Translations under genes and position numbers: made by a program
NCBI GenBank assembly: GCA_963565915.1
Contig: CAUXFO010000001.1
Coordinates: 1-64,000, forward strand
Direction of reading: 5' to 3'
Source of the DNA: Entoloma clypeatum
Taxonomy: Eukaryota; Basidiomycota; Agaricomycetes; Agaricales; Entolomataceae
Length of the DNA: 64,000 nucleotides
Notes under the pieces: generated by a model
Seen by the model: the letters and a program-made list of their open reading frames with translations, nothing else
The model's database searches: none
What the model was told of the DNA's origin: nothing
In this document: in pieces, positions 1 through 64,000 of the stretch
How positions within the stretch are numbered: the stretch's first letter is position 1
Layout: every line of letters begins with the position of its first letter

Positions 1-749
1 CTTTTAGACAAGTTCTCTGTGGTAGGCCAGATGTTTACAGCTAATTGCGGAACTTAGGGCGCAACCGAATTTTTTTTCCACGCGGAAAAATTCTCGTGTA
101 AAATGGATTTCGTTCAGTAAGACGCCTATATCTCATTCAATTCTTCATGTCAACATGTAGGACCAAAAGCATAAAGACCATAACAAAGTGTGGAGATGTG
201 CCATAATAGACAATTATTGCCCATTCACATTGACCATCTCCAACTACAATTCTTTCACGCCGTCCTCTTATACCTAAACCTGTTCTCCGATACCCTGTGA
301 GTGATATCTCTAAGCTTGCTTTAAAAAATCCAAGCATTATGCAAGGGGGGTGCGGGACCCAAATCCTGCACATGGGGTGGGGGGCATCAGGAAAAATCCA
401 CATGTGTCAGTAGCGGTCTGTAGGTGTAGTAGCTGTCATACCATAGCATGAGCCTGGTCCCCATAGCAGTCCATAGCATTGCATAGATATTTATCAGATC
501 TTTGTACCACTCCATATTTTCATATCAAGACAGCTACAATGTCTAAGATGACTCCAGTGTTCAATGTATTCTGTTAGACAACAGTCAATTCACCACTACA
601 GCCATGCATGACAGGATAGATGAATGTTAAATAGATCATATTGTGTCCACTACATACATACAAACATGCAATTGACTACAAAATCTACAGGCATCTCAAC
701 ATACCATGTGTCCACTGGGAACATATGACTGGGGACTGATTGTGGGATT
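1..749. other. No gene recognised
   Basis: I see no convincing coding region, RNA gene or repeat boundary here. The only open frames are short, low-complexity and without recognisable motifs. The stretch is moderately AT-rich and may be old decayed transposon sequence or true intergenic DNA. Confidence 0.5.
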
Positions 750-875
750 CATCCGCAGGTCGTGGGGGAGGCCATTGGGTTCGAGTGGACGCCGTAAGGC
801 ACTAGAGGACGCTGTTGGGCATGAGTGATGACTGTTGGGCAGAAGGAGCGACGAGAGGACACCATTTGGGGAGAA
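750..875. repeat. Degenerate 20-bp minisatellite, part 1
   Basis: Degenerate tandem units of about 20 bp contain a core like GCCGTTGGGCATGAG. The array is interrupted by Copia-1 after position 875, continues at 6652-7003, is interrupted again by a LINE and ends near 12140. The last five bases (GAGAA, 871-875) are the Copia-1 target-site duplication. Confidence 0.7.
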
Positions 876-1180
876 TGTTGAAGTTCCACCTGGGCGCTAG
901 CCACAGGTGTACTGAGCAACATAGCTACAGTGGAAGTACTCTACGATACCGCTATGGTCACTTACATGGTTTGGAGGGGGTAAGGCTAGTGAGAGCGGTT
1001 GAGGCTGGTGAGAGCGATGGAGCTGGTTAAGAGTCAAGAGACAACTTGTTGATATTGACAGTTTCCTGGTCTTATATACCGTACTACTGTTTGTACCAAC
1101 CAAACAAGTATGTAATGAAGATATGTAAAGGTCACGTGATGTAATCTAATCTAATCTATGTGATGGGAAAAGTTTCAACA
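876..1180 (-). repeat. Copia-1 3' LTR
   Basis: A 305-bp LTR, downstream in element orientation, with terminal TG...CA and short inverted ends TGTTGAA/TTCAACA. A TATA-like TATATAAG lies on the minus strand near 1071-1078, as expected for the U3 promoter. The adjoining run of seven C on the plus strand (1181-1187) is the polypurine tract. Confidence 0.93.
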
Positions 1181-1256
1181 CCCCCCCATATTTAGTACAT
1201 ACTTCTAAATACATCTTACTTTTTTCCCACATATATATATAGGTACTCTGTTTCGC

Positions 1257-2939
1257 CTAGTTTTTTATCAATCCGAAGTACGGGATAAACTTGGAAAAGA
1301 GGATTTTTCCCAGATTCTTAGTTAAAAGGTCTGCAGGGTTGTTTACTCCTTCAATGAATTCGACCGTAATTATTCCTTCGGAGACTTTTTCTCTGACGAA
1401 GTGGAATCGCATGTCAATGTGCTTGGATCGCTTCTCAGTTACAGGGTTGGATGTGATGAAGACGGAGCCGTTGTTATCTCCGTAGATCGGTACTGATCCG
1501 ATCTGCATTCCAAGTTCGGCAAGCATGCTTCTCAGCCATGTTGCTGCGCGACTGCAATCTGATAACGCCATATACTCTGCTTCTGTGGAAGAGAGGGCGA
1601 TGGTCTTTTGCGCCGATGATACCCATGTCACTGCTCCAGACGCCAGTGATATGAAGAAGCCAGTGGTAGACCTCCTCATGTTTTCATCTGACGCCCAGTC
1701 GGAGTCTGTGAATGCATAGATTCCTTTCCCTGAGTCGCCATCATACATGATTGCATAATTTCTTGTCGCCTTCAGATACCTGCAAATATCCCTAGCCACT
1801 TCTAAATGGCGTTTGGTGGGATTTGCGGAAAACTGCGACATTTTAATTACGGCAAAACAGATGTCTGGCCTTGTTCCAATCATCAGATATAGAAGTGATC
1901 CGATGACGGATTGGTACTTTGATCGAAGTTCTGCATTGGGTTCATCTTCGGACATCATGGGTTTGTAGCCCATAGGAAGTGGGGTATGGGTGGTGTTAGA
2001 TTCGCTCATCCCCATTCGTTCGAGTATTTTCTCAAGGTAAGGTACTTGATCGATGAAGATATGTTTCCCGCATTGCCTTATTTGGATAGAGAGAAATTCT
2101 TTCGGTTCCCCATCAGGTACAAGGTGCCCTAGGTCCCTACATTCCCATGTGGTCATAAAGGCCTTTTTCTTTTCTAGTGTGTATTCCCGGTTTGTGCCGA
2201 GAAAAGCAGAGTCGTCGACATAGATGACGGCGATTACAATTTCCCCGCTGGTACTTTTGTGAATGAACACTCCCGCATCGGAGTGAAGCCGGACAAAGCC
2301 GAGCTTTTTCATGGAGGAATCAAGTTCTCTCCACCAGGCTAATGCGGCCTGCTTAAGTCCATATAGAGCTTTGAATAGTTGGTACACGAGGTGTTCTTTC
2401 CCTTTTACTATGTAGCCCTCAGGTTGTCGCATGTAAATGACTTCATGGAGCGTTCCATAGAGGAAGGCTGATGAGATGTCCAAAAGTGTCATGAACCACC
2501 CTTCAAGGGCTGTCAATGCCAGTATTAGCCGGACAGTTTCATATCTTACGACTGGTGAGAAGATCTGATCAAAGTCGATCCCTTCTACCTGTGAAAAGCC
2601 TTTTGCGACGAGGCGTGCTTTCAGACGCCCGTCGGACTTTTCGTTGTAAACCCATTTGTTCCTTAGAGCTTTCCTCCCTGCAGGCAGGGGTACTAGCTCT
2701 GTGATCACCCCGCGGCGTTTGAGCATGTCTAGCTCTTTACGTTCAGCTGCATACCAGTCTTCTTTATTTGGAAGAGGATATATGTCTTTATGGGACATTT
2801 CAACAATGCCAACTTGGACTGATATCGCCTCCATCAGGAGGTCATTCATCCATGCCGTTTGACTGCCCAATCTCCGTCTTCGATCTAATTTTTCAAGATC
2901 AGACGCTGGAGTGTCTTCCCCATAGATGCTTCCTGGCAT
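1257..2939 (-). CDS. Copia-1 reverse transcriptase-RNase H
   Basis: A 560-residue open frame encoding the C-terminal half of a Copia polyprotein. The RT begins with the usual W..A...E...L.....W motifs, has VAKGFSQ and DISSAFLYG blocks and the catalytic YVDD in VIYVDDSAFL. The RNase H carries FTDSDWA and SSTEAEY, and the C-terminus has the Copia hallmarks SKHIDMRFHFVRE and NPADLLTK. The frame is intact. It lies in the -1 frame relative to the integrase ORF and overlaps it by more than 50 nt. The same arrangement is present in Copia-2, so it was inherited or is functional. The true start is unclear: the frame is open back to about 3013, and expression probably depends on a frameshift rather than on the ATG at 2939. 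Confidence 0.92.
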   Translation of the reverse strand: MPGSIYGEDTPASDLEKLDRRRRLGSQTAWMNDLLMEAISVQVGIVEMSHKDIYPLPNKEDWYAAERKELDMLKRRGVITELVPLPAGRKALRNKWVYNEKSDGRLKARLVAKGFSQVEGIDFDQIFSPVVRYETVRLILALTALEGWFMTLLDISSAFLYGTLHEVIYMRQPEGYIVKGKEHLVYQLFKALYGLKQAALAWWRELDSSMKKLGFVRLHSDAGVFIHKSTSGEIVIAVIYVDDSAFLGTNREYTLEKKKAFMTTWECRDLGHLVPDGEPKEFLSIQIRQCGKHIFIDQVPYLEKILERMGMSESNTTHTPLPMGYKPMMSEDEPNAELRSKYQSVIGSLLYLMIGTRPDICFAVIKMSQFSANPTKRHLEVARDICRYLKATRNYAIMYDGDSGKGIYAFTDSDWASDENMRRSTTGFFISLASGAVTWVSSAQKTIALSSTEAEYMALSDCSRAATWLRSMLAELGMQIGSVPIYGDNNGSVFITSNPVTEKRSKHIDMRFHFVREKVSEGIITVEFIEGVNNPADLLTKNLGKILFSKFIPYFGLIKN

Positions 2940-4945
2940 CTTCCGAACTCGTCGTTCCCTGATCGGTCGATCTGGTACTTGCTCGGTTCCAGAGTGGGTA
3001 TTCGCGGTTCATCATCAGGCTCACTGGCAGGCAATTCGTTGTCTGATTCAGGTTGATCCTGTTCAATGGGAACTGGGTCATGAGGTGTTTCACTGTGACT
3101 ATCGTCGTCATTGCTGCCGGGAATGAGATCCTCAAACTCATCAGCCGGCTCTGGGTCTTCCATTTCTGGGTGGTTTTCTGGCAACGGGTCGATGTGGCAT
3201 CTAGGGTACTTGCTTTCATCAAAGATAGCTTTCCCGCCCATGAAAATCGTGTTGGTCTCAGGATCCATGAAGCGGTATCCTTTGACCCCTGGTTTCGATC
3301 TGAGATAAATCATCAATCGGGATCTTGATTCCAGGGAGTTCCTACGTTTCTCCTTTGGGATATATACATATGCCTGACATCCAAATACTCTGACGCTGGA
3401 CATGTCGGGGATCTCATTGGTCACCCTGAAGTAAGGGGTTTTCCATTCAAGACGCTGCATGGGGGTTCTGTTGTAGAGAAATGCTGCGTGTTCCAAACAG
3501 AATTCCCACCACATAGGTGGTAAGCATGCATCGAAGCGCAATGCCTGAGATTTTTCCCATAGTGTTCGATTGATCCTTTCTGCTCTACCATTCTGCTGGT
3601 GCTGATATGGGAGCGTGACATCGATCAGAATTCCATGATCGGCAAGTACATCCTTGTATTCGTCAAATTCTCCACCTCCATCAACCCGCCATTTTTTAGG
3701 GGTGGCGGCGAATTGATTCTGGATCATCGCAAGGAATTGTTTCAGCGCTGTGATGGCGCCTGACTTTTTCCTAAGCAAGACGACCCAGACATGGGAAGAA
3801 AAATCGTCCAAAAAGGTAAGGAAATATTTGTACTTATGGTATGATGCCGTGGATATTTGCTTCAAATCCGAATGGATTAAATCAAAGGGTTTAACAGCCC
3901 TTGTCATTGAGTTGGGATAAGATTGATTCGGCATTTTCCCTTTTAGGCACCCCATGCAGCTTTCCTGTGATTTCTCACGTACTAACGTTCTGGGTACTCC
4001 TTTGGTACTGGTGGGAATCTTATTGAGCGCCTGGTCATTTGGGTGGCCAAGGCGTTTATGCCAGGTTTCAACAGTGATTTCGCTAGAGATCACATGGATT
4101 TGGTCATAGCGTATTTCAGTGTCTAACCAATAAATGGTTTGTCCGAGAATGTGAGGCGAGAACTGTATTTTGTTCTGTCCTTTGGAGATGTTAATTTCTC
4201 CACGCATTCCGTCTACTTTGTAACCGTGATTAAGGAAGACGCCTAGGGACAATAGGCGTGTGTCCATGTCCGGAATGTAGAATACAGGTCGGAGAAGATG
4301 GGTTTTTATTTCCCCATTTAGGGTATGCCGTACTGGAACGGCCCCAACTCCGAGAATTTCCAGTTTCTTTCCCTTTGCAGCTGTTTGGACAAATCGCTTA
4401 GCCTTGAGAGGCCTGTAGTACGCGAAGTCTTTAAACTCATGGGTAAAGTGTAACGATGCACCGGAATCTAAGATCCACTGGGCGCGTTCTTTCTCTTTGC
4501 AGTGTGAGCAGGACGCAAAATGTTTGATATATTTTTTGTACAGATCATCACTAAAGAGATCTATACTATCTGCATTGGTACTAGCTAATATATGTTCAAA
4601 CGTCTGTGCGTGATTATTAGTGTTTCCCATTTGGTCAAGTTTGAGAGAAGGATGTGACGAACCGTCAAGTTCGATCAGCCCATCTTCGAATTGTTCCGGC
4701 CCCATCCGCTCGCTTTGATGGTCTATGTCCATCATCCTGAGCGAGTCATCCAAGGGTGGAGTGACTCGACGCTGCTTGGGTGGTCTTTCATCTTCTTCTG
4801 GGATAATTGTATCCAGAATTTGAAGGTTCGACCCTGAGGGACGAGCACCAATGTTCCGCGCGAGTTTGCGGATGTGATCGTTCTTTTTCCACACGGACGG
4901 TTTTCCAGAAGAAAGCCCGGTGTACTGTGACGGAGGCGGGTTCAT
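2885..4945 (-). CDS. Copia-1 protease-integrase segment
   Basis: A 686-residue open frame immediately downstream of the gag stop codon. In order I see a protease site WILDSGASLHF (the catalytic Asp-Ser-Gly is intact here), a zinc-binding integrase N-terminus with WHKRLGHP and a later C..C pair (SCMGCLKGK), and a DDE core with HSDLKQI, FLDDFSSHVW, DGGGEF and NGRAERINRT. These are standard Copia protease and integrase blocks. The frame ends TTG AAA AAT TAG while the RT frame continues in -1. It starts at the ATG directly after the gag stop, a start created by the nonsense change rather than a natural one. Confidence 0.9.
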   Translation of the reverse strand: MNPPPSQYTGLSSGKPSVWKKNDHIRKLARNIGARPSGSNLQILDTIIPEEDERPPKQRRVTPPLDDSLRMMDIDHQSERMGPEQFEDGLIELDGSSHPSLKLDQMGNTNNHAQTFEHILASTNADSIDLFSDDLYKKYIKHFASCSHCKEKERAQWILDSGASLHFTHEFKDFAYYRPLKAKRFVQTAAKGKKLEILGVGAVPVRHTLNGEIKTHLLRPVFYIPDMDTRLLSLGVFLNHGYKVDGMRGEINISKGQNKIQFSPHILGQTIYWLDTEIRYDQIHVISSEITVETWHKRLGHPNDQALNKIPTSTKGVPRTLVREKSQESCMGCLKGKMPNQSYPNSMTRAVKPFDLIHSDLKQISTASYHKYKYFLTFLDDFSSHVWVVLLRKKSGAITALKQFLAMIQNQFAATPKKWRVDGGGEFDEYKDVLADHGILIDVTLPYQHQQNGRAERINRTLWEKSQALRFDACLPPMWWEFCLEHAAFLYNRTPMQRLEWKTPYFRVTNEIPDMSSVRVFGCQAYVYIPKEKRRNSLESRSRLMIYLRSKPGVKGYRFMDPETNTIFMGGKAIFDESKYPRCHIDPLPENHPEMEDPEPADEFEDLIPGSNDDDSHSETPHDPVPIEQDQPESDNELPASEPDDEPRIPTLEPSKYQIDRSGNDEFGRCQEASMGKTLQRLILKN

Positions 4946-5983
4946 TCATTGCAGGAGCGACTGCATTCTCGTGGAATCGGGCTGGGTGGTACTTAATGTT
5001 TTCCCATGGCCAGTGACAGTGGTGAAGGATGGTGTCGGAAGAGGAGGGAAGTGGATGGCGGGAGCAACAAACTCAACCGTTTCCTCCATATGTTCGGACG
5101 CGTTGTCCGCAGTGTTGGTGCTTTTCTTCTGATTGCGCCAGCATCCTTTTCCCTTCTTCTTTTCAGAAGCGGTACTATGGTCGGTCGAGTTAGGCTGCTC
5201 GTCAGCGTCGTTCTGCGGGGTACTCAGCTTTTGCTGCTTTTCCCATTTGGGGTCCTGTCCCTTGTGTTTTGTCCCGGAAATTTTCCGGGCCTGCTCATTG
5301 GACGTACGAGTAGACCCGACCGAATACTTGCGCCTGTATTCTGAGATGATGCTCTCGGCGACGGCTTTGTAGGTGAAATCGTCGGCGTCGTAGACCTGGA
5401 AAAGGGCGGTGGAGAGTGACGACCAGGCATCGGGAATCACATTGGCCAGGATCATTGCCTGCATCAGATCGGGGACGATAAAGTTCGAATCGGCGAGCCG
5501 AGCGAAAAGAGACCCCAGGCATTCGATTTCAGGCACGGGGTCGCGTCCAGACAGCTTGAAGGTGGCGGCGGTCTTGAAGTCGCCGAAGATGACAGCCGGG
5601 GATACCTTGGAGTAGGCATCCTTCAGCGTTTTCCACGCGTTAAGTGCCGAGGTGCTGTCTTTGATGTGTCGCCTGATCACCTCGGAAACTTTCAGACAGA
5701 TCGCTCCAAGGGCTATGTCGTCGTCCCTAATCCAGGCCTTTTCTTCCTTGCGGAAGCCGGGCTGGTCAACAGTGGTAACCAGCACAGGAGGGGCAGCGGC
5801 GGTGGGACCGGGAGTGGAGACCATAGTGGTGAAGTCGGCGATCACAGGACGAGTGATGTCGCCAGAGACGATGCGCCAGACTCCTTGATGGAGGAGGTAA
5901 GACTTCATTTTCTCGGCCCAGCTCTGGTAGTCGATGCCGTCAAAGGCGGTGATGATGTTGAGGGCAGAGCGAGAGGTAGACAT
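4946..5983 (-). CDS. Copia-1 gag with premature stop
   Basis: 345 residues starting MSTSRSALN, with the FDGIDYQSWAEKMKSYL block typical of the UBN2/DUF4219-type gag N-terminus of Copia elements. Basic and polar low-complexity sequence follows. I see no CCHC zinc knuckle. The frame ends at a TGA where Copia-2 has CGA (Leu-Gln-Arg-Met), so one C-to-T change at a CpG separated gag from the rest of the polyprotein. Its role would be the structural shell of the cytoplasmic virus-like particle. Confidence 0.88.
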   Translation of the reverse strand: MSTSRSALNIITAFDGIDYQSWAEKMKSYLLHQGVWRIVSGDITRPVIADFTTMVSTPGPTAAAPPVLVTTVDQPGFRKEEKAWIRDDDIALGAICLKVSEVIRRHIKDSTSALNAWKTLKDAYSKVSPAVIFGDFKTAATFKLSGRDPVPEIECLGSLFARLADSNFIVPDLMQAMILANVIPDAWSSLSTALFQVYDADDFTYKAVAESIISEYRRKYSVGSTRTSNEQARKISGTKHKGQDPKWEKQQKLSTPQNDADEQPNSTDHSTASEKKKGKGCWRNQKKSTNTADNASEHMEETVEFVAPAIHFPPLPTPSFTTVTGHGKTLSTTQPDSTRMQSLLQ

Positions 5984-6346
5984 TGTAGATGAATCTAAAA
6001 AAGGGTTCCCAATCAGTGATGTGTTTATGAATATGATTCAAGAAAACAATTAAATGATTCCTTATGACATATTCCCTTTAGGAATAGTGGTCACGGGAAA
6101 ACCCTTTATGTCAGAAACGTATAAGGTGCGATCAACGTTTCCACATGGAGTGTACTAGGTCAATCCCCTTTTAGGGACGTCTCATGACAGGTACTTGTTG
6201 TAATGACGTTCCCAGGTTCATATGTGAAGAAGTAAGACTCAGAACCTAGATCTTTCGATCGGTTCTTTTGCCAACCAGGGTAGAGTGGGCAGGTACTTGC
6301 TGTTGCCAGCGTTCCCAAGTCCCTCTGCTATCCGGGGCCCATAACC
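5984..6346 (-). promoter_or_regulatory. Copia-1 5' leader and primer-binding site
   Basis: Untranslated leader between the 5' LTR and gag. Directly against the LTR the minus strand reads GGTTATGGGCCC (plus-strand GGGCCCATAACC at about 6335-6346). This is complementary to the anticodon stem-loop of initiator tRNA-Met, the half-tRNA priming known for Drosophila copia. The plus strand just before it also contains CCTCTGCTA, resembling the 3' acceptor end of the same tRNA. Confidence 0.75.
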
Positions 6347-6651
6347 TGTTGAAGTTCCACCTGGGCGCTAGCCACAGGTGTACTGAGCAACATAGCTACA
6401 GTGGAAGTACTCTACAATACCGCTATGGTCACTTACATGGTTTGGAGGGGGTAAGGCTAGTGAGAGCGGTTGAGGCTGGTGAGAGCGATGGAGCTGGTTA
6501 AGAGTCAAGAGACAACTTGTTGATATTGACAGTTTCCTGGTCTTATATACCGTACTACTGTTTGTACCAACCAAACAAGTATGTAATGAAGATATGTAAA
6601 GGTCACATGATGTAATCTAATCTAATCTACATGATGGGAAAAGTTTCAACA
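6347..6651 (-). repeat. Copia-1 5' LTR
   Basis: A 305-bp LTR, upstream in element orientation, nearly identical to 876-1180. It carries the promoter and is followed on its outer side by the GAGAA target duplication. Confidence 0.93.
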
Positions 6652-7003
6652 GAGAAGAGGCCGTTGGGCAGGAGGGACACCATTAAGCATGAGGGGCGGC
6701 CGTTGGAAATGAGAGACGGCCATTAGGCACAAGTAAGGGATGCCGTTGGGCACAAGAGGTGGTAGTTAGGCTGGTGACCAGAGGAGGGCATTGAGTGTGA
6801 GTAGTAGAGGCTGTTCAGAATGAGAGGATGCCACTGGGCATGAGAAGAGGCCATTGGGCAGAAGGGACACTGTTGGGCGTGAATGGCAGCTGTTGGGCAG
6901 AAGGGGCGCCATTGGGCGCTAATAGTCTGTTGGTAATGAGAGGAAGGCCGTTGGGCATGAATGGCAGCCGTTGGGCAAAGGGGAGGCTGTTGGGAATGAG
7001 AGA
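6652..7003. repeat. Degenerate 20-bp minisatellite, part 2
   Basis: About 17 imperfect units of roughly 20 bp with core GGC.GCCGTTGGGCATGAG, often ending in GTTGGGC. Both Copia-1 and the LINE inserted inside this array. The final 16 bases (6988-7003) are repeated after the LINE poly(A) tail and are its target-site duplication. Confidence 0.8.
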
Positions 7004-7090
7004 ACGGGCAGTCTGGCGTAATGGTCATGCTGTCTGCATCTTAGGCTTGATCACCTAGGGAAAGGTTGCCAGTTCAAACCCGGCTGAACT
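7004..7090 (+). promoter_or_regulatory. tRNA-like Pol III promoter (A box, B box)
   Basis: An A box TGGCGTAATGG begins at 7014 and a B box AGTTCAAACCC begins at 7071. The A-box region can fold as a D arm (GCGT/ATGC stem) and the B-box region as a T arm (GCCAG/CCGGC, four of five pairs). The spacing resembles a Leu or Ser tRNA with a long variable arm. The acceptor halves do not pair and the anticodon stem is weak, so this is not a working tRNA. Pol III usually starts about 10 bp before an A box, which is exactly the insertion start defined by the TSD. Confidence 0.65.
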
Positions 7091-7920
7091 CAACACCTTG
7101 TAAGTCTACCGTGGGAATGTCTCCTAAGGTAGCATAAAGTTGAGGGTGCACGAAGTAGTCATGTGTCATTACCTAATACATCACATGATGGAACGTGTTG
7201 CCGCAACACCCCAAGTAGCCTCCGCCCCATGGGGTGTATGGTGATGCCCGTAAAGGGACCGAACAACTGGATAGGGGATGATAAGAGGGGGAATCCGTGG
7301 AAAAACAAACCGAATATGGGATATGCCCCCATCAGGTCACCCCCCCCTGCATAAATTGAACCTCCATTGGGGTAACTCCCTTGTTAGAGGGGTTCCACTC
7401 TCGCTTGCAGGCCGCATCACTGGGGGGGCTCGTGGTGTATCCATGTGCTGGTTCCCTGGGTATGTACTAGGCTGAGAGGTGCTATGTAGGTCGTTAGTCA
7501 TCTGCCTGTGGGCCCACATCACTGGGCTTTAACTCCCTGGGTATGTCAAAGGGTCTTAACAACTCCGGATCAGTGGCTTGTCCCTGAGTGATCCATCCGG
7601 TTGGGCGATGGCAAGACAGAGATCCTGGACAGTGTGGGGATCCGCGCCAGATGGCATCAGTGAACCACCTGCCAGGAAACGGGAAACTGGGGCGGACGTG
7701 GTCTTCGGGCCGAAACCTGCCGAGTGTAAAAGACTCCTCCAGCGGGCCGTAGCAGACAGGGACAGTCCCTCTGATCTGGCTCGAGAGCACTATATCCTCT
7801 GTCGGTTCTCCTGATGTAGTAATAAGTCAGGTGAGAATCTAAGTTGATTCCGGGGTGGGGCTGTAAAAAGCCGGGGCAAAAACCCCATAATACCAGGCTC
7901 CTCCCGCAAGGGGGGGGCCT
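7091..7920 (+). other. LINE 5' leader without ORF1
   Basis: About 830 bp between the tRNA-like head and the first recognisable endonuclease codons. No reading frame is long or recognisable enough to be an ORF1 gag-like protein. GC-rich short inverted stretches lie at about 7855-7920, next to where endonuclease homology abruptly begins, so an internal deletion junction probably sits there. Confidence 0.55.
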
Positions 7921-9085
7921 AAACTTTGTATAGATGAGGATCTTCGACCCCGCGCCATTGTTTACGTGCATAGACGGTGTACCGCCATGAAACCTAAACT
8001 TCGCTCAGACATCATCCGTCACCGAGATGTCAACCTAATTTCGCTATCTGTCCCCGAGGGCCAGATCAACCTAATTAATGCTTACTCGGATTCGCAGGGC
8101 ACGGCCATTCGCATCCTTGCCACCCTTGGAACATCCCTTCCTCCCATTCGGTATCTAGGCGGCGATTTTAATTGCCCCGCGCCGCTATGGGACCCTGAAG
8201 TGTTGCGCCACAACCACAATGCATCTCTCCTTTCAGACTTCGCATTCGCGCATGGTCTTGTTCATCATAGGACTGGGTTTACCCATTTCCCTAAGAACAA
8301 CAATACCCCGTCCATCATTGACCTGGTCTTCCTCCCTAACACGGACAAAGACTCAGTCATCAAACTTGGGAGCCCAGATGAGTCGGACCACCGTTCGATT
8401 ATCACCCTCCTCAGATCCCCCCTCATTAACGCGAAGGAACGCTACCATATAGTACCAGACTCGGAGGAGGAAACTCACTTCCTGTCGGCACTCACGGAAT
8501 CCATTGCCTCCATCCCTATCCCAGTTACAACCACTAGGGAGGACATCACTAGTATTACCCAGAAGGTGCAGGAGCTCATTCTGGCTGAGTGGACCAAATT
8601 CTCTCGCTCTCCCCGGGACTCGTTCCGGTCGAAGGGCTGGTGGGATAAGGACTGTAAAGCTGGGTGGCGCACCTATTCCAACTCGGGCAAGACAGACCAA
8701 GACTGGCGCGACATGCATAAAATCATCCGCACCGCCAAATGAAACTTCTTTGACAAGAAAATCGACGAAGTCTCCAACAAAAACAAGCGTCCTTGGGACC
8801 TTACCTCCTGGGTCGGCCCACGAAAGAATGCCTCCCCGGAGGCCATTATTTTCGATGGCAAGACCTGCTCCTCGACTGCTGAGACCTGTGAGGCATTTCA
8901 TAAGTCTTTTCAGTCTGCCGAAGCACGCCCTGTCGACCCCGATAGGCTGCGCAGTGCTCTCGAACCTCAGCCCAAAAGGGCTTGGGTCCCATTCACATCG
9001 CAAGAGGTCCTCCAGGCCCTGGCCGGCTGCTCCAGCCGGTCGGCCCCTGGCCCCGACCATCTTACATGGTCCCATCTCAAGTGTT
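7921..9085 (+). pseudogene. LINE ORF2 5' part: endonuclease C-half and RT N-terminus
   Basis: In the frame containing 7966 the translation includes RPRAIVYVHRR, then GGDFNCP, then IIDLVF and SDHRSI. These are the middle and C-terminal blocks of an AP endonuclease, and the final SDH is its catalytic motif. The N-terminal catalytic region is absent. A TGA at 8740-8742 interrupts the frame (probably from CGA), after which the linker and RT N-terminus continue to SAPGPDHLTWSHLK. A -1-type frame change near 9073-9085 moves the remainder to the next frame. Confidence 0.85.
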
Positions 9086-11885
9086 TGATCATATCTTGAA
9101 GTTGTTCGTCTGGATCCTGAACGCTTGCCTCTCAGCAGGGTTCTGGCCCGACGCATTCAAAATCTCAATGACCGTCATTATTTCTAAACCGAATAAGCCG
9201 GCGTATGACATTCCCAAAGCGTTTCGCCCCATCGTGCTCCTAAACACCCTGGGCAAACTATTTGAGAAAGCTATCGCTAACAGACTGCAATGGGAACTCG
9301 CCCGCTACGGTCTGCTACACCCAGGACAATTCAGAGGGGTTCGCCAGAACTCCACCGAAGATGCCGGACAATTCCTCACCCACCTCATTCGTGCGGGGTG
9401 GTCAAGGAAACTCAAGACTAGTGTCGTAGCCATTGACTTGGCACAATACTTTCCCTCTCTAAACCACTCGGTTATCGCGCTCATACTGGATAGGATGGGG
9501 TTCCCCGACACTGTCGTGGACTTCTTCTCCAACTACCTAGTAGGGAGGCAGACTCAATATGCCTGGGAGGACGACCTCTCAGACCTTTTCTCTGTGGACA
9601 TAGGCGTAGGTCAGGGCTCTGCCCTTTCCCCAGTGCTATCATCCATATACCTCGCCCCACTAATGTACGCGTTTCACGCCGAACATTCACAGGCTAGCCT
9701 CATCTCCTACGTAGATGACGGGACCATCATAGTCCAGTCCGAGACGTGGAAGGAGAACCTCGCCAAACTAAAAAAGGCATACAAATGTCTGTTCAAACTG
9801 ACTACAGCCCTTGGGCTTGTCCTCAAACATTCTAAATCGGAGGCATTCCATTTTTCCAGGAAGAATGGCGACGATGACCCCCCGGTAGACCTAGGATATG
9901 CGCCCTTCACAGGCGACACCCCTCTTGTCCCCAAGACCTTCTGGAGGTACTTGGGGTTCTTCTTTGATCGAAAGCTACTCTTCACTGAGCACGCCAAACG
10001 ATATGCCACTAAGGCTTTCTCTGCAACGGGAGCCTTACTCTCTCTGGGAAACTCAGTCCATGGACTTACGCCCAAACACAAGCGCACCCTATACCGATCG
10101 TGTATTCTACCGATCACTTTATATGGTGCCAATCTATGGAACTTCGACGGCGCCTGTAATAAGGGCGTCATCAAGTCTATCTCCAGAGTCCAGAGGCGTG
10201 CTGCCCTATGGATCCTGGGCGCCTTCCGTACCACCCCCACAGGGGCGGTCGAATCCCTTGCCGGCCTGCCCCCGGTGCATCTGCACCTAAAGAAGCTCTC
10301 CTGCAGAAACCGTGTCCGTATGCACTCCCTTGCACCACGACACATGACTGTCATGGTCTGCGATGAGGAAGACCCCTCAAAGCGACCATGGTACTCCCCG
10401 GAATTTATGTACAACCTCAAATCCCCCCTCGTTGATATCTGGGCATACCGTGCAAACGTGACTGTCCCCCTATCACCCTTCAACAACTACAATGAGCCAG
10501 GGAAACACGTCCTAGACCGCTTCCCCGACCGTATCATCCACGATATCACCCTTATCCGCGTCAAAACCGCTAAGGAGCGAGCCGAAGCCAGGAAGCTGCG
10601 CCTCATCACCCTTAACAAGGTGTTCGATGCCAACATCTGCTCTAACAAATCCGCTGTCATTGTCACCGACGCGGCTGTTCCCTCCCTCGTCTCGGGCCAT
10701 CAAGCTGTTGCAGCTTGGGAAACCTGGCACATGGGGTACTCCATCAATAAAGACTGGGCGGCTGGTGGCCTCGCAGTCTCTGACGACACTGAAACTCTAG
10801 CAATAGGACACGGGTTTTCCAACCTGGTCACTCTGCTAGGGGGACTATCCCAACTGGAAGAAATCCACATCTTCACCGACTCTGTTAACGCCATTCGGCG
10901 GGCCACAGACCCGGACCTCCACTCCTCGCAGGCAACTGCGCTCGCTATCATCAGTAACCTGGTCCCTTGGTTTGAGGAACCAGGCCTGAAATCCAAGGTC
11001 TTCTTCCACCATGTCCCTGATTGCTCGGACCATGGCTTCGAACCCCACCGTGCAGTGCATGACTTTGCCTCCTCGATTCACATCGAGTGTGGTGAATCGG
11101 CCTCCAGATCCCTCGACTTCAACATGAAACAATTCACAGACGACATGCTAGGCGACTGGAACAACCTGTACCAGTCCCCCAAGTATGTTGGCCGTCACTA
11201 CCAATTCCCGAGGTCGTGCGTTAGATGCCAAGACCACACTCGGGCCAAAAGAATGAAACCGTCCCACCTCAAGGGCGGTACATGGCTTAAGGATGTGGGT
11301 CACTCCCAATCCCTCACGGCTCAAATGGTTCGCGGCCTCACCAGTCACGCCCCAATTGGCCACTATCGACATAGGTTCAATATTGGCGACAAGACCAAAC
11401 AATGCGACTGTGGAACAGGGTCCGTCGAGGACTTCGCCCACGTACTATACAAATGTCTGCACCACCCCACTAGGCCCCCAGACATGCCCATCTTCTTGAG
11501 GAACACTCCCACCTGGGACAACTTCGGGAAATTCATCATGGATAACCCAGGGGTGTTTGCCTTCAGGGATCGTCCAATGCCCAACACAACCGTTGGCGGT
11601 AATCGCGTGGTAGTGCGCTGGGTTCAAAGGGGTGCAGCCCCCTCTGGCAAGCGAACACGATTGAAGGATAAGAACCGCACAGGTGCTTCTTTGGTGGGTA
11701 GGGCGCAGACACCCACCAGCACCGCTAACGGCCAACCTCACAAGGTTGGAGTGCTCTTGTATCACATGGCCGAATATTCGGGTGCGCATACTAACACGTT
11801 TGTTTATAACAGACTCCCCCGTCCTGGCGCGAGGACTTATCAGCTCGACGGAGCTTTGCGCCGCTTGTTCTTCTTGCGTACGTAG
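9084..11885 (+). pseudogene. LINE ORF2 3' part: RT, RNase H-like, zinc motif
   Basis: An uninterrupted frame of about 930 codons after the frameshift. RT blocks are FRPIVLLNTLGKLFEK, QFRGVRQNSTEDA, VVAIDLAQYFPSLNH, GVGQGSALSP, the catalytic ISYVDDG, and a thumb with WRYLGFFFD. Further on, VIVTDAA, IFTDSVNAI and a C-terminal His/Asp region suggest a divergent RNase H domain. CDCGTGSVEDFAHVLYKC is the C-terminal Cys-His motif common in Tad-clade elements. The ATG at 8982 lies in the wrong frame upstream of the shift and is not a real start. This part is well preserved, but ORF2 as a whole is broken. Confidence 0.88.
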
Positions 11886-11986
11886 GTCCTCAGACCAATG
11901 TAGTTTACTCTATGTCAAGCGGACTGTACCCCTAGTATACCGCTATATAAATTGTTGACCCAAAAAAAAAAAAAAAAAAAAAAAAA
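11886..11986 (+). other. LINE 3' UTR and poly(A) tail
   Basis: A short 3' UTR of about 75 bp ends in CCC and is followed by 25 consecutive A (11962-11986). The second copy of the 16-bp target duplication follows immediately, marking a target-primed reverse transcription insertion. Confidence 0.92.
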
Positions 11987-12140
11987 TGTTGGGAATGAGA
12001 GACAACTGTGGGGTGCAAGTAAGGGACACTGTTGGGCATATGGTGGCCATTGGCAGTTGGGCACCAGTGGGGGTGCAAGAAGAGGCTGTTGGGCATGAGG
12101 AACACCGTTGGGCATGAGTGGAGGTCGTTGAGGTGTGACA
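11987..12140. repeat. Degenerate 20-bp minisatellite, part 3
   Basis: Continuation of the array interrupted by the LINE, starting with the 16-bp TSD (11987-12002) and fading after about 12140. Units again carry GTTGGGCATGAG-type cores. Confidence 0.75.
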
Positions 12141-12831
12141 GCATCAAGGTTGAGGGAGGAATGGGAGGAACAGAGTGGTGGGTGAGAGCAAGATCAATTC
12201 CATAACCACAGAAACCTAAATGACAAACCTTAAACTCGGTGAAATCCGGCGGAGATTGAAATGACTTGGAACAAAAATCATCTTGTTGATGATTGCCCTG
12301 AAGGGAAGTTCAGCAAAAATCTCATGTTTCTGAATATGTATGGCACAAAATAGGTAGATCTGCATAATTCTGATACACAGGCAAAATTAGATACTCCACC
12401 GAAAAATATCACCCAGTACACAGAGATATGGAATGTGCTATCAAATGCTACCATAGCTACTGTGGTCTACAGAATGATGGTTGCAGGTATCGGGGCTGCA
12501 GGGCTCTGGCTGGGTGAGCTGTAGTCAAATACTTTTTCCTTATGAACTATGTTGTGGTATGAGTGGTATGGCAAGCTATGGAGCATGGCTGATGTATATC
12601 ATGGAGATATAACATCAGCCTTGGCATTGTAGCCCAAAGCTTTTTCCTGATGGGGTGGAGGGGGTCTCGGTCATGAAAAAAAATATTTTGACACCCCAAA
12701 TCAATGACATCATATGAGCTAAATAGGTAGTCTGATGCCCTTGTCGGGCAAGAAGAAGAGCAAATGAAGCCTTGAGGATCTCTCTTGGATCCTCAACAAT
12801 ATTTGACGGACAACTTGTAGGTGTCACGTAG
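12141..12831. other. No gene recognised
   Basis: About 690 bp without a recognisable coding frame or terminal repeat. The first part (GGTGGGTGAGAG) resembles sequence beside the minisatellite in the MITE at 43265-44405, so it may be decayed copy of that element. Confidence 0.4.
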
Positions 12832-13431
12832 TGTGTTTCTCAACGTCGGAAAATGTCGGATGAGTCGGAGCAGTCGGAGCGGAGTAGTGGAAGAGCGGAT
12901 GGGACAAGTCCGACGTCTTGCAGAAGGACCTGGCTTCAACTTATGTGTTGCGCCCCAGTCTTTGATGTGGTCCTAGATTTCAGATTGGCAGATGTCGGAG
13001 GGTGAGAGGAGCAGATGTGCGGAGCAGATGTGCGGAGGTGGAGATGTGAGAATGAGGATGAGGACGAAAGGCAAAGGAGTAGATTGGTGAGACATATGGC
13101 AACATATAGTGACATATAATATTCAAACTGAGGAACTACGACAGAATTCATACTACTTATAGTAAACCAGAAGTGGGTCAGTAACTACTATAGGTAAGGT
13201 GTGGATGTCGGAGTTACTCATCGGAGCAATCGGAGTACGGAGAGGAGCAAATGCAAAATCAACATCAAGATGTCTACTTGTCAGCATAATTAGAATGTTA
13301 ACTAGTAGAGATGTCAATAAGTACTATTATAAAAATCGTCGGATGTCGGACCGGATAAAACATTGGAGTCGTTGGATGTGTCAGATGTATGAATTGCATG
13401 GTTATGACAGTAGGCAGTATGTGTGAAACAT
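12832..13431 (-). repeat. Decayed solo LTR related to Gypsy E
   Basis: The stretch is rich in GTCGGA and matches the reverse complement of the Gypsy E LTR in several ordered blocks. A GGCTTCAACTT.TGTGTTGCGCCC-type block at about 12929-12953 matches the E segment near 50285-50315. ATATTCAAACTGA near 13121 matches the E transcription-start region, and many TCGGA words lie between. The ends (TGTG... and ...GTGAAACA) are approximate, and I could not fix a target duplication. No internal region accompanies it. Confidence 0.6.
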
Positions 13432-13590
13432 TGTAGTGTCTGACTCCTTTTCACTGTGTCTTGAGCTCAATGTCTAGGCAATGGCATGGATAATTCTGTG
13501 GGTACCCAGAGGCTGACCCTTACCCTTACCCTCATGGGAAATGACCCACCTATCCACGGGTTTTAAAAGCATGGGTATGGAGGGTTAAGC
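13432..13590. other. Short spacer, no gene
   Basis: 160 bp with no coding signal. It includes a CCCTTACCCTTACCCT run near 13517-13532 that looks superficially telomeric but is too short and of the wrong unit. Confidence 0.4.
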
Positions 13591-14220
13591 ACACACCATT
13601 CTACCTTAACTATGGTTTGCATTCTTGAAAGGGAGAACTTGTGTTGGAAGACACCAACCTGGCTGCCAACGACTTCTTGAAAAAACTCAAACAGACATGA
13701 GAAGAAGCCAATGCAGCACTGAAACAGGCACAGGATCAGATGAAGAAGACAGTTGACACATGATGGAGTCCATCTCAGAACTACCACATTGGAGACAAGA
13801 TGTGGCTGGAAGGGACTAACATCAGGACCAACCATCCCTTGAAGAAACTCGATGCACTCTGACATGACCCATTCAAGGTCCTAGAAAAGAAAGGGGCTAG
13901 TGTGTACCTTCTTGATCTTCCAAAAACTTGGAAAATGATTCACCCTGTGTTCAACAAGACCCTGTTGTCACCATATGAAACTCTGAAGTATGCCATCCAG
14001 AAGAAGAAGCCAGCCCCTGATCTGATCATCATTGAAGGATGAGAAGAGTACCATGTTTCCATAATTCTGGACTCTCAGAAATTCTGTGGAAAGATCCAAT
14101 ACCTTGTCCAATGGGAAGGGTATGGCCCAGAAGAGAACACATGGGAACCACAGACTAATGTTCAGAATGCTCAAGACTTGATCTGTGATTTCCATCAGCA
14201 GAACCTGTCACATCCATGAT
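13591..14220 (+). pseudogene. Gypsy G integrase C-terminus and chromodomain remnant
   Basis: Translations matching Gypsy A pol (linker KLKQA.EEANAALKQAQDQMKKT, then [16 protein letters not shown]) are interrupted by TGA codons. One follows Lys-Gln-Thr at about 13697, where Gypsy B has CGA. LVQWEGY...TWEP is the chromodomain core. The segment has no start and is not expressible. Confidence 0.85.
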
Positions 14221-14344
14221 AAAATATAACTTCAGAACCCATAACAGCATTGACCTCATCAGTCAACCAATCCACTGAGTTCCCTACTCTAGTCTTCTGC
14301 CCAACATGCCCTTCTTCCTCTATCTCTCCAACATCCTCTCCAGC

Positions 14345-14716
14345 ATGTCCAACATCACCACCGCTTCCATCTCCACCGTCGACATTAACCCCGCCATTTC
14401 TGCCCTTATGAATGAAGCACTCTCTATGAGAGACCAGATCCATGCCCTTAAAACTTCTCTTGCTGACATCCTTCATTGGCAAATGCATATTCGACTCCAT
14501 TCATTATCCAACCTCCCTGTCACCCCAAACTCTGAGGAGAAACAAATTCTCAGAAATTATATCAACACTCTCATTATTGAGAATAGACAAATTTGCCTGG
14601 CTGTCAAGGGTCTTGAACTTGCCATTGCCATCAATGAGGAGTTGATACATGACTGGAGTCTCAAAGAGAATCTGAACTGGTCCGATCCCAACAACAACAA
14701 GGGATGGGGACAGTGA
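14345..14716 (+). CDS. Post-pol accessory ORF, copy G (123 aa)
   Basis: An open frame of 123 residues starting MSNITTAS, in sense orientation between the chromodomain and the 3' LTR. It is clearly homologous to the ORFs at 21711-22082 and 36798-37166. The shared core includes EALSMRDQIHAL, QMHIRLH and EEKQIL, and it ends in an acidic-aromatic DW...W.DP tail. The composition predicts mostly helix. I recognise no domain. The frame remains open although neighbouring pol is riddled with stops, which argues for past selection on the protein or for chance in a short, CGA-poor frame. Function unknown. Confidence 0.6.
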   Translation: MSNITTASISTVDINPAISALMNEALSMRDQIHALKTSLADILHWQMHIRLHSLSNLPVTPNSEEKQILRNYINTLIIENRQICLAVKGLELAIAINEELIHDWSLKENLNWSDPNNNKGWGQ

Positions 14717-14750
14717 CTCTGTGAGGACACAGAGCTTGAGGAGGGGAACA

Positions 14751-15124
14751 TGTTACAGACTATACGCTATGTTGATGACCTCATCATTCTTTTTACTCAT
14801 TGGCCTGCCTCGGTGCCCTCTTACTTATTCACTATGACACAGCATCTCCTTTTTCTCACTTCACTCCCATGCTGACTTGCCTTCTGCAGTAGTATTACTC
14901 ACTCCGCAGTATGTATGACTCATGGTACATAGCCTTCTGCAGTCACCTTACTCATGTGCACTGCCTTCCGCAGTACTGACTCATTCGCTACCGCTCATAG
15001 TCAGTACTATACAAACCTCCTGTACCATAGCTACATTCCTTAGATTTAGCAATCATATTGCTCTTTGCCTTTCCACTTCCTGCATACTCTGCCAGAACCT
15101 TGGAATGGTTTGTTAAGCATAACA
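14751..15124 (+). repeat. Gypsy G 3' LTR (C-type U3)
   Basis: A 374-bp LTR from TGTTACAGAC to AAGCATAACA with the family's R/U5 (TTAGATTTAGCAATC) and a TATA-like CTATACAAACC. Its U3 resembles Gypsy C and the two solo LTRs more than Gypsy A or B. Confidence 0.85.
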
Positions 15125-15882
15125 AGAGTGCTCTGTAGTACTCCCAGGACCAATCAGGGTTTGCTGATGAACAAATTTCAAGGCACATGTCATGAGCATA
15201 ACAATTGAAATCCCTCTCGAATTTACCTTGGAAAAAGAACTTGAAATGCTATGTCTCGCAATCAAGGAAGAAAAGATTCATCTAGCAACCAAGGTTTGTC
15301 CCACTTGATCAATTGTCTCTGACCCAGCTAATCAATGAGTCTCAAGGCAACTGTGGCTGGTATTGGCATCCTCTCATCAAAGCCTTGTGAGTATGCAGTC
15401 TGACCAATCATGTTCTCACCCACGTGTAAGAAGGAAACAGGCGAGCAACATGCAAGACTTGTCAAAACAGTTCTAACAGCCTGCAACAATCATAAAACTC
15501 GGAACAACTGGACATATCACATGGTATCTATAGCCTCAGATGGGAAATCAAAGTGTGGAGATGTGCTCGTAATTTTAACCATGACCTCCTAATTTTGTAT
15601 CTTTATAATTTGATTAAATTTAAAATCTCATATTATATTTACATATTATAAAATTAAATACAATTTTTATTTCATTTTTTTCTGTTCAAGTTATCCCCGA
15701 GATCTCCAATCTATGAGCAGCTTCATCGGCTCACGTTCATGAACTTGCTTGTCGGGCCTGATGATATCACCATTGACAAGGACTTCAAGCATATTGATAA
15801 GTGTCAAAGAAACATCTGGCTTCGTAACAAGGGCATTGAGATATTGGGATGCCACATCACACCCCCTGTTCTTCACATTCAT
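15125..15882 (+). pseudogene. Gene X, piece 1 (transposase-like protein)
   Basis: Interrupted coding remnants including WTYHMVSIASDGKSK at about 15508-15555 and MNLLVGPDDITIDKDFKHID at about 15739-15798, then GCHITPPVLHIH running to the Gypsy A insertion. From memory this resembles a large, highly repeated agaricomycete protein family with a transposase-like character (SDGE...RRG, LVGDDD.T.DKDYKH, ITP..L). I know no accepted name. An AT-rich segment at about 15595-15680 lacks homology and could be an intron or an insertion. The last codons join in frame to 22505 when Gypsy A is removed. Confidence 0.6.
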
Positions 15883-16270
15883 TGTTACGGACTTACCGGT
15901 TTGTATGTTACGCACTTTTCCCTTGCATTGTACCTTCGTTATTTCTTTGACTCATCAGACCGCTTACTCATTTACCTTTACTCTACCATTCTCCTTTAGT
16001 ATACTTCGCTCCCGCGCTGACTCGCACTCCGCAGTAGGGATTACTCAGTCCGCAGTCGTCTGACTCACTTCGCACTGCCTTTCCGCAGTTACTGACTCAT
16101 CCGCACTGCCTTCCGCAGCTACTGACTCACTCGCTACCGCTCGTAGCCAGTACTATATAAACCCCATGTACCATAGCTACATTGCTTAGATTTAGCAATC
16201 ACTTTGCTCTTCGCCTTTCCACTTCCTGCATACTCTGCCCGAACCTTGGAAGGGTTTGTTAAGCATAACA
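15883..16270 (+). repeat. Gypsy A 5' LTR
   Basis: A 388-bp LTR starting TGTTACGGAC and ending AAGCATAACA. U3 contains several copies of a TGACTCACTCCGCA-like element (alternating GACTCA and CCGCAGT), which may be activator sites because GACTCA resembles an AP-1/Gcn4 core. A TATA box lies at 16154. Confidence 0.9.
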
Positions 16271-16283
16271 AGTTGCTAAATCT
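16154..16283 (+). promoter_or_regulatory. Gypsy A TATA, transcript start/self-primer and PBS
   Basis: TATATAA at 16154-16160 is followed 34 bp downstream by AGATTTAGCAA (16188-16198), a good position for the RNA 5' end. The first bases after the LTR contain TTGCTAAATCT (16273-16283), its exact 11-nt reverse complement. This is the arrangement of self-primed Tf1/sushi-type retrotransposons, where the folded 5' end of the RNA primes its own reverse transcription and no tRNA is used. The same pair exists in Gypsy B and C. Confidence 0.85.
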
Positions 16284-17059
16284 CGTTAGGTTCGCCCAGA
16301 GCGAAGAGAGCAACTACCAGACGAGTCAAGACGTCGCGCTTCTTTGAAGACTTCACCAGTAACCCATTCAGCACGCCAGAAGCCTGACAGGAGGAGCTAA
16401 GTCCTCGAGACAGTATCGATTTTACACTCATCCAGCAGTACATCGAATCGGAGATCCGTCGCATCCTACAGCAGGTGCTTGACGAAGAACTAGACAACGA
16501 TGAGCATCGCCCCCACGGCGAGATAGCAGAGAGCATCCATCTTGCTCGGCAACACCAGATCACGCATTACAACGCCCGACAGAACGAACTCGAAAGCTTT
16601 CGCGTTCAAGAAGGACCTCAGACAGGTCGGATCACAGAGATCAGAGAGTTTATCAGTGTCCAGACAACCGTTATCAGAAGATTGATTAGGACGCTCACCT
16701 CGAGACGTCCCAGAGCCACATCATCACGTCTTACTCAAAGCAGCAGATCTACGCCCACTTCACCATTGAAGAACAACAAACCGAGTACAACCGCTGGGCA
16801 CGAAACGAGAGACTTGACCCCTTCTCGAGACCAACAGACGCGCAGGAACAGAGATTCCTTAGAGATTTACAGAGGAAATACTCTGAACGCTTTGCCACCG
16901 ATTCCGCCGACGAGTCCCCTGACGAATTTACTTTTGACTCCGCGCAGTCAGATATCGAACAGATGCCTAGAACAGGGACTCATTTTCAATCCTTACCTGT
17001 ATCCCGAACCCCATCTTCATCCCAACAACCCGACTCCTCTTCTCCTCCGCAGACTCTAA
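16280..17059 (+). pseudogene. Gypsy A 5' gag frame
   Basis: A frame opening just after the primer-binding site and reading RATTRRVKTSRFFEDF, then a Glu-rich helical segment (QQYIESEIRRILQQV). It is broken by a TGA at 16385-16387 where Gypsy B has CGA. No ATG is conserved among the copies (A and B have ACG where C has ATG at about 59358), so the start is uncertain. The frame overlaps the CCHC-bearing gag frame, which continues in the -1 register. The same two-frame layout occurs in B and C. Confidence 0.55.
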
Positions 17060-17928
17060 ACATGGCAGAAGCTCCGGCTGTACAAACAATGGATACATCC
17101 GAGATCATCAAGGATCCTGGGATGTTCAAGGACAGATACATCTTCGACGAGTGGTGGAAAGCCACCAAACTATACATCAGGTTCCAAAAGAGCCTCACAG
17201 ACGATCAGAAGATTCTTGCGGTGTTATCCCGCATGATGGAAGGGTCCGGCAGGCACTGGGCCAGTAACAAGTTAGACGCTCTTGCCGTTGACAATGAGAA
17301 CATCACCTGGCTAGGTTTTTCCGATGATATCGCCACACGATTCTCCATTGCCAACAAGTCGGTCGCTGCCAAAGTGAGACTCGAAGTCCTGAAACAAGAG
17401 AAATGCACTGTTGATGAATTCTTGGATGAATTTGAAGAACTCTTGAAACTGTCAAACCTTGGCGAAGAAACTGGGAAATACATCCTAGAGAAGAACGTCA
17501 ACCGCAGAATCTCTGAACAAGTGGCCAGCGATGGCAAGACATACACCGATTACGCAAAGGAGATCCGAAACAAGGGACGACAGATGGAAGGACATGCACT
17601 GGCCATCCGAGGTGGCGGCGACATGCGCACCGGATCAGGTACCACTTATGGTGGTCAGGGCAAAGCCATGGAGATCGACAAAGCAGGAGTAGCCCGTTGC
17701 TACAACTGTCAGCGCTTCGGTCATCTGGCTAAAGACTGTAGTGCTCCAAAGAAGAAAGATGGTCGCAAGTGTTTCAACTGTGACCAAGAAGGCCATATCG
17801 CGCGCAACTGCCGCAAGCCGAAGAAGAACTCTGGAAGGGTTAGGAAGGTGTCCGAGGAAGATGCCGAGAATGACGAAACCACAATCTTAGAAGCCGACGA
17901 GAAGGATTTTCCCGAAGGGTCCGATTAA
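16690..17928 (+). CDS. Gypsy A gag with two CCHC knuckles
   Basis: An open frame from a stop at 16687 to TAA at 17926-17928; the first ATG-led segment begins at 16963. It contains the retrotransposon gag core (EWWKATKLYIRFQ, WLGFSDDIATRF, EFLDEFEELLKLS) and two zinc knuckles, CYNCQRFGHLAKDC and CFNCDQEGHIARNC. It ends in an acidic tail. Its product would form the particle and bind the element RNA. Pol lies in the -1 frame and is open through the gag stop, so Gag-Pol probably needs a -1 frameshift. Confidence 0.85.
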   Translation, partial: DAHLETSQSHIITSYSKQQIYAHFTIEEQQTEYNRWARNERLDPFSRPTDAQEQRFLRDLQRKYSERFATDSADESPDEFTFDSAQSDIEQMPRTGTHFQSLPVSRTPSSSQQPDSSSPPQTLNMAEAPAVQTMDTSEIIKDPGMFKDRYIFDEWWKATKLYIRFQKSLTDDQKILAVLSRMMEGSGRHWASNKLDALAVDNENITWLGFSDDIATRFSIANKSVAAKVRLEVLKQEKCTVDEFLDEFEELLKLSNLGEETGKYILEKNVNRRISEQVASDGKTYTDYAKEIRNKGRQMEGHALAIRGGGDMRTGSGTTYGGQGKAMEIDKAGVARCYNCQRFGHLAKDCSAPKKKDGRKCFNCDQEGHIARNCRKPKKNSGRVRKVSEEDAENDETTILEADEKDFPEGSD

Positions 17929-17978
17929 ACGACGCTAAGTCGCGACCCTTATCTATTAAACGGACTTGCTTGCCTTGT

Positions 17979-20900
17979 ATGACTGCAGACAATAGAACCT
18001 ATGTCATCCCTGCCAAGCGAGCCGCTGCGTCGACTAAGATTGTGAAGGGAGATAAACCTCCGAAAAGACGAGAAATCAGGCTGTTAGCGCAGCTCAAAAC
18101 ACGATGAGGACCAGAGGTTATCCGACCTGAGGTTGACAGCGGATGTGAACGCACATGCATTCATCCAGAATAGTACGTGAACAGAACCTCCCCACGCGAG
18201 GAATACCACCCATAGCAATTCTAAATGCGGATGGATCACCAAATCGACAACAGAAAGCGAGCCAACTTGCCGAAGTCAAACTGGATTTGGGAGCACATCA
18301 GGAAACCATGGAAGCAATGGTACTGGACATTGGGAGGACGGACATGCTCTTGGGACATGACTGGTTGGTACACCACAACCCCACAATCAATTGGACAACC
18401 GGCGCGGTAACATTTAACCGGTGCCCAACAACATGTCGAACCAAACACTCGGATTTTAGGATTAACCTTAATGGTCGCAAACACCAGGTTCGCATGGTTG
18501 AGGTGCGCGACAAAGATGCACCCAAAAAGTCGGATCAAAAATGGAAGCCTGGAGACCCTATTTTGGAAGCTGTCACTCCCACACCACCTCCCACAACCAA
18601 ACGACCCTCATATGTTGAACGATTTGCTCATCTTTTCGAGAAAGAGAACTTTGACAAGATCCCAAAGGAGAGGGAATGGGACCACGGTATCGAACTTACA
18701 CCGGACGCACCAAAGAAACTAGGGGGAAATACATATCCTATGATGCAAAAGGAACAAGAGGAATTGGACACATTCATTGATGAGGGTCTATCAACAGGAA
18801 AGATCCGCCCATCCAAATCCCCTTATGCCTCCCCTTGCTTCTTCATCAACAAGAAGGATGGCTCCAAACGATTGGTACAAGATTACTGCATGGTCAATAA
18901 ATTCACGGTCAAAGACAAGTTCCCACTCCCACGAATATCCGATCTCTTGGACGTACTGAAAGATGCGGTCTACTTCAATAAAATGGACATCATGTGGGGT
19001 TATAACAACGTCCGGATTAAGGAGGGCGATGAATGGAAAGCTGCCTTCCTCACCAGTCGAGGATTGTTCGAACCATTGGTCATGTTTTTTGGTCTTTGCA
19101 ATTCCCCGGGAACGTTCTCCCGAATGATGGCTAGTCTATTCCGGGACCAGATCTGCCGATGTATCTGCGTGATCTACATGGATGACATTGTGGTTATCGG
19201 TAAAACCAAGGAAGAACTCGCGCGAAACACTGAAGAAATCCTACAGATCCTATCGGACAATGATTTGTTCCTAAAGGAGAAGAAGTGTTTATGGGAAGTA
19301 ACGAAATGTCCTATATTGGGATATGTGGTTGGTGAGGGACGTGTTGAGATGGAAACTGAGAAGGTGGATACAATTCGAAACTGGCGAGCACCCACATCAA
19401 AAAAGGAAGTTCAGAAGTTCCTTGGATTTGCTAACTTCTATCGACGATTTATTGAAGGGTACTCAAACATCGCAAAACCTCTCACCGCGCTCACAGGCGG
19501 TATGGCATTTACTTGGGGACCAACAGAGCAGCAAGCTTTTGAAGGTCTCATATGGGCAATTACATCGGCACCGGCCTTGGCATTACCGAAACCAGAGGGA
19601 CAGTTCAGGGTTGAAACCGATGCATCGGGCTATGCAATTGGAGCAGTACTCTCTCAGAAGCAAGACGACAAATGGCACCCCATCGTGTTCTTGTCGCGGA
19701 CCATGTCTGCGGCCGAACAGAATTACGAGATATACGACAAGGAACTCCTGGCAGTTGTGGAAGCATTGAAAGATTGGAGACACTATCTGCTCGAAGCCAG
19801 GGAACGTTTTGAAATCTTGACCGATCACAAGAACCTGGAATATTTCCGTCACCCTCAGGACCTGAATCAGCAACAGCGACGCTGGAAAATGAAGTTACAA
19901 GACTATGACTTCGAATTACGGCATGTGCCCGGCAAGACCAATGCGAAAGCGGACATCCTGTCATGCTTACCCTGGTATGAAGCGGAACTCGAACCACAGG
20001 ACAGTGACCAAATGCTCAAGGAGGGACTATTCTTGAAACGGTTGGAATCAGAAGATGTGGTACAAATGGAGATGTTCACGGAGGAACAATTCTTTGAAGG
20101 GGGTGAAACATCTGATTCCATCAAAATTGGAAACATCATGACCATCGAAAATCTGTGGATTGCACGCATCAAGGGTTCAAACCGCATGGAGACAGAAGTA
20201 GCCCAGGGTCTAAAGAAGAATCCTCATTGGTATCAACTGGAAAACGGCATCACATATGCAGGCGAACGAGTCTATGTCCCGCCAGATCCACAATTATGAC
20301 AAGAATTGATGTTTGAGTCACACGATGCACCAGTGGCTGGACATCCAGGACAGTACCGGACACATGAACTCCTCACTCGCACCTACTGGTGGCCTACCAT
20401 ACTGCGTGATGTGAAGAAGTACGTGAAGGGTTGCGACACTTGTCAATGCAACAAGATTAACCGACAAAAGCGACATGCTCCGCTACATCCCCATGCAGCA
20501 CCAAGTCACCCATGGGAAGACATAGGAATCGACGTCGTGGGACCGATACCAGAATCTGATGGAAAAAACGCAATTCTGGTCATCACGGATAGACATTCAA
20601 AGATGCTTCACCTCATTCCGACAACCGTGGAACTATCGGCTGAAGGATTAGCCAAGATCTATCGGGATCAGATATGGAAGCTTCATGGGATCCCCAAGAA
20701 GATCATCAGCGATAGGGGACCGCAGTTCGCCGCGAAGTTCATGGAGATACTCTGCCGCATGTTAGGGATCAAGAGGAACCTGTCCACCGCATACCACCCA
20801 CAGACTGATGGACAGGCCGAGCGATCGCATCAGGAAACAGAAGCATTCTTACGAAACTTTGTCAACCACCTACAGGATGATTGGGTTGAGTGGATCGCAA

Positions 20901-21577
20901 TCCCAGAGTTCCAGTACAATGACAAAGAACATCAGGCAACGAAGCACACCCCATTCTACCTCAACTATGGTTTACATCCGTGGAAGGGAGAACTCGTGTT
21001 AGAAGATACCAATCCGGCTGCCAACGACTTCTTGAAAAAACTCAAACAGGCATGAGAAGAAGCCAATGCTGCGCTGAAACAAGCACAGGATCAGATGAAG
21101 AAGACAGTTGACACACGGCAAAGTCCGTCTCGGGACTACCGCATTGGAGACAAGGTGTGGCTGGAAGGGACTAACATCAGGACCGATCGCCCCTCAAAGA
21201 AACTTGATGCACTCCGACATGGACCATTCAAAGTCCTAGAGAAGAAAGGAGCTAGCGCGTACCTTCTTGATCTTCCGAAGACTTGGAAGATGATTCACCC
21301 TGTGTTCAATGAGACCCTGTTGTCACCATATGAAACTCCGAAGTACGCCATCCAGAAAAAGAAACCAGCCCCTGATCTGATCATTGTCGAAGGACGAGAA
21401 GAGTACCATGTGTCTACGATCCTGGACTCTTGAAAGTTCCATGGAAAGATCCAGTACCTCGTTCAGTGGGAAGGATATGGCCCAGAAGAGAACACATGGG
21501 AACCTCGAGCTAATGTTCAGAATGCTCAAGATTTGATCCGTGATTTCCATCGGCAAAACCCGTCTCGACCACAATAA
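17979..21577 (+). pseudogene. Gypsy A pol (PR-RT-RH-INT-chromodomain), broken
   Basis: It starts MTADNRTYVIPAKRA and has a protease region with EVDSG and MLLGHDWL. RT has SPCFFINKKDGSKRLVQDY and the catalytic VIYMDDIVVIG. RNase H has ETDASGYAIGAVLS. Integrase has an HHCC-type AGHPGQ...GCDTCQ region and IGIDVVGP, SDRGPQF and PQTDGQAE, with a C-terminal chromodomain [17 protein letters not shown] ending at TAA 21575-21577. Breaks are TGA near 18105, a 1-nt deletion near 18165 (CATCC for CATCCC), and TGA at 20297, 21053 and 21431. Where Gypsy B is intact, the equivalents are CGN arginine codons. Gypsy C shares the first two lesions. Confidence 0.92.
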
Positions 21578-21710
21578 AAGACGAGTTCTCAAAACCCATG
21601 ACAGTATCGACCTCATCAGTCAAACACACACCGAGTTCCCCGCTCTAGTCTTCTCCCTGCCCAATATAGCCACCCCGTTCTTCTTTTATCTCTCAACCAT
21701 CCTCACCGCC

Positions 21711-22082
21711 ATGTCAAACACCATTGTCACCTCCACCTCCACCACCGACATCAACCCCGCCATCGCCACCCTCATGAATGAGGCACTCTCCATGAGAGAC
21801 CAAATCCACGCTCTCGAAACTTTCCTTGCCGACCTCCTCCATCGCCAGATGCATATCCGGCTCCACTCGCTGTCCAATCTACCTGTCGCCCCGAGTCCTG
21901 AGGAAAAACAAATTCTTGGAAACTACACCAGCACCCTCGTGATTGAGAATCGACGTATTCGGCTGGCTATCAAAGGCCTCGAACTCGCCGTAGCCATCAA
22001 CGAGGAGTTGATATATGATTGGAGCCTCAAGGAAAGTCCGAACTGGTCCGATCCCGGCAACAACGAGGGATGGGGACAATGA
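21711..22082 (+). CDS. Post-pol accessory ORF, copy A (123 aa)
   Basis: A sense ORF of 123 residues starting MSNTIVTS, after pol and before the 3' LTR. The conserved core EALSMRDQIHALET, LHRQMHIRLHSLS and EEKQIL is followed by a helical ENRRIRLAIKGLE stretch, then DW...NWSDP. No signal peptide, membrane segment or zinc motif is apparent. Homologous intact ORFs lie in Gypsy B (about two-thirds identical by eye) and Gypsy G. The position corresponds to where some LTR elements carry extra genes, but it is not envelope-like. The frame extends upstream of the ATG, so the start is a choice based on the aligned ATG in all three copies. Confidence 0.7.
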   Translation: MSNTIVTSTSTTDINPAIATLMNEALSMRDQIHALETFLADLLHRQMHIRLHSLSNLPVAPSPEEKQILGNYTSTLVIENRRIRLAIKGLELAVAINEELIYDWSLKESPNWSDPGNNEGWGQ

Positions 22083-22116
22083 CTCTGTGAGGACACAGAG
22101 CTTGAGGAGGGGAACA

Positions 22117-22504
22117 TGTTACGGACTTACCGGTTTGTATGTTACGCACTTTTCCCTTGCATTGTACCTTCGTTATTTCTTTGACTCATCGGACCGCTTA
22201 CTCATTTACCTTTACTCTACCATTCTCCTTTAGTATACTTCGCTCCCGCGCTGACTCGCACTCCGCAGTAGGGATTACTCAGTCCGCAGTCGTCTGACTC
22301 ACTTCACACTGCCTTTCCGCAGTTACTGACTCATCCGCACTGCCTTCCGCAGCTACTGACTCACTCACTACCGCTTGTAGCCAGTACTATATAAACCCCA
22401 TGTACCATAGCTACATTCCTTAGATTTAGCAATCACTTTGCTCTTCGCCTTTCCACTTCCTGCATACTCTGCCCGAACCTTGGAACGGTTTGTTAAGCAT
22501 AACA
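22117..22504 (+). repeat. Gypsy A 3' LTR
   Basis: A 388-bp partner of 15883-16270. Most differences are C-to-T or G-to-A at CpG (for example CGCTACCGCTCGTAG versus CACTACCGCTTGTAG). Confidence 0.9.
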
Positions 22505-23278
22505 TGCATCTTCAATTGAATGGAGTTTCCACTCCCCGCTTGTGCTCTCTTCTCAACACAAACAACAAACAGAATGTCACTCTAGCCTTTGCCCTTCTTT
22601 GCGAAATCTGGACGCTTCCTCCACCCCTTGAAACCTCAAGCCCATCCTTTGTTCAGGCATGATGGGCACTGAATCTCTATGGGGAATTTGCATGGCACCT
22701 GGTGCTACCCTACATCTGTATTGATTTGAATCTTGACAAACAGCTCATTTACTTGAGCACAGCAGTACAGCTTGCCTTTCTTCTCTACCATTTCAATGGT
22801 GCCCATACACATTTTATGCCCAACCAATCCTATGTCGACATCATTCTCATGATCAAGAATGTCTTTTTTTGCATTGCAAAAGCAAAGGTAGACAATCCAA
22901 TGGGCAAATTCTTTATTATCCTACTGGGGACCAACCGTCTCGAGACATTTTTTGGGCTCATCCACACTGCTGTTGATATGGATGCCAATGTGTCTTCAGT
23001 TAGGAAGCTGCGCCTCTGGACTTACTGAGGTTGCAATGATTTTGGCTGAACATCCCGAATGGGACTATGGCCCAAGCCAGCTTACCTTGCCTGTTTTCTC
23101 AAGGGGAACAGGAGAAATAACATCAAAGGCTGATCATATCAGCCCTGGGGATCGGTGCAGTAATGTCTCTATTGCAAACATGAACCTCCATACTTGCTGG
23201 ATCCTGGGACGCTGGAAGGCTATGGCACTTATTCTAGATGCTGAGATGATGCTGGAGACACTTTCAGCTGACCTGACC
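22505..23278 (+). pseudogene. Gene X, piece 2 (transposase-like protein)
   Basis: It continues gene X in frame after Gypsy A. Blocks include LQLNGVSTPRLCSLLN, CEIWTLPPP, LPYICIDLNLDKQLIYLS, MPNQSYVDIILMIKNV, IILLGTNRLETFFGLI, and LTEVAMILAEHPEWDYGP with TCWILGRWKA. A TGA (22660s) and a frame change near 22985-23000 break it. LGT.RLE.FFGL recalls the C-terminal region of P-element/THAP9-like transposases (N.D.LE..F..IR), but this is only a resemblance. It ends at the Copia-3 TSD TGACC (23274-23278). Confidence 0.65.
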
Positions 23279-23335
23279 TGTTGAATGAATTCCACTCCTA
23301 TAGATATTTCATCTATAGCATCATGTGCCCAATCC
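23279..23335 (+). repeat. Copia-3 5' LTR, first fragment
   Basis: 57 bp matching the start of the LTR at 48636, ending ATGTGCCCAATCC. Those last 13 bases are repeated at 41232-41244, where the LTR resumes. Confidence 0.88.
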
Positions 23336-25070
23336 AGGTAGTCAACCTACACTGTAATTTACGGTCCAGCAAAGGCATACAGTGTATGGTAAATTATGGA
23401 AGCAGCGAACACCAGTGAATTTACCACAGCAAACGGCGAAATAATAATGTCACTGGCAAAGAAGAAATGTCGCCGGCGACAACATACAACAGATCGGCGA
23501 ATAATTCACCGGCAAAAGACACCACAGCAAAAAACTGGCGACAAACCGGCAACATGGCAACAGGCCATCAGCAAATTGATGACCCATTGTCGAAAGCTGT
23601 TATGCTTAACAAACCGTTCCAAGGTTCGGGCAGAGTATGCAGGAAGTGGAAAGGTGAAGAGCAATGTGATTGCTAAATCTAAGGAATCTACTACAGTACA
23701 AGAGGTTTATATAGGTACTGACTATAGGCGGTAACAGATGAGTCAGTACTGCGGAAGGCAGTGCGCATGAGTAAGGTGACTGCGGAAGGCTATGTACAAT
23801 GAGTAAGCTGACTGTGGAAAGCAAGTCAGCGCAGGAGCAAAGTATACTAAAGGGGATGATGAAGTAATGTAGTGAGTCAGACTGGGAATTGAAGGTTGCA
23901 AAAATAAACATTAGACATAGTATGTTTGTAAGAGGGCGCCGAGTCGGGCTGGTAAGTAAAAGATATGATGTGGTCCTCATACCATAGAGTCCGTAACAAA
24001 AGCGAGCCTTGAGTGCCGGCAACACTGCAAATGAAAACAATGATGCTAACGACAGATCGGCAAATAATTCACCGGTGAGAGACACCATGGCAAAAAACCA
24101 GCAAATGTTGGGATGATGTGCAACAAGACCGGCCACAAATCGGCGAGAGGCCATTGGCAAATGAATGGGCCACCGGCGAAACCAAGTCTTGAGGGCCAGC
24201 AACACTGCAAATTAAATGAATGATGTTAACAACAGATCAGCATATCATTGACTGGTGAAAGACACCATGGTGAAAAACCGGGGAAAGACCGGCGACAAAC
24301 CAGCGAGACAGTGACAGGCCATCGGCAAATTGATGACCCATTGGCGAAAGCAAGCCTTGAGTGTCAGCCACACTCCATATACAAAGAACAATGCTAACGA
24401 CAGATCGGCGAATAATTCACTGGCGAAAGACACCACAGCAAAAAAACCGGCGAAAGACTGGCAACAGGCCATCGGCGAATGAATGGGCCACCAGTGAAAC
24501 CAAGTCTTGAGGGCCGGCGACACTGCAAATTAAAAGGACAATGCTAATGACAGATCGGCATATCATTGACTGGCCAAAGACACCATGGCAAAAAACCGGC
24601 CAAAGACCAGCAACAAACTGGCAACACAGCGACAGGCCATCGGTGAATTGATGACCCATTGGCAAAAGCGAGCCTTGAGTGTTGGCCACACTCCATATAC
24701 AAAGAACAATGCTAACGACAGATCAGCGAATAATTCACCGGTGACAGACACCATGGCAAAAAACTGGCGAATGTTGGATGATGTGCAACACACACCCATC
24801 AAACATGTCAAATACATGTAAACAAATGTGAAAAGATATTGCACATCTCCTCATTATATCTACACAGGAACAAGTAATGTTTGCTACTATATCAGATGAG
24901 TAGGGGAGCATGTTGTATCATCAAGTATGTATGTATTTTAAGAAAATTAGCCACAGATTTAAATTTATAGAGGTCCTATGGTCTGAACCAAATAATAGAA
25001 AACAATGCTAATGACAGATCAGCGAATAATTCACTGGCGAAAGACACCACAGCAAAAAACTGGCTGTGGC
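23336..25070 (+). repeat. Left inverted arm with ~150-190 bp subterminal repeats
   Basis: Tandem imperfect units, each opening with GACAGATCGGCGAATAATTCA-like sequence followed by CACTGGCGAAAGACACCA. Units start near 23485, 24050, 24230, 24400, 24550, 24718 and 25013. Alternate units end in CAAGTCTTGAGGGCCGGC or GAGCCTTGAGTGTTGGC. The distal part (about 24780-25000) is also found inverted at about 40240-40480. A solo LTR (23598-23998) interrupts the array. The short open frames here are by-products of the repeats. Confidence 0.75.
23598..23998 (-). mobile_element. Solo LTR of Gypsy C type, TSD AAAGC
   Basis: A 401-bp complete LTR in reverse orientation (plus strand begins TGTTATGCTTAAC and ends GAGTCCGTAACA), with AAAGC on both sides (23593-23597, 23999-24003). 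No internal sequence remains, so LTR-LTR recombination removed it. It closely resembles the Gypsy C 5' LTR. Confidence 0.93.
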
Positions 25071-25215
25071 GACAATGTTCTTTTGCTGGTCAATGAGTCA
25101 CCATCTCAACGGTTATCTAGGGCATGTGTGCAGTGCCAGCAAAGCTGTAGACACAGTTGAAAGTGAAGCTTACCAGTATATTTGTTCTAATACACCGTAG
25201 AAAGTCTCTCCCCAC

Positions 25216-25585
25216 TGTTACGGACTAACGACTACGGACGTATACACTTACTTTTTCACTTTTACTCATCGGCCCCTGCTTACACATATCGTATTATACT
25301 TTATTCCCTTTAGTATACTTCGCTCCCGCGCTGACTCGCTTTCCGCAGCTGTCTGACTCATTCCGCAGTCAGCTTACTCATTAGTGCATAGCCTTCCGCA
25401 GTCGCCTTACTCATGCGCACTGCCTTCTGCAGTTACTGACTCATTCGCTACCGCTCATAGTCAGTACTATATAAACCTCATGTACCATAGTTACATTCCT
25501 TAGATTTAGCAATCACATTGCTCTTTGCCTTTCCATCTTCCTGCATACTCTGCCCGAACCTTGGAACGGTTTGTTACGCATAACA
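25216..25585 (+). repeat. Gypsy B 5' LTR
   Basis: A 370-bp LTR starting TGTTACGGACTAACGACTACGG, with its own U3 type but the shared R/U5. AGATTTAGCAA lies in R, and its complement TTGCTAAATCT follows the LTR at 25588-25598. Confidence 0.92.
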
Positions 25586-25594
25586 AGTTGCTAA

Positions 25595-27246
25595 ATCTCG
25601 TTAGGTTCGCCCAGAGCGAAGAGAGCAACTACCAGATGAGTCAAGACGTCGCGCTTCTTTGAAGACTTCACCAGTAACCCATTCAGCACGCCAGAAGCCC
25701 GACAGGAGGAGCTAAGTCCTCGAGACAGTATCGATTTTACGCTTATCCAGCAGTACATCGAATCGGAGATCCGTCGCATCCTACAGCAGGTGCTTGACGA
25801 AGAACTAGACAACGACGAGCATCGCCCCCACGGCGAGATAGCAGAGAGCATCCATCTTGCTTGGCAACACCAGATCGCACGTTACAACGCCCGACAGAAT
25901 GAACTCGAAAGCTTTCGCGTTCAAGAAGGACCTCAGACAGGTCGGATCACAGAGATCAGAGAGTTTATCAGTGTCCAGACAACCGTTATCAGAAGATTGA
26001 TTAGGACGCTCACCTCGAGACGTCCCAGAGCCACATCATCACGTCTTACTCAAAGCAGCAGATCTACGCCCACTTCACCATTGAAGAACAACAAACCGAG
26101 TACAACCGCTGGGCACGAAACGAGAGACTTGACCCCTTCTCGAGACCAACAGACGCGCAGGAACAGAGATTCCTTAGAGATCTACAGAGGAAATACCCTG
26201 AACGTTTTGCCACCGATTCCGCCGACGAGTCCCCTGACGAATTTACTTTTGACTCCGTGCAGTCAGATACCGAACAGACGCCTAGAACAGGGACTGATTT
26301 TCAACCCCTACCTGTATCCCGAACCCCATCTTCATCCCAACAATCCGACACCTCTCCTACTCCGCAGGTTCTAGACATGGCAGAAGCACCGACAGTACAA
26401 ACAATGGATACATCCAAGATCATCAAAGATCCTGGGATGTTCAAAGACAGACACACCTTCGACGAGTGGTGGAAAGCCACCAAATTATACATCAGGTTCC
26501 AGAAGGGCCTGTCCGACGATCAGAAGATTCTTGCGGTGTTATCCCGCATGATGGAAGGGTCCGGTAAACACTGGGCCAGCAACAAGTTAGACGACCTTGC
26601 CACCAATGGCGAGAACATCACCTGGTTAGGGTTCTCAGACGACATCGCTACATGATTCTCTATTGCCAACAAGTCGGCAGCGGCCAAGGCGAAACTCGAA
26701 GTCCTGAAACAGGAGAAACGCACAATCGACGAATTCTTGGACGAATTCGAAGAGCTCTTGAAGCTGTCAAACCTTGGCGAAGAAACTGGGAAATACATCC
26801 TGGAAAAGAACGTCAACCGCAGAATTTCTGAACAAGTGGCTAGCGATGGCAAGACATACACTGATTATGCAAAGGAGATCCGAAACAAGGGACGACAGAT
26901 GGAGGGACATGCATTAGTCATCCGAGGGGGTGGCGACACACACACCGGATCGGGCACCACTTATGGCGGTCAAGGCAAAGCCATGGAGATCGATAAAGCA
27001 GGAGTAGCCCGTTGCTACAACTGTCAGCGCTTTGGTCACCTTGCCAAAGACTGCAAAGCCCCAAAGAAGAAAGATGGTCGTAAGTGTTTCAACTGCGACC
27101 AAGAAGGACATATCGCGCGCAACTGCCGCAAGCCGAAGAAGAACTCTGGAAAGATTAGGAAGGTGTCTGATGGAGATACCGATGATGATGATGAAACCAT
27201 CACCATAGAGACCGATGAGAAGGATTTTCCCGAAGGGTCCGATTAA
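25595..27246 (+). pseudogene. Gypsy B gag region
   Basis: The same two-frame arrangement as Gypsy A. The 5' frame runs to 26374 and has CGA where A has a stop. The CCHC frame carries EWWKATKLYIRFQ, then a TGA at 26653-26655 where A and C have CGA (IATRFSIAN), then resumes to 27246 with both knuckles, CYNCQRFGHLAKDC and CFNCDQEGHIARNC. One nonsense change therefore inactivates gag. Confidence 0.85.
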
Positions 27247-27287
27247 ACGACGCTAAGTCGCGACCCTTATCCATTAAACGAACTCGC

Positions 27288-28579
27288 TTGCCTGGTGCAA
27301 CTACAGACAATATAACTTATGTTATCCCTGCAAAGCGAGCCGTTGCGTCAACTAAGATTGTCAAGGGAGATAAACCTCCGAAACGACGAGAGATCAAGCT
27401 GCAAGCTCAGATCAAAACACGACGAGGACCAAAGGCCATTCGACCCGAGGTTGATAGCAGATGTGAACGCACATGTATCCATCCCAGAATAGTACGCGAA
27501 CAGAACCTTCCCACATGTGGAATAAAGCCCATATCAATCCTAAATGCGGATGGATCGCCGAACCGACAACAGAAAGCAGAAAAACTTGCCGAAGTCAAGC
27601 TGGACTTAGGAACACACCAGGAAACCATGGAAGCAATGGTATTGGACATTGGGAGAACGGACATGCTTTTGGGACATGACTGGTTGGTGCACCACAACCC
27701 CACAATCAATTGGACGACTGGCGCTGTAACATTCAACCGATGCCCATCAACATGTCAAACCAAACACTCGGATTTCAGGGTTAACCTTAATGGTCGCAAA
27801 CATCGGGTTCGCATGGTGGAAATACGAGACAAGGACGCGCCCAAGAAATCGGATCAGAATTGGAAGCCCGGAGACCCCATATTGGAAGCAGTTACTCCCA
27901 CACCACCTCCCACAACCAAACGACCCTCATACGTTGAACGTTTTGCCCATCTCTTTGAAAAAGAAAACTTTGACAAGATCCCAAAGGAAAGAGAATGGGA
28001 CCACGGCATCGAACTTACACCAGACGCACCAAAGGAGCTAGGAGGAAACACGTACCCTATGACCCAAAAGGAGCAAGAAGAACTGGACGAATTCATCGAT
28101 GAAGGCCTGGCAACCGGAAAGATCCGACCGTCCAAATCCCCTTATGCATCACCCTGCTTCTTCATTAACAAGAAAGACGGTTCCAAACGATTGGTACAGG
28201 ATTATCGCATGGTCAATAAATTCACGGTTAAGGACAAATTCCCACTCCCACGCATCAACGACCTCTTGGATGTATTGAAGGACGCAGTCTACTTCAACAA
28301 AATGGACATCATGTGGGGATACAATAACGTGCGGATCAAGAAGGGTGACGAATGGAAAGCCGCCTTCCTGACCAGCCGAGGATTGTTTGAGCCATTGGTC
28401 ATGTTTTTCGGTCTCTGCAACTCCCCGGGAACGTTCTCTCGGATGATGGCCAGCCTATTCAGGGATCAGATCCGTCGGCGCATCTGTGTGATTTACATGG
28501 ATGACATAGTGGTTATTGGTAAAACCAAGGAAGAACTCGCCCGGAACACCGAAGAGATCTTGCAGATTCTGTCAGACAA
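27288..28579 (+). CDS. Gypsy B pol, 5' part (protease, RT to YMDD)
   Basis: An open frame from the protease through RT fingers and palm, containing SPCFFINKKDGSKRLVQDYR and the catalytic VIYMDDIVVIG, ending at Copia-2. It keeps CGA arginines that are stops in Gypsy A, and it lacks the 1-nt deletion. The protease has EVDSRCE instead of EVDSGCE, so the catalytic Gly is lost. The track-type start at 27288 is a TTG; pol is probably reached by a -1 shift from gag. Confidence 0.85.
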
Positions 28580-28890
28580 TGTTGAAGTTCCACCTGGGCG
28601 CTAGCCACAGGTGTACTGAGCAACACGGCTACAGTGGAAGTACTCTACAATACCGCTATAGTCACTTACTTGGTTTGGGAGGGGGTAAGGCTGGTGAGAG
28701 CGGTTGAGGCTGGTGAGAGCGATGGAGCTGGTTAAGAGTCAAGAGACAACTTGTTGATATTGACAGTTTCCTGGTCTTATATACCGTACTACTGTTTGTA
28801 CCAACCAAACAAGTATGTAATGAAGATATGTAAAGGTCACGTGATGTAATCTAATCTAATCTAATCTACGTGATGGGAAAAGTTTCAACA
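28580..28890 (-). repeat. Copia-2 3' LTR
   Basis: A 311-bp LTR, six bp longer than in Copia-1 through one extra ATCTA-type repeat unit. The G7 polypurine tract lies next to it at 28891-28897 (C on the plus strand). Confidence 0.93.
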
Positions 28891-28966
28891 CCCCCCCATA
28901 TTTAGTACATACTTCTAAATACATCTTACTTTTTCCCACATATATATATAGGTACTTTTGTTTCGC

Positions 28967-30649
28967 CTAGTTCTTTATCAGTCCGAAGTACGGGATAAAC
29001 TTGGAAAAGAGGATTTTCCCCAGATTCTTAGTCAAAAGGTCTGCAGGGTTATTCACTCCTTCGATGAATTCGACCGTAATAATTCCTTCGGAGACTTTTT
29101 CTCTGACGAAGTGGAATCGCACGTCAATGTGCTTGGATCGCTTCTCAGTCACAGGGTTGGATGCGATAAAGACGGAGCCGTTGTTATCTCCGTAGATCGG
29201 TACTGATCCGATCTGCATTCCAAGTTCGGCAAGCATGCTTCTCAGCCATGTTGCTGCGCGACTGCAATCTGATAGCGCCATATACTCTGCTTCTGTAGAA
29301 GAGAGGGCGATGGTCTTTTGCGCCGATGATACCCATGTTATCGCTCCAGACGCCAGTGATATGAAGAAGCCGGTGGTAGACCTCCTCGTGTTTTCATCTG
29401 ACGCCCAGTCGGAGTCTGTGAATGCATAGATCCCTTTCCCTGAGTCCCCATCGTACATGATCGCGTAATTTTTCGTTGCCTTCAAATATCTGCAAATGTC
29501 CCTAGCCACCTCTAAATGGCGTTTGGTGGGATTTGCGGAAAATTGGGACATTTTGATTACAGCAAAGCAGATGTCAGGCCTCGTTCCAATCATCAGATAT
29601 AGGAGTGATCCGATGACGGATTGGTACTTAGATCGGAGTTCCGCATTGGGTTCATCTTCGGACGCCATGGGTTTGTAGCCCGTAGGGAGTGGGGTATGGG
29701 TGGCATTAGATTCGCTCATCCCCATGCGTGCCAGAATTTTTTCAAGGTAAGGTACTTGATCAATGAAGATCCTCTTCCCACGTTGCCTTATTTGGATTGA
29801 AAGAAATTCCTTTGGTTCCCCATCAGGCACTAGGTGACCTAGGTCCCTACATTCCCATGTTGTCATGAAGGCCTTCTTCTTTTCTAGCGTATATTCCCGG
29901 TTTGTGCTGAGAAAAGCAGAGTCGTCGACATAGATGACGGCAATTACAATTTCCCCGTTGGTACTTTTGTGAATAAATACTCCCGCATCGGAGTGAAGCC
30001 GGACAAAGCCGAGCTTTTTCATGGAGGAATCAAGTTCCCTCCACCAGGCTAATGCGGCCTGCTTAAGTCCATATAGAGCTTTGAATAGTTGGTACACGAG
30101 GTGTTCTTTCCCTTTTACTATGTAGCCCTCAGGCTGTCGCATGTAAATGACTTCACGGAGCGTTCCATAGAGGAAGGCTGATGAGACGTCCAAAAGAGTC
30201 ATGAACCACCCTTCAAGGGCTGTCAATGCCAGTATTAATCGGACGGTTTCATATCTTACGACTGGTGAGAAGATCTGATCAAAGTCGATCCCTTCTACCT
30301 GTGAGAAGCCTTTTGCGACGAGGCGCGCTTTCAGACGCCCGTCGGACTTTTCATTGTAAACCCATTTGTTCCTTAGAGCTTTCCTCCCTGCAGGCAGGGG
30401 TACTAGCTCTGTGATCACCCCGCGGCGTTTGAGCATGTCTAGCTCTTTACGTTCAGCTGCATACCAGTCTTCTTTATTTGGAAGAGGATATATGTCTTTA
30501 TGGGACATTTCAACAATGCCAACTTGGACTGATATCGCCTCCATCAGGAGGTCATTCATCCATGCCGTTTGACTGCCCAATCTCCGTCTTCGATCTAATT
30601 TTTCAAGATCAGACGCTGGAGTGTCTTCCCCATAGATGCTTCCTGGCAT
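28967..30649 (-). CDS. Copia-2 reverse transcriptase-RNase H
   Basis: A 560-residue intact frame, with the same length and motifs as Copia-1: VAKGFSQ, DVSSAFLYG, VIYVDDSAFL, FTDSDWASDEN, SSTEAEYMAL, SKHIDVRFHF and NPADLLTK. It overlaps the upstream integrase frame in -1, ending the upstream frame with TTG AAA AAT TAG. The stretch from about 30360 to 31410 is virtually identical to Copia-1, whereas gag-proximal parts differ clearly. Confidence 0.92.
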   Translation of the reverse strand: MPGSIYGEDTPASDLEKLDRRRRLGSQTAWMNDLLMEAISVQVGIVEMSHKDIYPLPNKEDWYAAERKELDMLKRRGVITELVPLPAGRKALRNKWVYNEKSDGRLKARLVAKGFSQVEGIDFDQIFSPVVRYETVRLILALTALEGWFMTLLDVSSAFLYGTLREVIYMRQPEGYIVKGKEHLVYQLFKALYGLKQAALAWWRELDSSMKKLGFVRLHSDAGVFIHKSTNGEIVIAVIYVDDSAFLSTNREYTLEKKKAFMTTWECRDLGHLVPDGEPKEFLSIQIRQRGKRIFIDQVPYLEKILARMGMSESNATHTPLPTGYKPMASEDEPNAELRSKYQSVIGSLLYLMIGTRPDICFAVIKMSQFSANPTKRHLEVARDICRYLKATKNYAIMYDGDSGKGIYAFTDSDWASDENTRRSTTGFFISLASGAITWVSSAQKTIALSSTEAEYMALSDCSRAATWLRSMLAELGMQIGSVPIYGDNNGSVFIASNPVTEKRSKHIDVRFHFVREKVSEGIITVEFIEGVNNPADLLTKNLGKILFSKFIPYFGLIKN

Positions 30650-33600
30650 CTTCCGAACTCGTCGTTCCCTGATCGGTCGATCTGGTACTTGCTCGGTTCC
30701 GGAGTGGGTATTCGCGGTTCATCATCAGGCTCACTGGCAGGCAATTCGTTGTCTGATTCAGGTTGATCCTGTTCAATGGGAACTGGGTCATGAGGTGTTT
30801 CACTGTGACTATCGTCGTCATTGCTGCCGGGAATGAGATCCTCAAACTCATCAGCCGGCTCTGGGTCTTCCATTTCTGGGTGGTTTTCTGGCAACGGGTC
30901 GATGTGGCATCTAGGGTACTTGCTTTCATCAAAGATAGCTTTCCCGCCCATGAAAATCGTGTTGGTCTCAGGATCCATGAAGCGGTATCCTTTGACCCCT
31001 GGTTTCGATCTGAGATAAATCATCAATCGGGATCTTGATTCCAGGGAGTTCCTACGTTTCTCCTTTGGGATATATACATATGCCTGACATCCAAATACTC
31101 TGACGCTGGACATGTCGGGGATCTCATTGGTCACCCTGAAGTAAGGGGTTTTCCATTCAAGACGCTGCATGGGGGTTCTGTTGTAGAGAAATGCTGCGTG
31201 TTCCAAACAGAATTCCCACCACATAGGTGGTAAGCATGCATCAAAGCGCAATGCCTGAGATTTTTCCCATAGTGTTCGATTGATCCTTTCTGCTCTACCA
31301 TTCTGCTGGTGCTGATATGGGAGCGTGACATCGATCAGAATTCCATGATCGGCAAGTACATCCTTGTATTCGTCAAATTCTCCACCTCCATCAACCCGCC
31401 ACTTTTTAGGGGTAGCGGCAAATTGATTCTGGATCATCGCAAGGAATTGTTTCAGCGCCGTGATGGCGCCTGACTTCTTCCTAAGCAAGACGACCCAGAC
31501 ATGGGATGAAAAATCGTCCAAAAAGGTAAGGAAATATTTGTACTTATGGTACGATGCCGTGGATATCTGCTTCAAATCCGAATGGATCAAATCAAAGGGT
31601 TTGACAGCCCTTGTCATCGAGTTAGGATAAGATTGATTCGGCATTTTCCCTTTTAGACACCCCGTGCAGTTTTCCTGTGATTTTTCACGTACTAACGTTT
31701 TGGGTACTCCTTTGGTACTGGTGGGAATCTTATTGAGCGCTTGGTCATTTGGGTGGCCAAGGCGTTTATGCCAGGTTTCGACAGTGATTTCGCTAGAGAT
31801 CGCGTGGATTTGGTCATAGCGTATTTCAGTGTCTAACCAATAAATGGTTTGTCCGAGAATGTGAGGTGAGAACTGTATTTTGTTCTGTCCTTTGGAGATG
31901 TTGATTTCTCCACGCATTCCGTCTACTTTGTAACCGTGATTAAGGAAGACGCCTAGGGACAATAGGCGCGTGTCCATGTCCGGAATGTAGAATACAGGTC
32001 GGAGAAGGTGGGTTTTTACTTCCCCATTTAGGGTATGCCGTACTGGAACGGCCCCAACTCCGAGAATTTCCAGTTTCTTTCCCTTTTCAGCTGTTTGGAC
32101 AAATCGCTTAGCCTTAAGAGGCCTGTAGTACGTGAAGTCCTTGAACTCATGGGTAAAGTGTAACGAGGCACTGGAGTCTAAGATCCACTGTGCACGTTCT
32201 TTCTCCTTACAGTGTGTACATGACGCAAAGTGCTTTGTATATTTTTTATATAGATCGTTGTCAATGTGATCCATACATTCTGCACTAGTACTAGCTAATA
32301 TTTTACACGTCTGCAAGGAGGTGTTATTAGCTTTCCTTAATTGGTCAGATTCAGGAGAGGAAGATGACGAACCGTCAAGTTCAATGAGCCCATCTTCGAA
32401 TTGGTCCGGCCCCATCCGCTCGCTTTGATGGTCTATGTCCATCATCCTCAGGGTTTGGTCCAGCGGCGGAGTAACTCGACGCTGCTTGGACGGTCTTTCG
32501 TCTTCTTCTGGGATAATCGTATCCAGAATGCGAAGGTTTGACCCTGAGGGGCGGGCACCAATGCCACGCGCGAGTTTGCGAACATGGTCATTTTTCTTCC
32601 ACACAGACGGCTTGCCCGAAGGAAGCCCGGTGTACTGGGATGGAGGCGGGTTCATTCGCTGAAGGAGCGACTGCATCCGCTGAGAGTCTGGCTGGGCGGT
32701 ACTTATCGTTTTTCCGCGCCCGGTGACGGTAGTGAAGGATGGTGGAGGGAAGTGTATGGCGGGAGCAACAAACTCAACCGTTTCCTCCACATGGTCGGAC
32801 ATGTTGTCCGCAGTGTTGGCGCTTTTCTTCTGATTGCGCCAGCGTCCTTTTCCCTTCTTCTTTTCAGAAGCGGTACTATGGTCGGTCGAGTTAGGCTGCT
32901 CGTCAGCGTCGTTCTGTGAGGTACTCGGCTTTTGCTGCTTTTCCCATTTGGGGTCCTGCCCCTTTCGCTTTGTCCCAGAAATTTTCTTGGCCTGCTCATT
33001 GGACGTACGAGTAGACCCGACCGAATACTTGCGCCTGTATTCCGAGATGACGCTGTCGGCGACGGCCTGCCATGTGAAGTCATCGGCGTCGTATACCTGG
33101 AAGAGAGCGGTGGAGAGTGATGACCAGGCGTCGGGAATCGCATTGGCCAAGATCATTGCCTGCATCAGATCGGGGACGACAAAATTTGAATCGGCGAGAC
33201 GGGCGAAGAGAGAGCCCAGGCGTTCGATTTCAGGGACGGGGTCGCGTCCAGACAGTTTGTAGGTGGCGGCGGCTTTAAAGTCGCCGAAGATGACCGCCGG
33301 GGATATCTTGGAGTAGGCGTCTTTCAACGTTTTCCATGCGCCAAGCGCTGAGGTACTGTCTTTGATGTGACGTCTGATCGCCTCAGAGATTTTCAGGCGT
33401 ATCGCCCCGAGAGCTACGTCGTCGTCCCTGATCCAGGCTTTTTCTTCCTTGCGGAAGCCGGGCTGGTCGACCGTGGTAGTCAGCACAGGGGGAGCAGCGG
33501 TGGTGGGACCAGGAGTGGAGACCGTAGTGGTGAAGTCGGCGATCTCGGGACGGGGGATATCGCCAGAGACGATGCGCCAGACTCCTTGATGAAGGAGGTA

Positions 33601-33684
33601 GGACTTCATTTTTTCGGCCCAGCTTTGGTAGTCAATGCCGTCAAAGGGGGCGATGGTGTCAAGAGCAGAGCGAGAGGTAGACAT
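30595..33684 (-). CDS. Copia-2 gag-protease-integrase polyprotein
   Basis: A single open frame of 1029 residues. Order: UBN2-type gag N-terminus (FDGIDYQSWAEKMKSYL, residues 14-30), basic low-complexity region (about 230-300), and a protease site near residue 500 that reads WILDSSASLHF. The catalytic Gly of DSG is changed to Ser, one G-to-A at a CpG relative to Copia-1. Integrase follows with WHKRLGHP, C..C, HSDLKQI, FLDDFSSHVW, DGGGEF and NGRAERINRT. The reading frame is therefore complete, but maturation is probably blocked. The start is the ATG at 33684, matching Copia-1. Confidence 0.92.
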   Translation of the reverse strand: MSTSRSALDTIAPFDGIDYQSWAEKMKSYLLHQGVWRIVSGDIPRPEIADFTTTVSTPGPTTAAPPVLTTTVDQPGFRKEEKAWIRDDDVALGAIRLKISEAIRRHIKDSTSALGAWKTLKDAYSKISPAVIFGDFKAAATYKLSGRDPVPEIERLGSLFARLADSNFVVPDLMQAMILANAIPDAWSSLSTALFQVYDADDFTWQAVADSVISEYRRKYSVGSTRTSNEQAKKISGTKRKGQDPKWEKQQKPSTSQNDADEQPNSTDHSTASEKKKGKGRWRNQKKSANTADNMSDHVEETVEFVAPAIHFPPPSFTTVTGRGKTISTAQPDSQRMQSLLQRMNPPPSQYTGLPSGKPSVWKKNDHVRKLARGIGARPSGSNLRILDTIIPEEDERPSKQRRVTPPLDQTLRMMDIDHQSERMGPDQFEDGLIELDGSSSSSPESDQLRKANNTSLQTCKILASTSAECMDHIDNDLYKKYTKHFASCTHCKEKERAQWILDSSASLHFTHEFKDFTYYRPLKAKRFVQTAEKGKKLEILGVGAVPVRHTLNGEVKTHLLRPVFYIPDMDTRLLSLGVFLNHGYKVDGMRGEINISKGQNKIQFSPHILGQTIYWLDTEIRYDQIHAISSEITVETWHKRLGHPNDQALNKIPTSTKGVPKTLVREKSQENCTGCLKGKMPNQSYPNSMTRAVKPFDLIHSDLKQISTASYHKYKYFLTFLDDFSSHVWVVLLRKKSGAITALKQFLAMIQNQFAATPKKWRVDGGGEFDEYKDVLADHGILIDVTLPYQHQQNGRAERINRTLWEKSQALRFDACLPPMWWEFCLEHAAFLYNRTPMQRLEWKTPYFRVTNEIPDMSSVRVFGCQAYVYIPKEKRRNSLESRSRLMIYLRSKPGVKGYRFMDPETNTIFMGGKAIFDESKYPRCHIDPLPENHPEMEDPEPADEFEDLIPGSNDDDSHSETPHDPVPIEQDQPESDNELPASEPDDEPRIPTPEPSKYQIDRSGNDEFGRCQEASMGKTLQRLILKN

Positions 33685-34047
33685 TGTAGATGAATCTAAA
33701 AAGGGTTCCCAATCAGTGATATGTTATGAATATGATTTGAGAAAACAATTGAATGATTCCTTATGACTTATTCCCTTCAGGAATAGCGGTCATGGGAAAA
33801 CCCTTTATATGTCAGAATCGTATAAGGTGCGATCAACGTTTCCACATGGAGTGTACTAGGTCAATCCCCTTTTAGGGACGTCTCATGACAGGTACTTGTT
33901 GTAATGACGTTCCCAGGTTCATATGTGAAGAAGTATGACTCAGAACCTAGATCTTTCGATCGGTTCTTTGCCAACCAGGGTAGAGTGGGCAGGTACTCGC
34001 TGTTGCCAGCGTTTCCCAGGTCCCTCTGCTATCCGGGGCCCATAACC
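33685..34047 (-). promoter_or_regulatory. Copia-2 5' leader and primer-binding site
   Basis: A 363-bp leader, nearly the same as in Copia-1. GGTTATGGGCCC sits against the LTR on the minus strand (plus-strand 34036-34047), complementary to the anticodon loop region of initiator tRNA-Met. Confidence 0.75.
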
Positions 34048-34358
34048 TGTTGAAGTTCCACCTGGGCGCTAGCCACAGGTGTACTGAGCAACACGGCTAC
34101 AGTGGAAGTACTCTACGATACCGCTATAGTCACTTACTTGGTTTGGGAGGGGGTAAGGCTGGTGAGAGCGGTTGAGGCTGGTGAGAGCGATGGAGCTGGT
34201 TAAGAGTCAAGAGACAACTTGTTGATATTGACAGTTTCCTGGTCTTATATACCGTACTACTGTTTGTACCAACCAAACAAGTATGTAATGAAGATATGTA
34301 AAGGTCACGTGATGTAATCTAATCTAATCTTATCTACGTGATGGGAAAAGTTTCAACA
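34048..34358 (-). repeat. Copia-2 5' LTR
   Basis: A 311-bp LTR nearly identical to 28580-28890. Visible differences include CTACGATACC/CTACAATACC and one base in the TAATCT repeat. Confidence 0.93.
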
Positions 34359-34363
34359 GACAA

Positions 34364-36680
34364 TGACCTGTTCCTAAAGGAGAAGAAGTGTCTTTGGGAA
34401 GTAACGAAATGCCCCATATTGGGATATGTCGTTGGAGAAGGACGTGTTGAGATGGAAACTGAAAAGGTGGACACAATCCGGAACTGGCAAGTACCCACTT
34501 CAAAAAAGGAAGTCCAGAAGTTCCTGGGATTTGCCAATTTTTATCGACGCTTTATTGAAGGATACTCAAACATCGCAAAGCCACTCACAACACTTACGGG
34601 AAATACAGCATTCACGTGGGGACCAGCGGCGCAAGAAGCATTTGAAGGTCTCATATGGGCAATCACAACGGCACCAGTCTTGGCATTGCCTAAACCGGAT
34701 GGACAGTTCAGGGTCGAAACCGATGCATCGGGTTATGCGATTGGAGCGGTACTTTCACAGAAACAAAACGACAAGTGGCATTCTATCGCGTTCTTGTTGC
34801 GGACCATGTCCGCGGCCGAACAGAATTACGAGATATATGACAAGGAACTCTTGGCAGTCATGGAAGCACTGAAGGACTGGCGACATTATCTACTTGAAGC
34901 CAAGGAACGTTTCGAGATCTTAACCGATCACAAAAACCTGGAGTATTTCCGGCGTCCTCAGGACCTAAACCAACGACAGAGGCGCTGGAAGATGAAGTTA
35001 CAAGACTATGACTTCGAATTACGGCATGTGCCCGGCAAGACCAATGCGAAAGCGGACATCCTGTCACGCTTACCCTGGTATGAAGCGGAACTCGAACCAC
35101 AGGACAGTGACCAAATGCTCAAGGAGGGACTATTCTTGAAACGGTTGGAATCAGAAGATGTGGTACAAATGGAGATGTTCACGGAGGAACAATTCTTTGA
35201 AGGGGGTGAAACATCTGATTCCACCAAAATTGGAAACATCACAACCATCGAAAACCCATGGATTGCACGCATCAAGGCCTCGAATCGCATGGAGACAGAA
35301 GTAACCCAGGGTCTGAAGAAGAATCCTCACTGGTACCAGCAGGAAAATGGCATCACCTACGCAGGAGAACGAGTCTATGTTCCACCAGACCCACAATTGC
35401 GCCAAGAACTGATGTTTGAAGCGCACAACGCACCAGTGGCAGGACATCCAGGACAATATCGAACACATGAACTCCTCACTCGCACCTACTGGTGGCCCAC
35501 CATCCTATATAACGTAAAGAAGTATGTGAAAGGTTGTGACACCTGTCAACGTAACAAGATCAGCCGCCAAAGGAGACACGCCCCTCTACACCCTAACGCC
35601 GCGCCAAGTCAACCATGGGAAGACATAGGGATTGACGTTGTGGGACCGATACCAGAATCTGATGGGAAGAACGCAATTCTGGTCATCACAGACAGACATT
35701 CAAAGATGCTTCATCTCATCCCAACAACCGTGGAACTATCGGCTGAAGGATTAGCCAAGATCTATCGGGACCAGATATGGAAGCTTCATGGGATCCCTAA
35801 GAAGATCATTAGCGACAGAGGACCACAGTTCGCCGCGAAGTTCATGGAGATACTTTGCCGCATGTTGGGAATCAAGAGAAACCTGTCCACTGCGTACCAT
35901 CCACAAACTGATGGACAAGCTGAACGATTGCATCAGGAAACCGAGGTGTTCTTACGAAACTTTGTCAACCATCTACAAGATGATTGGGCGGAATGGATCG
36001 CAATCGCAGAATTCCAGTACAATGACAAAGAACATCAAGCGACAAAGTACACACCATTCTATCTCAACTACGGTCTGCATCCTTGGAAGGGAGAACTTGT
36101 GTTGGAAGACACCAATCCAGCGGCAAACGACTTCTTGAAAAAACTCAAACAGGCACGAGAAGAAGCCAACGCAGCACTGAAACAGGCCCAGGATCAGATG
36201 AAGAAGACAGTTGACACACGACGAAGCCCGTCTCGGAATTACCGCATCGGAGACAAGGTGTGGCTGGAAGGGACTAACATCAGGACTGATCGTCCCTCAA
36301 AGAAACTTGACGCCCTCCAACACGGACCGTTCAAAGTCCTAGAGAAGAAAGGAGCTAGCGCATACCGTCTTGATCTTCCCAAAACCTGGAAGATGATCCA
36401 CCCTGTGTTCAACGAGACCCTGTTATCGCCATACGAAACCCCAAAGTATACCATTCAGAAAAAGAAGCCAGCCCCTGATCCGATCATCGTCGAAGGATGA
36501 GAAGAATACCATGTCTCCACGATCCTGGACTCTCGGAAATTCCGTGGAAAGATCCAGTACCTTGTCCAATGGGAAGGGTATGGCCCAGAAGAGAACACGT
36601 GGGAACCTCGGACTAATGTTCAGAACGCTCAAGACTTGATCCGAGATTTTCATCGGCAAAATCCATCACGTCCACGATAA
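34364..36680 (+). pseudogene. Gypsy B pol, 3' part (RT thumb, RNase H, integrase, chromodomain)
   Basis: It continues pol after Copia-2 with DLFLKEKKCLWEV. RNase H has ETDASGYAIGAVLS and DKELLAV. Integrase has AGHPGQYRTHELL, GCDTCQRNK, IGIDVVGP, SDRGPQF and PQTDGQAE. It is open to a TGA at 36498-36500 (CGA in Gypsy A), after which the chromodomain [17 protein letters not shown] is read to TAA at 36678-36680. An apparent ATG start at 34338 lies inside the Copia-2 LTR and is meaningless. Confidence 0.9.
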
Positions 36681-36797
36681 AAGAACAAACTTTGAGAGCC
36701 ATTTTCCACATCGACTTCTGTCACATCGAGTTCCCCGCTCCAACTCTTCTCGCCCAACACGCCGTTCTTCTTATACCTTTCAAACATCATTTCTGCC

Positions 36798-37166
36798 ATG
36801 TCCAACATCACCGCCGCCTCCACCGATGCTTCCGATATCAACCCCACCATCACCACCCTCATCGGCGAAGCACTCTCCATGCGCGACCAGATCCATGCGC
36901 TCGAAACCTCCGTCGCCGACATCCTCCACCGGCAGATGCATATCCGCCTTCATACCCTCTCCGATTTACCAACCGCCCCCACCGCTGAGGAGAAGCTCAT
37001 CCTCAAAAACTATACCAACACCCTTGCTGTCGAGAATCGACGCCTTCGCCTCGCCGTTCGAGGTTTAGAGTTTGCCACGGCGGTAAACAATGAACTGATA
37101 AAGGATTGGGGTAACCGAGTTGACCCTGCCTGGGCCGATCCAAATGGCAACGATGGATGGGAGTAG
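36798..37166 (+). CDS. Post-pol accessory ORF, copy B (122 aa)
   Basis: An intact ORF, MSNITAAS..., in the same position as in Gypsy A and G. Identical blocks are EALSMRDQIHALET and HRQMHIRLH; substitutions elsewhere are often conservative (IRLAIKGLE versus LRLAVRGLE), and many codon differences are silent. It ends DPAWADPNGNDGWE. Length and frame are maintained against noticeable nucleotide divergence, which suggests protein-level selection. The function is unknown; a small helical Gag-like or RNA-binding cofactor is one possibility. Confidence 0.72.
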   Translation: MSNITAASTDASDINPTITTLIGEALSMRDQIHALETSVADILHRQMHIRLHTLSDLPTAPTAEEKLILKNYTNTLAVENRRLRLAVRGLEFATAVNNELIKDWGNRVDPAWADPNGNDGWE

Positions 37167-37203
37167 GTAGTCTGTGAGGACACAGACCTTGAGGAGGGGA
37201 ACA

Positions 37204-37573
37204 TGTTACGGACTAACGACTACGGACGTATACACTTACTTTTTCACTTTTACTCATCGGCCCCCGCTTACACATATCGTATTATACTTTATTCCCTTTA
37301 GTATACTTCGCTCCCGCGCTGACTCGCTTTCCGCAGCTGTCTGACTCATTCCGCAGTCAGCTTACTCATTAGTGCATAGCCTTCCACAGTCGCCTTACTC
37401 ATGCGCACTGCCTTCTGCAGTTACTGACTCATTCGCTACTGCTCATAGTCAGTACTATATAAACCTCATGTACCATAGTTACATTCCTTAGATTTAGCAA
37501 TCACATTGCTCTTCGCCTTTCCATCTTCCTGCATACTCTGCCCGAACCTTGGAACGGTTTGTTACGCATAACA
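37204..37573 (+). repeat. Gypsy B 3' LTR
   Basis: A 370-bp partner of 25216-25585, followed by the CCCAC duplication. The polypurine tract GAGGAGGGGAACA lies just upstream. Confidence 0.92.
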
Positions 37574-38551
37574 CCCACCACAGAACCATCTGGAGGTTCA
37601 TTCCCGATTATGTGAGGATATGAATAAAGATATGCAGATACCATGTAGAGGTAGAACATGGTGAAAAAAGCTGAAATGTATGTCCTCATCTTTGGCACAG
37701 ATCATTGTTTTATGCCTGTGGTGCAATCCGGGCACCTGTGTATGGCTATTCTCTAGTGTGAGTAGGTCTCAACGCATCAATAGTAAATGGTGTGATGTAT
37801 AGATAGCTGTTAAAAAGTATCAGACAACTTGCACATCACAAATGTCTATGTATTCATTATCGGGCATTATTATTGTATGGTCAATAAATCTATAGATGGT
37901 TGTATAGGGTGTATCAGATGTTCATCTACTTGATACAAAAAGTTCCAAGAGAATCTATGCCATGTGGAAGACTGGAGATAAGACTTTGTCCAAAATATGT
38001 CTCAGAATCCCATGTGCATAACAATGACAGTGTTGGGAACGAAATCATATTTTCTACATTTCCCACTTGATGGGCCACAAATATGCTTGTTAACTAATGG
38101 ATAGATGCCTATGAACTCATGAAAAGTATATATACAGTTGGATACTCAAGCTATGTATGATAGAGAATCTGTATTCTGAAATGAGAGATCAAAACACAGG
38201 CAAAATCGTGATGCAACAGTGCATCATGGGTTACTCCAAACACCAAAACCAATGTTTTCCTCCTTTTCCCTTTCCACAACCACTTTAGTCTATATGTACT
38301 GTTTGTATACCATTGAAACATTGTATGTAAACCTCCTCAGACCATTCAAGTAAAGTTCAAGGACTTGATAAGGTGAATATGAGCAAAAATTTGACCAAAA
38401 TCTTTTATTTCATCTTTGGATTCTCTATATTCAGGGGATCTCAGAACACCTTCATTTTTCAAATTTGGTTCATTCCTTAGGGAGATATGACACTTTTCCT
38501 CAAATCTGCACATTTGATTATTTCTATCATATCTGGACTTCTAAAATTATA
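37574..38551. other. Interior of long-inverted-repeat element, no gene seen
   Basis: About 980 bp of AT-rich sequence between Gypsy B and the Tc1-like element. No recognisable coding frame. It should be the non-arm interior of the 23336-41231 element. Confidence 0.45.
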
Positions 38552-40133
38552 CAGTGACTCAAAAAATTGATTCAATGTTTGACATGTTTTGAATATCTGT
38601 TGAATAACTTTGGATCTGATATGAATAATGCCAAGGTGTTGGTAGATGAAAGGAAGAATTTGATCAGGGCCATCCATAAAAAAACATTCATGTAATTTTG
38701 ATTAGTATCCATGGAGATATGATCAGTTTAAAACAGGGACTTATTGAATCAATTATTTGAGGGGATATCAGAAATATCAGAATCTGATGCTCCACTGATT
38801 CTATAGCAACCAATGAGTGGCAAATAGTTGCTATAGTGATGCTATCTTTGATTGGATCTGGACTGAAGGTATTTAAGCAGTCCAAATGCTCTCAGGATAT
38901 TTCAAATTCAACATGTGCCCCATCTCCTCTGCTCAGAAGAAAAACATCCTTTCTCTGGCTGCCAATAGTCATTCCACCTGCTCTATTGCATCTAGCCTGG
39001 GTATCAGTCAGCCTACTGTATCCAGAGTGGTCCAGAACCTCCTTCCCAATCACCAAACTCCTTCTGCTGGTTGTCCTTCCAAGCTTTCCACTACTGCTCA
39101 TCATGCAGTTATTTGACAAATTACAACTGACAAGGCTGCCAATGCTGTGGAGGCCACCAACCACATCAATACCATTATTCCCAGCCCTGACTCCTCACAA
39201 ACCATCAGGAATCTCCTCAAAAGGAATGAGTTCAAGGCGGTAACAGAGAAGAAAAAACCATACCTCAAATTGGCACATCACAAGCAATGGTTGGCCTTTG
39301 CTCTCAAGTACAAGGAGTGGATTGTGGAGGACTGGAAGAGGGTTATTTGGTCAGATGGGAAGCAGTGGATCTGGAAAAAGAAAGGAGAGGGGTTGATTGA
39401 AAGAGAGGTGGAGGCAACACTGAAGTTTTGAGGTGGAAACATCATGGTATGGGGCTGTATGGGATGGAATGGAGTTGGACAACTTGCAGAGGTTGAGGGG
39501 AGGATGGATGGTGATCAGTATGTGGCCATTTGGAGGGTCACTTGCTGCCCAGCATAAATGAAAGTGGAATTTCTGAAGAGGCAGTAATTTTTTAGCAGGA
39601 CAATGACCCCAAGCACATGTCCAACAAGCTCAAAGCTGGATGGAGGAGCAAGAAATTGTGGTCTTGGATTAGCCTTCATAGTCTCCAGATATAAAGATGC
39701 AACAGAGCAGGTGGAATGACTATTGGTGGCCAGAGAAAGGATGTTTTTCTTCTGAAAAAAGGAAATAAGGTGCATGTTGAATTTAAAATATCCTGAGGGA
39801 TTTTGACTGCTTAAATATCTTCAGTCCAGGTCCAATCAAAGATAGCATCACTATAGCAAACTATTTGTCACTCATTGGTTGCTATAGAATCAGTGGAGCA
39901 TCAGATTCTGATATTTCTGATATCCCCTCAAATAATTTCAATGAGTCCCTGTTTTAAACTGATCATATCTCCATGGATACTAATCAAAATTACATAAATG
40001 TTTTTTTGATGGATGGCCCTGATCAAGTGCTTCCTTCCATATCCAACACCTTGGTAATATCCATGTCAGATCCAAAGTTATTCAACAGATATTCAAAAGA
40101 TGTCAAACATTGAATCAATTTTTTGAGTCACTG
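38552..40133 (+). mobile_element. Tc1-like element with ~440-bp inverted arms
   Basis: Terminal inverted repeats begin CAGTGACTCAAAAAATTGA and are flanked by TA (38550-38551, 40134-40135), the Tc1/mariner signature. The arms (about 38552-38994 and 39695-40133) are unusually long. The right arm contains an inverted duplicate of the transposase 5' coding region. The transposase between them is broken. Confidence 0.9.
38916..39660 (+). pseudogene. Tc1-like transposase remnant
   Basis: It starts MCPISSAQKKNILSLAANSH with a helix-turn-helix SSLGISQPTVSRVV, a stop (TGA, 39115), then WKRVIWSDGKQWIWKKKGEG and GGNIMVWGCMGWNGVGQL. These are DDE-domain blocks of Tc1-type transposases; the first catalytic Asp (WSD) is present. 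More stops and frame changes follow, and the FQQDNDPKH-type region survives only as shifted codons near 39598-39620. The C-terminus is missing, replaced by the inverted duplicate of the N-terminus. Confidence 0.82.
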
Positions 40134-40135
40134 TA

Positions 40136-41231
40136 CAAAGTGTGTCACAAGGTGAATACATATGCAGTCATGAGTCCTATTGCTTCAAACTATTATTAAA
40201 TCATGAGGAAAGCACCGTGCATGCCTGCGCGATGTCTTTGGTGCATTGTTTACTATTATTGGTTCAGACCATGGGACCTCTATAACTTGGAATCTGTGGC
40301 AAAATTTGATAAAATAAATACATTCTTGATGATACAACATGCTCACCTACCTAACTGATATAGTAGAAAAGTTTACTTGTTTCTGTGTAGAGATAATGAG
40401 GAGGATGTGCGATATTTTTGGAGATTTGTTTACATGTATTTGACATGTGTGATGCATGTGTGTCGCACATCATGCAACATTGAACCCACACATCCACCCA
40501 TTACTGACTGTGCAATAAGGAGCACACATGCTGAAAAGCTCAGAATATATACATGGATTTTTAATCAATCAGTCATGAGCAGCACAAACTGGTCATAAGC
40601 ATCAAAAATGGTAAAAAACCATTACATCAGCAGCGATTAAAGGCTTGCTTTCACCGATGGCCTGTCGCTGGTTTGTCGCTGGTTTTTTGCCAGTTTTTTG
40701 CTGTGGTGTCTTTCGCTGGTCAATGATATGCTGATCTGTCGTTAGCATTGTTATTTTAATTTGCAGTGTTGCCGGCCCTCAAGACTTGGTTTTGCCAGTG
40801 GCACATTCATTTGCTGATGGCCTGTCGCTGGTCTGTCACTGGTCTTTCGCTGGTTTTTCGCTGTCGTGTCTTTGGCTGGTGAATTATTTGCCGATCTGTC
40901 GTTAGCATCATTCTTTTAATTTGCAGTGTCGCCGGCCCTCAAGACTTGCTTTCGCCGGTGGCTCATCCATTCGCCGATGGCCTGTCGCCATGTCGCCAGT
41001 TCATTGCCGGTCCTTCCCCAGTTTTTTGCCATGGTGTCTTTTGCTGGTGAATTATTCACCGATCTGTTGTATGTTGTCACCCGCAACATTTTTTCTTCGC
41101 CAGTGACATTATTATTTGGCCGTTCGCCGTGGTAAATTCGCTGGTGCTGTAGCAAATTCGCTGCTTCCGTAATTTACCATACACTGTATGTCTTTGCTGG
41201 ACCATAAATTACAATACAATGTAGGTTGAGT
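40136..41231 (-). repeat. Right inverted arm of large element
   Basis: Inverted counterpart of 23336-25070. About 40240-40480 matches the complement of 24780-25000, including the GACATGTGT..CACATGTCAAATACATG segment. Then come three or four subterminal units (TGAATTATT.GCCGATCTGTCGTTAGCAT), then the terminal repeat ending TGTAGGTTGA. It has fewer subterminal units than the left arm. Confidence 0.75.
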
Positions 41232-41491
41232 ATGTGCCCAATCCCATGATGTACAAATAATATACAAATAAGTAGACCAGTATATAAAACTGTCCTTATT
41301 CTCTGTGCAATATGACGCTCTTACCAAGTAACCCCCACCTTGCCAACACCTCCCAAGGTTAGTAGTAAGGTTCCTCTCTATCGTAGATACATGTTCTGTA
41401 GTGTGTAGCATAGAGTAACTACTAGGACTGCAAGATGACACATCCGCTGTGATCACCTCCAGTGTTGATGTGATTGTATGCTGTTCCAACA
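41232..41491 (+). repeat. Copia-3 5' LTR, second fragment, and adjacent PBS
   Basis: The remainder of the LTR after the large insertion, matching 48688-48944 and ending GCTGTTCCAACA. GTTATGAGCCC follows directly. It resembles the initiator tRNA-Met half-tRNA primer site used by Copia-1 and -2, with one change. Confidence 0.85.
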
Positions 41492-41888
41492 AGTTATGAG
41501 CCCTGAGACTCGCCATTGCGCTTGTTGCTGGCAGTCTTAGTAGACTCAATGCCGCTACATCGCGAACACGATAGATCAAGTGCATCTTGATTTGTACATA
41601 CAACATTAATGGTTATGTGGATGTTTAATCCCACATTATTGTGTAGCGTGATGAGCTAGTAGATCCGGGCGATAATACCCCAATGATCACGATGCCCATC
41701 CACCTCCATACATGTGTCTACCAGTTAACTCTGTGTACAATGTTGAACATGGAATAGGGGTCTGATGGACCCTAGTGGAGTAAAACACATGTTGCTGTGT
41801 CCCTGTTTCATCTAAGATCCAGCGATTTGACATGTGACTGATGCATTCTATTTCCAGTCTTTTGCACTCTCACCCTTCGCATCAAATC

Positions 41889-43264
41889 ATGTCTTCTTTT
41901 GATTACAAATCTGCTGTCATCAAGATGACCAGCTCTAACTGGAAGAAGTGGAGCGATAAGATGACAGGGTTCTTACAGTTTGAAGGGACCTGGATGTGGG
42001 TATCCAGGGATTGGCCACAACCCTCCGCATTGATGTCCACTTCGAAAGCGAAAGACAAGAAAGAGCTCTGCAGGTGGAAGGAGAGAGAGACTTGAAAGCA
42101 CATGGTGTGATCGTCTTATCTCTGGTGGAATCTGTAAAGCATGTGGTTACAGCATTCCAGACTTTGAAAGAGGTTTGGAATCAGCTGAAGACTCTCTTTG
42201 AGAAAAGGCCCCAACAAGATGTTCAAGGACTTTGCCTTGACTCTCAATTGGCACCTGTCCGGTGGTGACCCCTGTCCAGAATTCTCCAAATTCCATGATC
42301 TCTTGGCACGCCTTGATGGGCACAAGATCCCCTTCGCTCTGGAATTGCAAGGGATGCTTGCTGTGCACCGTCTACCTCCCAAATGGAGACATCTTGGTTC
42401 ACATCTGGCCAAAGAATGGAAGTTAGACACTTTCAAACTTACCGATGTTGAAGAGATTGTGACCGCGGAGTACATGCACATACAAGCCAAAGCAGAACTT
42501 CCAGCTGCCAACAAGATCTCCGCTGTCAAGTGGAAAGGACAGGAACCCTGCTGGCATAATGGTCTGGGACCTGCTGATGCTTCTGGTTCAAACCAGAATT
42601 CCAGCAAACCTCATCAACAGAACAAAGGAAAGAGAAAGGCAAAGGAGACACCATTGAACAACTCCGGTGATCAAAACAAGAAGCAGCTGTTTGTACCCAA
42701 AAAGGAAGGGTTGTGGAGTTGGAAAAGGCCCAGCACGCCCAAGAGGCCGCTGCAGGCGACACCGCTGGCTGCTCTCATGTTGCCTGATCGGCAATGACTA
42801 TGAATCTGCCGACACCTCCCTTCACCACTGTCACAGGCTCGGGACGCCTCATTCCCCCCCAACAATCTTCTACTCCGACGACTGACCCCCGTTGTCGTCC
42901 TCCTCTCGAATCATGGTTGACATCTAGTCCCACTGAACATATCATGACTGCAGGTGTGAGAGAGCTTCTTGATCGCATGACAAACACATCTGTAAGCAAC
43001 CATCAATGTACCCTGAGATGCAGGCAGCGCATGATGTTGTCACATCTCTTGGCATTGTGGGAACATTCCAGAACCTCCAAAACATCAATAACATCATATA
43101 CTCTAAAGACATTCTAGGGATATATTCAACCCCTAACAATGAGTTAATGGACGAAGCTTCCCTGTTCCTGATGGAGCATCAAGATTATGATGCCAATATA
43201 GTGATGGACTTCGAGGAGGAATACGAGTATGACAAAGATGAACCTGGACTGTCCAAGCGGATGG
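41889..43264 (+). pseudogene. Copia-3 gag remnant
   Basis: It starts MSSFDYKSAVIKMTSSNWKK (a UBN2/DUF4219-like gag opening) and then shifts frame near 42030-42200. LDTFKLTDVEEIVTAEYMH and a Lys-rich linker follow. A further open piece with EEEYEYDKDEPGLSKR ends at the MITE at 43265. Several frameshifts and stops are present. I see no zinc knuckle. Confidence 0.75.
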
Positions 43265-44405
43265 TAGTGTTCAAAAGTTCGGTCCGGTCCGGTCTTTTGG
43301 CCAAAAAAGGAAAGACCGAGACTGAGACCAGTCTTTCAGCACCACCAATTTTGGAAAAACCAGACTGAACCATGTGAAACCAGTCTTTCCTGGCTGCCAA
43401 ACAAGGACCGAACCAGTCTTAACCAGTCTCAACCAGTTTTTTCATGCTCTGACATGTCATGCTCCACTTTCACCACCTCTCACCCATTTTTTGCCTTCTC
43501 ACATCCCAACAGCCACCTCTCGTCCCCAATGGGCTCCTCAATGCCCAACGGCCTCCTTGCATGCCCAATGGCCACCTCTTGTCCATAACGCCTCCTGCAT
43601 GCCCAACAGCCCCTTCTCATGCCCAACTGCCATGAGTCATGCCCAACAGCGTATACTCATGTCCAATGACATCTACTCATGTCTAATGGCATCCACTCAT
43701 GCCCAGCTGCGAGGATGGGGCTGGGGTTCCTCCATCCACACCCAACGGCCTCCTCATGTGCCCAACTGCCATGAGTCACACCCACTCGCATCCAACAGCA
43801 TCTCTTCGAGCCCAATGGCCCCTTCTTGTGCCCAACTGCCACGAGTCATGCCCAACAGCATATACTCATGTCCAATGGCATCTACTCATGTCTAACGGCG
43901 TCCACTCATGCCAAACAGTGTCCACTCATGCCAAACAGTGTCCACTCGCATCCAACAGTGTCCACTCGCATCCAACGGCATCCACTCATGTCCAGTGGTG
44001 TCCACTCATGCCCAGCTGCAAGGATGGGGCTAGGGTTCCCAGCAGGGTGCAGTACGACATGTGCATGCTGCATGCATGCGTCTCCTAGTTATTTTTTGTA
44101 GTTGTATTACATGTTTCCTCTACTGCGAAAATGCACATGGAAACTCAAACCCATTGCTACTTGTGTGTAGGTACACTGCATCGACCCGTGGGTCGATGCT
44201 TATAGTATATGAAAGACCCGTTTGAGATTGAGACCGGTTTAAACCAGTCTCTGGCTGGTCTCTCACAATTTTTTCTTCATTGAAACCAGAGCCCAAGGGG
44301 TCTCAAAATGTGAGAGACCGAGACCAAAGTTCGGTCTTTTTCAGTCCCATTTTTGGTCCAGTCCAGTCTGGTTCTGGTCCACTAAGACTGAACCTTGAAA
44401 CACTA
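43265..44405. mobile_element. hAT-like MITE carrying a 20-bp minisatellite
   Basis: A 1141-bp insertion in Copia-3 with inverted ends TAGTGTTCAAAAGTTCGGTC and, at the right, the complement of TAGTGTTTCAAGGTTCAGTC. Flanking octamers GCGGATGG and GCGGACAT agree at six of eight positions, suggesting a decayed 8-bp TSD as in hAT elements. Subterminal GAGACCAGTCT-type repeats occur at both ends. It encodes no transposase. Confidence 0.65.
43590..44025. repeat. 20-bp minisatellite inside the MITE
   Basis: Clear 20-bp period, e.g. units CCAAACAGTGTCCACTCATG and TCCAACGGCATCCACTCATG from about 43870 to 44010, with an earlier block at 43620-43700. On the opposite strand the core reads CATGAGTGG...GTTGGGC, the same word as the arrays at 750-875, 6652-7003 and 11987-12140. 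Open frames across it are repeat artefacts. Confidence 0.85.
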
Positions 44406-46602
44406 GCGGACATGTTTCAGTTGGGCAGATGATGTTGACGACGAGCTTTTCGGAGGTTCATCATGTGACGACCTGAGGTACGTTCTTTCACTAGTTTCAC
44501 ATGAGCACACAAGGACAGAAGAACACACCCAGATTTGTGATGAGTCACTAGAACTGGGTCGTAGTTATTTTAAATCACCTGTCATTGCTGCCTCCTTCAT
44601 GGAGGAAATCTATGATTATTTTGCCTCATGTTCGAAATGTAAGAACAAATCTTAAGATACTAATGATGCCAAGTGGATCATGGATTCCGGCGCTAGTATG
44701 CACTTCACCTCAGAGATGAGTGACTTTGCAACATATAAAGAAGAGAAATCAATCTGTACTGCCCAAACTGCAGGCAAAGCAAAGATTTTTATAAAAGGAA
44801 AAGGGACTGCATTTATCACTCACACAATACCATTGCATAAAGGAAAGCCAAGAAGTCTAACGACTCAGCTTTATCCAGTTTTACACATCCCAGAGCTTTC
44901 CACTTGCCTCATGTGTGTACTAAGATGTGAACCTTATTTTCCCGGTTCAACAATGTACTGGGTAAATACATGCATTAAACAAATCATGCAGCTAAATGCT
45001 AGAAATATTGATGTCTATAAAGCCGATTACAGTATTTGGCATCAGCGGTTTGCACACCCTGATAAAGATGTCCTGAAAAAGGCACCCAATGCATGTCATG
45101 GATTTCCAAGGGATGTCCAATTTCCCCTTAAGAATAAGCCATGCTGTCCTTGCGCAGAAGCGAAGTTGAGGTTGAAAAGCTTCCCTCCTTCATCTTCATG
45201 TGCTTCCAGACCCTTTGAGTTGCTCCATTCGGACCTCAAAGAGTTTCCAATCGCCTCCTATCACAAATTTAAATACTACATCAGCTTCTTGGATGACTAT
45301 CCTGGGCATGCTTGGACGGTATTGTTGAAACTCAAATCCAATACCTCTGATGCATTCAAAAAGTGGACAACACTTATGGAAACCTAGTTTAATGCCCAAT
45401 TTCACTGATGGCGTTTTGATGGAGGTGGAGAGTTCAAAAAAGAAACTGGGGTAGTAAAATACCTCGAGCATCTTGGAATTGCCATGGAGATTTCAGCTCC
45501 TAATACACCTCAACAAAATGGTTGAGCTGAAAGAATTAACCACACCATTGTAGAAAAAGCACAGGTGATGTGATTTGCCACCTGCTTACCACAATCATGG
45601 TGGGAGTTTTGTGTTGTACACACCATGCATGTCTACAATTGCACACCAATTAAACAACTTTATTGGCAAACACTGTTTGAATCTCTAAAAGGGGAAAAAA
45701 TAGATGTATCTAATCTCCATGTTTTAGGCTGTGCTGTGTTATGCTTAACAAACCGTTCCAAGGTTCGGGCAGAGTATGCAGGAAAGTGGAAAGGCAAAGA
45801 GCAAAGTGATTGCTAAATCTAAGGAATCTACTATAGTACAAGAGGTTTATATAGGTACTGACTATAGGCGGTAGCGGATGAGTCAGTACTGCGGAAGGCA
45901 GTGCGCATGAGTAAGGCGACTGCGGAAGGCTATGTACAGTGAGTAAGCTGACTGTGGAAAGCGAGTCAGTGTGGGAGCGAAGTATACTAAAGGGGATGAC
46001 GAAGTAATGTAATGAGTCAGACTGGAAATCGAAGGTTGCAAAAGTAGACATTAGACATAGTAAGCTCATAAGAGGGCGCCGAGTCGGGCCGATAAGTAAA
46101 AGATATGACGTGGTCCTCATACCGTAGAGTCCGTAACATGTTGCCTATGTTTATATTCCTGAAGAACGCTGTGTGAATGAATTAAATCCATGTGCAGAGC
46201 TTATGACCTTCATGGGTTTTAAACCAGGAATGAAAGCATATCAGTTTATGACTGATAAAAACAGTATCTTTATTGATACTACTGCGGTATTTGATGAAAC
46301 ACTCTTTCCAAGATGTCCAGATACCAAAGTGCCACAACACACACCCATGGAAAATGAGCCTTCCCTTGATGAGTCTCAGGATGACGGAAACCCTGATGAC
46401 GATGTTGATGACCACTTTGGAGACGGATATGTTCATTATCATTCCCGCTGGCATAATCAGCCAAGCGGAGATGAATCCTCCAATCCCCCTTCCACTCCAA
46501 ATGGAAACCAGCGCAACGGCGCTGATGTACCACCTTCGAATCAGGATGACCCTGAGGTCCAGCACCAGCTGGCAAATCCTCCGCCTGCTGATGTCCCTTG
46601 AC
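44406..46602 (+). pseudogene. Copia-3 protease-integrase remnant
   Basis: Protease site WIMDSGASMHF at about 44671-44703, integrase WHQRFAHPD, a C..C pair near 45140, HSDLKEFPIASYHKFKYY, FLDDYPGHAW, DGGGEF (after stops near 45386 and 45406) and NG-stop-AERINHT near 45520. The solo LTR at 45737-46138 splits the Leu-Gly-Cys-Ala/Ala-Tyr-Val-Tyr block. After it AYVYIPEERC and a Pro/Asp-rich linker follow. At least two stops replace arginine codons conserved in Copia-1 (NGRAERINRT, ALRFDACLP). Confidence 0.85.
45737..46138 (-). mobile_element. Solo LTR of Gypsy C type in Copia-3 integrase
   Basis: A 402-bp complete LTR in reverse orientation, bounded by TGCTG (45732-45736) and TGTTG (46139-46143), a target duplication with one mismatch. 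Removing it restores the Copia integrase reading Gly-Cys-Ala...Tyr-Val-Tyr. It is closely similar to 58855-59256 reversed. Confidence 0.9.
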
Positions 46603-47009
46603 CACGAAGGAATGCTAATCCACCTCAATGGGAAGGCAACATTTATGGGGAGCAATGGCACCCCTCACAACAACAATGCAACATCAATTGCACACACTCT
46701 TGGCATGAAGCTGTGAATTGAGAAAAACAGCAGCATGAACCTTCCCAGCTCTGCAATGTTTCCTGATCACAACAGGAAGAAGTGGAACCTAGTTTCCCCT
46801 TAGCCCCACCTGACGCAGGGCCTAGTGGATCTTCTGGTACTCCTCCTGATGACCCCAAAGTTCCTGATGATGAACCTTTGGAAGATACGGATGCGGAGAG
46901 CTTACTGTGTGAAATGATGAATGATGTGGAGCTAGGTCCAAGAGCATTTAACTTGTACCTAGAATGATTAGTTCGGAAATGAGGGGGAGACACGAAACAG
47001 ATCACTGAG

Positions 47010-48609
47010 TTGAATGCACTACTTGCATCAGCCATTCCTCACTCTGAATCTAATCTCTCACAGTTCTGTGATATCTGGGAGATGAAGTTTTGTGACATTG
47101 CCAAAATGCCGAAAAACCTCCAGGATGAGTGGTTGGACACATGCTGTAAGGAACTTGATAGCATCAAGCGGGGTGATGTCTATGATCTAACACCTTTACC
47201 GACTGGACGGAAGGCCATCGGATCACAATGGGTCTTCAACATAAAGACCGACGGCCATAAAAAGGCTCGGCTTGTTGCACAAGGGTTCTCACAAATTGAG
47301 GGAATCAATTTCGACGAGGTATGCTCTCCCATAGTTCGATTCGAGACAGCACATCTCGTACATCTCATGCTCACTACCACCGTGCTTGAGAGTTGGGTGA
47401 TTCTTGCGCTAGACATAGCTGCTGCTTTCCTTTATGGGAAACTCCAGGAAGAGTTATACATGATGCAACCTGAAGGCTTCAAAGTAAAGTAAAAGGCAAA
47501 GAACTTCGAGTTTGGCACTTGCATAAGGCAATTTACAGTTTAAAGCAAGCTGGACTTGCATGGTGGCATGCCATGGAGAAATCCATGAAGAAACTAGGTT
47601 TCTGAAGGGTCATATCTGATGCCAGAATCTTTGTTTTTTTTTTCTATTCCCTGAACAGAACCATTGTACTAGCAATAATCTATGTCGATGATGCAATGTT
47701 CATGGGACCAGACACTAAGCTTACAACTGTTAAAAGAGCTGAATTCATGGCTATTTGGGAATCTCGTGATCTAGGAGAACCCACTAAATTCTTGAGAATG
47801 CACATTACGCGTACCAAGAATACAATCATGATCGATCAATGTGCCTATTTACAGAAAGTAGTAGAGAGATTCGGCACGACAAATGCAACAATTGCCAAGA
47901 CTCCCCTACCTACTGGATACAAGCCGACAGCAAATGCTGGCACTGCCACTGCTGCACTTCAATCACAATTTCAGCAGATCATAGGGTCTCTGCTATATTT
48001 AATGATTGGTACATGACCTGACATTGCCTTTGGCATGATTCTGTTATCACAGTTCTCAGCAAATCCTATCCAGAAACACATTGATAAAGCAAAGTACATA
48101 ATCCACTATCTCATGGGCACTTCTGATTACCGACTGACATATTCCAGTGATCAAAATGTGGGCTTACATGCCTACATGGATTCTGACTGGGCATCCAATG
48201 AAATTAAGTGTTGAAGCTGCACCAGCTTTTTCCTGAAGCTTGCAGGTGCTTCTGTAGGCTGGACTTGTCATCTACAAAAAACCATTGCTCACTCATCTAC
48301 TAGTACATGATTGCGGCTGCCAAGTAAAATGGGTAATCCAACTCTTCCAGGAGATTGGCTTCCTAATGCAGAATGTCCCAATCTATGCTGACAATCATGG
48401 CTCACTTTATTGGGAACAACCCTGTACAGGAACGCCGTACTAAACATATTGATCTAAGTAATCACATCATCCAAGAGTACGTCTCTCATGGATTGATCAA
48501 TGTAGAGTACATTGAAGACACATCCAATCCCATGGATATGCTAACTAAAAATCTTAGTTGGGAACTCTTTGAAAGATGTCGCCAACATTTAGGCTTGATA
48601 TTTTCATAA
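47010..48609 (+). pseudogene. Copia-3 reverse transcriptase-RNase H remnant
   Basis: RT blocks are PLPTGRKAIGSQWVF, ARLVAQGFSQIEGINFDE, LDIAAAFLYG, the catalytic IIYVDDAMF at about 47675, and LLYLMIGT followed by TGA at 48014 where Copia-1 has CGA (MIGTRPD). RNase H keeps DSDWASNE, then more stops. The tail RRTKHIDLSNH and NPMDMLTK is still recognisable. Several breaks rule out function. Confidence 0.88.
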
Positions 48610-48635
48610 TTCGATGTATACACATTGAGGGGGAG

Positions 48636-48944
48636 TGTTGAACAAATTCCACTCCTATAGATATTTCATCTATAGCATCATGTGCCCAATCCCATGATGT
48701 ACAAATAATATACAAATAAGTAGACTAGTATATAAGACTGTCCTTATTCTCTGTGCAATATAACACTCTTACCAAGTAACCCCCACCTTGCAAACACCTC
48801 CCAAGGTTAGTAGTAAGGTTCCTCTCTATCGTAGATACATGTTCTGTAGCGTGTAGCACAGAGTAACTACTAGGACTGCAAGATGACACATCCGTTGTGA
48901 TCACATCACCTCCAGCATTGATGTGATTGTATGCTGTTCCAACA
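48636..48944 (+). repeat. Copia-3 3' LTR
   Basis: A 309-bp LTR from TGTTGAACAAATTCC to GCTGTTCCAACA, preceded by a GAGGGGGAG polypurine tract and followed by TGACC, which duplicates 23274-23278. Confidence 0.92.
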
Positions 48945-49420
48945 TGACCATCAATATGCTCTCTCCTTTTGGCAAGCTTCTTGTGAATCAATGTGACAAT
49001 GATGAAGAACTTGATTGCTCTAAGCTTTCAAGCCAATATCCACCCAGTGACAACTCCGATCCCATACAGCCCTCCATTCTATACACACATGAAGGCAACA
49101 TTGAGGATGCTGTTGCTGATGAAATGCCGTGCAATAATGTATCATCTGAAGTCATGATCCAGGGCCAGAAAACATCCAAAGCAAAAGCTCTCTGCCTTCA
49201 AATGACATACCATGCAAACCGCTCATCGACAGATTGTCTAAAACATGTTCAACAGCTTCCTTGTTTTGATGCTACAGGCTCTTCTGCATCCCAACTGATT
49301 GCATTGAGTGTTAGCGATTTGGGTATCTCTTTCCTTCATATTGGTAACCCTGTTGCAATACCAGTTTGGTGTGATGAACTTCTTGTTTTGGCTATGTTGA
49401 GGCGATGCTAAGTCAAACAA
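48945..49420 (+). pseudogene. Gene X, piece 3 (transposase-like protein)
   Basis: When Copia-3 is removed, piece 2 (SADLT) reads directly into INMLSPFGKLLV here. Further blocks are IEDAVADEMP, KTSKAKALCLQMTYH and SSTDCLKHVQQLPCFD, matching my memory of the C-terminal half of the same agaricomycete family (RPFGRLL, SKARAL, STDRLRRVQ). Coding similarity stops at LVLAMLRRC, where the Gypsy D LTR begins. The remainder should lie beyond Gypsy D, outside the window. Confidence 0.62.
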
Positions 49421-49723
49421 TGTTGCGAGCCCAAACTTAGGAACTTAGAGTGAGGAATGTGGAAAGATAAAGAAGGGGCTGTATTGCCAAGAGACCCAGT
49501 GGGAATCTCAAGAGAACAAGCTATCAAATACAAGTGAAAGTACCCTACTTATATATGTAAATACCATGAGGCTGCGTTGAGGCAGCGTCATGCTGCACAA
49601 CTCCGGATCCTTCGCATCCTGCTGCGTGATAATGATAAGATGTCCTCATGTACAATACAATGTAGATAAGATAAGATCAAAATAAGATAAGATAAAGTGA
49701 AAAGTGAAAATATGATCATAACA
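49421..49723 (-). repeat. Gypsy D 3' LTR
   Basis: A probable 303-bp LTR. The plus strand starts TGTTGCGAGCCC and ends GATCATAACA. On the minus strand a TATATAAG box lies near 49546-49553. The right boundary is fixed by the polypurine tract; the left is inferred from the loss of gene X homology and the TG. Confidence 0.72.
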
Positions 49724-49734
49724 TTACCCCCTTT

Positions 49735-49925
49735 CTAGATCTCGACTTCCAGGTGAGATATGAGGTCGTCCAGGGTGTCCGTGAAATTCTCATATGGTGT
49801 AAATTCCAATCCTTCAAAGATGTTTGCATGTAAGTGCTGCATCCATTCGGGCCAATCTGTTTGCTGATGGGAGATAAAGGATCTTAGATATTGTTCCAAC
49901 TCCTGGTTGATGCGTTCTGTCTGTC
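49735..49925 (-). pseudogene. Gypsy D integrase C-terminal fragment
   Basis: On the minus strand it reads TERINQELEQYLRSFIS and DWPEWMQHL, continuing PQTDGQ from 57002-57187 once Gypsy E is removed. The end (GLEFTPYENFTDTLDDLI) is not a chromodomain, and an internal deletion may have fused distant parts. Confidence 0.8.
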
Positions 49926-50409
49926 TGTTACATTCCGATCCATTCCGACGATTTCCGACCAATCCCGACACCTCCGACACCTCCGACATTTTGACTAATA
50001 CTTATTATGCATACTTACTGTTATGAATCTCGTTACTACGTACATTACTTACATCCGACCATTTTACTTATGTTAAGAATCTCCGACAGCCACTCGTTAT
50101 CCGACTCCGACGAAGCCACACGTCCTCCGACATAGTATTTAAACTTATGTAGAATCGTGTATTAGCTTCAGTTTGAATATCAACTTAGATTCGACATCAT
50201 ACCTCCCGTCCTCTTTCCGACTCTTAACTTGAGTCCGACCTCCGACCTCCGATCCTCCGATCCTCCGAAATAAGGACACCAACGTATTAGCGAGGGCGCA
50301 ACACACAAGTTGAAGCCAAGTCCTTGCCCCTACGTTGCACGCGCTCCGACCTTCCGACCTTCCAACGCGTCCGACGTAGCTCCGACGTTTTGTCGATCAG
50401 TTCTTAACA
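49926..50409 (+). repeat. Gypsy E 5' LTR
   Basis: A 484-bp LTR starting TGTTACATTCCGATCC and ending CAGTTCTTAACA. I count 21 CCGA words on the plus strand and no TCGG. TATTTAAA at 50136-50143 is the likely TATA box. Confidence 0.95.
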
Positions 50410-50423
50410 GTATATTCAAACTG
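50136..50423 (+). promoter_or_regulatory. Gypsy E TATA, transcript start/self-primer and PBS
   Basis: About 33 bp after TATTTAAA (50136) lies CAGTTTGAATAT (50169-50180). Three bases after the LTR lies ATATTCAAACTG (50412-50423), its perfect 12-nt reverse complement. This again fits self-priming as in Tf1/sushi elements. No tRNA complement is apparent. The decayed LTR at 12832-13431 keeps the same word. Confidence 0.82.
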
Positions 50424-50455
50424 CCACTCGCTTATCCGTATTTCAAATTCCAGTT

Positions 50456-51682
50456 ATGGCAGCCCGCAACACACAGAACTCCCGCGCAGCAGCAGCCGCA
50501 GCGGAAGCTTCAAACCTGCAGGACACCAGGGCGACATTTCTACATACGTTCCAAGATATTCCCGCAGAAGAATCTGCACCCAAACCTGACCCCATATCTC
50601 CGACACCTCATCTCCGAACACCTCAGACACAAGGACCTCCGATTCCTGAAGAATTCCGTCCTTTTAAATCACTGACCTCTCCTTTTGACGATAACAATCC
50701 TTTCCGTCGCGAGCAAACTCCAAACCTCGCCGAAGCAATTATGCTTATGACGCAGGAGCTCCGACGTAGAGAGACTCCGAAAACTCCGAAAAAGAAATCG
50801 AAGGAACCCGACACTTTTGACGGTTCCGACTCTCGGAAACTCACCAGTTTCCTTGCACAATGCACGCTATATTTCCGAAACAACCCCGCTTTTGACGACG
50901 ATGATAACAAAGTCAGTTTCGCTCTGTCGTACCTCCGAGGAACCGCGCTCGAATGGTTTGAGCCCACCCTCTTGGGAGAGTCCGACGACGACTCTGTCTG
51001 GTTGGACGACTGGTCCGCCTTTGTGCACATCCTCCGATCCGAATTCGGACCTATCGATCCGACCGGAGAAGCAGAGGATAGCCTGGATCACCTTCGGATG
51101 CGCGACAATCAGAAGATCCTACGTTACAACGTGGACTTCAAACGTCTTTCCGCTCGCACGCAGTGGGATGATGGCGCGCTCCGATATCGGTACTATACCG
51201 GTTTAGCGGAACGCATCAAGGACGTTTTGGGGACTTTTCCCAAACCAAAAACTCTCGCCGAGTTGAAAGTAATGGCCCATAACATTGATGCTCGCTACTG
51301 GGAACGTCAACGCGAGAAATCGCGCTCCTCCGACAAATCTACTCCGAAATCCGACAAATCCGACAAATCCGACAAAAAACAGACCCCCGCTTCATCATCC
51401 TCCAACAACAACTCCTCATCGTCTAAACCCAACTCGCAACAACAACAAAAATCGTCATCCACCTCTCCGAAATCCGCCCTCTCCGACAAACTTGGCAAAG
51501 ATGGGAAATTAACTCCCCAAGAACGCCAACGACGATTTGACAATAATTTATGCATGTTTTGCGGCAACGTTGGTCATCGGGCTTCCGACTGCTCGAAGAA
51601 ATCGTCTTCTAACGCCAAAGCAAAAGCCCGCGCGGCCCAAGCTGAGGACAAATCGGAGAAGACGACCGAGTCAAAAAAATAG
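50456..51682 (+). CDS. Gypsy E gag
   Basis: 408 residues, starting at the first ATG after the leader (MAARNTQNS). A Pro/Thr-rich N-terminus is followed by the gag core (about residues 115-280, with YLRGTALEWFEP, WSAFVHILRSEFGP and YYTGLAERIKD). Next come a Ser/Asp/Lys-rich stretch with repeated Ser-Asp-Lys and poly-Ser/Gln (about 283-350) and one CCHC knuckle CMFCGNVGHRASDC (about 363-376), with a Lys/Ala-rich tail. It forms the virus-like particle and binds RNA. It ends AAA AAA TAG, where the -1 shift into pol can occur. Confidence 0.95.
   Translation: MAARNTQNSRAAAAAAEASNLQDTRATFLHTFQDIPAEESAPKPDPISPTPHLRTPQTQGPPIPEEFRPFKSLTSPFDDNNPFRREQTPNLAEAIMLMTQELRRRETPKTPKKKSKEPDTFDGSDSRKLTSFLAQCTLYFRNNPAFDDDDNKVSFALSYLRGTALEWFEPTLLGESDDDSVWLDDWSAFVHILRSEFGPIDPTGEAEDSLDHLRMRDNQKILRYNVDFKRLSARTQWDDGALRYRYYTGLAERIKDVLGTFPKPKTLAELKVMAHNIDARYWERQREKSRSSDKSTPKSDKSDKSDKKQTPASSSSNNNSSSSKPNSQQQQKSSSTSPKSALSDKLGKDGKLTPQERQRRFDNNLCMFCGNVGHRASDCSKKSSSNAKAKARAAQAEDKSEKTTESKK
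51673..51682 (+). promoter_or_regulatory. -1 frameshift slippery site at gag stop
   Basis: A AAA AAA (51673-51679) lies immediately before the gag TAG (51680-51682). Zero-frame codons are TCA AAA AAA TAG; slipping back one base gives ATA GTA AGC AGT, the pol frame, which is open from here to 55383. The heptamer fits the X XXY YYZ rule for programmed -1 frameshifting. I did not identify a definite downstream pseudoknot. Confidence 0.82.
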
Positions 51683-54600
51683 TAAGCAGTCCTCAGATTC
51701 CAGCACGTACTGGGGATTGCGTTGACTCCTTTCGTGCACCTTTGGAAACCCTCCGACTCAATGCGTCCGCTCTCTCAAATCCGAACTCTCTATGTATTGA
51801 TTTGATATCTCCGACCTTTTCCGATTCTCTTCCGATAAAGACTCTTATTGATTCTGGTTCTACACATTGCTTCGCAGATACCAGATTTATTTCTTCTTTA
51901 AACTTATCTCCGACTCCGATTCCTTCACCTATGGTTTTGAAACTTTTTGACGGTTCTTCAAATACGTATATCACACAATCTATCGATCTTCCTCTCCGAT
52001 TTCCTTCCGGTGAACTTCTGACCGTCGCATTTTACGTGACAACCCTCGATTCGTCTTGTAATTTGGTTCTAGGACACAACTGGCTCACCCGCTACAATCC
52101 GTTGATTGACTGGGTATTGGGCAGTATCTTATTCCGTTCTACGTTACCCGACACTCCGAGTCCGACTCCGACATTGACTGCTGAGGCAGCTCCGCCACCT
52201 CTGCAGTGTCCGCCCTCTCCGATGGGCACCTCCGATCCGCTCACTCCGAACACCTCCGACCCGCCACAGATTACCATGGTCAATGCAGCCGCATATCTCC
52301 ATGCATGTAAAGCTCCTGGGGCATACGCTTTCCGCGTTCACCTCTCCGACATCTCCGCCAATTCCGCGTCTGTCTCCGACGACGCTCCCGACCTCTCTGG
52401 CATACCCGAGGAATACCACGATTTTGCTGATGTATTCAGTAAGAAAAAAGCCGACACCCTTGCACCCCACCGACCGTACGACCTCAAAATCAATTTGGAG
52501 GAAGGTACTTCCCCTCCGATTGGTCCGATGTACTCACTCTCGCAATCCGAACTTGGATCCCTCCGAGACTTCATCGATGAGCACCTCAATATCGGTTTCA
52601 TCAAACCTTCTAGTTCACCTCACGGCGCTCCGATCCTCTTCGTCCGAAAGAAAGATGGATCACTCCGACTATGCGTCGACTACCGAGGCCTGAACAAAAT
52701 CACGAAGAAGGACCGATACCCACTTCCGCTCATCTCCGACCTCTTAGCCACTGCCGGAAAAGCACGCGTTTATACCACCATAGACCTCCGACACGCATAC
52801 CACCTAGTCCGCATCGCTGAAGGTGATGAATGGAAAACTGCATTCCGCACTCGCTATGGATCATTTGAATGGTTAGTCATGCCATTCGGATTGTCTAACG
52901 CACCTGCAGCCTTTCAACGTTTTATGAACGACATCTTCTCCGACCTTCTGGACAACTGCGTTACCGTTTACCTCGACGACATCCTGATCTACTCCGACAA
53001 CCCCGAGGAACACAAAAAACATGTCCAAGAAGTCCTCCGACGACTCCGACAACATGGTCTTTACGCCCGCGCCGACAAGTGCGATTTCTCTGCCGAAACT
53101 GTGGAATACCTTGGATTTATCCTTTCTCCCGACGGACTCAAAATGTCGGAAGCGAAAGTCAAGATTATTCAGGATTGGCCTGAACCGCGCAGAGTGAAGG
53201 ACGTCCAGTCCTTTTTAGGTTTTGCAAACTTTTACCGACGTTTCATTCCATTCTATTCCAACATCACTATTCCACTCACTCGTTTAACCAGGAAACATGC
53301 CACTTGGCTGTTCTCCGACGACGCTCGAACCGCTTTTAATGACCTGAAAAAGGCATTTACCACCGCTCCGATCCTGACACACTGGATCCCCGACTCTCCG
53401 ATAATTGTCGAAACCGACGCATCCGACTATGCCCTAGCGGCTATTCTGTCGATAGTCACCTCCGACAATGAAGTCCACCCCGTCGCATTCCATTCCCGCA
53501 CCTTCACGGCCCCCGAAGTAAACTATGACACCCACGATAAGGAACTTCTTGCCATCTACGAAGCGTTTAAAATTTGGCGCCATTACCTCGAAGGCTCCGG
53601 TACTCCGATTGACGTCGTTACCGACCACAAAAATCTCGAGTATTTTGCCACCACCAAAGTTCTTTCACGCCGACAAGTCCGATGGTCGGAATACCTTTCT
53701 CAGTTCAACCTCGTCATCCGATTCCGCCCCGGCCAATTGGGAACTAAACCTGACTCTCTAACTAGACGTTGGGATGTCTATCCTAAAGGGGGAAATAGCG
53801 ACTACGTCGACATCAATCCGACCAACCTCCGACCAGTCTTTTCGCAAGAACAGCTCTCCGCTTCAGTTCGCGCGACTCAACTCCTTGAGCCCGTCCTCCG
53901 TGCAACCATTATCATGGACACAGAAAAGCTTCACCACGACATACTCACAGCACTCCCTTCCGACACTCTTTACGACACTCTTTCTAAAAATCCTAAACCC
54001 CGCTGGTCTCTCGACCCCGATGGTTTCCTCCGACATGACGATCGGATATACGTTCCCGACTCCGACGACCTCCGACTCCGAGTCCTACAGCACAAGCACG
54101 ATCATATGCTTGCTGGACACCCAGGTCAGAACAAGACACTCAGTCTCATTCAGCGTGATTATACCTGGCCCGGAATACGAGATTTCGTTAAACACTATTG
54201 CAAGTCATGTACCACTTGCATGCGATCGAAGCCACAAAGACACAAGCCTTACGGCCTACTCAAACAGCTTCCGATCCCCGAACGTCCTTGGAATTCTATC
54301 TCAATGGATTTCATCGAGACCCTTCCGACCTCCGACAACTTTGATTCAATCCTCGTTATCGTTGACCGATTAACGAAACAAAGTATTTTCATTCCGACAA
54401 CAATTCACTGCACCTCCGAAGACCTTGCCGTACTCTTCGTATTGCATGTCTTCTCTAAACACGGCGTCCCCGAACATATCACCTCCGACCGCGGCCCCGA
54501 ATTCGTCTCCCGATTCTTCCGATCTCTCGGAAAGGCTCTAAACATGACCCTCCACTTCACCTCCGGTTACCACCCCGAAGGCGATGGCCAAACCGAACGC

Positions 54601-55383
54601 ACTAACCAGACCCTCGAACAGTACTTGCGGATATTCTGCAACTACCAACAGGACAACTGGTCCGCTCTCCTTCCGATTGCGGAGTTCGCGTACAACAACG
54701 CACCTAGTGCTACCACTGGCATATCTCCCTTCTTTGCTAACAAGGGTTACCATCCGAACATTACTGTTCACCCGGAACGAGACCTCGCCTCTTCCCGAGC
54801 CCGATCCTTCGTGACCGACTTAGATGAACTTCACCAAGAACTGAAAGCCACCATCTCCGACGCTCAACGACGTTACCAGAAGTCCTCCGACAATAATCGG
54901 ATCGCACCTCCGACATTTTCTGTCGGACAACAGGTTTTCGTCAAAGCACAGTTCTTCCGCACAACACGCCCATCCAAGAAACTCTCAGAAAAATACTTGG
55001 GACCATACGAGATCATTGCACAACCCGGCACACACTCCTTTACCCTCCGACTCCCCGACACATTCTGCGGTGTTCACCCCGTCTACCACGTCTCCATGCT
55101 TGAACCCGCAACTCCGAACACCATTCCGAATCGGACCCAACCTCCGCCTCCTCCGATTGACATTGACGGAGAACTTGAGTACGAGATCGCTGAAATAGTC
55201 GACTCAAAGATCGACCGACGACGTAGCTGCAAGCTACTATATTTCGTCCGTTGGTTAGGATATGAAAACACTGATGAAGAATTCTCTTGGCTACCAGCCA
55301 ATGAATTGGAAAACGCCCCCGAGCTTGTCTCCGACTTTCACTCCGCTTATCCCGACAAACCGGGTCCGCTCACATCGCTCTGA
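51679..55383 (+). CDS. Gypsy E pol (protease, RT, RNase H, integrase, chromodomain)
   Basis: An intact frame of about 1234 codons entered by the -1 shift; numbering below is from 51742, a TTG. Protease TLIDSGSTHCF (about 35-45) and LVLGHNWL. RT with VRKKDGSLRLCVDYRGLNK, MPFGLSNAPAAFQRFMN and the catalytic YLDDILIYSD (about 410). RNase H ETDASDYALAAILS (about 555). Integrase zinc region AGHPGQNKT to CKSCTTC (about 787-825), MDFIETLP (about 855), SDRGPEF (about 916) and GYHPEGDGQTERTNQ (about 943). C-terminal chromodomain YFVRWLGYEN...FSWLPANEL (about 1142-1195), which in chromoviruses targets integration to methylated histones. All catalytic residues I can check are present. Confidence 0.96.
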   Translation: MVSSPQIPARTGDCVDSFRAPLETLRLNASALSNPNSLCIDLISPTFSDSLPIKTLIDSGSTHCFADTRFISSLNLSPTPIPSPMVLKLFDGSSNTYITQSIDLPLRFPSGELLTVAFYVTTLDSSCNLVLGHNWLTRYNPLIDWVLGSILFRSTLPDTPSPTPTLTAEAAPPPLQCPPSPMGTSDPLTPNTSDPPQITMVNAAAYLHACKAPGAYAFRVHLSDISANSASVSDDAPDLSGIPEEYHDFADVFSKKKADTLAPHRPYDLKINLEEGTSPPIGPMYSLSQSELGSLRDFIDEHLNIGFIKPSSSPHGAPILFVRKKDGSLRLCVDYRGLNKITKKDRYPLPLISDLLATAGKARVYTTIDLRHAYHLVRIAEGDEWKTAFRTRYGSFEWLVMPFGLSNAPAAFQRFMNDIFSDLLDNCVTVYLDDILIYSDNPEEHKKHVQEVLRRLRQHGLYARADKCDFSAETVEYLGFILSPDGLKMSEAKVKIIQDWPEPRRVKDVQSFLGFANFYRRFIPFYSNITIPLTRLTRKHATWLFSDDARTAFNDLKKAFTTAPILTHWIPDSPIIVETDASDYALAAILSIVTSDNEVHPVAFHSRTFTAPEVNYDTHDKELLAIYEAFKIWRHYLEGSGTPIDVVTDHKNLEYFATTKVLSRRQVRWSEYLSQFNLVIRFRPGQLGTKPDSLTRRWDVYPKGGNSDYVDINPTNLRPVFSQEQLSASVRATQLLEPVLRATIIMDTEKLHHDILTALPSDTLYDTLSKNPKPRWSLDPDGFLRHDDRIYVPDSDDLRLRVLQHKHDHMLAGHPGQNKTLSLIQRDYTWPGIRDFVKHYCKSCTTCMRSKPQRHKPYGLLKQLPIPERPWNSISMDFIETLPTSDNFDSILVIVDRLTKQSIFIPTTIHCTSEDLAVLFVLHVFSKHGVPEHITSDRGPEFVSRFFRSLGKALNMTLHFTSGYHPEGDGQTERTNQTLEQYLRIFCNYQQDNWSALLPIAEFAYNNAPSATTGISPFFANKGYHPNITVHPERDLASSRARSFVTDLDELHQELKATISDAQRRYQKSSDNNRIAPPTFSVGQQVFVKAQFFRTTRPSKKLSEKYLGPYEIIAQPGTHSFTLRLPDTFCGVHPVYHVSMLEPATPNTIPNRTQPPPPPIDIDGELEYEIAEIVDSKIDRRRSCKLLYFVRWLGYENTDEEFSWLPANELENAPELVSDFHSAYPDKPGPLTSL

Positions 55384-55411
55384 AACAAGAAAAAACAAGT
55401 ACTATTACTAT

Positions 55412-56351
55412 CTACTTAGTACGTTGTTTCTTGTTGGACGGACCCTCCTCCTTGTCCGACTCCCCCTCTGACTCCGCCTTCTCCGACTCGTCCGATATGT
55501 CCATGTCGGACTGCTCCGGCATATCCAACCTCTTCCGATTCAACATGTCTTGCTTGATCTTCTTCACCAGCCTCTGCTCCAGGCTCAACTCCTCTATCTC
55601 CTCATTCACCTCCGACTTCCCCGATCCCTCCGACTCCGACTCCGATTCCTCCACTTCCTCTGGCACGTATGCAATGTTGACAGTTCCTTCAACTGCTGAG
55701 AGCAGTCTTCGGATCTGCCTCGTCTCCACCAAAATCTCCTTCAAGACGCTCAACAGCGTCACCTCCGACTCCGACCCTCCGACCTCTGTCGCTTTCCCTT
55801 TTCCCTTCACCTTCACCGTGCGCTTCACCTCCGACTTCCCCTCCGACGCTCCGACCTCGCACTTCTTCTTGTCTTTGATACATCCTTTGCAGGACGACTT
55901 ATTCCTAAAAACACAAGGTTAAAACAGAAGAGACGAACCAAAGAGGGACTTACTCATCGCGTTCGCATTCGACGCCCTTCACAATGCACCTATCACAGGT
56001 GCCGACCCCGACCCCGACTCCCGACCCCTCTCCGACCATCGCCGACACTTCCTCCACCTTCCTCTTCTTCGTCGTCTTCTTCTTCTTCTCCGCCTGCGGC
56101 TCCCCCGACCCCTTGCTCAATGCGCCTTGTGCAGCGGCCACTTCATCGGCCCTTTTCTGAGCCGCCAGCTCCGACGCCCAACGCATCTCCTCCGCTACCC
56201 GCATCTCCTCCGCAGCCCTCTCTTCCTCCGCTCTCCGCTCCTCCTCAGCCTTCCTCGCAGCCTCCTCCTCCGCTGCTCGCTTTTTCGCCTCCACCTCCGC
56301 GAGCTTAGCCTGCAGCGCCTCCATCTCCTTTTGAAAATCGGATGCCGACAT
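55412..56351 (-). CDS. Antisense spliced gene in Gypsy E with Zn2Cys6 motif (296 aa)
   Basis: Two exons on the minus strand, 56351-55954 and 55904-55412, join across a 49-nt intron to give about 296 residues. Exon 1 starts MSASDFQKEMEALQAKL and forms a long Ala/Glu/Arg/Lys coiled coil (about 5-75), then a Lys-rich nuclear-signal-like KKKKTTKKRK. The splice creates CX2CX6CX8CX2CX6C: the first three Cys in exon 1 (CDRCIVKGVEC), the last three in exon 2 (CKGCIKDKKKC). That is the fungal Gal4-type binuclear zinc cluster signature. A Ser/Glu-rich acidic C-terminus follows, ending in KKQRTK. It converges on pol with a 28-bp gap. From memory, antisense ORFs of this general type occur in other agaricomycete Gypsy elements. 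The DNA-binding role is inferred. Confidence 0.85.
55905..55953 (-). other. Intron of the antisense gene (49 nt)
   Basis: On the minus strand the donor is GTAAGT (55953-55948) and the acceptor TTTTTAG (ending 55905). The length is typical of basidiomycete introns. Unspliced, exon 1 stops at once (GAG TAA). Spliced, the frame continues Asp-Glu-Asn-Lys and completes the six-cysteine motif. Confidence 0.85.
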
Positions 56352-56517
56352 ATTGAGGTTTATTTTCGGAAGAGTTTAAAACGAAAAGAGAATGGGGGAA
56401 CAAGAAGAAAAAACCACTCAGACGGTATTTTCAACCAACGCATCACATGACACAGTTCACGCGCACCGACCACCTAGGTCCTTAGGCCTCATGGGTTCGG
56501 CCCTAAGGGGGAAATAC
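56352..56517 (-). promoter_or_regulatory. Putative antisense promoter/leader and sense polypurine tract
   Basis: 166 bp between the antisense ATG and the 3' LTR. The antisense promoter could lie here or in the LTR. On the plus strand GGGGGAAATAC (56507-56517) abuts the LTR and is the likely polypurine tract of Gypsy E. Confidence 0.5.
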
Positions 56518-57001
56518 TGTTACATTCCGATCCATTCCGACGATTTCCGACCAATCCCGACACCTCCGACACCTCCGACATTTTGACTAATACTTATTAT
56601 GCATACTTACTGTTATGAATCTCGTTACTACGTACATTACTTACATCCGACCATTTTACTTATGTTAAGAATCTCCGACAGCCACTCGTTATCCGACTCC
56701 GACGAAGCCACACGTCCTCCGACATAGTATTTAAACTTATGTAGAATCGTGTATTAGCTTCAGTTTGAATATCAACTTAGATTCGACATCATACCTCCCG
56801 TCCTCTTTCCGACTCTTAACTTGAGTCCGACCTCCGACCTCCGATCCTCCGATCCTCCGAAATAAGGACACCAACGTATTAGCGAGGGCGCAACACACAA
56901 GTTGAAGCCAAGTCCTTGCCCCTACGTTGCACGCGCTCCGACCTTCCGACCTTCCAACGCGTCCGACGTAGCTCCGACGTTTTGTCGATCAGTTCTTAAC
57001 A
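56518..57001 (+). repeat. Gypsy E 3' LTR
   Basis: A 484-bp LTR. I compared it with 49926-50409 by eye and found no difference. CTGTC follows at 57002-57006. Confidence 0.95.
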
Positions 57002-57187
57002 CTGTCCATCTGTCTGCGGATGATACGCCATTGATAATTTAGTTGTAATCCCCATTTTTTTATTTAGTTCCTTCATAATTATTGCTGCAAATTGTGGTCC
57101 ACAATCTGACATTAATGATACTGGGAGTCCATGAAGTTTCCAGACTTCATCCCAATATAGTTTAGCTAAACCATCTGCTGAGACTTC
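57002..57187 (-). pseudogene. Gypsy D integrase core fragment
   Basis: On the minus strand it reads SADGLAKLYWDEVWKLHG, then SDCGPQFAA (usually SDRGPQF), then AYHPQTDGQ up to the Gypsy E insertion. It is fused directly to RT sequence at about 57187, so the RNase H and integrase zinc region are deleted. Confidence 0.85.
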
Positions 57188-58200
57188 ATGAATCTCCGAT
57201 AGAAGTTGGCCAGTCCTAGGAACGACTGCACCTCTTTTACCTTCATAGGTCTGGGCCACTGTTGGATGGTGTCTACCTTTGAAGGGTCCATGCAGATTCC
57301 ATCTTTTCCAATAATTAATCCTAAGAACTCTATTTCTTCTCTATCAAAGAAACATTTTTCTGGTTTCAAGAATAAATTGTTCTCTCATAATCTTTTCAAA
57401 ACTCCTTCCACTATGGCATTGTGCCCTTTCTTCCCTTCTGTTGCCACCAATATATCATCAATATAAATAACCACATATCCCTGGTCAATCAAGTCCCTAA
57501 AGATATTGTTCATCATGGTTTGGAACATGCTCAGGGAATTATTCAACCCAAAAAACATGACTGTCGGTTCAAAGGCTCCATCAGGGGTCATAAATGCTGC
57601 TTTCCACTCGTCTCCCTCCTTGATGCGCACATTGTTGTAGTCCCATCTGAGATCCATCTTGGTGAATCTTTTCTTCCCTTTTAACTTATTGATCAACTCC
57701 GGAATCAACGGGAGTGGATAATTATTGCAAATGGTCCAGCTGTTAATATGTTGATAATCCTGTACCATTTGTTTCTTTCCATCTTTTTTGGGTATAAAAA
57801 ATACTGGTGAAGTTTGTGGTGACTTGGTAGGTCGAATATATCCTTTGCGTAATTGATTGTCCACAAATTTGGATACTTCTTTCCTTTCATCCGGTGATAG
57901 GGGATAGACTTTGGCCTTCTTTGGTACAAAATCCAGTTTTTAAGTCTATAGCATGATCCCATGGTTTCCTGACTGGTAACCTCTCTGATGCCTTCCTTTC
58001 AAAGACTGATAGATATTTGTGATATTTTCGGGGAATAGCCTGTTCCGCCGGTATTTCATCTGAGGGTTCTCCCTTAACTGCCCTGAGCATGTGGATTACC
58101 TCTTTCTCCACTTCTTCTTCATTTCCTTCTACTACCTCTTCAATTCTTCCACCCCATCTGGTTCTTGCAGTTTTCTTTAAATAATGCATTCGACGCATGC
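57188..58200 (-). pseudogene. Gypsy D reverse transcriptase remnant
   Basis: Minus-strand pieces in shifting frames: KYLSVFERKASERLP and KPWDHAIDL (about 57950-58030), SPVFFIPKKDGKKQMVQDYQHIN and the catalytic VVIYIDDILVA (in 57385-57864), and a thumb with FLGLIIGKDGICMDPSKV and FLGLANFYRRF. At least two frame changes break it. Gypsy D is about as distant from Gypsy A as it is from E. Confidence 0.85.
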
Positions 58201-58838
58201 CGCATTCTTCTGGACATCTGGATAGTTTGATTTATGCTGTTTCCCAATTGATCTCTGGATTTATGGCATTTCAACCAGGTGTGTCCAACAATAACTTTAG
58301 CTTTTCCCAGGTTGCATGCTTCAAACACTGCTATTTCCATGTGTCCTTTATACTGCATAGCCATGACTGCTTCATGCGTGATCAAACCTCCTTGGTTAAG
58401 CATGCCATCAATGTTGTAGACCTGGATGGGGAAAGGTAGTTCCCTTAATTTAATGTTGTTCCTTTTGGCGAAGTCCAGATCAATGAACATTCCTGTTGCC
58501 CCTGAGTCTAATAATGCTTCGACATCAAAGGTGCGTTTGTCCTGCAATGTTTCCAGCGTGATTTTCATCATAAGCTCCTTTTCCAAAGAAGCGGATTGAA
58601 TAAAAGATGGTTCCCCCATAGAGTCTGTTTGCCTATTTAAGTTATCTGATTCATCTGAACAGGGAATTAAGCATTTGTCCATAGGGGCCGAACCAAGCCT
58701 TGTTTCCAAGGACTCCCCAATGATATAGTTTACAAGCATATCTAAGTCCGATTCATCTTTTTTTGGTTTTTCTCTCCTAGGTTTATCTAATAGTATTTTA
58801 TTGTATGTAACTGCTGTGTCTGAAGTTTCTGAAACCAT
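58140..58838 (-). pseudogene. Gypsy D protease region
   Basis: A 232-residue open piece with the aspartic protease motif ALLDSGATGMFID and a downstream KVIVGHTWLKCH, typical of Gypsy proteases. The frame is lost near 58140-58200 before RT. Upstream (gag) sequence is cut off by Gypsy C at 58854. Confidence 0.82.
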
Positions 58839-58854
58839 GATTTTACAGTGTCCT

Positions 58855-59256
58855 TGTTACGGACTCTACGGTATGAGGACCACGTCATATCTTTTACTTA
58901 TCGGCCCGACTCAGCGCCCTCTTACAAACTTACTATGTCTAATGTCTACTTTTGCAACCTTCGATTTCCAGTCTGACTCATTACATTACTTTGTCATCCC
59001 CTTTAATATACTTCGCTCCCGCGCTGACTCGCTTTCCGCAGTCAGCTTACTCACTGTACATAGCCTTCCGCAGTCGCCTTACTCATGCGCACTGCCTTCC
59101 GCAGTACTGACTCATCCGCTACCGCCTATAGTCAGTACCTATATAAACCTCTTGTACTATAGTAGATTCCTTAGATTTAGCAATCACTTTGCTCTTCGCC
59201 TTTCCACTTTCCTGCATACTCTGCCCGAACCTTGGAACGGTTTGTTAAGCATAACA
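58855..59256 (+). repeat. Gypsy C 5' LTR
   Basis: A 402-bp LTR starting TGTTACGGACTCTACGG with a U3 shared by the solo LTRs at 23598 and 45737. The R region has TTAGATTTAGCAATC. TTGCTAAATCT follows the LTR at 59259-59269. Confidence 0.92.
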
Positions 59257-59265
59257 AGTTGCTAA

Positions 59266-60045
59266 ATCTCGTTAGGTTTGCCCAGAGCACAGAGAGCAAC
59301 TACCAGACGAGTCAAGACGTCGCGCTTCTTTGAAGACTTCACCAGTAACCCATTCAGCATGCCAGAAGCCCAACAGGAGGAGCTAAGTCCTCGAGACAGT
59401 ATCGATTTTACACTCATCCAGCAGTACATCGAATCGGAGATCCGTCGCATCCTACAGCAGGTGCTTGACGAAGAACTAGATAACGATGAGCATCGCCCCC
59501 ACGGCGAGATAGCAGAGAGCATCCATCTTGCTTGGCAACACCAGATCGCACGTTACAACGCCCGACAGAATGAACTCGAAAGCTTTCGCGTTCAAGAAGG
59601 ACCTCAGACAGGTCAGATCACAGAGATCAGAGAGTTTATCGGTGTCCAGAAAACCGTTATCAGAAGATTGATTAGGATGCTCATATCGAGACGTCCCAGG
59701 GCCACATCATCACGTCTTACTCGAAGCAGCAGATCTACGCCCACTTCACCACCGAAGAACAACAGACCGAGTACAACCGCTGGGCACGAAACGAGAGACT
59801 TGATCCCTTCTCGCAACCAACAGACGTGCAGGAACAGAGATTCCTTAGAGATTTACAGAGGAAATACTCTGAATGTTTTGCCACTGATTCCGCCGACGAG
59901 TCCCCTGACGAATTTACTTTTGACTCCGCGCAGTCAGATATCGAACAGATGCCTAGAACAGGGACTCATTTTCAATCCTTACCTGTATTCCGAACCCCAT
60001 CTTCATCCCAACAACCCGACCCCTCTTCTCCTCCGCAGACTCTAG
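59266..60045 (+). CDS. Gypsy C 5' gag frame
   Basis: Open copy of the upstream gag frame (255 residues from a TTG at 59278; first ATG at about 59358). N-terminus RATTRRVKTSRFFEDF, then a helical IESEIRRILQQVLDEELD region. No TGA interrupts it (CAA where Gypsy A has TGA). Its relation to the CCHC frame (frameshift or separate protein) is unresolved. The 3' portion, where the two frames overlap, is probably not real coding. Confidence 0.55.
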   Translation: MSLGLPRAQRATTRRVKTSRFFEDFTSNPFSMPEAQQEELSPRDSIDFTLIQQYIESEIRRILQQVLDEELDNDEHRPHGEIAESIHLAWQHQIARYNARQNELESFRVQEGPQTGQITEIREFIGVQKTVIRRLIRMLISRRPRATSSRLTRSSRSTPTSPPKNNRPSTTAGHETRDLIPSRNQQTCRNRDSLEIYRGNTLNVLPLIPPTSPLTNLLLTPRSQISNRCLEQGLIFNPYLYSEPHLHPNNPTPLLLRRL

Positions 60046-60914
60046 ACATGGCAGAAGCTCCAGCTGTGCAAACAATGGATACATCCAAGATCATCAAGGA
60101 TCCTGGGATGTTCAAGGACAGATACACCTTTGACGAGTGGTGGAAAGCCACCAAACTATACATCAGGTTCCAAAAGAGCCTCACAGACGATCAGAAGATT
60201 CTTGCGGTACTATTCCGCATGATGGAAGGGTCCGGCAGACACTGGGCCAGTAACAAGTTAGACGCTCTTGCCGTTGACAACGAGAACATCACCTGGCTAG
60301 GTTTTTCCGATGATATCGCCACACGATTCTCCATCGCCAACAAGTCGGTCGCTGCCAAAGCGAGACTCAAAGTCCTGAAACAAGAGAAATGCACTATTGA
60401 TGGATTCTTGGATGAATTTGAAGAACTCTTGAAACTGTCAAACCTTGGCGAAGAAACTGGGAAATACATCCTAGAGAAGAACGTCAACCGCAGAATCTCT
60501 GAACAAGTGGCCAGCGATGGCAAGACATACACCGATTACGCAAAGGAGATCCGAAACAAGGGACGACAGATGGAAGGACATGCACTGGCCATCCGAGGTG
60601 GCGGCGACATGCGCACCGGATCAGGTACCACTTATGGTGGTCAGGGCAAAGCCATGGAGATCGACAAAGCAGGAGTAGCCCGTTGCTACAACTGTCAGCG
60701 CTTCGGTCATCTGGCTAAAGACTGTAGTGCTCCAAAGAAGAAAGATGGTCGCAAGTGTTTCAACTGTGACCAAGAAGGCCATATCGCGCGCAACTGCCGC
60801 AAGCCGAAGAAGAACTCTGGAAGGGTTAGGAAGGTGTCCGAGGAAGATGCCAAGAATGACGAAACCACAATTTTAGAAGCCGACGAGAAGGATTTTCCCG
60901 AAGGGTCCGATTAA
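59826..60914 (+). CDS. Gypsy C gag with two CCHC knuckles
   Basis: An open frame with 362 residues from the first usable start, containing EWWKATKLYIRFQ, the gag core and both knuckles, CYNCQRFGHLAKDC and CFNCDQEGHIARNC. It is the most complete gag of the A/B/C family in this window. The acidic tail ends EKDFPEGSD before TAA, with pol in -1. Confidence 0.87.
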   Translation: MQEQRFLRDLQRKYSECFATDSADESPDEFTFDSAQSDIEQMPRTGTHFQSLPVFRTPSSSQQPDPSSPPQTLDMAEAPAVQTMDTSKIIKDPGMFKDRYTFDEWWKATKLYIRFQKSLTDDQKILAVLFRMMEGSGRHWASNKLDALAVDNENITWLGFSDDIATRFSIANKSVAAKARLKVLKQEKCTIDGFLDEFEELLKLSNLGEETGKYILEKNVNRRISEQVASDGKTYTDYAKEIRNKGRQMEGHALAIRGGGDMRTGSGTTYGGQGKAMEIDKAGVARCYNCQRFGHLAKDCSAPKKKDGRKCFNCDQEGHIARNCRKPKKNSGRVRKVSEEDAKNDETTILEADEKDFPEGSD

Positions 60915-60964
60915 ACGACGCTAAGTCGCGACCCTTATCTATTAAACGGACTTGCTTGCCTTGT

Positions 60965-61940
60965 ATGACTGCAGACAATAGAACCTATGTCATCCCTGCC
61001 AAGCGAGCCGCTGCGTCGACTAAGATTGTGAAGGGAGATAAACCTCCGAAAAGACGAGAAATCAGGCTGTTAGCGCAGCTCAAAACACGATGAGGACCAG
61101 AGGTTATCCGACCTGAGGTTGACAGCGGATGTGAACGCACATGCATTCATCCAGAATAGTACGTGAACAGAACCTCCCCACGCGAGGAATACCACCCATA
61201 GCAATTCTAAATGCGGATGGATCACCAAATCGACAACAGAAAGCGAGCCAACTTGCCGAAGTCAAACTGGATTTGGGAGCACATCAGGAAACCATGGAAG
61301 CAATGGTACTGGACATTGGGAGGACGGACATGCTCTTGGGACATGACTGGTTGGTACACCACAACCCCACAATCAATTGGACAACCGGCGCGGTAACATT
61401 TAACCGGTGCCCAACAACATGTCGAACCAAACACTCGGATTTTAGGATTAACCTTAATGGTCGCAAACACCAGGTTCGCATGGTTGAGGTGCGCGACAAA
61501 GATGCACCCAAAAAGTCGGATCAAAAATGGAAGCCTGGAGACCCTATTTTGGAAGCTGTCACTCCCACACCACCTCCCACAACCAAACGACCCTCATATG
61601 TTGAACGATTTGCTCATCTTTTCGAGAAAGAGAACTTTGACAAGATCCCAAAGGAGAGGGAATGGGACCACGGTATCGAACTTACACCAGACGCACCAAA
61701 GAAACTAGGGGGAAATACATATCCTATGATGCAAAAGGAACAAGAGGAATTGGACACATTCATTGATGAGGGTCTATCAACAGGAAAGATCCGCCCATCC
61801 AAATCCCCTTATGCCTCCCCTTGCTTCTTCATCAACAAGAAGGATGGCTCCAAACGATTGGTACAAGATTACTGCATGGTCAATAAATTCACGGTCAAAG
61901 ACAAGTTCCCACTCCCACAAATATCCGATCTCTTGGACGT
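60965..61940 (+). pseudogene. Gypsy C pol, truncated in RT
   Basis: MTADNRTYVIPAKRA, then the protease EVDSG region, MLLGHDWL, and RT up to KDKFPLPQISDLLDV. It shares the TGA near 61091 and the 1-nt deletion near 61151 with Gypsy A. Coding ends at the Gypsy F junction; residues after 61940 in that frame belong to the F LTR. Confidence 0.88.
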
Positions 61941-63258
61941 TGATAAGGCCGCGATGCGTCTAGGCCTAAAATCTGCGCGTTTTGCACCCTTTCACACTAT
62001 CTCTAAGGGATATAGAGAGTCCTAGATGAGCTCCGATTCTGAGGACTTAGTGGCGACGTTAGAGAGAGAGACCAGCGACCCTGGCAATGTAGAACATAGC
62101 GCTGGTCACCACTATGGGCTTAGCTATGATACTCGAGAGCTATGGGATCGTCTCGCGAGATAGAAAAGACTATCGAGTGCCTCTCGCGACGAAGCGTGAA
62201 ACAAGGAGATGGGTTATATTGGAGTTATCGATGACACTAGCACTGTCTACCATACATCGGCGCTTGACCGGAGACATTCTCGCGAGAGGTTTGGTCAACG
62301 TGCGCCGTGCTCCACGTCCAAATCGTCCATATCAGGAATATCGAAATGACATCGGATGATACAGACCGAGATCGGATTTGATACGTCGCGATCAATGTGA
62401 CCTTATGGTGAACTTTGATAGGGACCGAATCTGATGGGTGGCTTATCAAGGCGACCCTTAATTGATGCAGCTGATACCTCACGGTAACTAATCGGCATTG
62501 TCCCGGGTACATCGCAAAACCAAGATATTGAAATAGTGGCCTCTCCAGTGTGGCAGAGGTTTGGATATGGAAAAGGGGTGTACCTGTGGCGTTGTCTACC
62601 ACATGGGCATATCGAAACGACTCTAGCGAAGGTCACTTGACTGGATACCATTTATCGATACCACATGCAACCTTTTTCTATATTTATTGCTGCTCATGTA
62701 TAAAATCTCGTAGTTTCATGGTAGATAGGTTAGGTTAGATTGTGCCCCAGAATTGATAGCATTTGTCTTGTGCATCTGTCGTCGTTCGCGAGTATCATTG
62801 AAGCCTCGAGATCGTTTGGTTTGCATCGGAAGTCAGTCGCAATTGTGTTTTGTGTGTTCGAGAACTTGTCAATCGTCAAATCGTGTTATCTATCGGTCGT
62901 ATTGGTCATTGTCGTGTTCGTATTTGGTCGAGATCGTGTTCGCGAAGTCTTGTTGGTTCGGAAATCACAAACCTCGGTTCATTATCTATTGAGAACTATC
63001 TCTAAGTCTTGTTCGAGACCTATCGAGCCATCGCTAAACGAGTTATTCAATTGTTGTTTGGAAGAGTCGCATCCTGAGTGATCCCACTCATCACCCCAAA
63101 CTATATCGATTGAGAAGTACACATCGCCAGACTTGTTCGGTCTTCGTTGTTGTGTTTGGTGTTTGTGTGTGTGATAGAGATATCGCTCGCGCTCATCCCC
63201 AGACTCACTTCCTTCGTTTCATCTGGAGCCCACCGCGAGGGGTGGTTCTAAAATAACA
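61941..63258 (+). repeat. Probable Gypsy F 5' LTR
   Basis: A gene-free region of about 1.3 kb starting TG and tentatively ending TAAAATAACA at 63258. TATAAAA near 62699 could be the TATA box, and CGCGAGA/TCGCGA words recur. The right boundary is a guess without the partner LTR. I found no clear tRNA complement or self-primer pair. Confidence 0.5.
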
Positions 63259-63320
63259 AATTTACACAGTATCGGCTCGATACAGTTCCTCTCAAGGAAT
63301 TAGTTATAGTTCTCGCTTGA

Positions 63321-64000
63321 GAGATAACCCTGTCCTCTACAAGCAAACCCACTGTTGCATCTAGCAGCAAACACGTTAAAGCAAACTCGTGGAAGCCTCC
63401 AGTTCATAAAAGAGGTCTCGCGAGTAGTCATAAACCGAAGACAACGTCTCTAAAAGCATCATCTTCAAAAGCAACAAATTCACAATCTATTGAAACGGCT
63501 CGCAAGCGCGTGACCCATAGTCTATCGAAAGCAGGAGCAGAACTAGTAGGACCTCTCGAAGAGCCCATAAAGCATACTCGAAAGAGAACACTAGAAAACC
63601 TTGAATCGGAAAGGCTACTAGCATCGCGAGAGCATTCAGTATTCATTGTGCAACCAATACAAACTCAAAATCAAAATCTTAACAGTCAATTGTCGACATA
63701 TACAATGGCTACAAATACACAGAATGTTGCTGCAACTGCACCAAGGAATGGTTTGAGAATGCCGCATCGAAGTGAATGAGGAGTGCCGAGATTTGATAAA
63801 GAAAAAGCCTCTGAGCTTTTAAGATTCATTGATGAAGTCGAAATCTGCTTTGACCACGCAGGTATAACCAATATCGTGGAAAAGAAAAAGTTAATCGGAG
63901 GCTATGTAGATAGTGTCTCTGAAGAAGAATGGACAACCCTCGATTCCTACGCTAAAGGAACATGGGAGGAGTATAAGAAAGAGTTAATAAACAACTACCC
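63321..64000 (+). pseudogene. Gypsy F gag, partial, with premature stop
   Basis: A frame open from 63321 to TGA 63777-63779, then continuing in the same frame to the window end. After the stop it reads VPRFDKEKASELLRFIDEVE, then CFDHAGITN, then EEEWTTLDSYAKGTWEEYKK, the gag core of a large basidiomycete Gypsy group (PRFDG..P..L..F..E.E, G..W..L..Y). Arg at the stop (SER-GVPRF) would be CGA. The only in-frame ATG before the core is at 63705. Confidence 0.72.

Follow-up and report, generated by a model that had tools for sequence, protein, structure and literature searches.

The window, the whole 64,000-nt stretch of Entoloma clypeatum DNA that we analysed, contains a Ty3/Gypsy element whose forward strand encodes gag and pol and whose opposite strand encodes a two-exon gene (Table 1). 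The sequence CTGTC lies both ahead of position 49926 and after the end of the 3' LTR at 57001, and thus constitutes the TSD. A Pfam scan of pol placed RVT_1, RT_RNaseH, Integrase_H2C2 and Chromo over their cut-offs and rve barely under its own (32.4 of 32.6), and the CCHC knuckle of Gag scored slightly under its Pfam cut-off. With gag, the RT-RNase H-integrase order, a chromodomain, LTRs and a short TSD all present, the element is a Ty3/Gypsy chromovirus. The earlier note had placed an antisense gene between pol and the 3' LTR of an intact Gypsy element, and the element does look intact. The open frames of gag and pol share 37 nt (51646-51682), read in different frames, which suggests programmed frameshifting. 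The 166-nt gap between the antisense ATG and the 3' LTR holds a PPT-like AAGGGGGAAA on the plus strand and contains neither TCCGAC nor GTCGGA (0 of each). Read by eye, the element sits inside the integrase-like minus-strand reading of another element, with QTDGQ before it and QTERINQELEQYLR after it.

The antisense gene lies on the minus strand, its 3' end facing that of pol, and runs from the ATG at 56351 to a stop at 55412; its spliced product is 296 aa long. Spliced, the reading gives CDRCIVKGVECERDENKSSCKGCIKDKKKC; unspliced, it meets a stop directly after exon 1. Exon 1 encodes a charged stretch rich in E, A, K and R, followed by a basic stretch and then by the first cysteine half. On re-reading, the coordinates of the earlier note, its 49-nt GT-AG intron and its cysteine spacing of CX2CX6CX8CX2CX6C all proved exact. 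The net charge of the protein is -7 over residues 1-75, +6 over residues 76-100 and -9 over residues 266-290; the last residues are basic (KKQRTK). The earlier note had seen a regulator-like layout in an N-terminal coiled coil, a basic stretch and an acidic C-terminus. A Pfam scan of the whole protein returned only Acyl-CoA_dh_2, at E 0.54.

Table 1. Features of the element in the window and, in the last row, the antisense gene of a sister family.
Feature	Positions	Strand	Description
Ty3/Gypsy element	49926-57001	+	7,076 bp; chromodomain; identical 484-bp LTRs; TSD CTGTC
5' LTR	49926-50409	+	484 bp, identical to 3' LTR; TCCGAC 16, GTCGGA 0
gag	50456-51682	+	408 aa; DUF4939, Ty3_capsid and Retrotrans_gag over Pfam cut-off
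pol open frame	51646-55383	+	First ATG 51931 (1150 aa); RT, RNase H, integrase H2C2, chromodomain
Antisense gene, exon 2	55412-55904	-	493 nt including stop; second cluster half CKGCIKDKKKC, C-terminal region
Recombinant C-terminal coding segment	55466-55821	-	Block identity 88-99% to L052 lineage (lowest value over 40 aligned nt), 65-82% to L015
Antisense gene, intron	55905-55953	-	49 nt, phase 2, GTAAGT...TTTTAG, inside the cysteine cluster
Antisense gene, exon 1	55954-56351	-	398 nt, ATG at 56351; first cluster half CDRCIVKGVEC
Gap, antisense ATG to 3' LTR	56352-56517	-	166 nt; possible promoter/5' UTR
3' LTR	56518-57001	+	484 bp; TCCGAC 16, GTCGGA 0
Word TCCGAC	49926-57001	+	89 sense, 4 antisense; CTCCGAC 59:0
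Family B antisense gene (copy L054)	Exon 1 1301-976, exon 2 923-386	antisense	287 aa; 52-nt phase-2 intron; in the pol-3' LTR gap

Conservation, selection and mosaic history of the antisense gene

Searches of the same 60-Mb genome returned at least 43 matches at the DNA level (40 of 185 candidates scored) and at least 163 with the exon-1 protein (150 of 195 candidates scored). From 20 long and 20 short stretches, three loci of the DNA search and the window, with five duplicates set aside, we assembled 44 sequences; 40 of these (the window and 39 other copies) were aligned, and four were set aside as cut or truncated. Since the sample was picked by exon-1 similarity and favours good copies, the fractions that follow are not genome-wide rates. 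Within it, the antisense protein reaches at least 285 aa in 35 of the 40 aligned copies, and the exact cysteine spacing is found in 37, the exceptions being L024, which is full-length but one residue short in the spacing of its last two cysteines, and the broken L038 and L045. All 40 donors begin with GT (GTAAGT in 28, GTGAGT in 10, GTAAGC and GTATGT in one each), and the acceptor TAG stands at the aligned position in 39; L047 has TTTTAG six bases earlier, which we take for an alignment slip. Among the 35 long copies, introns measure 48-57 nt and differ by one or two bases, while the length of exon 1 changes only in steps of three nucleotides and the frame downstream stays intact. An intron that shifts in length by single bases next to an exon that keeps its frame is the pattern that splicing predicts. 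In the main subfamily (L009 and L014-L025), the T-run ahead of the acceptor expands, and introns are 49-57 nt long. A search with an L047-type exon 1 as query gave 171 matches, of which its own source and one other exceeded 90% identity. Both the conservation of the cysteines among relatives and the presence of the same antisense gene in related elements, which the earlier note had named as checks, are thus borne out in these similarity-chosen copies, the second also by one copy of a sister family, B, described below.

Selection was assessed as dN/dS (Nei-Gojobori) in 17 pairs. For L015, a member of the main subfamily, the ratio is 0.13 against L034, 0.14 against L043, 0.17 against L030, 0.19 against L046, 0.24 against L036 and 0.26 against L039, all of them older copies, and 0.32 and 0.35 against the nearer L029 and L027; between older copies it is 0.16 for both L043-L030 and L034-L043. 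The window itself gives 0.28 against L010 (two plus two changes), 0.19 against L006 and 0.43 against L028. Its ratios against L034 (0.29), L043 (0.32), L025 (0.47) and L015 (0.48) all include an exchanged C-terminal segment, which taken alone yields 0.36-0.39. A dN/dS near 1, which the earlier note had named as refuting the gene, is not what we find between subfamilies, where the ratio is well below 1 (0.13-0.26). Against the gene, in exon 1 of the young pair formed by the window and L015, with two synonymous and six non-synonymous changes, it is 0.87. Between the same two copies gag has 0.10 and pol 0.20; against the old copies L051 and L050, pol of the window has 0.25 each (4 and 7 stops skipped), and gag has 0.36 against L051 (2 stops skipped). 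Over longer times, then, the antisense gene is constrained like gag-pol, and between young copies no such constraint is visible.

For six pairs we also computed dN/dS in every alternative frame, and in four of these five it was 1.1-2.9. The remaining one, the mirrored wobble frame of the opposite strand, gave 0.23-0.27 in five pairs and 0.50 in one, always above the gene frame, as is expected where wobble positions coincide with those of the gene frame. We therefore reject selection on an overlapping sense frame, the best sense-strand frame lying above the gene frame in each of the six pairs. We conclude that the predicted spliced antisense gene of this element is real, conserved and under selection.

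The gene has a mosaic history. Compared with the main subfamily, the window is 94.5-97.7% identical in the LTRs, 98.9-99.4% in gag and 98.6-99.5% in pol, and 84-85% identical in the antisense gene. On both sides of the segment 55466-55821 the pattern is the reverse of that within it, the window being closer to L015 than to the older L052, and this flip in identity indicates an exchange of the C-terminal region with that older lineage. The dS of the antisense gene between L015 and L030 is 0.17, and between L015 and L043 it is 0.28; the dS of pol between the window and L051 (the L030 locus) is 0.083, and between the window and L050 (the L043 locus) 0.098. Antisense alleles thus look older than the pol that accompanies them. 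In 16 older copies (among L029-L046) compared with L015, G>A and C>T make up 987 of 1,697 differences and 38% of the CpGs of L015 are lost, a decay that would fit CpG methylation of silenced copies.

A sister family, homologue searches and the cysteine cluster

Family B was reached via a related pol piece and has many copies (150 of 1,890 candidates scored). Its antisense gene was read in one copy, L054, in a 2.5-kb stretch whose pol end is 74% identical to the window element over 299 nt. The encoded cluster, CQACAEAKVEC-x10-CQRCKDGKRVC, has the spacing CX2CX6CX10CX2CX6C, with the intron between the third and fourth cysteines as in the window gene, and the protein has a charged N-terminus, an acidic stretch and the end EGPPAKKAKTQ (EGPSNKKQRTK in the window). 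At least 150 places in the same genome match exon 2 of family B (150 of 173 candidates scored). BLASTP finds no alignment between the antisense proteins of B and of the window's family, A, and in a profile comparison the cluster alone aligns, with 2.3% probability. Because the two genes share place, strand, intron and layout we infer common descent, unproven as this is by sequence. A further family, C, has a pol frame of 1231 aa.

A search of 5.8 billion proteins, with 7,989 candidates scored, gave no homologue of the antisense protein at E<=0.001, a 183-aa part of it has none at E<=1 among 209 candidates, and solved structures contain no match at E<=1; on these grounds the capture of a host gene was rejected. 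A control search of the same protein collection with pol returned relatives of up to 78-79% identity among the 120 listed of 7,918, those with organism names coming from Leucocoprinus, Trametes, Pisolithus and Lentinula. The collection therefore holds related elements; if these have antisense genes, the proteins have either diverged too far or been missed by gene calling that ignores introns. Annotations of mushroom genomes list many short coiled-coil proteins with cysteine clusters, and these may be such antisense genes. Neither of the two pattern matches in viral contigs was a relative, and of 11 in genome contigs one was: L053 (VBAU01000528.1), with 44% identity in pol and, by eye, no paired cysteine cluster among its ORFs of at least 70 aa. 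This contig, assigned to a Bacteroidetes MAG, carries a Gypsy pol and is probably eukaryotic contamination of the MAG.

Zn2Cys6 clusters follow the pattern CX2CX6CX5-12CX2CX6-8C, and the clusters of the window (X8) and of family B (X10) both have this spacing. On the Zn_clus profile PF00172, the window cluster alone scores 13.1 bits against a gathering cut-off of 21 bits, the whole protein gives no match at E<=1, and the family B cluster reaches 8.9 bits, also under the cut-off; a made-up Gal4-like control scores 33.7 bits. The earlier note's assignment to the Gal4 type therefore stands as to spacing and fails as to the Pfam profile. The antisense cluster resembles Gal4-type clusters in its CX2CX6CXnCX2CX6C spacing and in its basic residues, but differs from them in that its lysine-rich half comes second, whereas in Gal4-type clusters it comes first; in agreement with this, profile positions 19-35 align to the first cluster half of the protein. 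Artificially swapping the halves raises the score to 23.9 bits, over the cut-off, and the L047 variant reaches 18 bits unswapped. The cluster may thus fold like a Zn2Cys6 cluster with its halves exchanged, a lead that comes from a single swap test in one family.

An element-wide word and its possible reading by the antisense protein

The commonest hexamer of the LTR is TCCGAC/GTCGGA, and the 16 copies of TCCGAC in each LTR compare with a Markov-1 mean of 0.68 (maximum 4 in 500 simulations). In the rest of the window (56,924 nt) the word is at chance level, with 9 sense and 21 antisense occurrences. Counted per kb, it is found 10-18 times in each of the seven bins between 50 and 57 kb, 4 times in the 49-50 kb bin and 0-2 times elsewhere, apart from counts of 6 and 3 at 12-14 kb, the site of an LTR-like fragment from another family. 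Likewise, at 24 loci it occurs 12.3 times per kb in family DNA versus 0.83 times per kb in the flanks.

Coding sequence is also enriched. Measured against synonymous-codon shuffles, gag and pol together contain CTCCGA 52 times versus 9.9 (z 15.7) and TCCGAC 41 times versus 10.6 (z 11.6); in seven sets of control ORFs from the window, no hexamer exceeded a z of 7.6. Gag accounts for 11 TCCGAC versus a shuffle mean of 2.6 and pol, from its ATG, for 30 versus 8.2, while the antisense gene, where the word reads GTCGGA, has 13 versus 7.7, only 1.7-fold; these counts were reached in 0 of 1000 shuffles where shuffled. The word stands in all three frames of gag and pol, against synonymous expectation, and its orientation there is about what the codons impose, antisense words numbering 3 versus 0.56 in pol and 0 versus 0.49 in gag. 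Seventeen other long frames of the window have at most two TCCGAC each. Three long-ORF sets at 1257-4945 and 28967-33723 (minus strand), copia-like by eye, have AGTACC as their top hexamer over synonymous shuffles (11 versus 1.8, 8 versus 1.7 and 6 versus 1.0), perhaps another element-specific word.

Genome-wide, we counted 971 triple CTCCGAC arrays (30-nt gaps) versus 9 for the reversed control. The places listed, a first part of the total, comprise several sequence types, those of the A and B LTRs among them. The word is not confined to the A family. The LTRs of the older copies L049-L052 contain 8, 13, 11 and 7 TCCGAC and no GTCGGA, and the first 900 nt of family B from the LTR start contain TCCGA at 17:0. 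The LTR-like fragment of a further family at about 12845-13345 (minus orientation) has 8 GTCGGA and 1 TCCGAC in 12701-13450, and its similarity to the LTRs of A and B is limited to short cores (for A, 32 nt at 94%). In the 16 older copies, CpG loss affects 33.5% of cells within the word and 39.6% away from it (p 0.07, uncorrected for shared ancestry), which gives no clear sign that the antisense protein shields the word from decay. The word, which the earlier note had not reported, is the best indirect hint that the antisense protein may act on its own element.

In the available text of two reports, the antisense accessory genes that plant LTR elements carry are said to be of unknown function; some of their proteins are predicted to bind DNA or were found in the nucleus, and that text reports no similar proteins outside elements (PMC11963269, PMC7264820). 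The gene described here resembles the Retand-type antisense ORFs in lying between pol and the 3' LTR and in being kept in recent copies (PMC11963269, PMC7264820). It differs from the plant genes in its fungal chromodomain element, in the spliceosomal intron inside the six-cysteine cluster and in the element-wide word, the Retand-type ORFs belonging to a non-chromovirus Gypsy lineage; in the main text of PMC7264820 the words 'intron', 'zinc' and 'fungi' have 0 occurrences. Tcn1-like and other fungal chromoviruses share the gag-pol with chromodomain, and the available text of 'LTR Retrotransposons in Fungi' mentions no antisense gene, 'antisense' and 'zinc' occurring 0 times in its main text (PMC3248453). 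A literature search, conducted mostly without full text and with subscription papers outside it, found no report of a fungal LTR element with an antisense zinc-cluster gene.

VANDAL elements are DNA transposons and the element studied here is an LTR retrotransposon, so the parallel that we draw with their VANC proteins is an analogy only. As far as the available text goes, VANC proteins of Arabidopsis VANDAL elements bind a 9-base motif, of which their own elements hold dense arrays with a single orientation, and cause methylation loss (PMC5735166). The likeness lies in a short motif at high density, in the same orientation and in tandem units within the element that encodes the protein (PMC5735166). 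Indeed, TCCGAC is dense and co-oriented, and rare in the rest of the window and in the flanks of the 24 loci. By contrast, the VANC21 motif is described mainly from non-coding parts (PMC5735166), whereas TCCGAC is found in coding parts too and in several families; other Gypsy families also carry TCCGAC-type arrays.

Our preferred reading, a tentative one that we put a little short of an even chance, is that a self-encoded antisense regulator recognises the CGG-core word and targets the element that encodes it, perhaps to activate it or to counter its silencing in the manner of VANC. A transcript from near the 3' LTR would run antisense towards pol and lose the 49-nt intron; both transcript and protein are postulated because the frame and the splice sites are conserved. 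The 296-aa product, with a helix-like charged N-terminus, a basic stretch, the six-cysteine cluster and an acidic stretch near its end, would be nuclear. Because the gene is antisense, its intron would stay in the sense RNA that is reverse transcribed and would survive transposition, as established retrotransposon biology has it. The protein would bind CTCCGAC/GTCGGAG, packed in the LTRs and spread over gag, pol and the antisense gene, a step proposed from the coincidence of the two, and one source copy could act in trans on the whole family. At the level of chromatin, the protein would keep copies accessible or demethylated, and active, in the way that VANC serves VANDAL elements. We favour such a chromatin role over simple repression at the promoter, since the word extends over coding regions as well as the promoter, and anti-silencing is favoured because within-lineage selection rewards spread and because the decay of older copies would fit CpG methylation. 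The fullest form of this reading, a closed two-part selfish system in which a permuted zinc-cluster protein and its own target word CTCCGAC, present element-wide, would let kin be recognised in chromatin and unsilenced, we regard as rather doubtful.

It is unlikely that gene and word are unrelated, the gene encoding a nuclear accessory factor and CTCCGAC being a sense-RNA signal (for example for packaging by the Gag CCHC knuckle) or a host-factor site. An RNA signal would accord with the dominance of the sense orientation (89:4, and 16:0 in the LTR) and with the CCHC knuckle, slightly under its Pfam cut-off as it is, and much of the element would be in genomic RNA. However, enrichment in pol is similar on both strands (3.7-fold sense and 5.4-fold antisense, the latter from 3 sites only), which points to double-stranded DNA, and CGG-core words are the usual targets of zinc-cluster proteins. 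The 16:0 orientation of the LTR could come from RNA-level recognition or equally from tandem duplication.

Still less probable is antisense repression or copy-number control, in which the product would bind the LTR arrays and lower sense transcription at high copy number. HBZ lowers sense transcription in HTLV-1. It is antisense and spliced, as is the gene described here, whose splicing is predicted from sequence alone, and it differs in being a leucine-zipper factor where we find a cysteine cluster. The available text on HBZ and other retroviral antisense genes places them, as regulatory genes, at the 3' end of an LTR element (PMC11963269, PMC7264820), the position of the gene here, and antisense retroviral regulators are established (PMC11963269). 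A repressor would also account for the word array in both LTRs, but a plain promoter repressor leaves the packing of the word in gag and pol beyond codon need unexplained, and young near-identical copies are so numerous that control, if any, must be loose.

We think it quite improbable that the word was spread without function by a mutational process such as tandem slippage or template switching in reverse transcription. The LTR arrays do change by tandem units (L049, L015), and in the available text VANC targets also grow in this way (PMC5735166). Against such a process, the word stands in all three frames of gag and pol, and the A, B and 12.8-13.4 kb LTRs all carry it although they align only over short cores. 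Moreover, the word includes a CpG, a dinucleotide that is rapidly lost from old copies, so that either upkeep or recent renewal must lie behind its density in young ones. Finally, that the antisense frame is a chance ORF, a by-product of a low-complexity purine-rich stretch, is scarcely credible: exon 1 is of low complexity and the protein searches above (E<=0.001, 7,989 scored; E<=1 for the 183-aa part, 209 candidates) found no homologue, but the frame-specific dN/dS, the conserved splice sites and cysteines and the frame kept across an intron of variable length contradict it, and family B has the same gene plan.

The conservation of the intron shows that splicing is selected for, and the candidate target word is defined by sequence alone, so that the question of what antisense retrotransposon proteins do can be put to a straightforward binding experiment. 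Were the word indeed the target, this would be a mobile element that marks its own chromatin identity by a short code that includes synonymous sites of its genes. Should the closed two-part system prove true, it would be the counterpart, in an LTR element of fungi, of VANC anti-silencing in plant DNA transposons.
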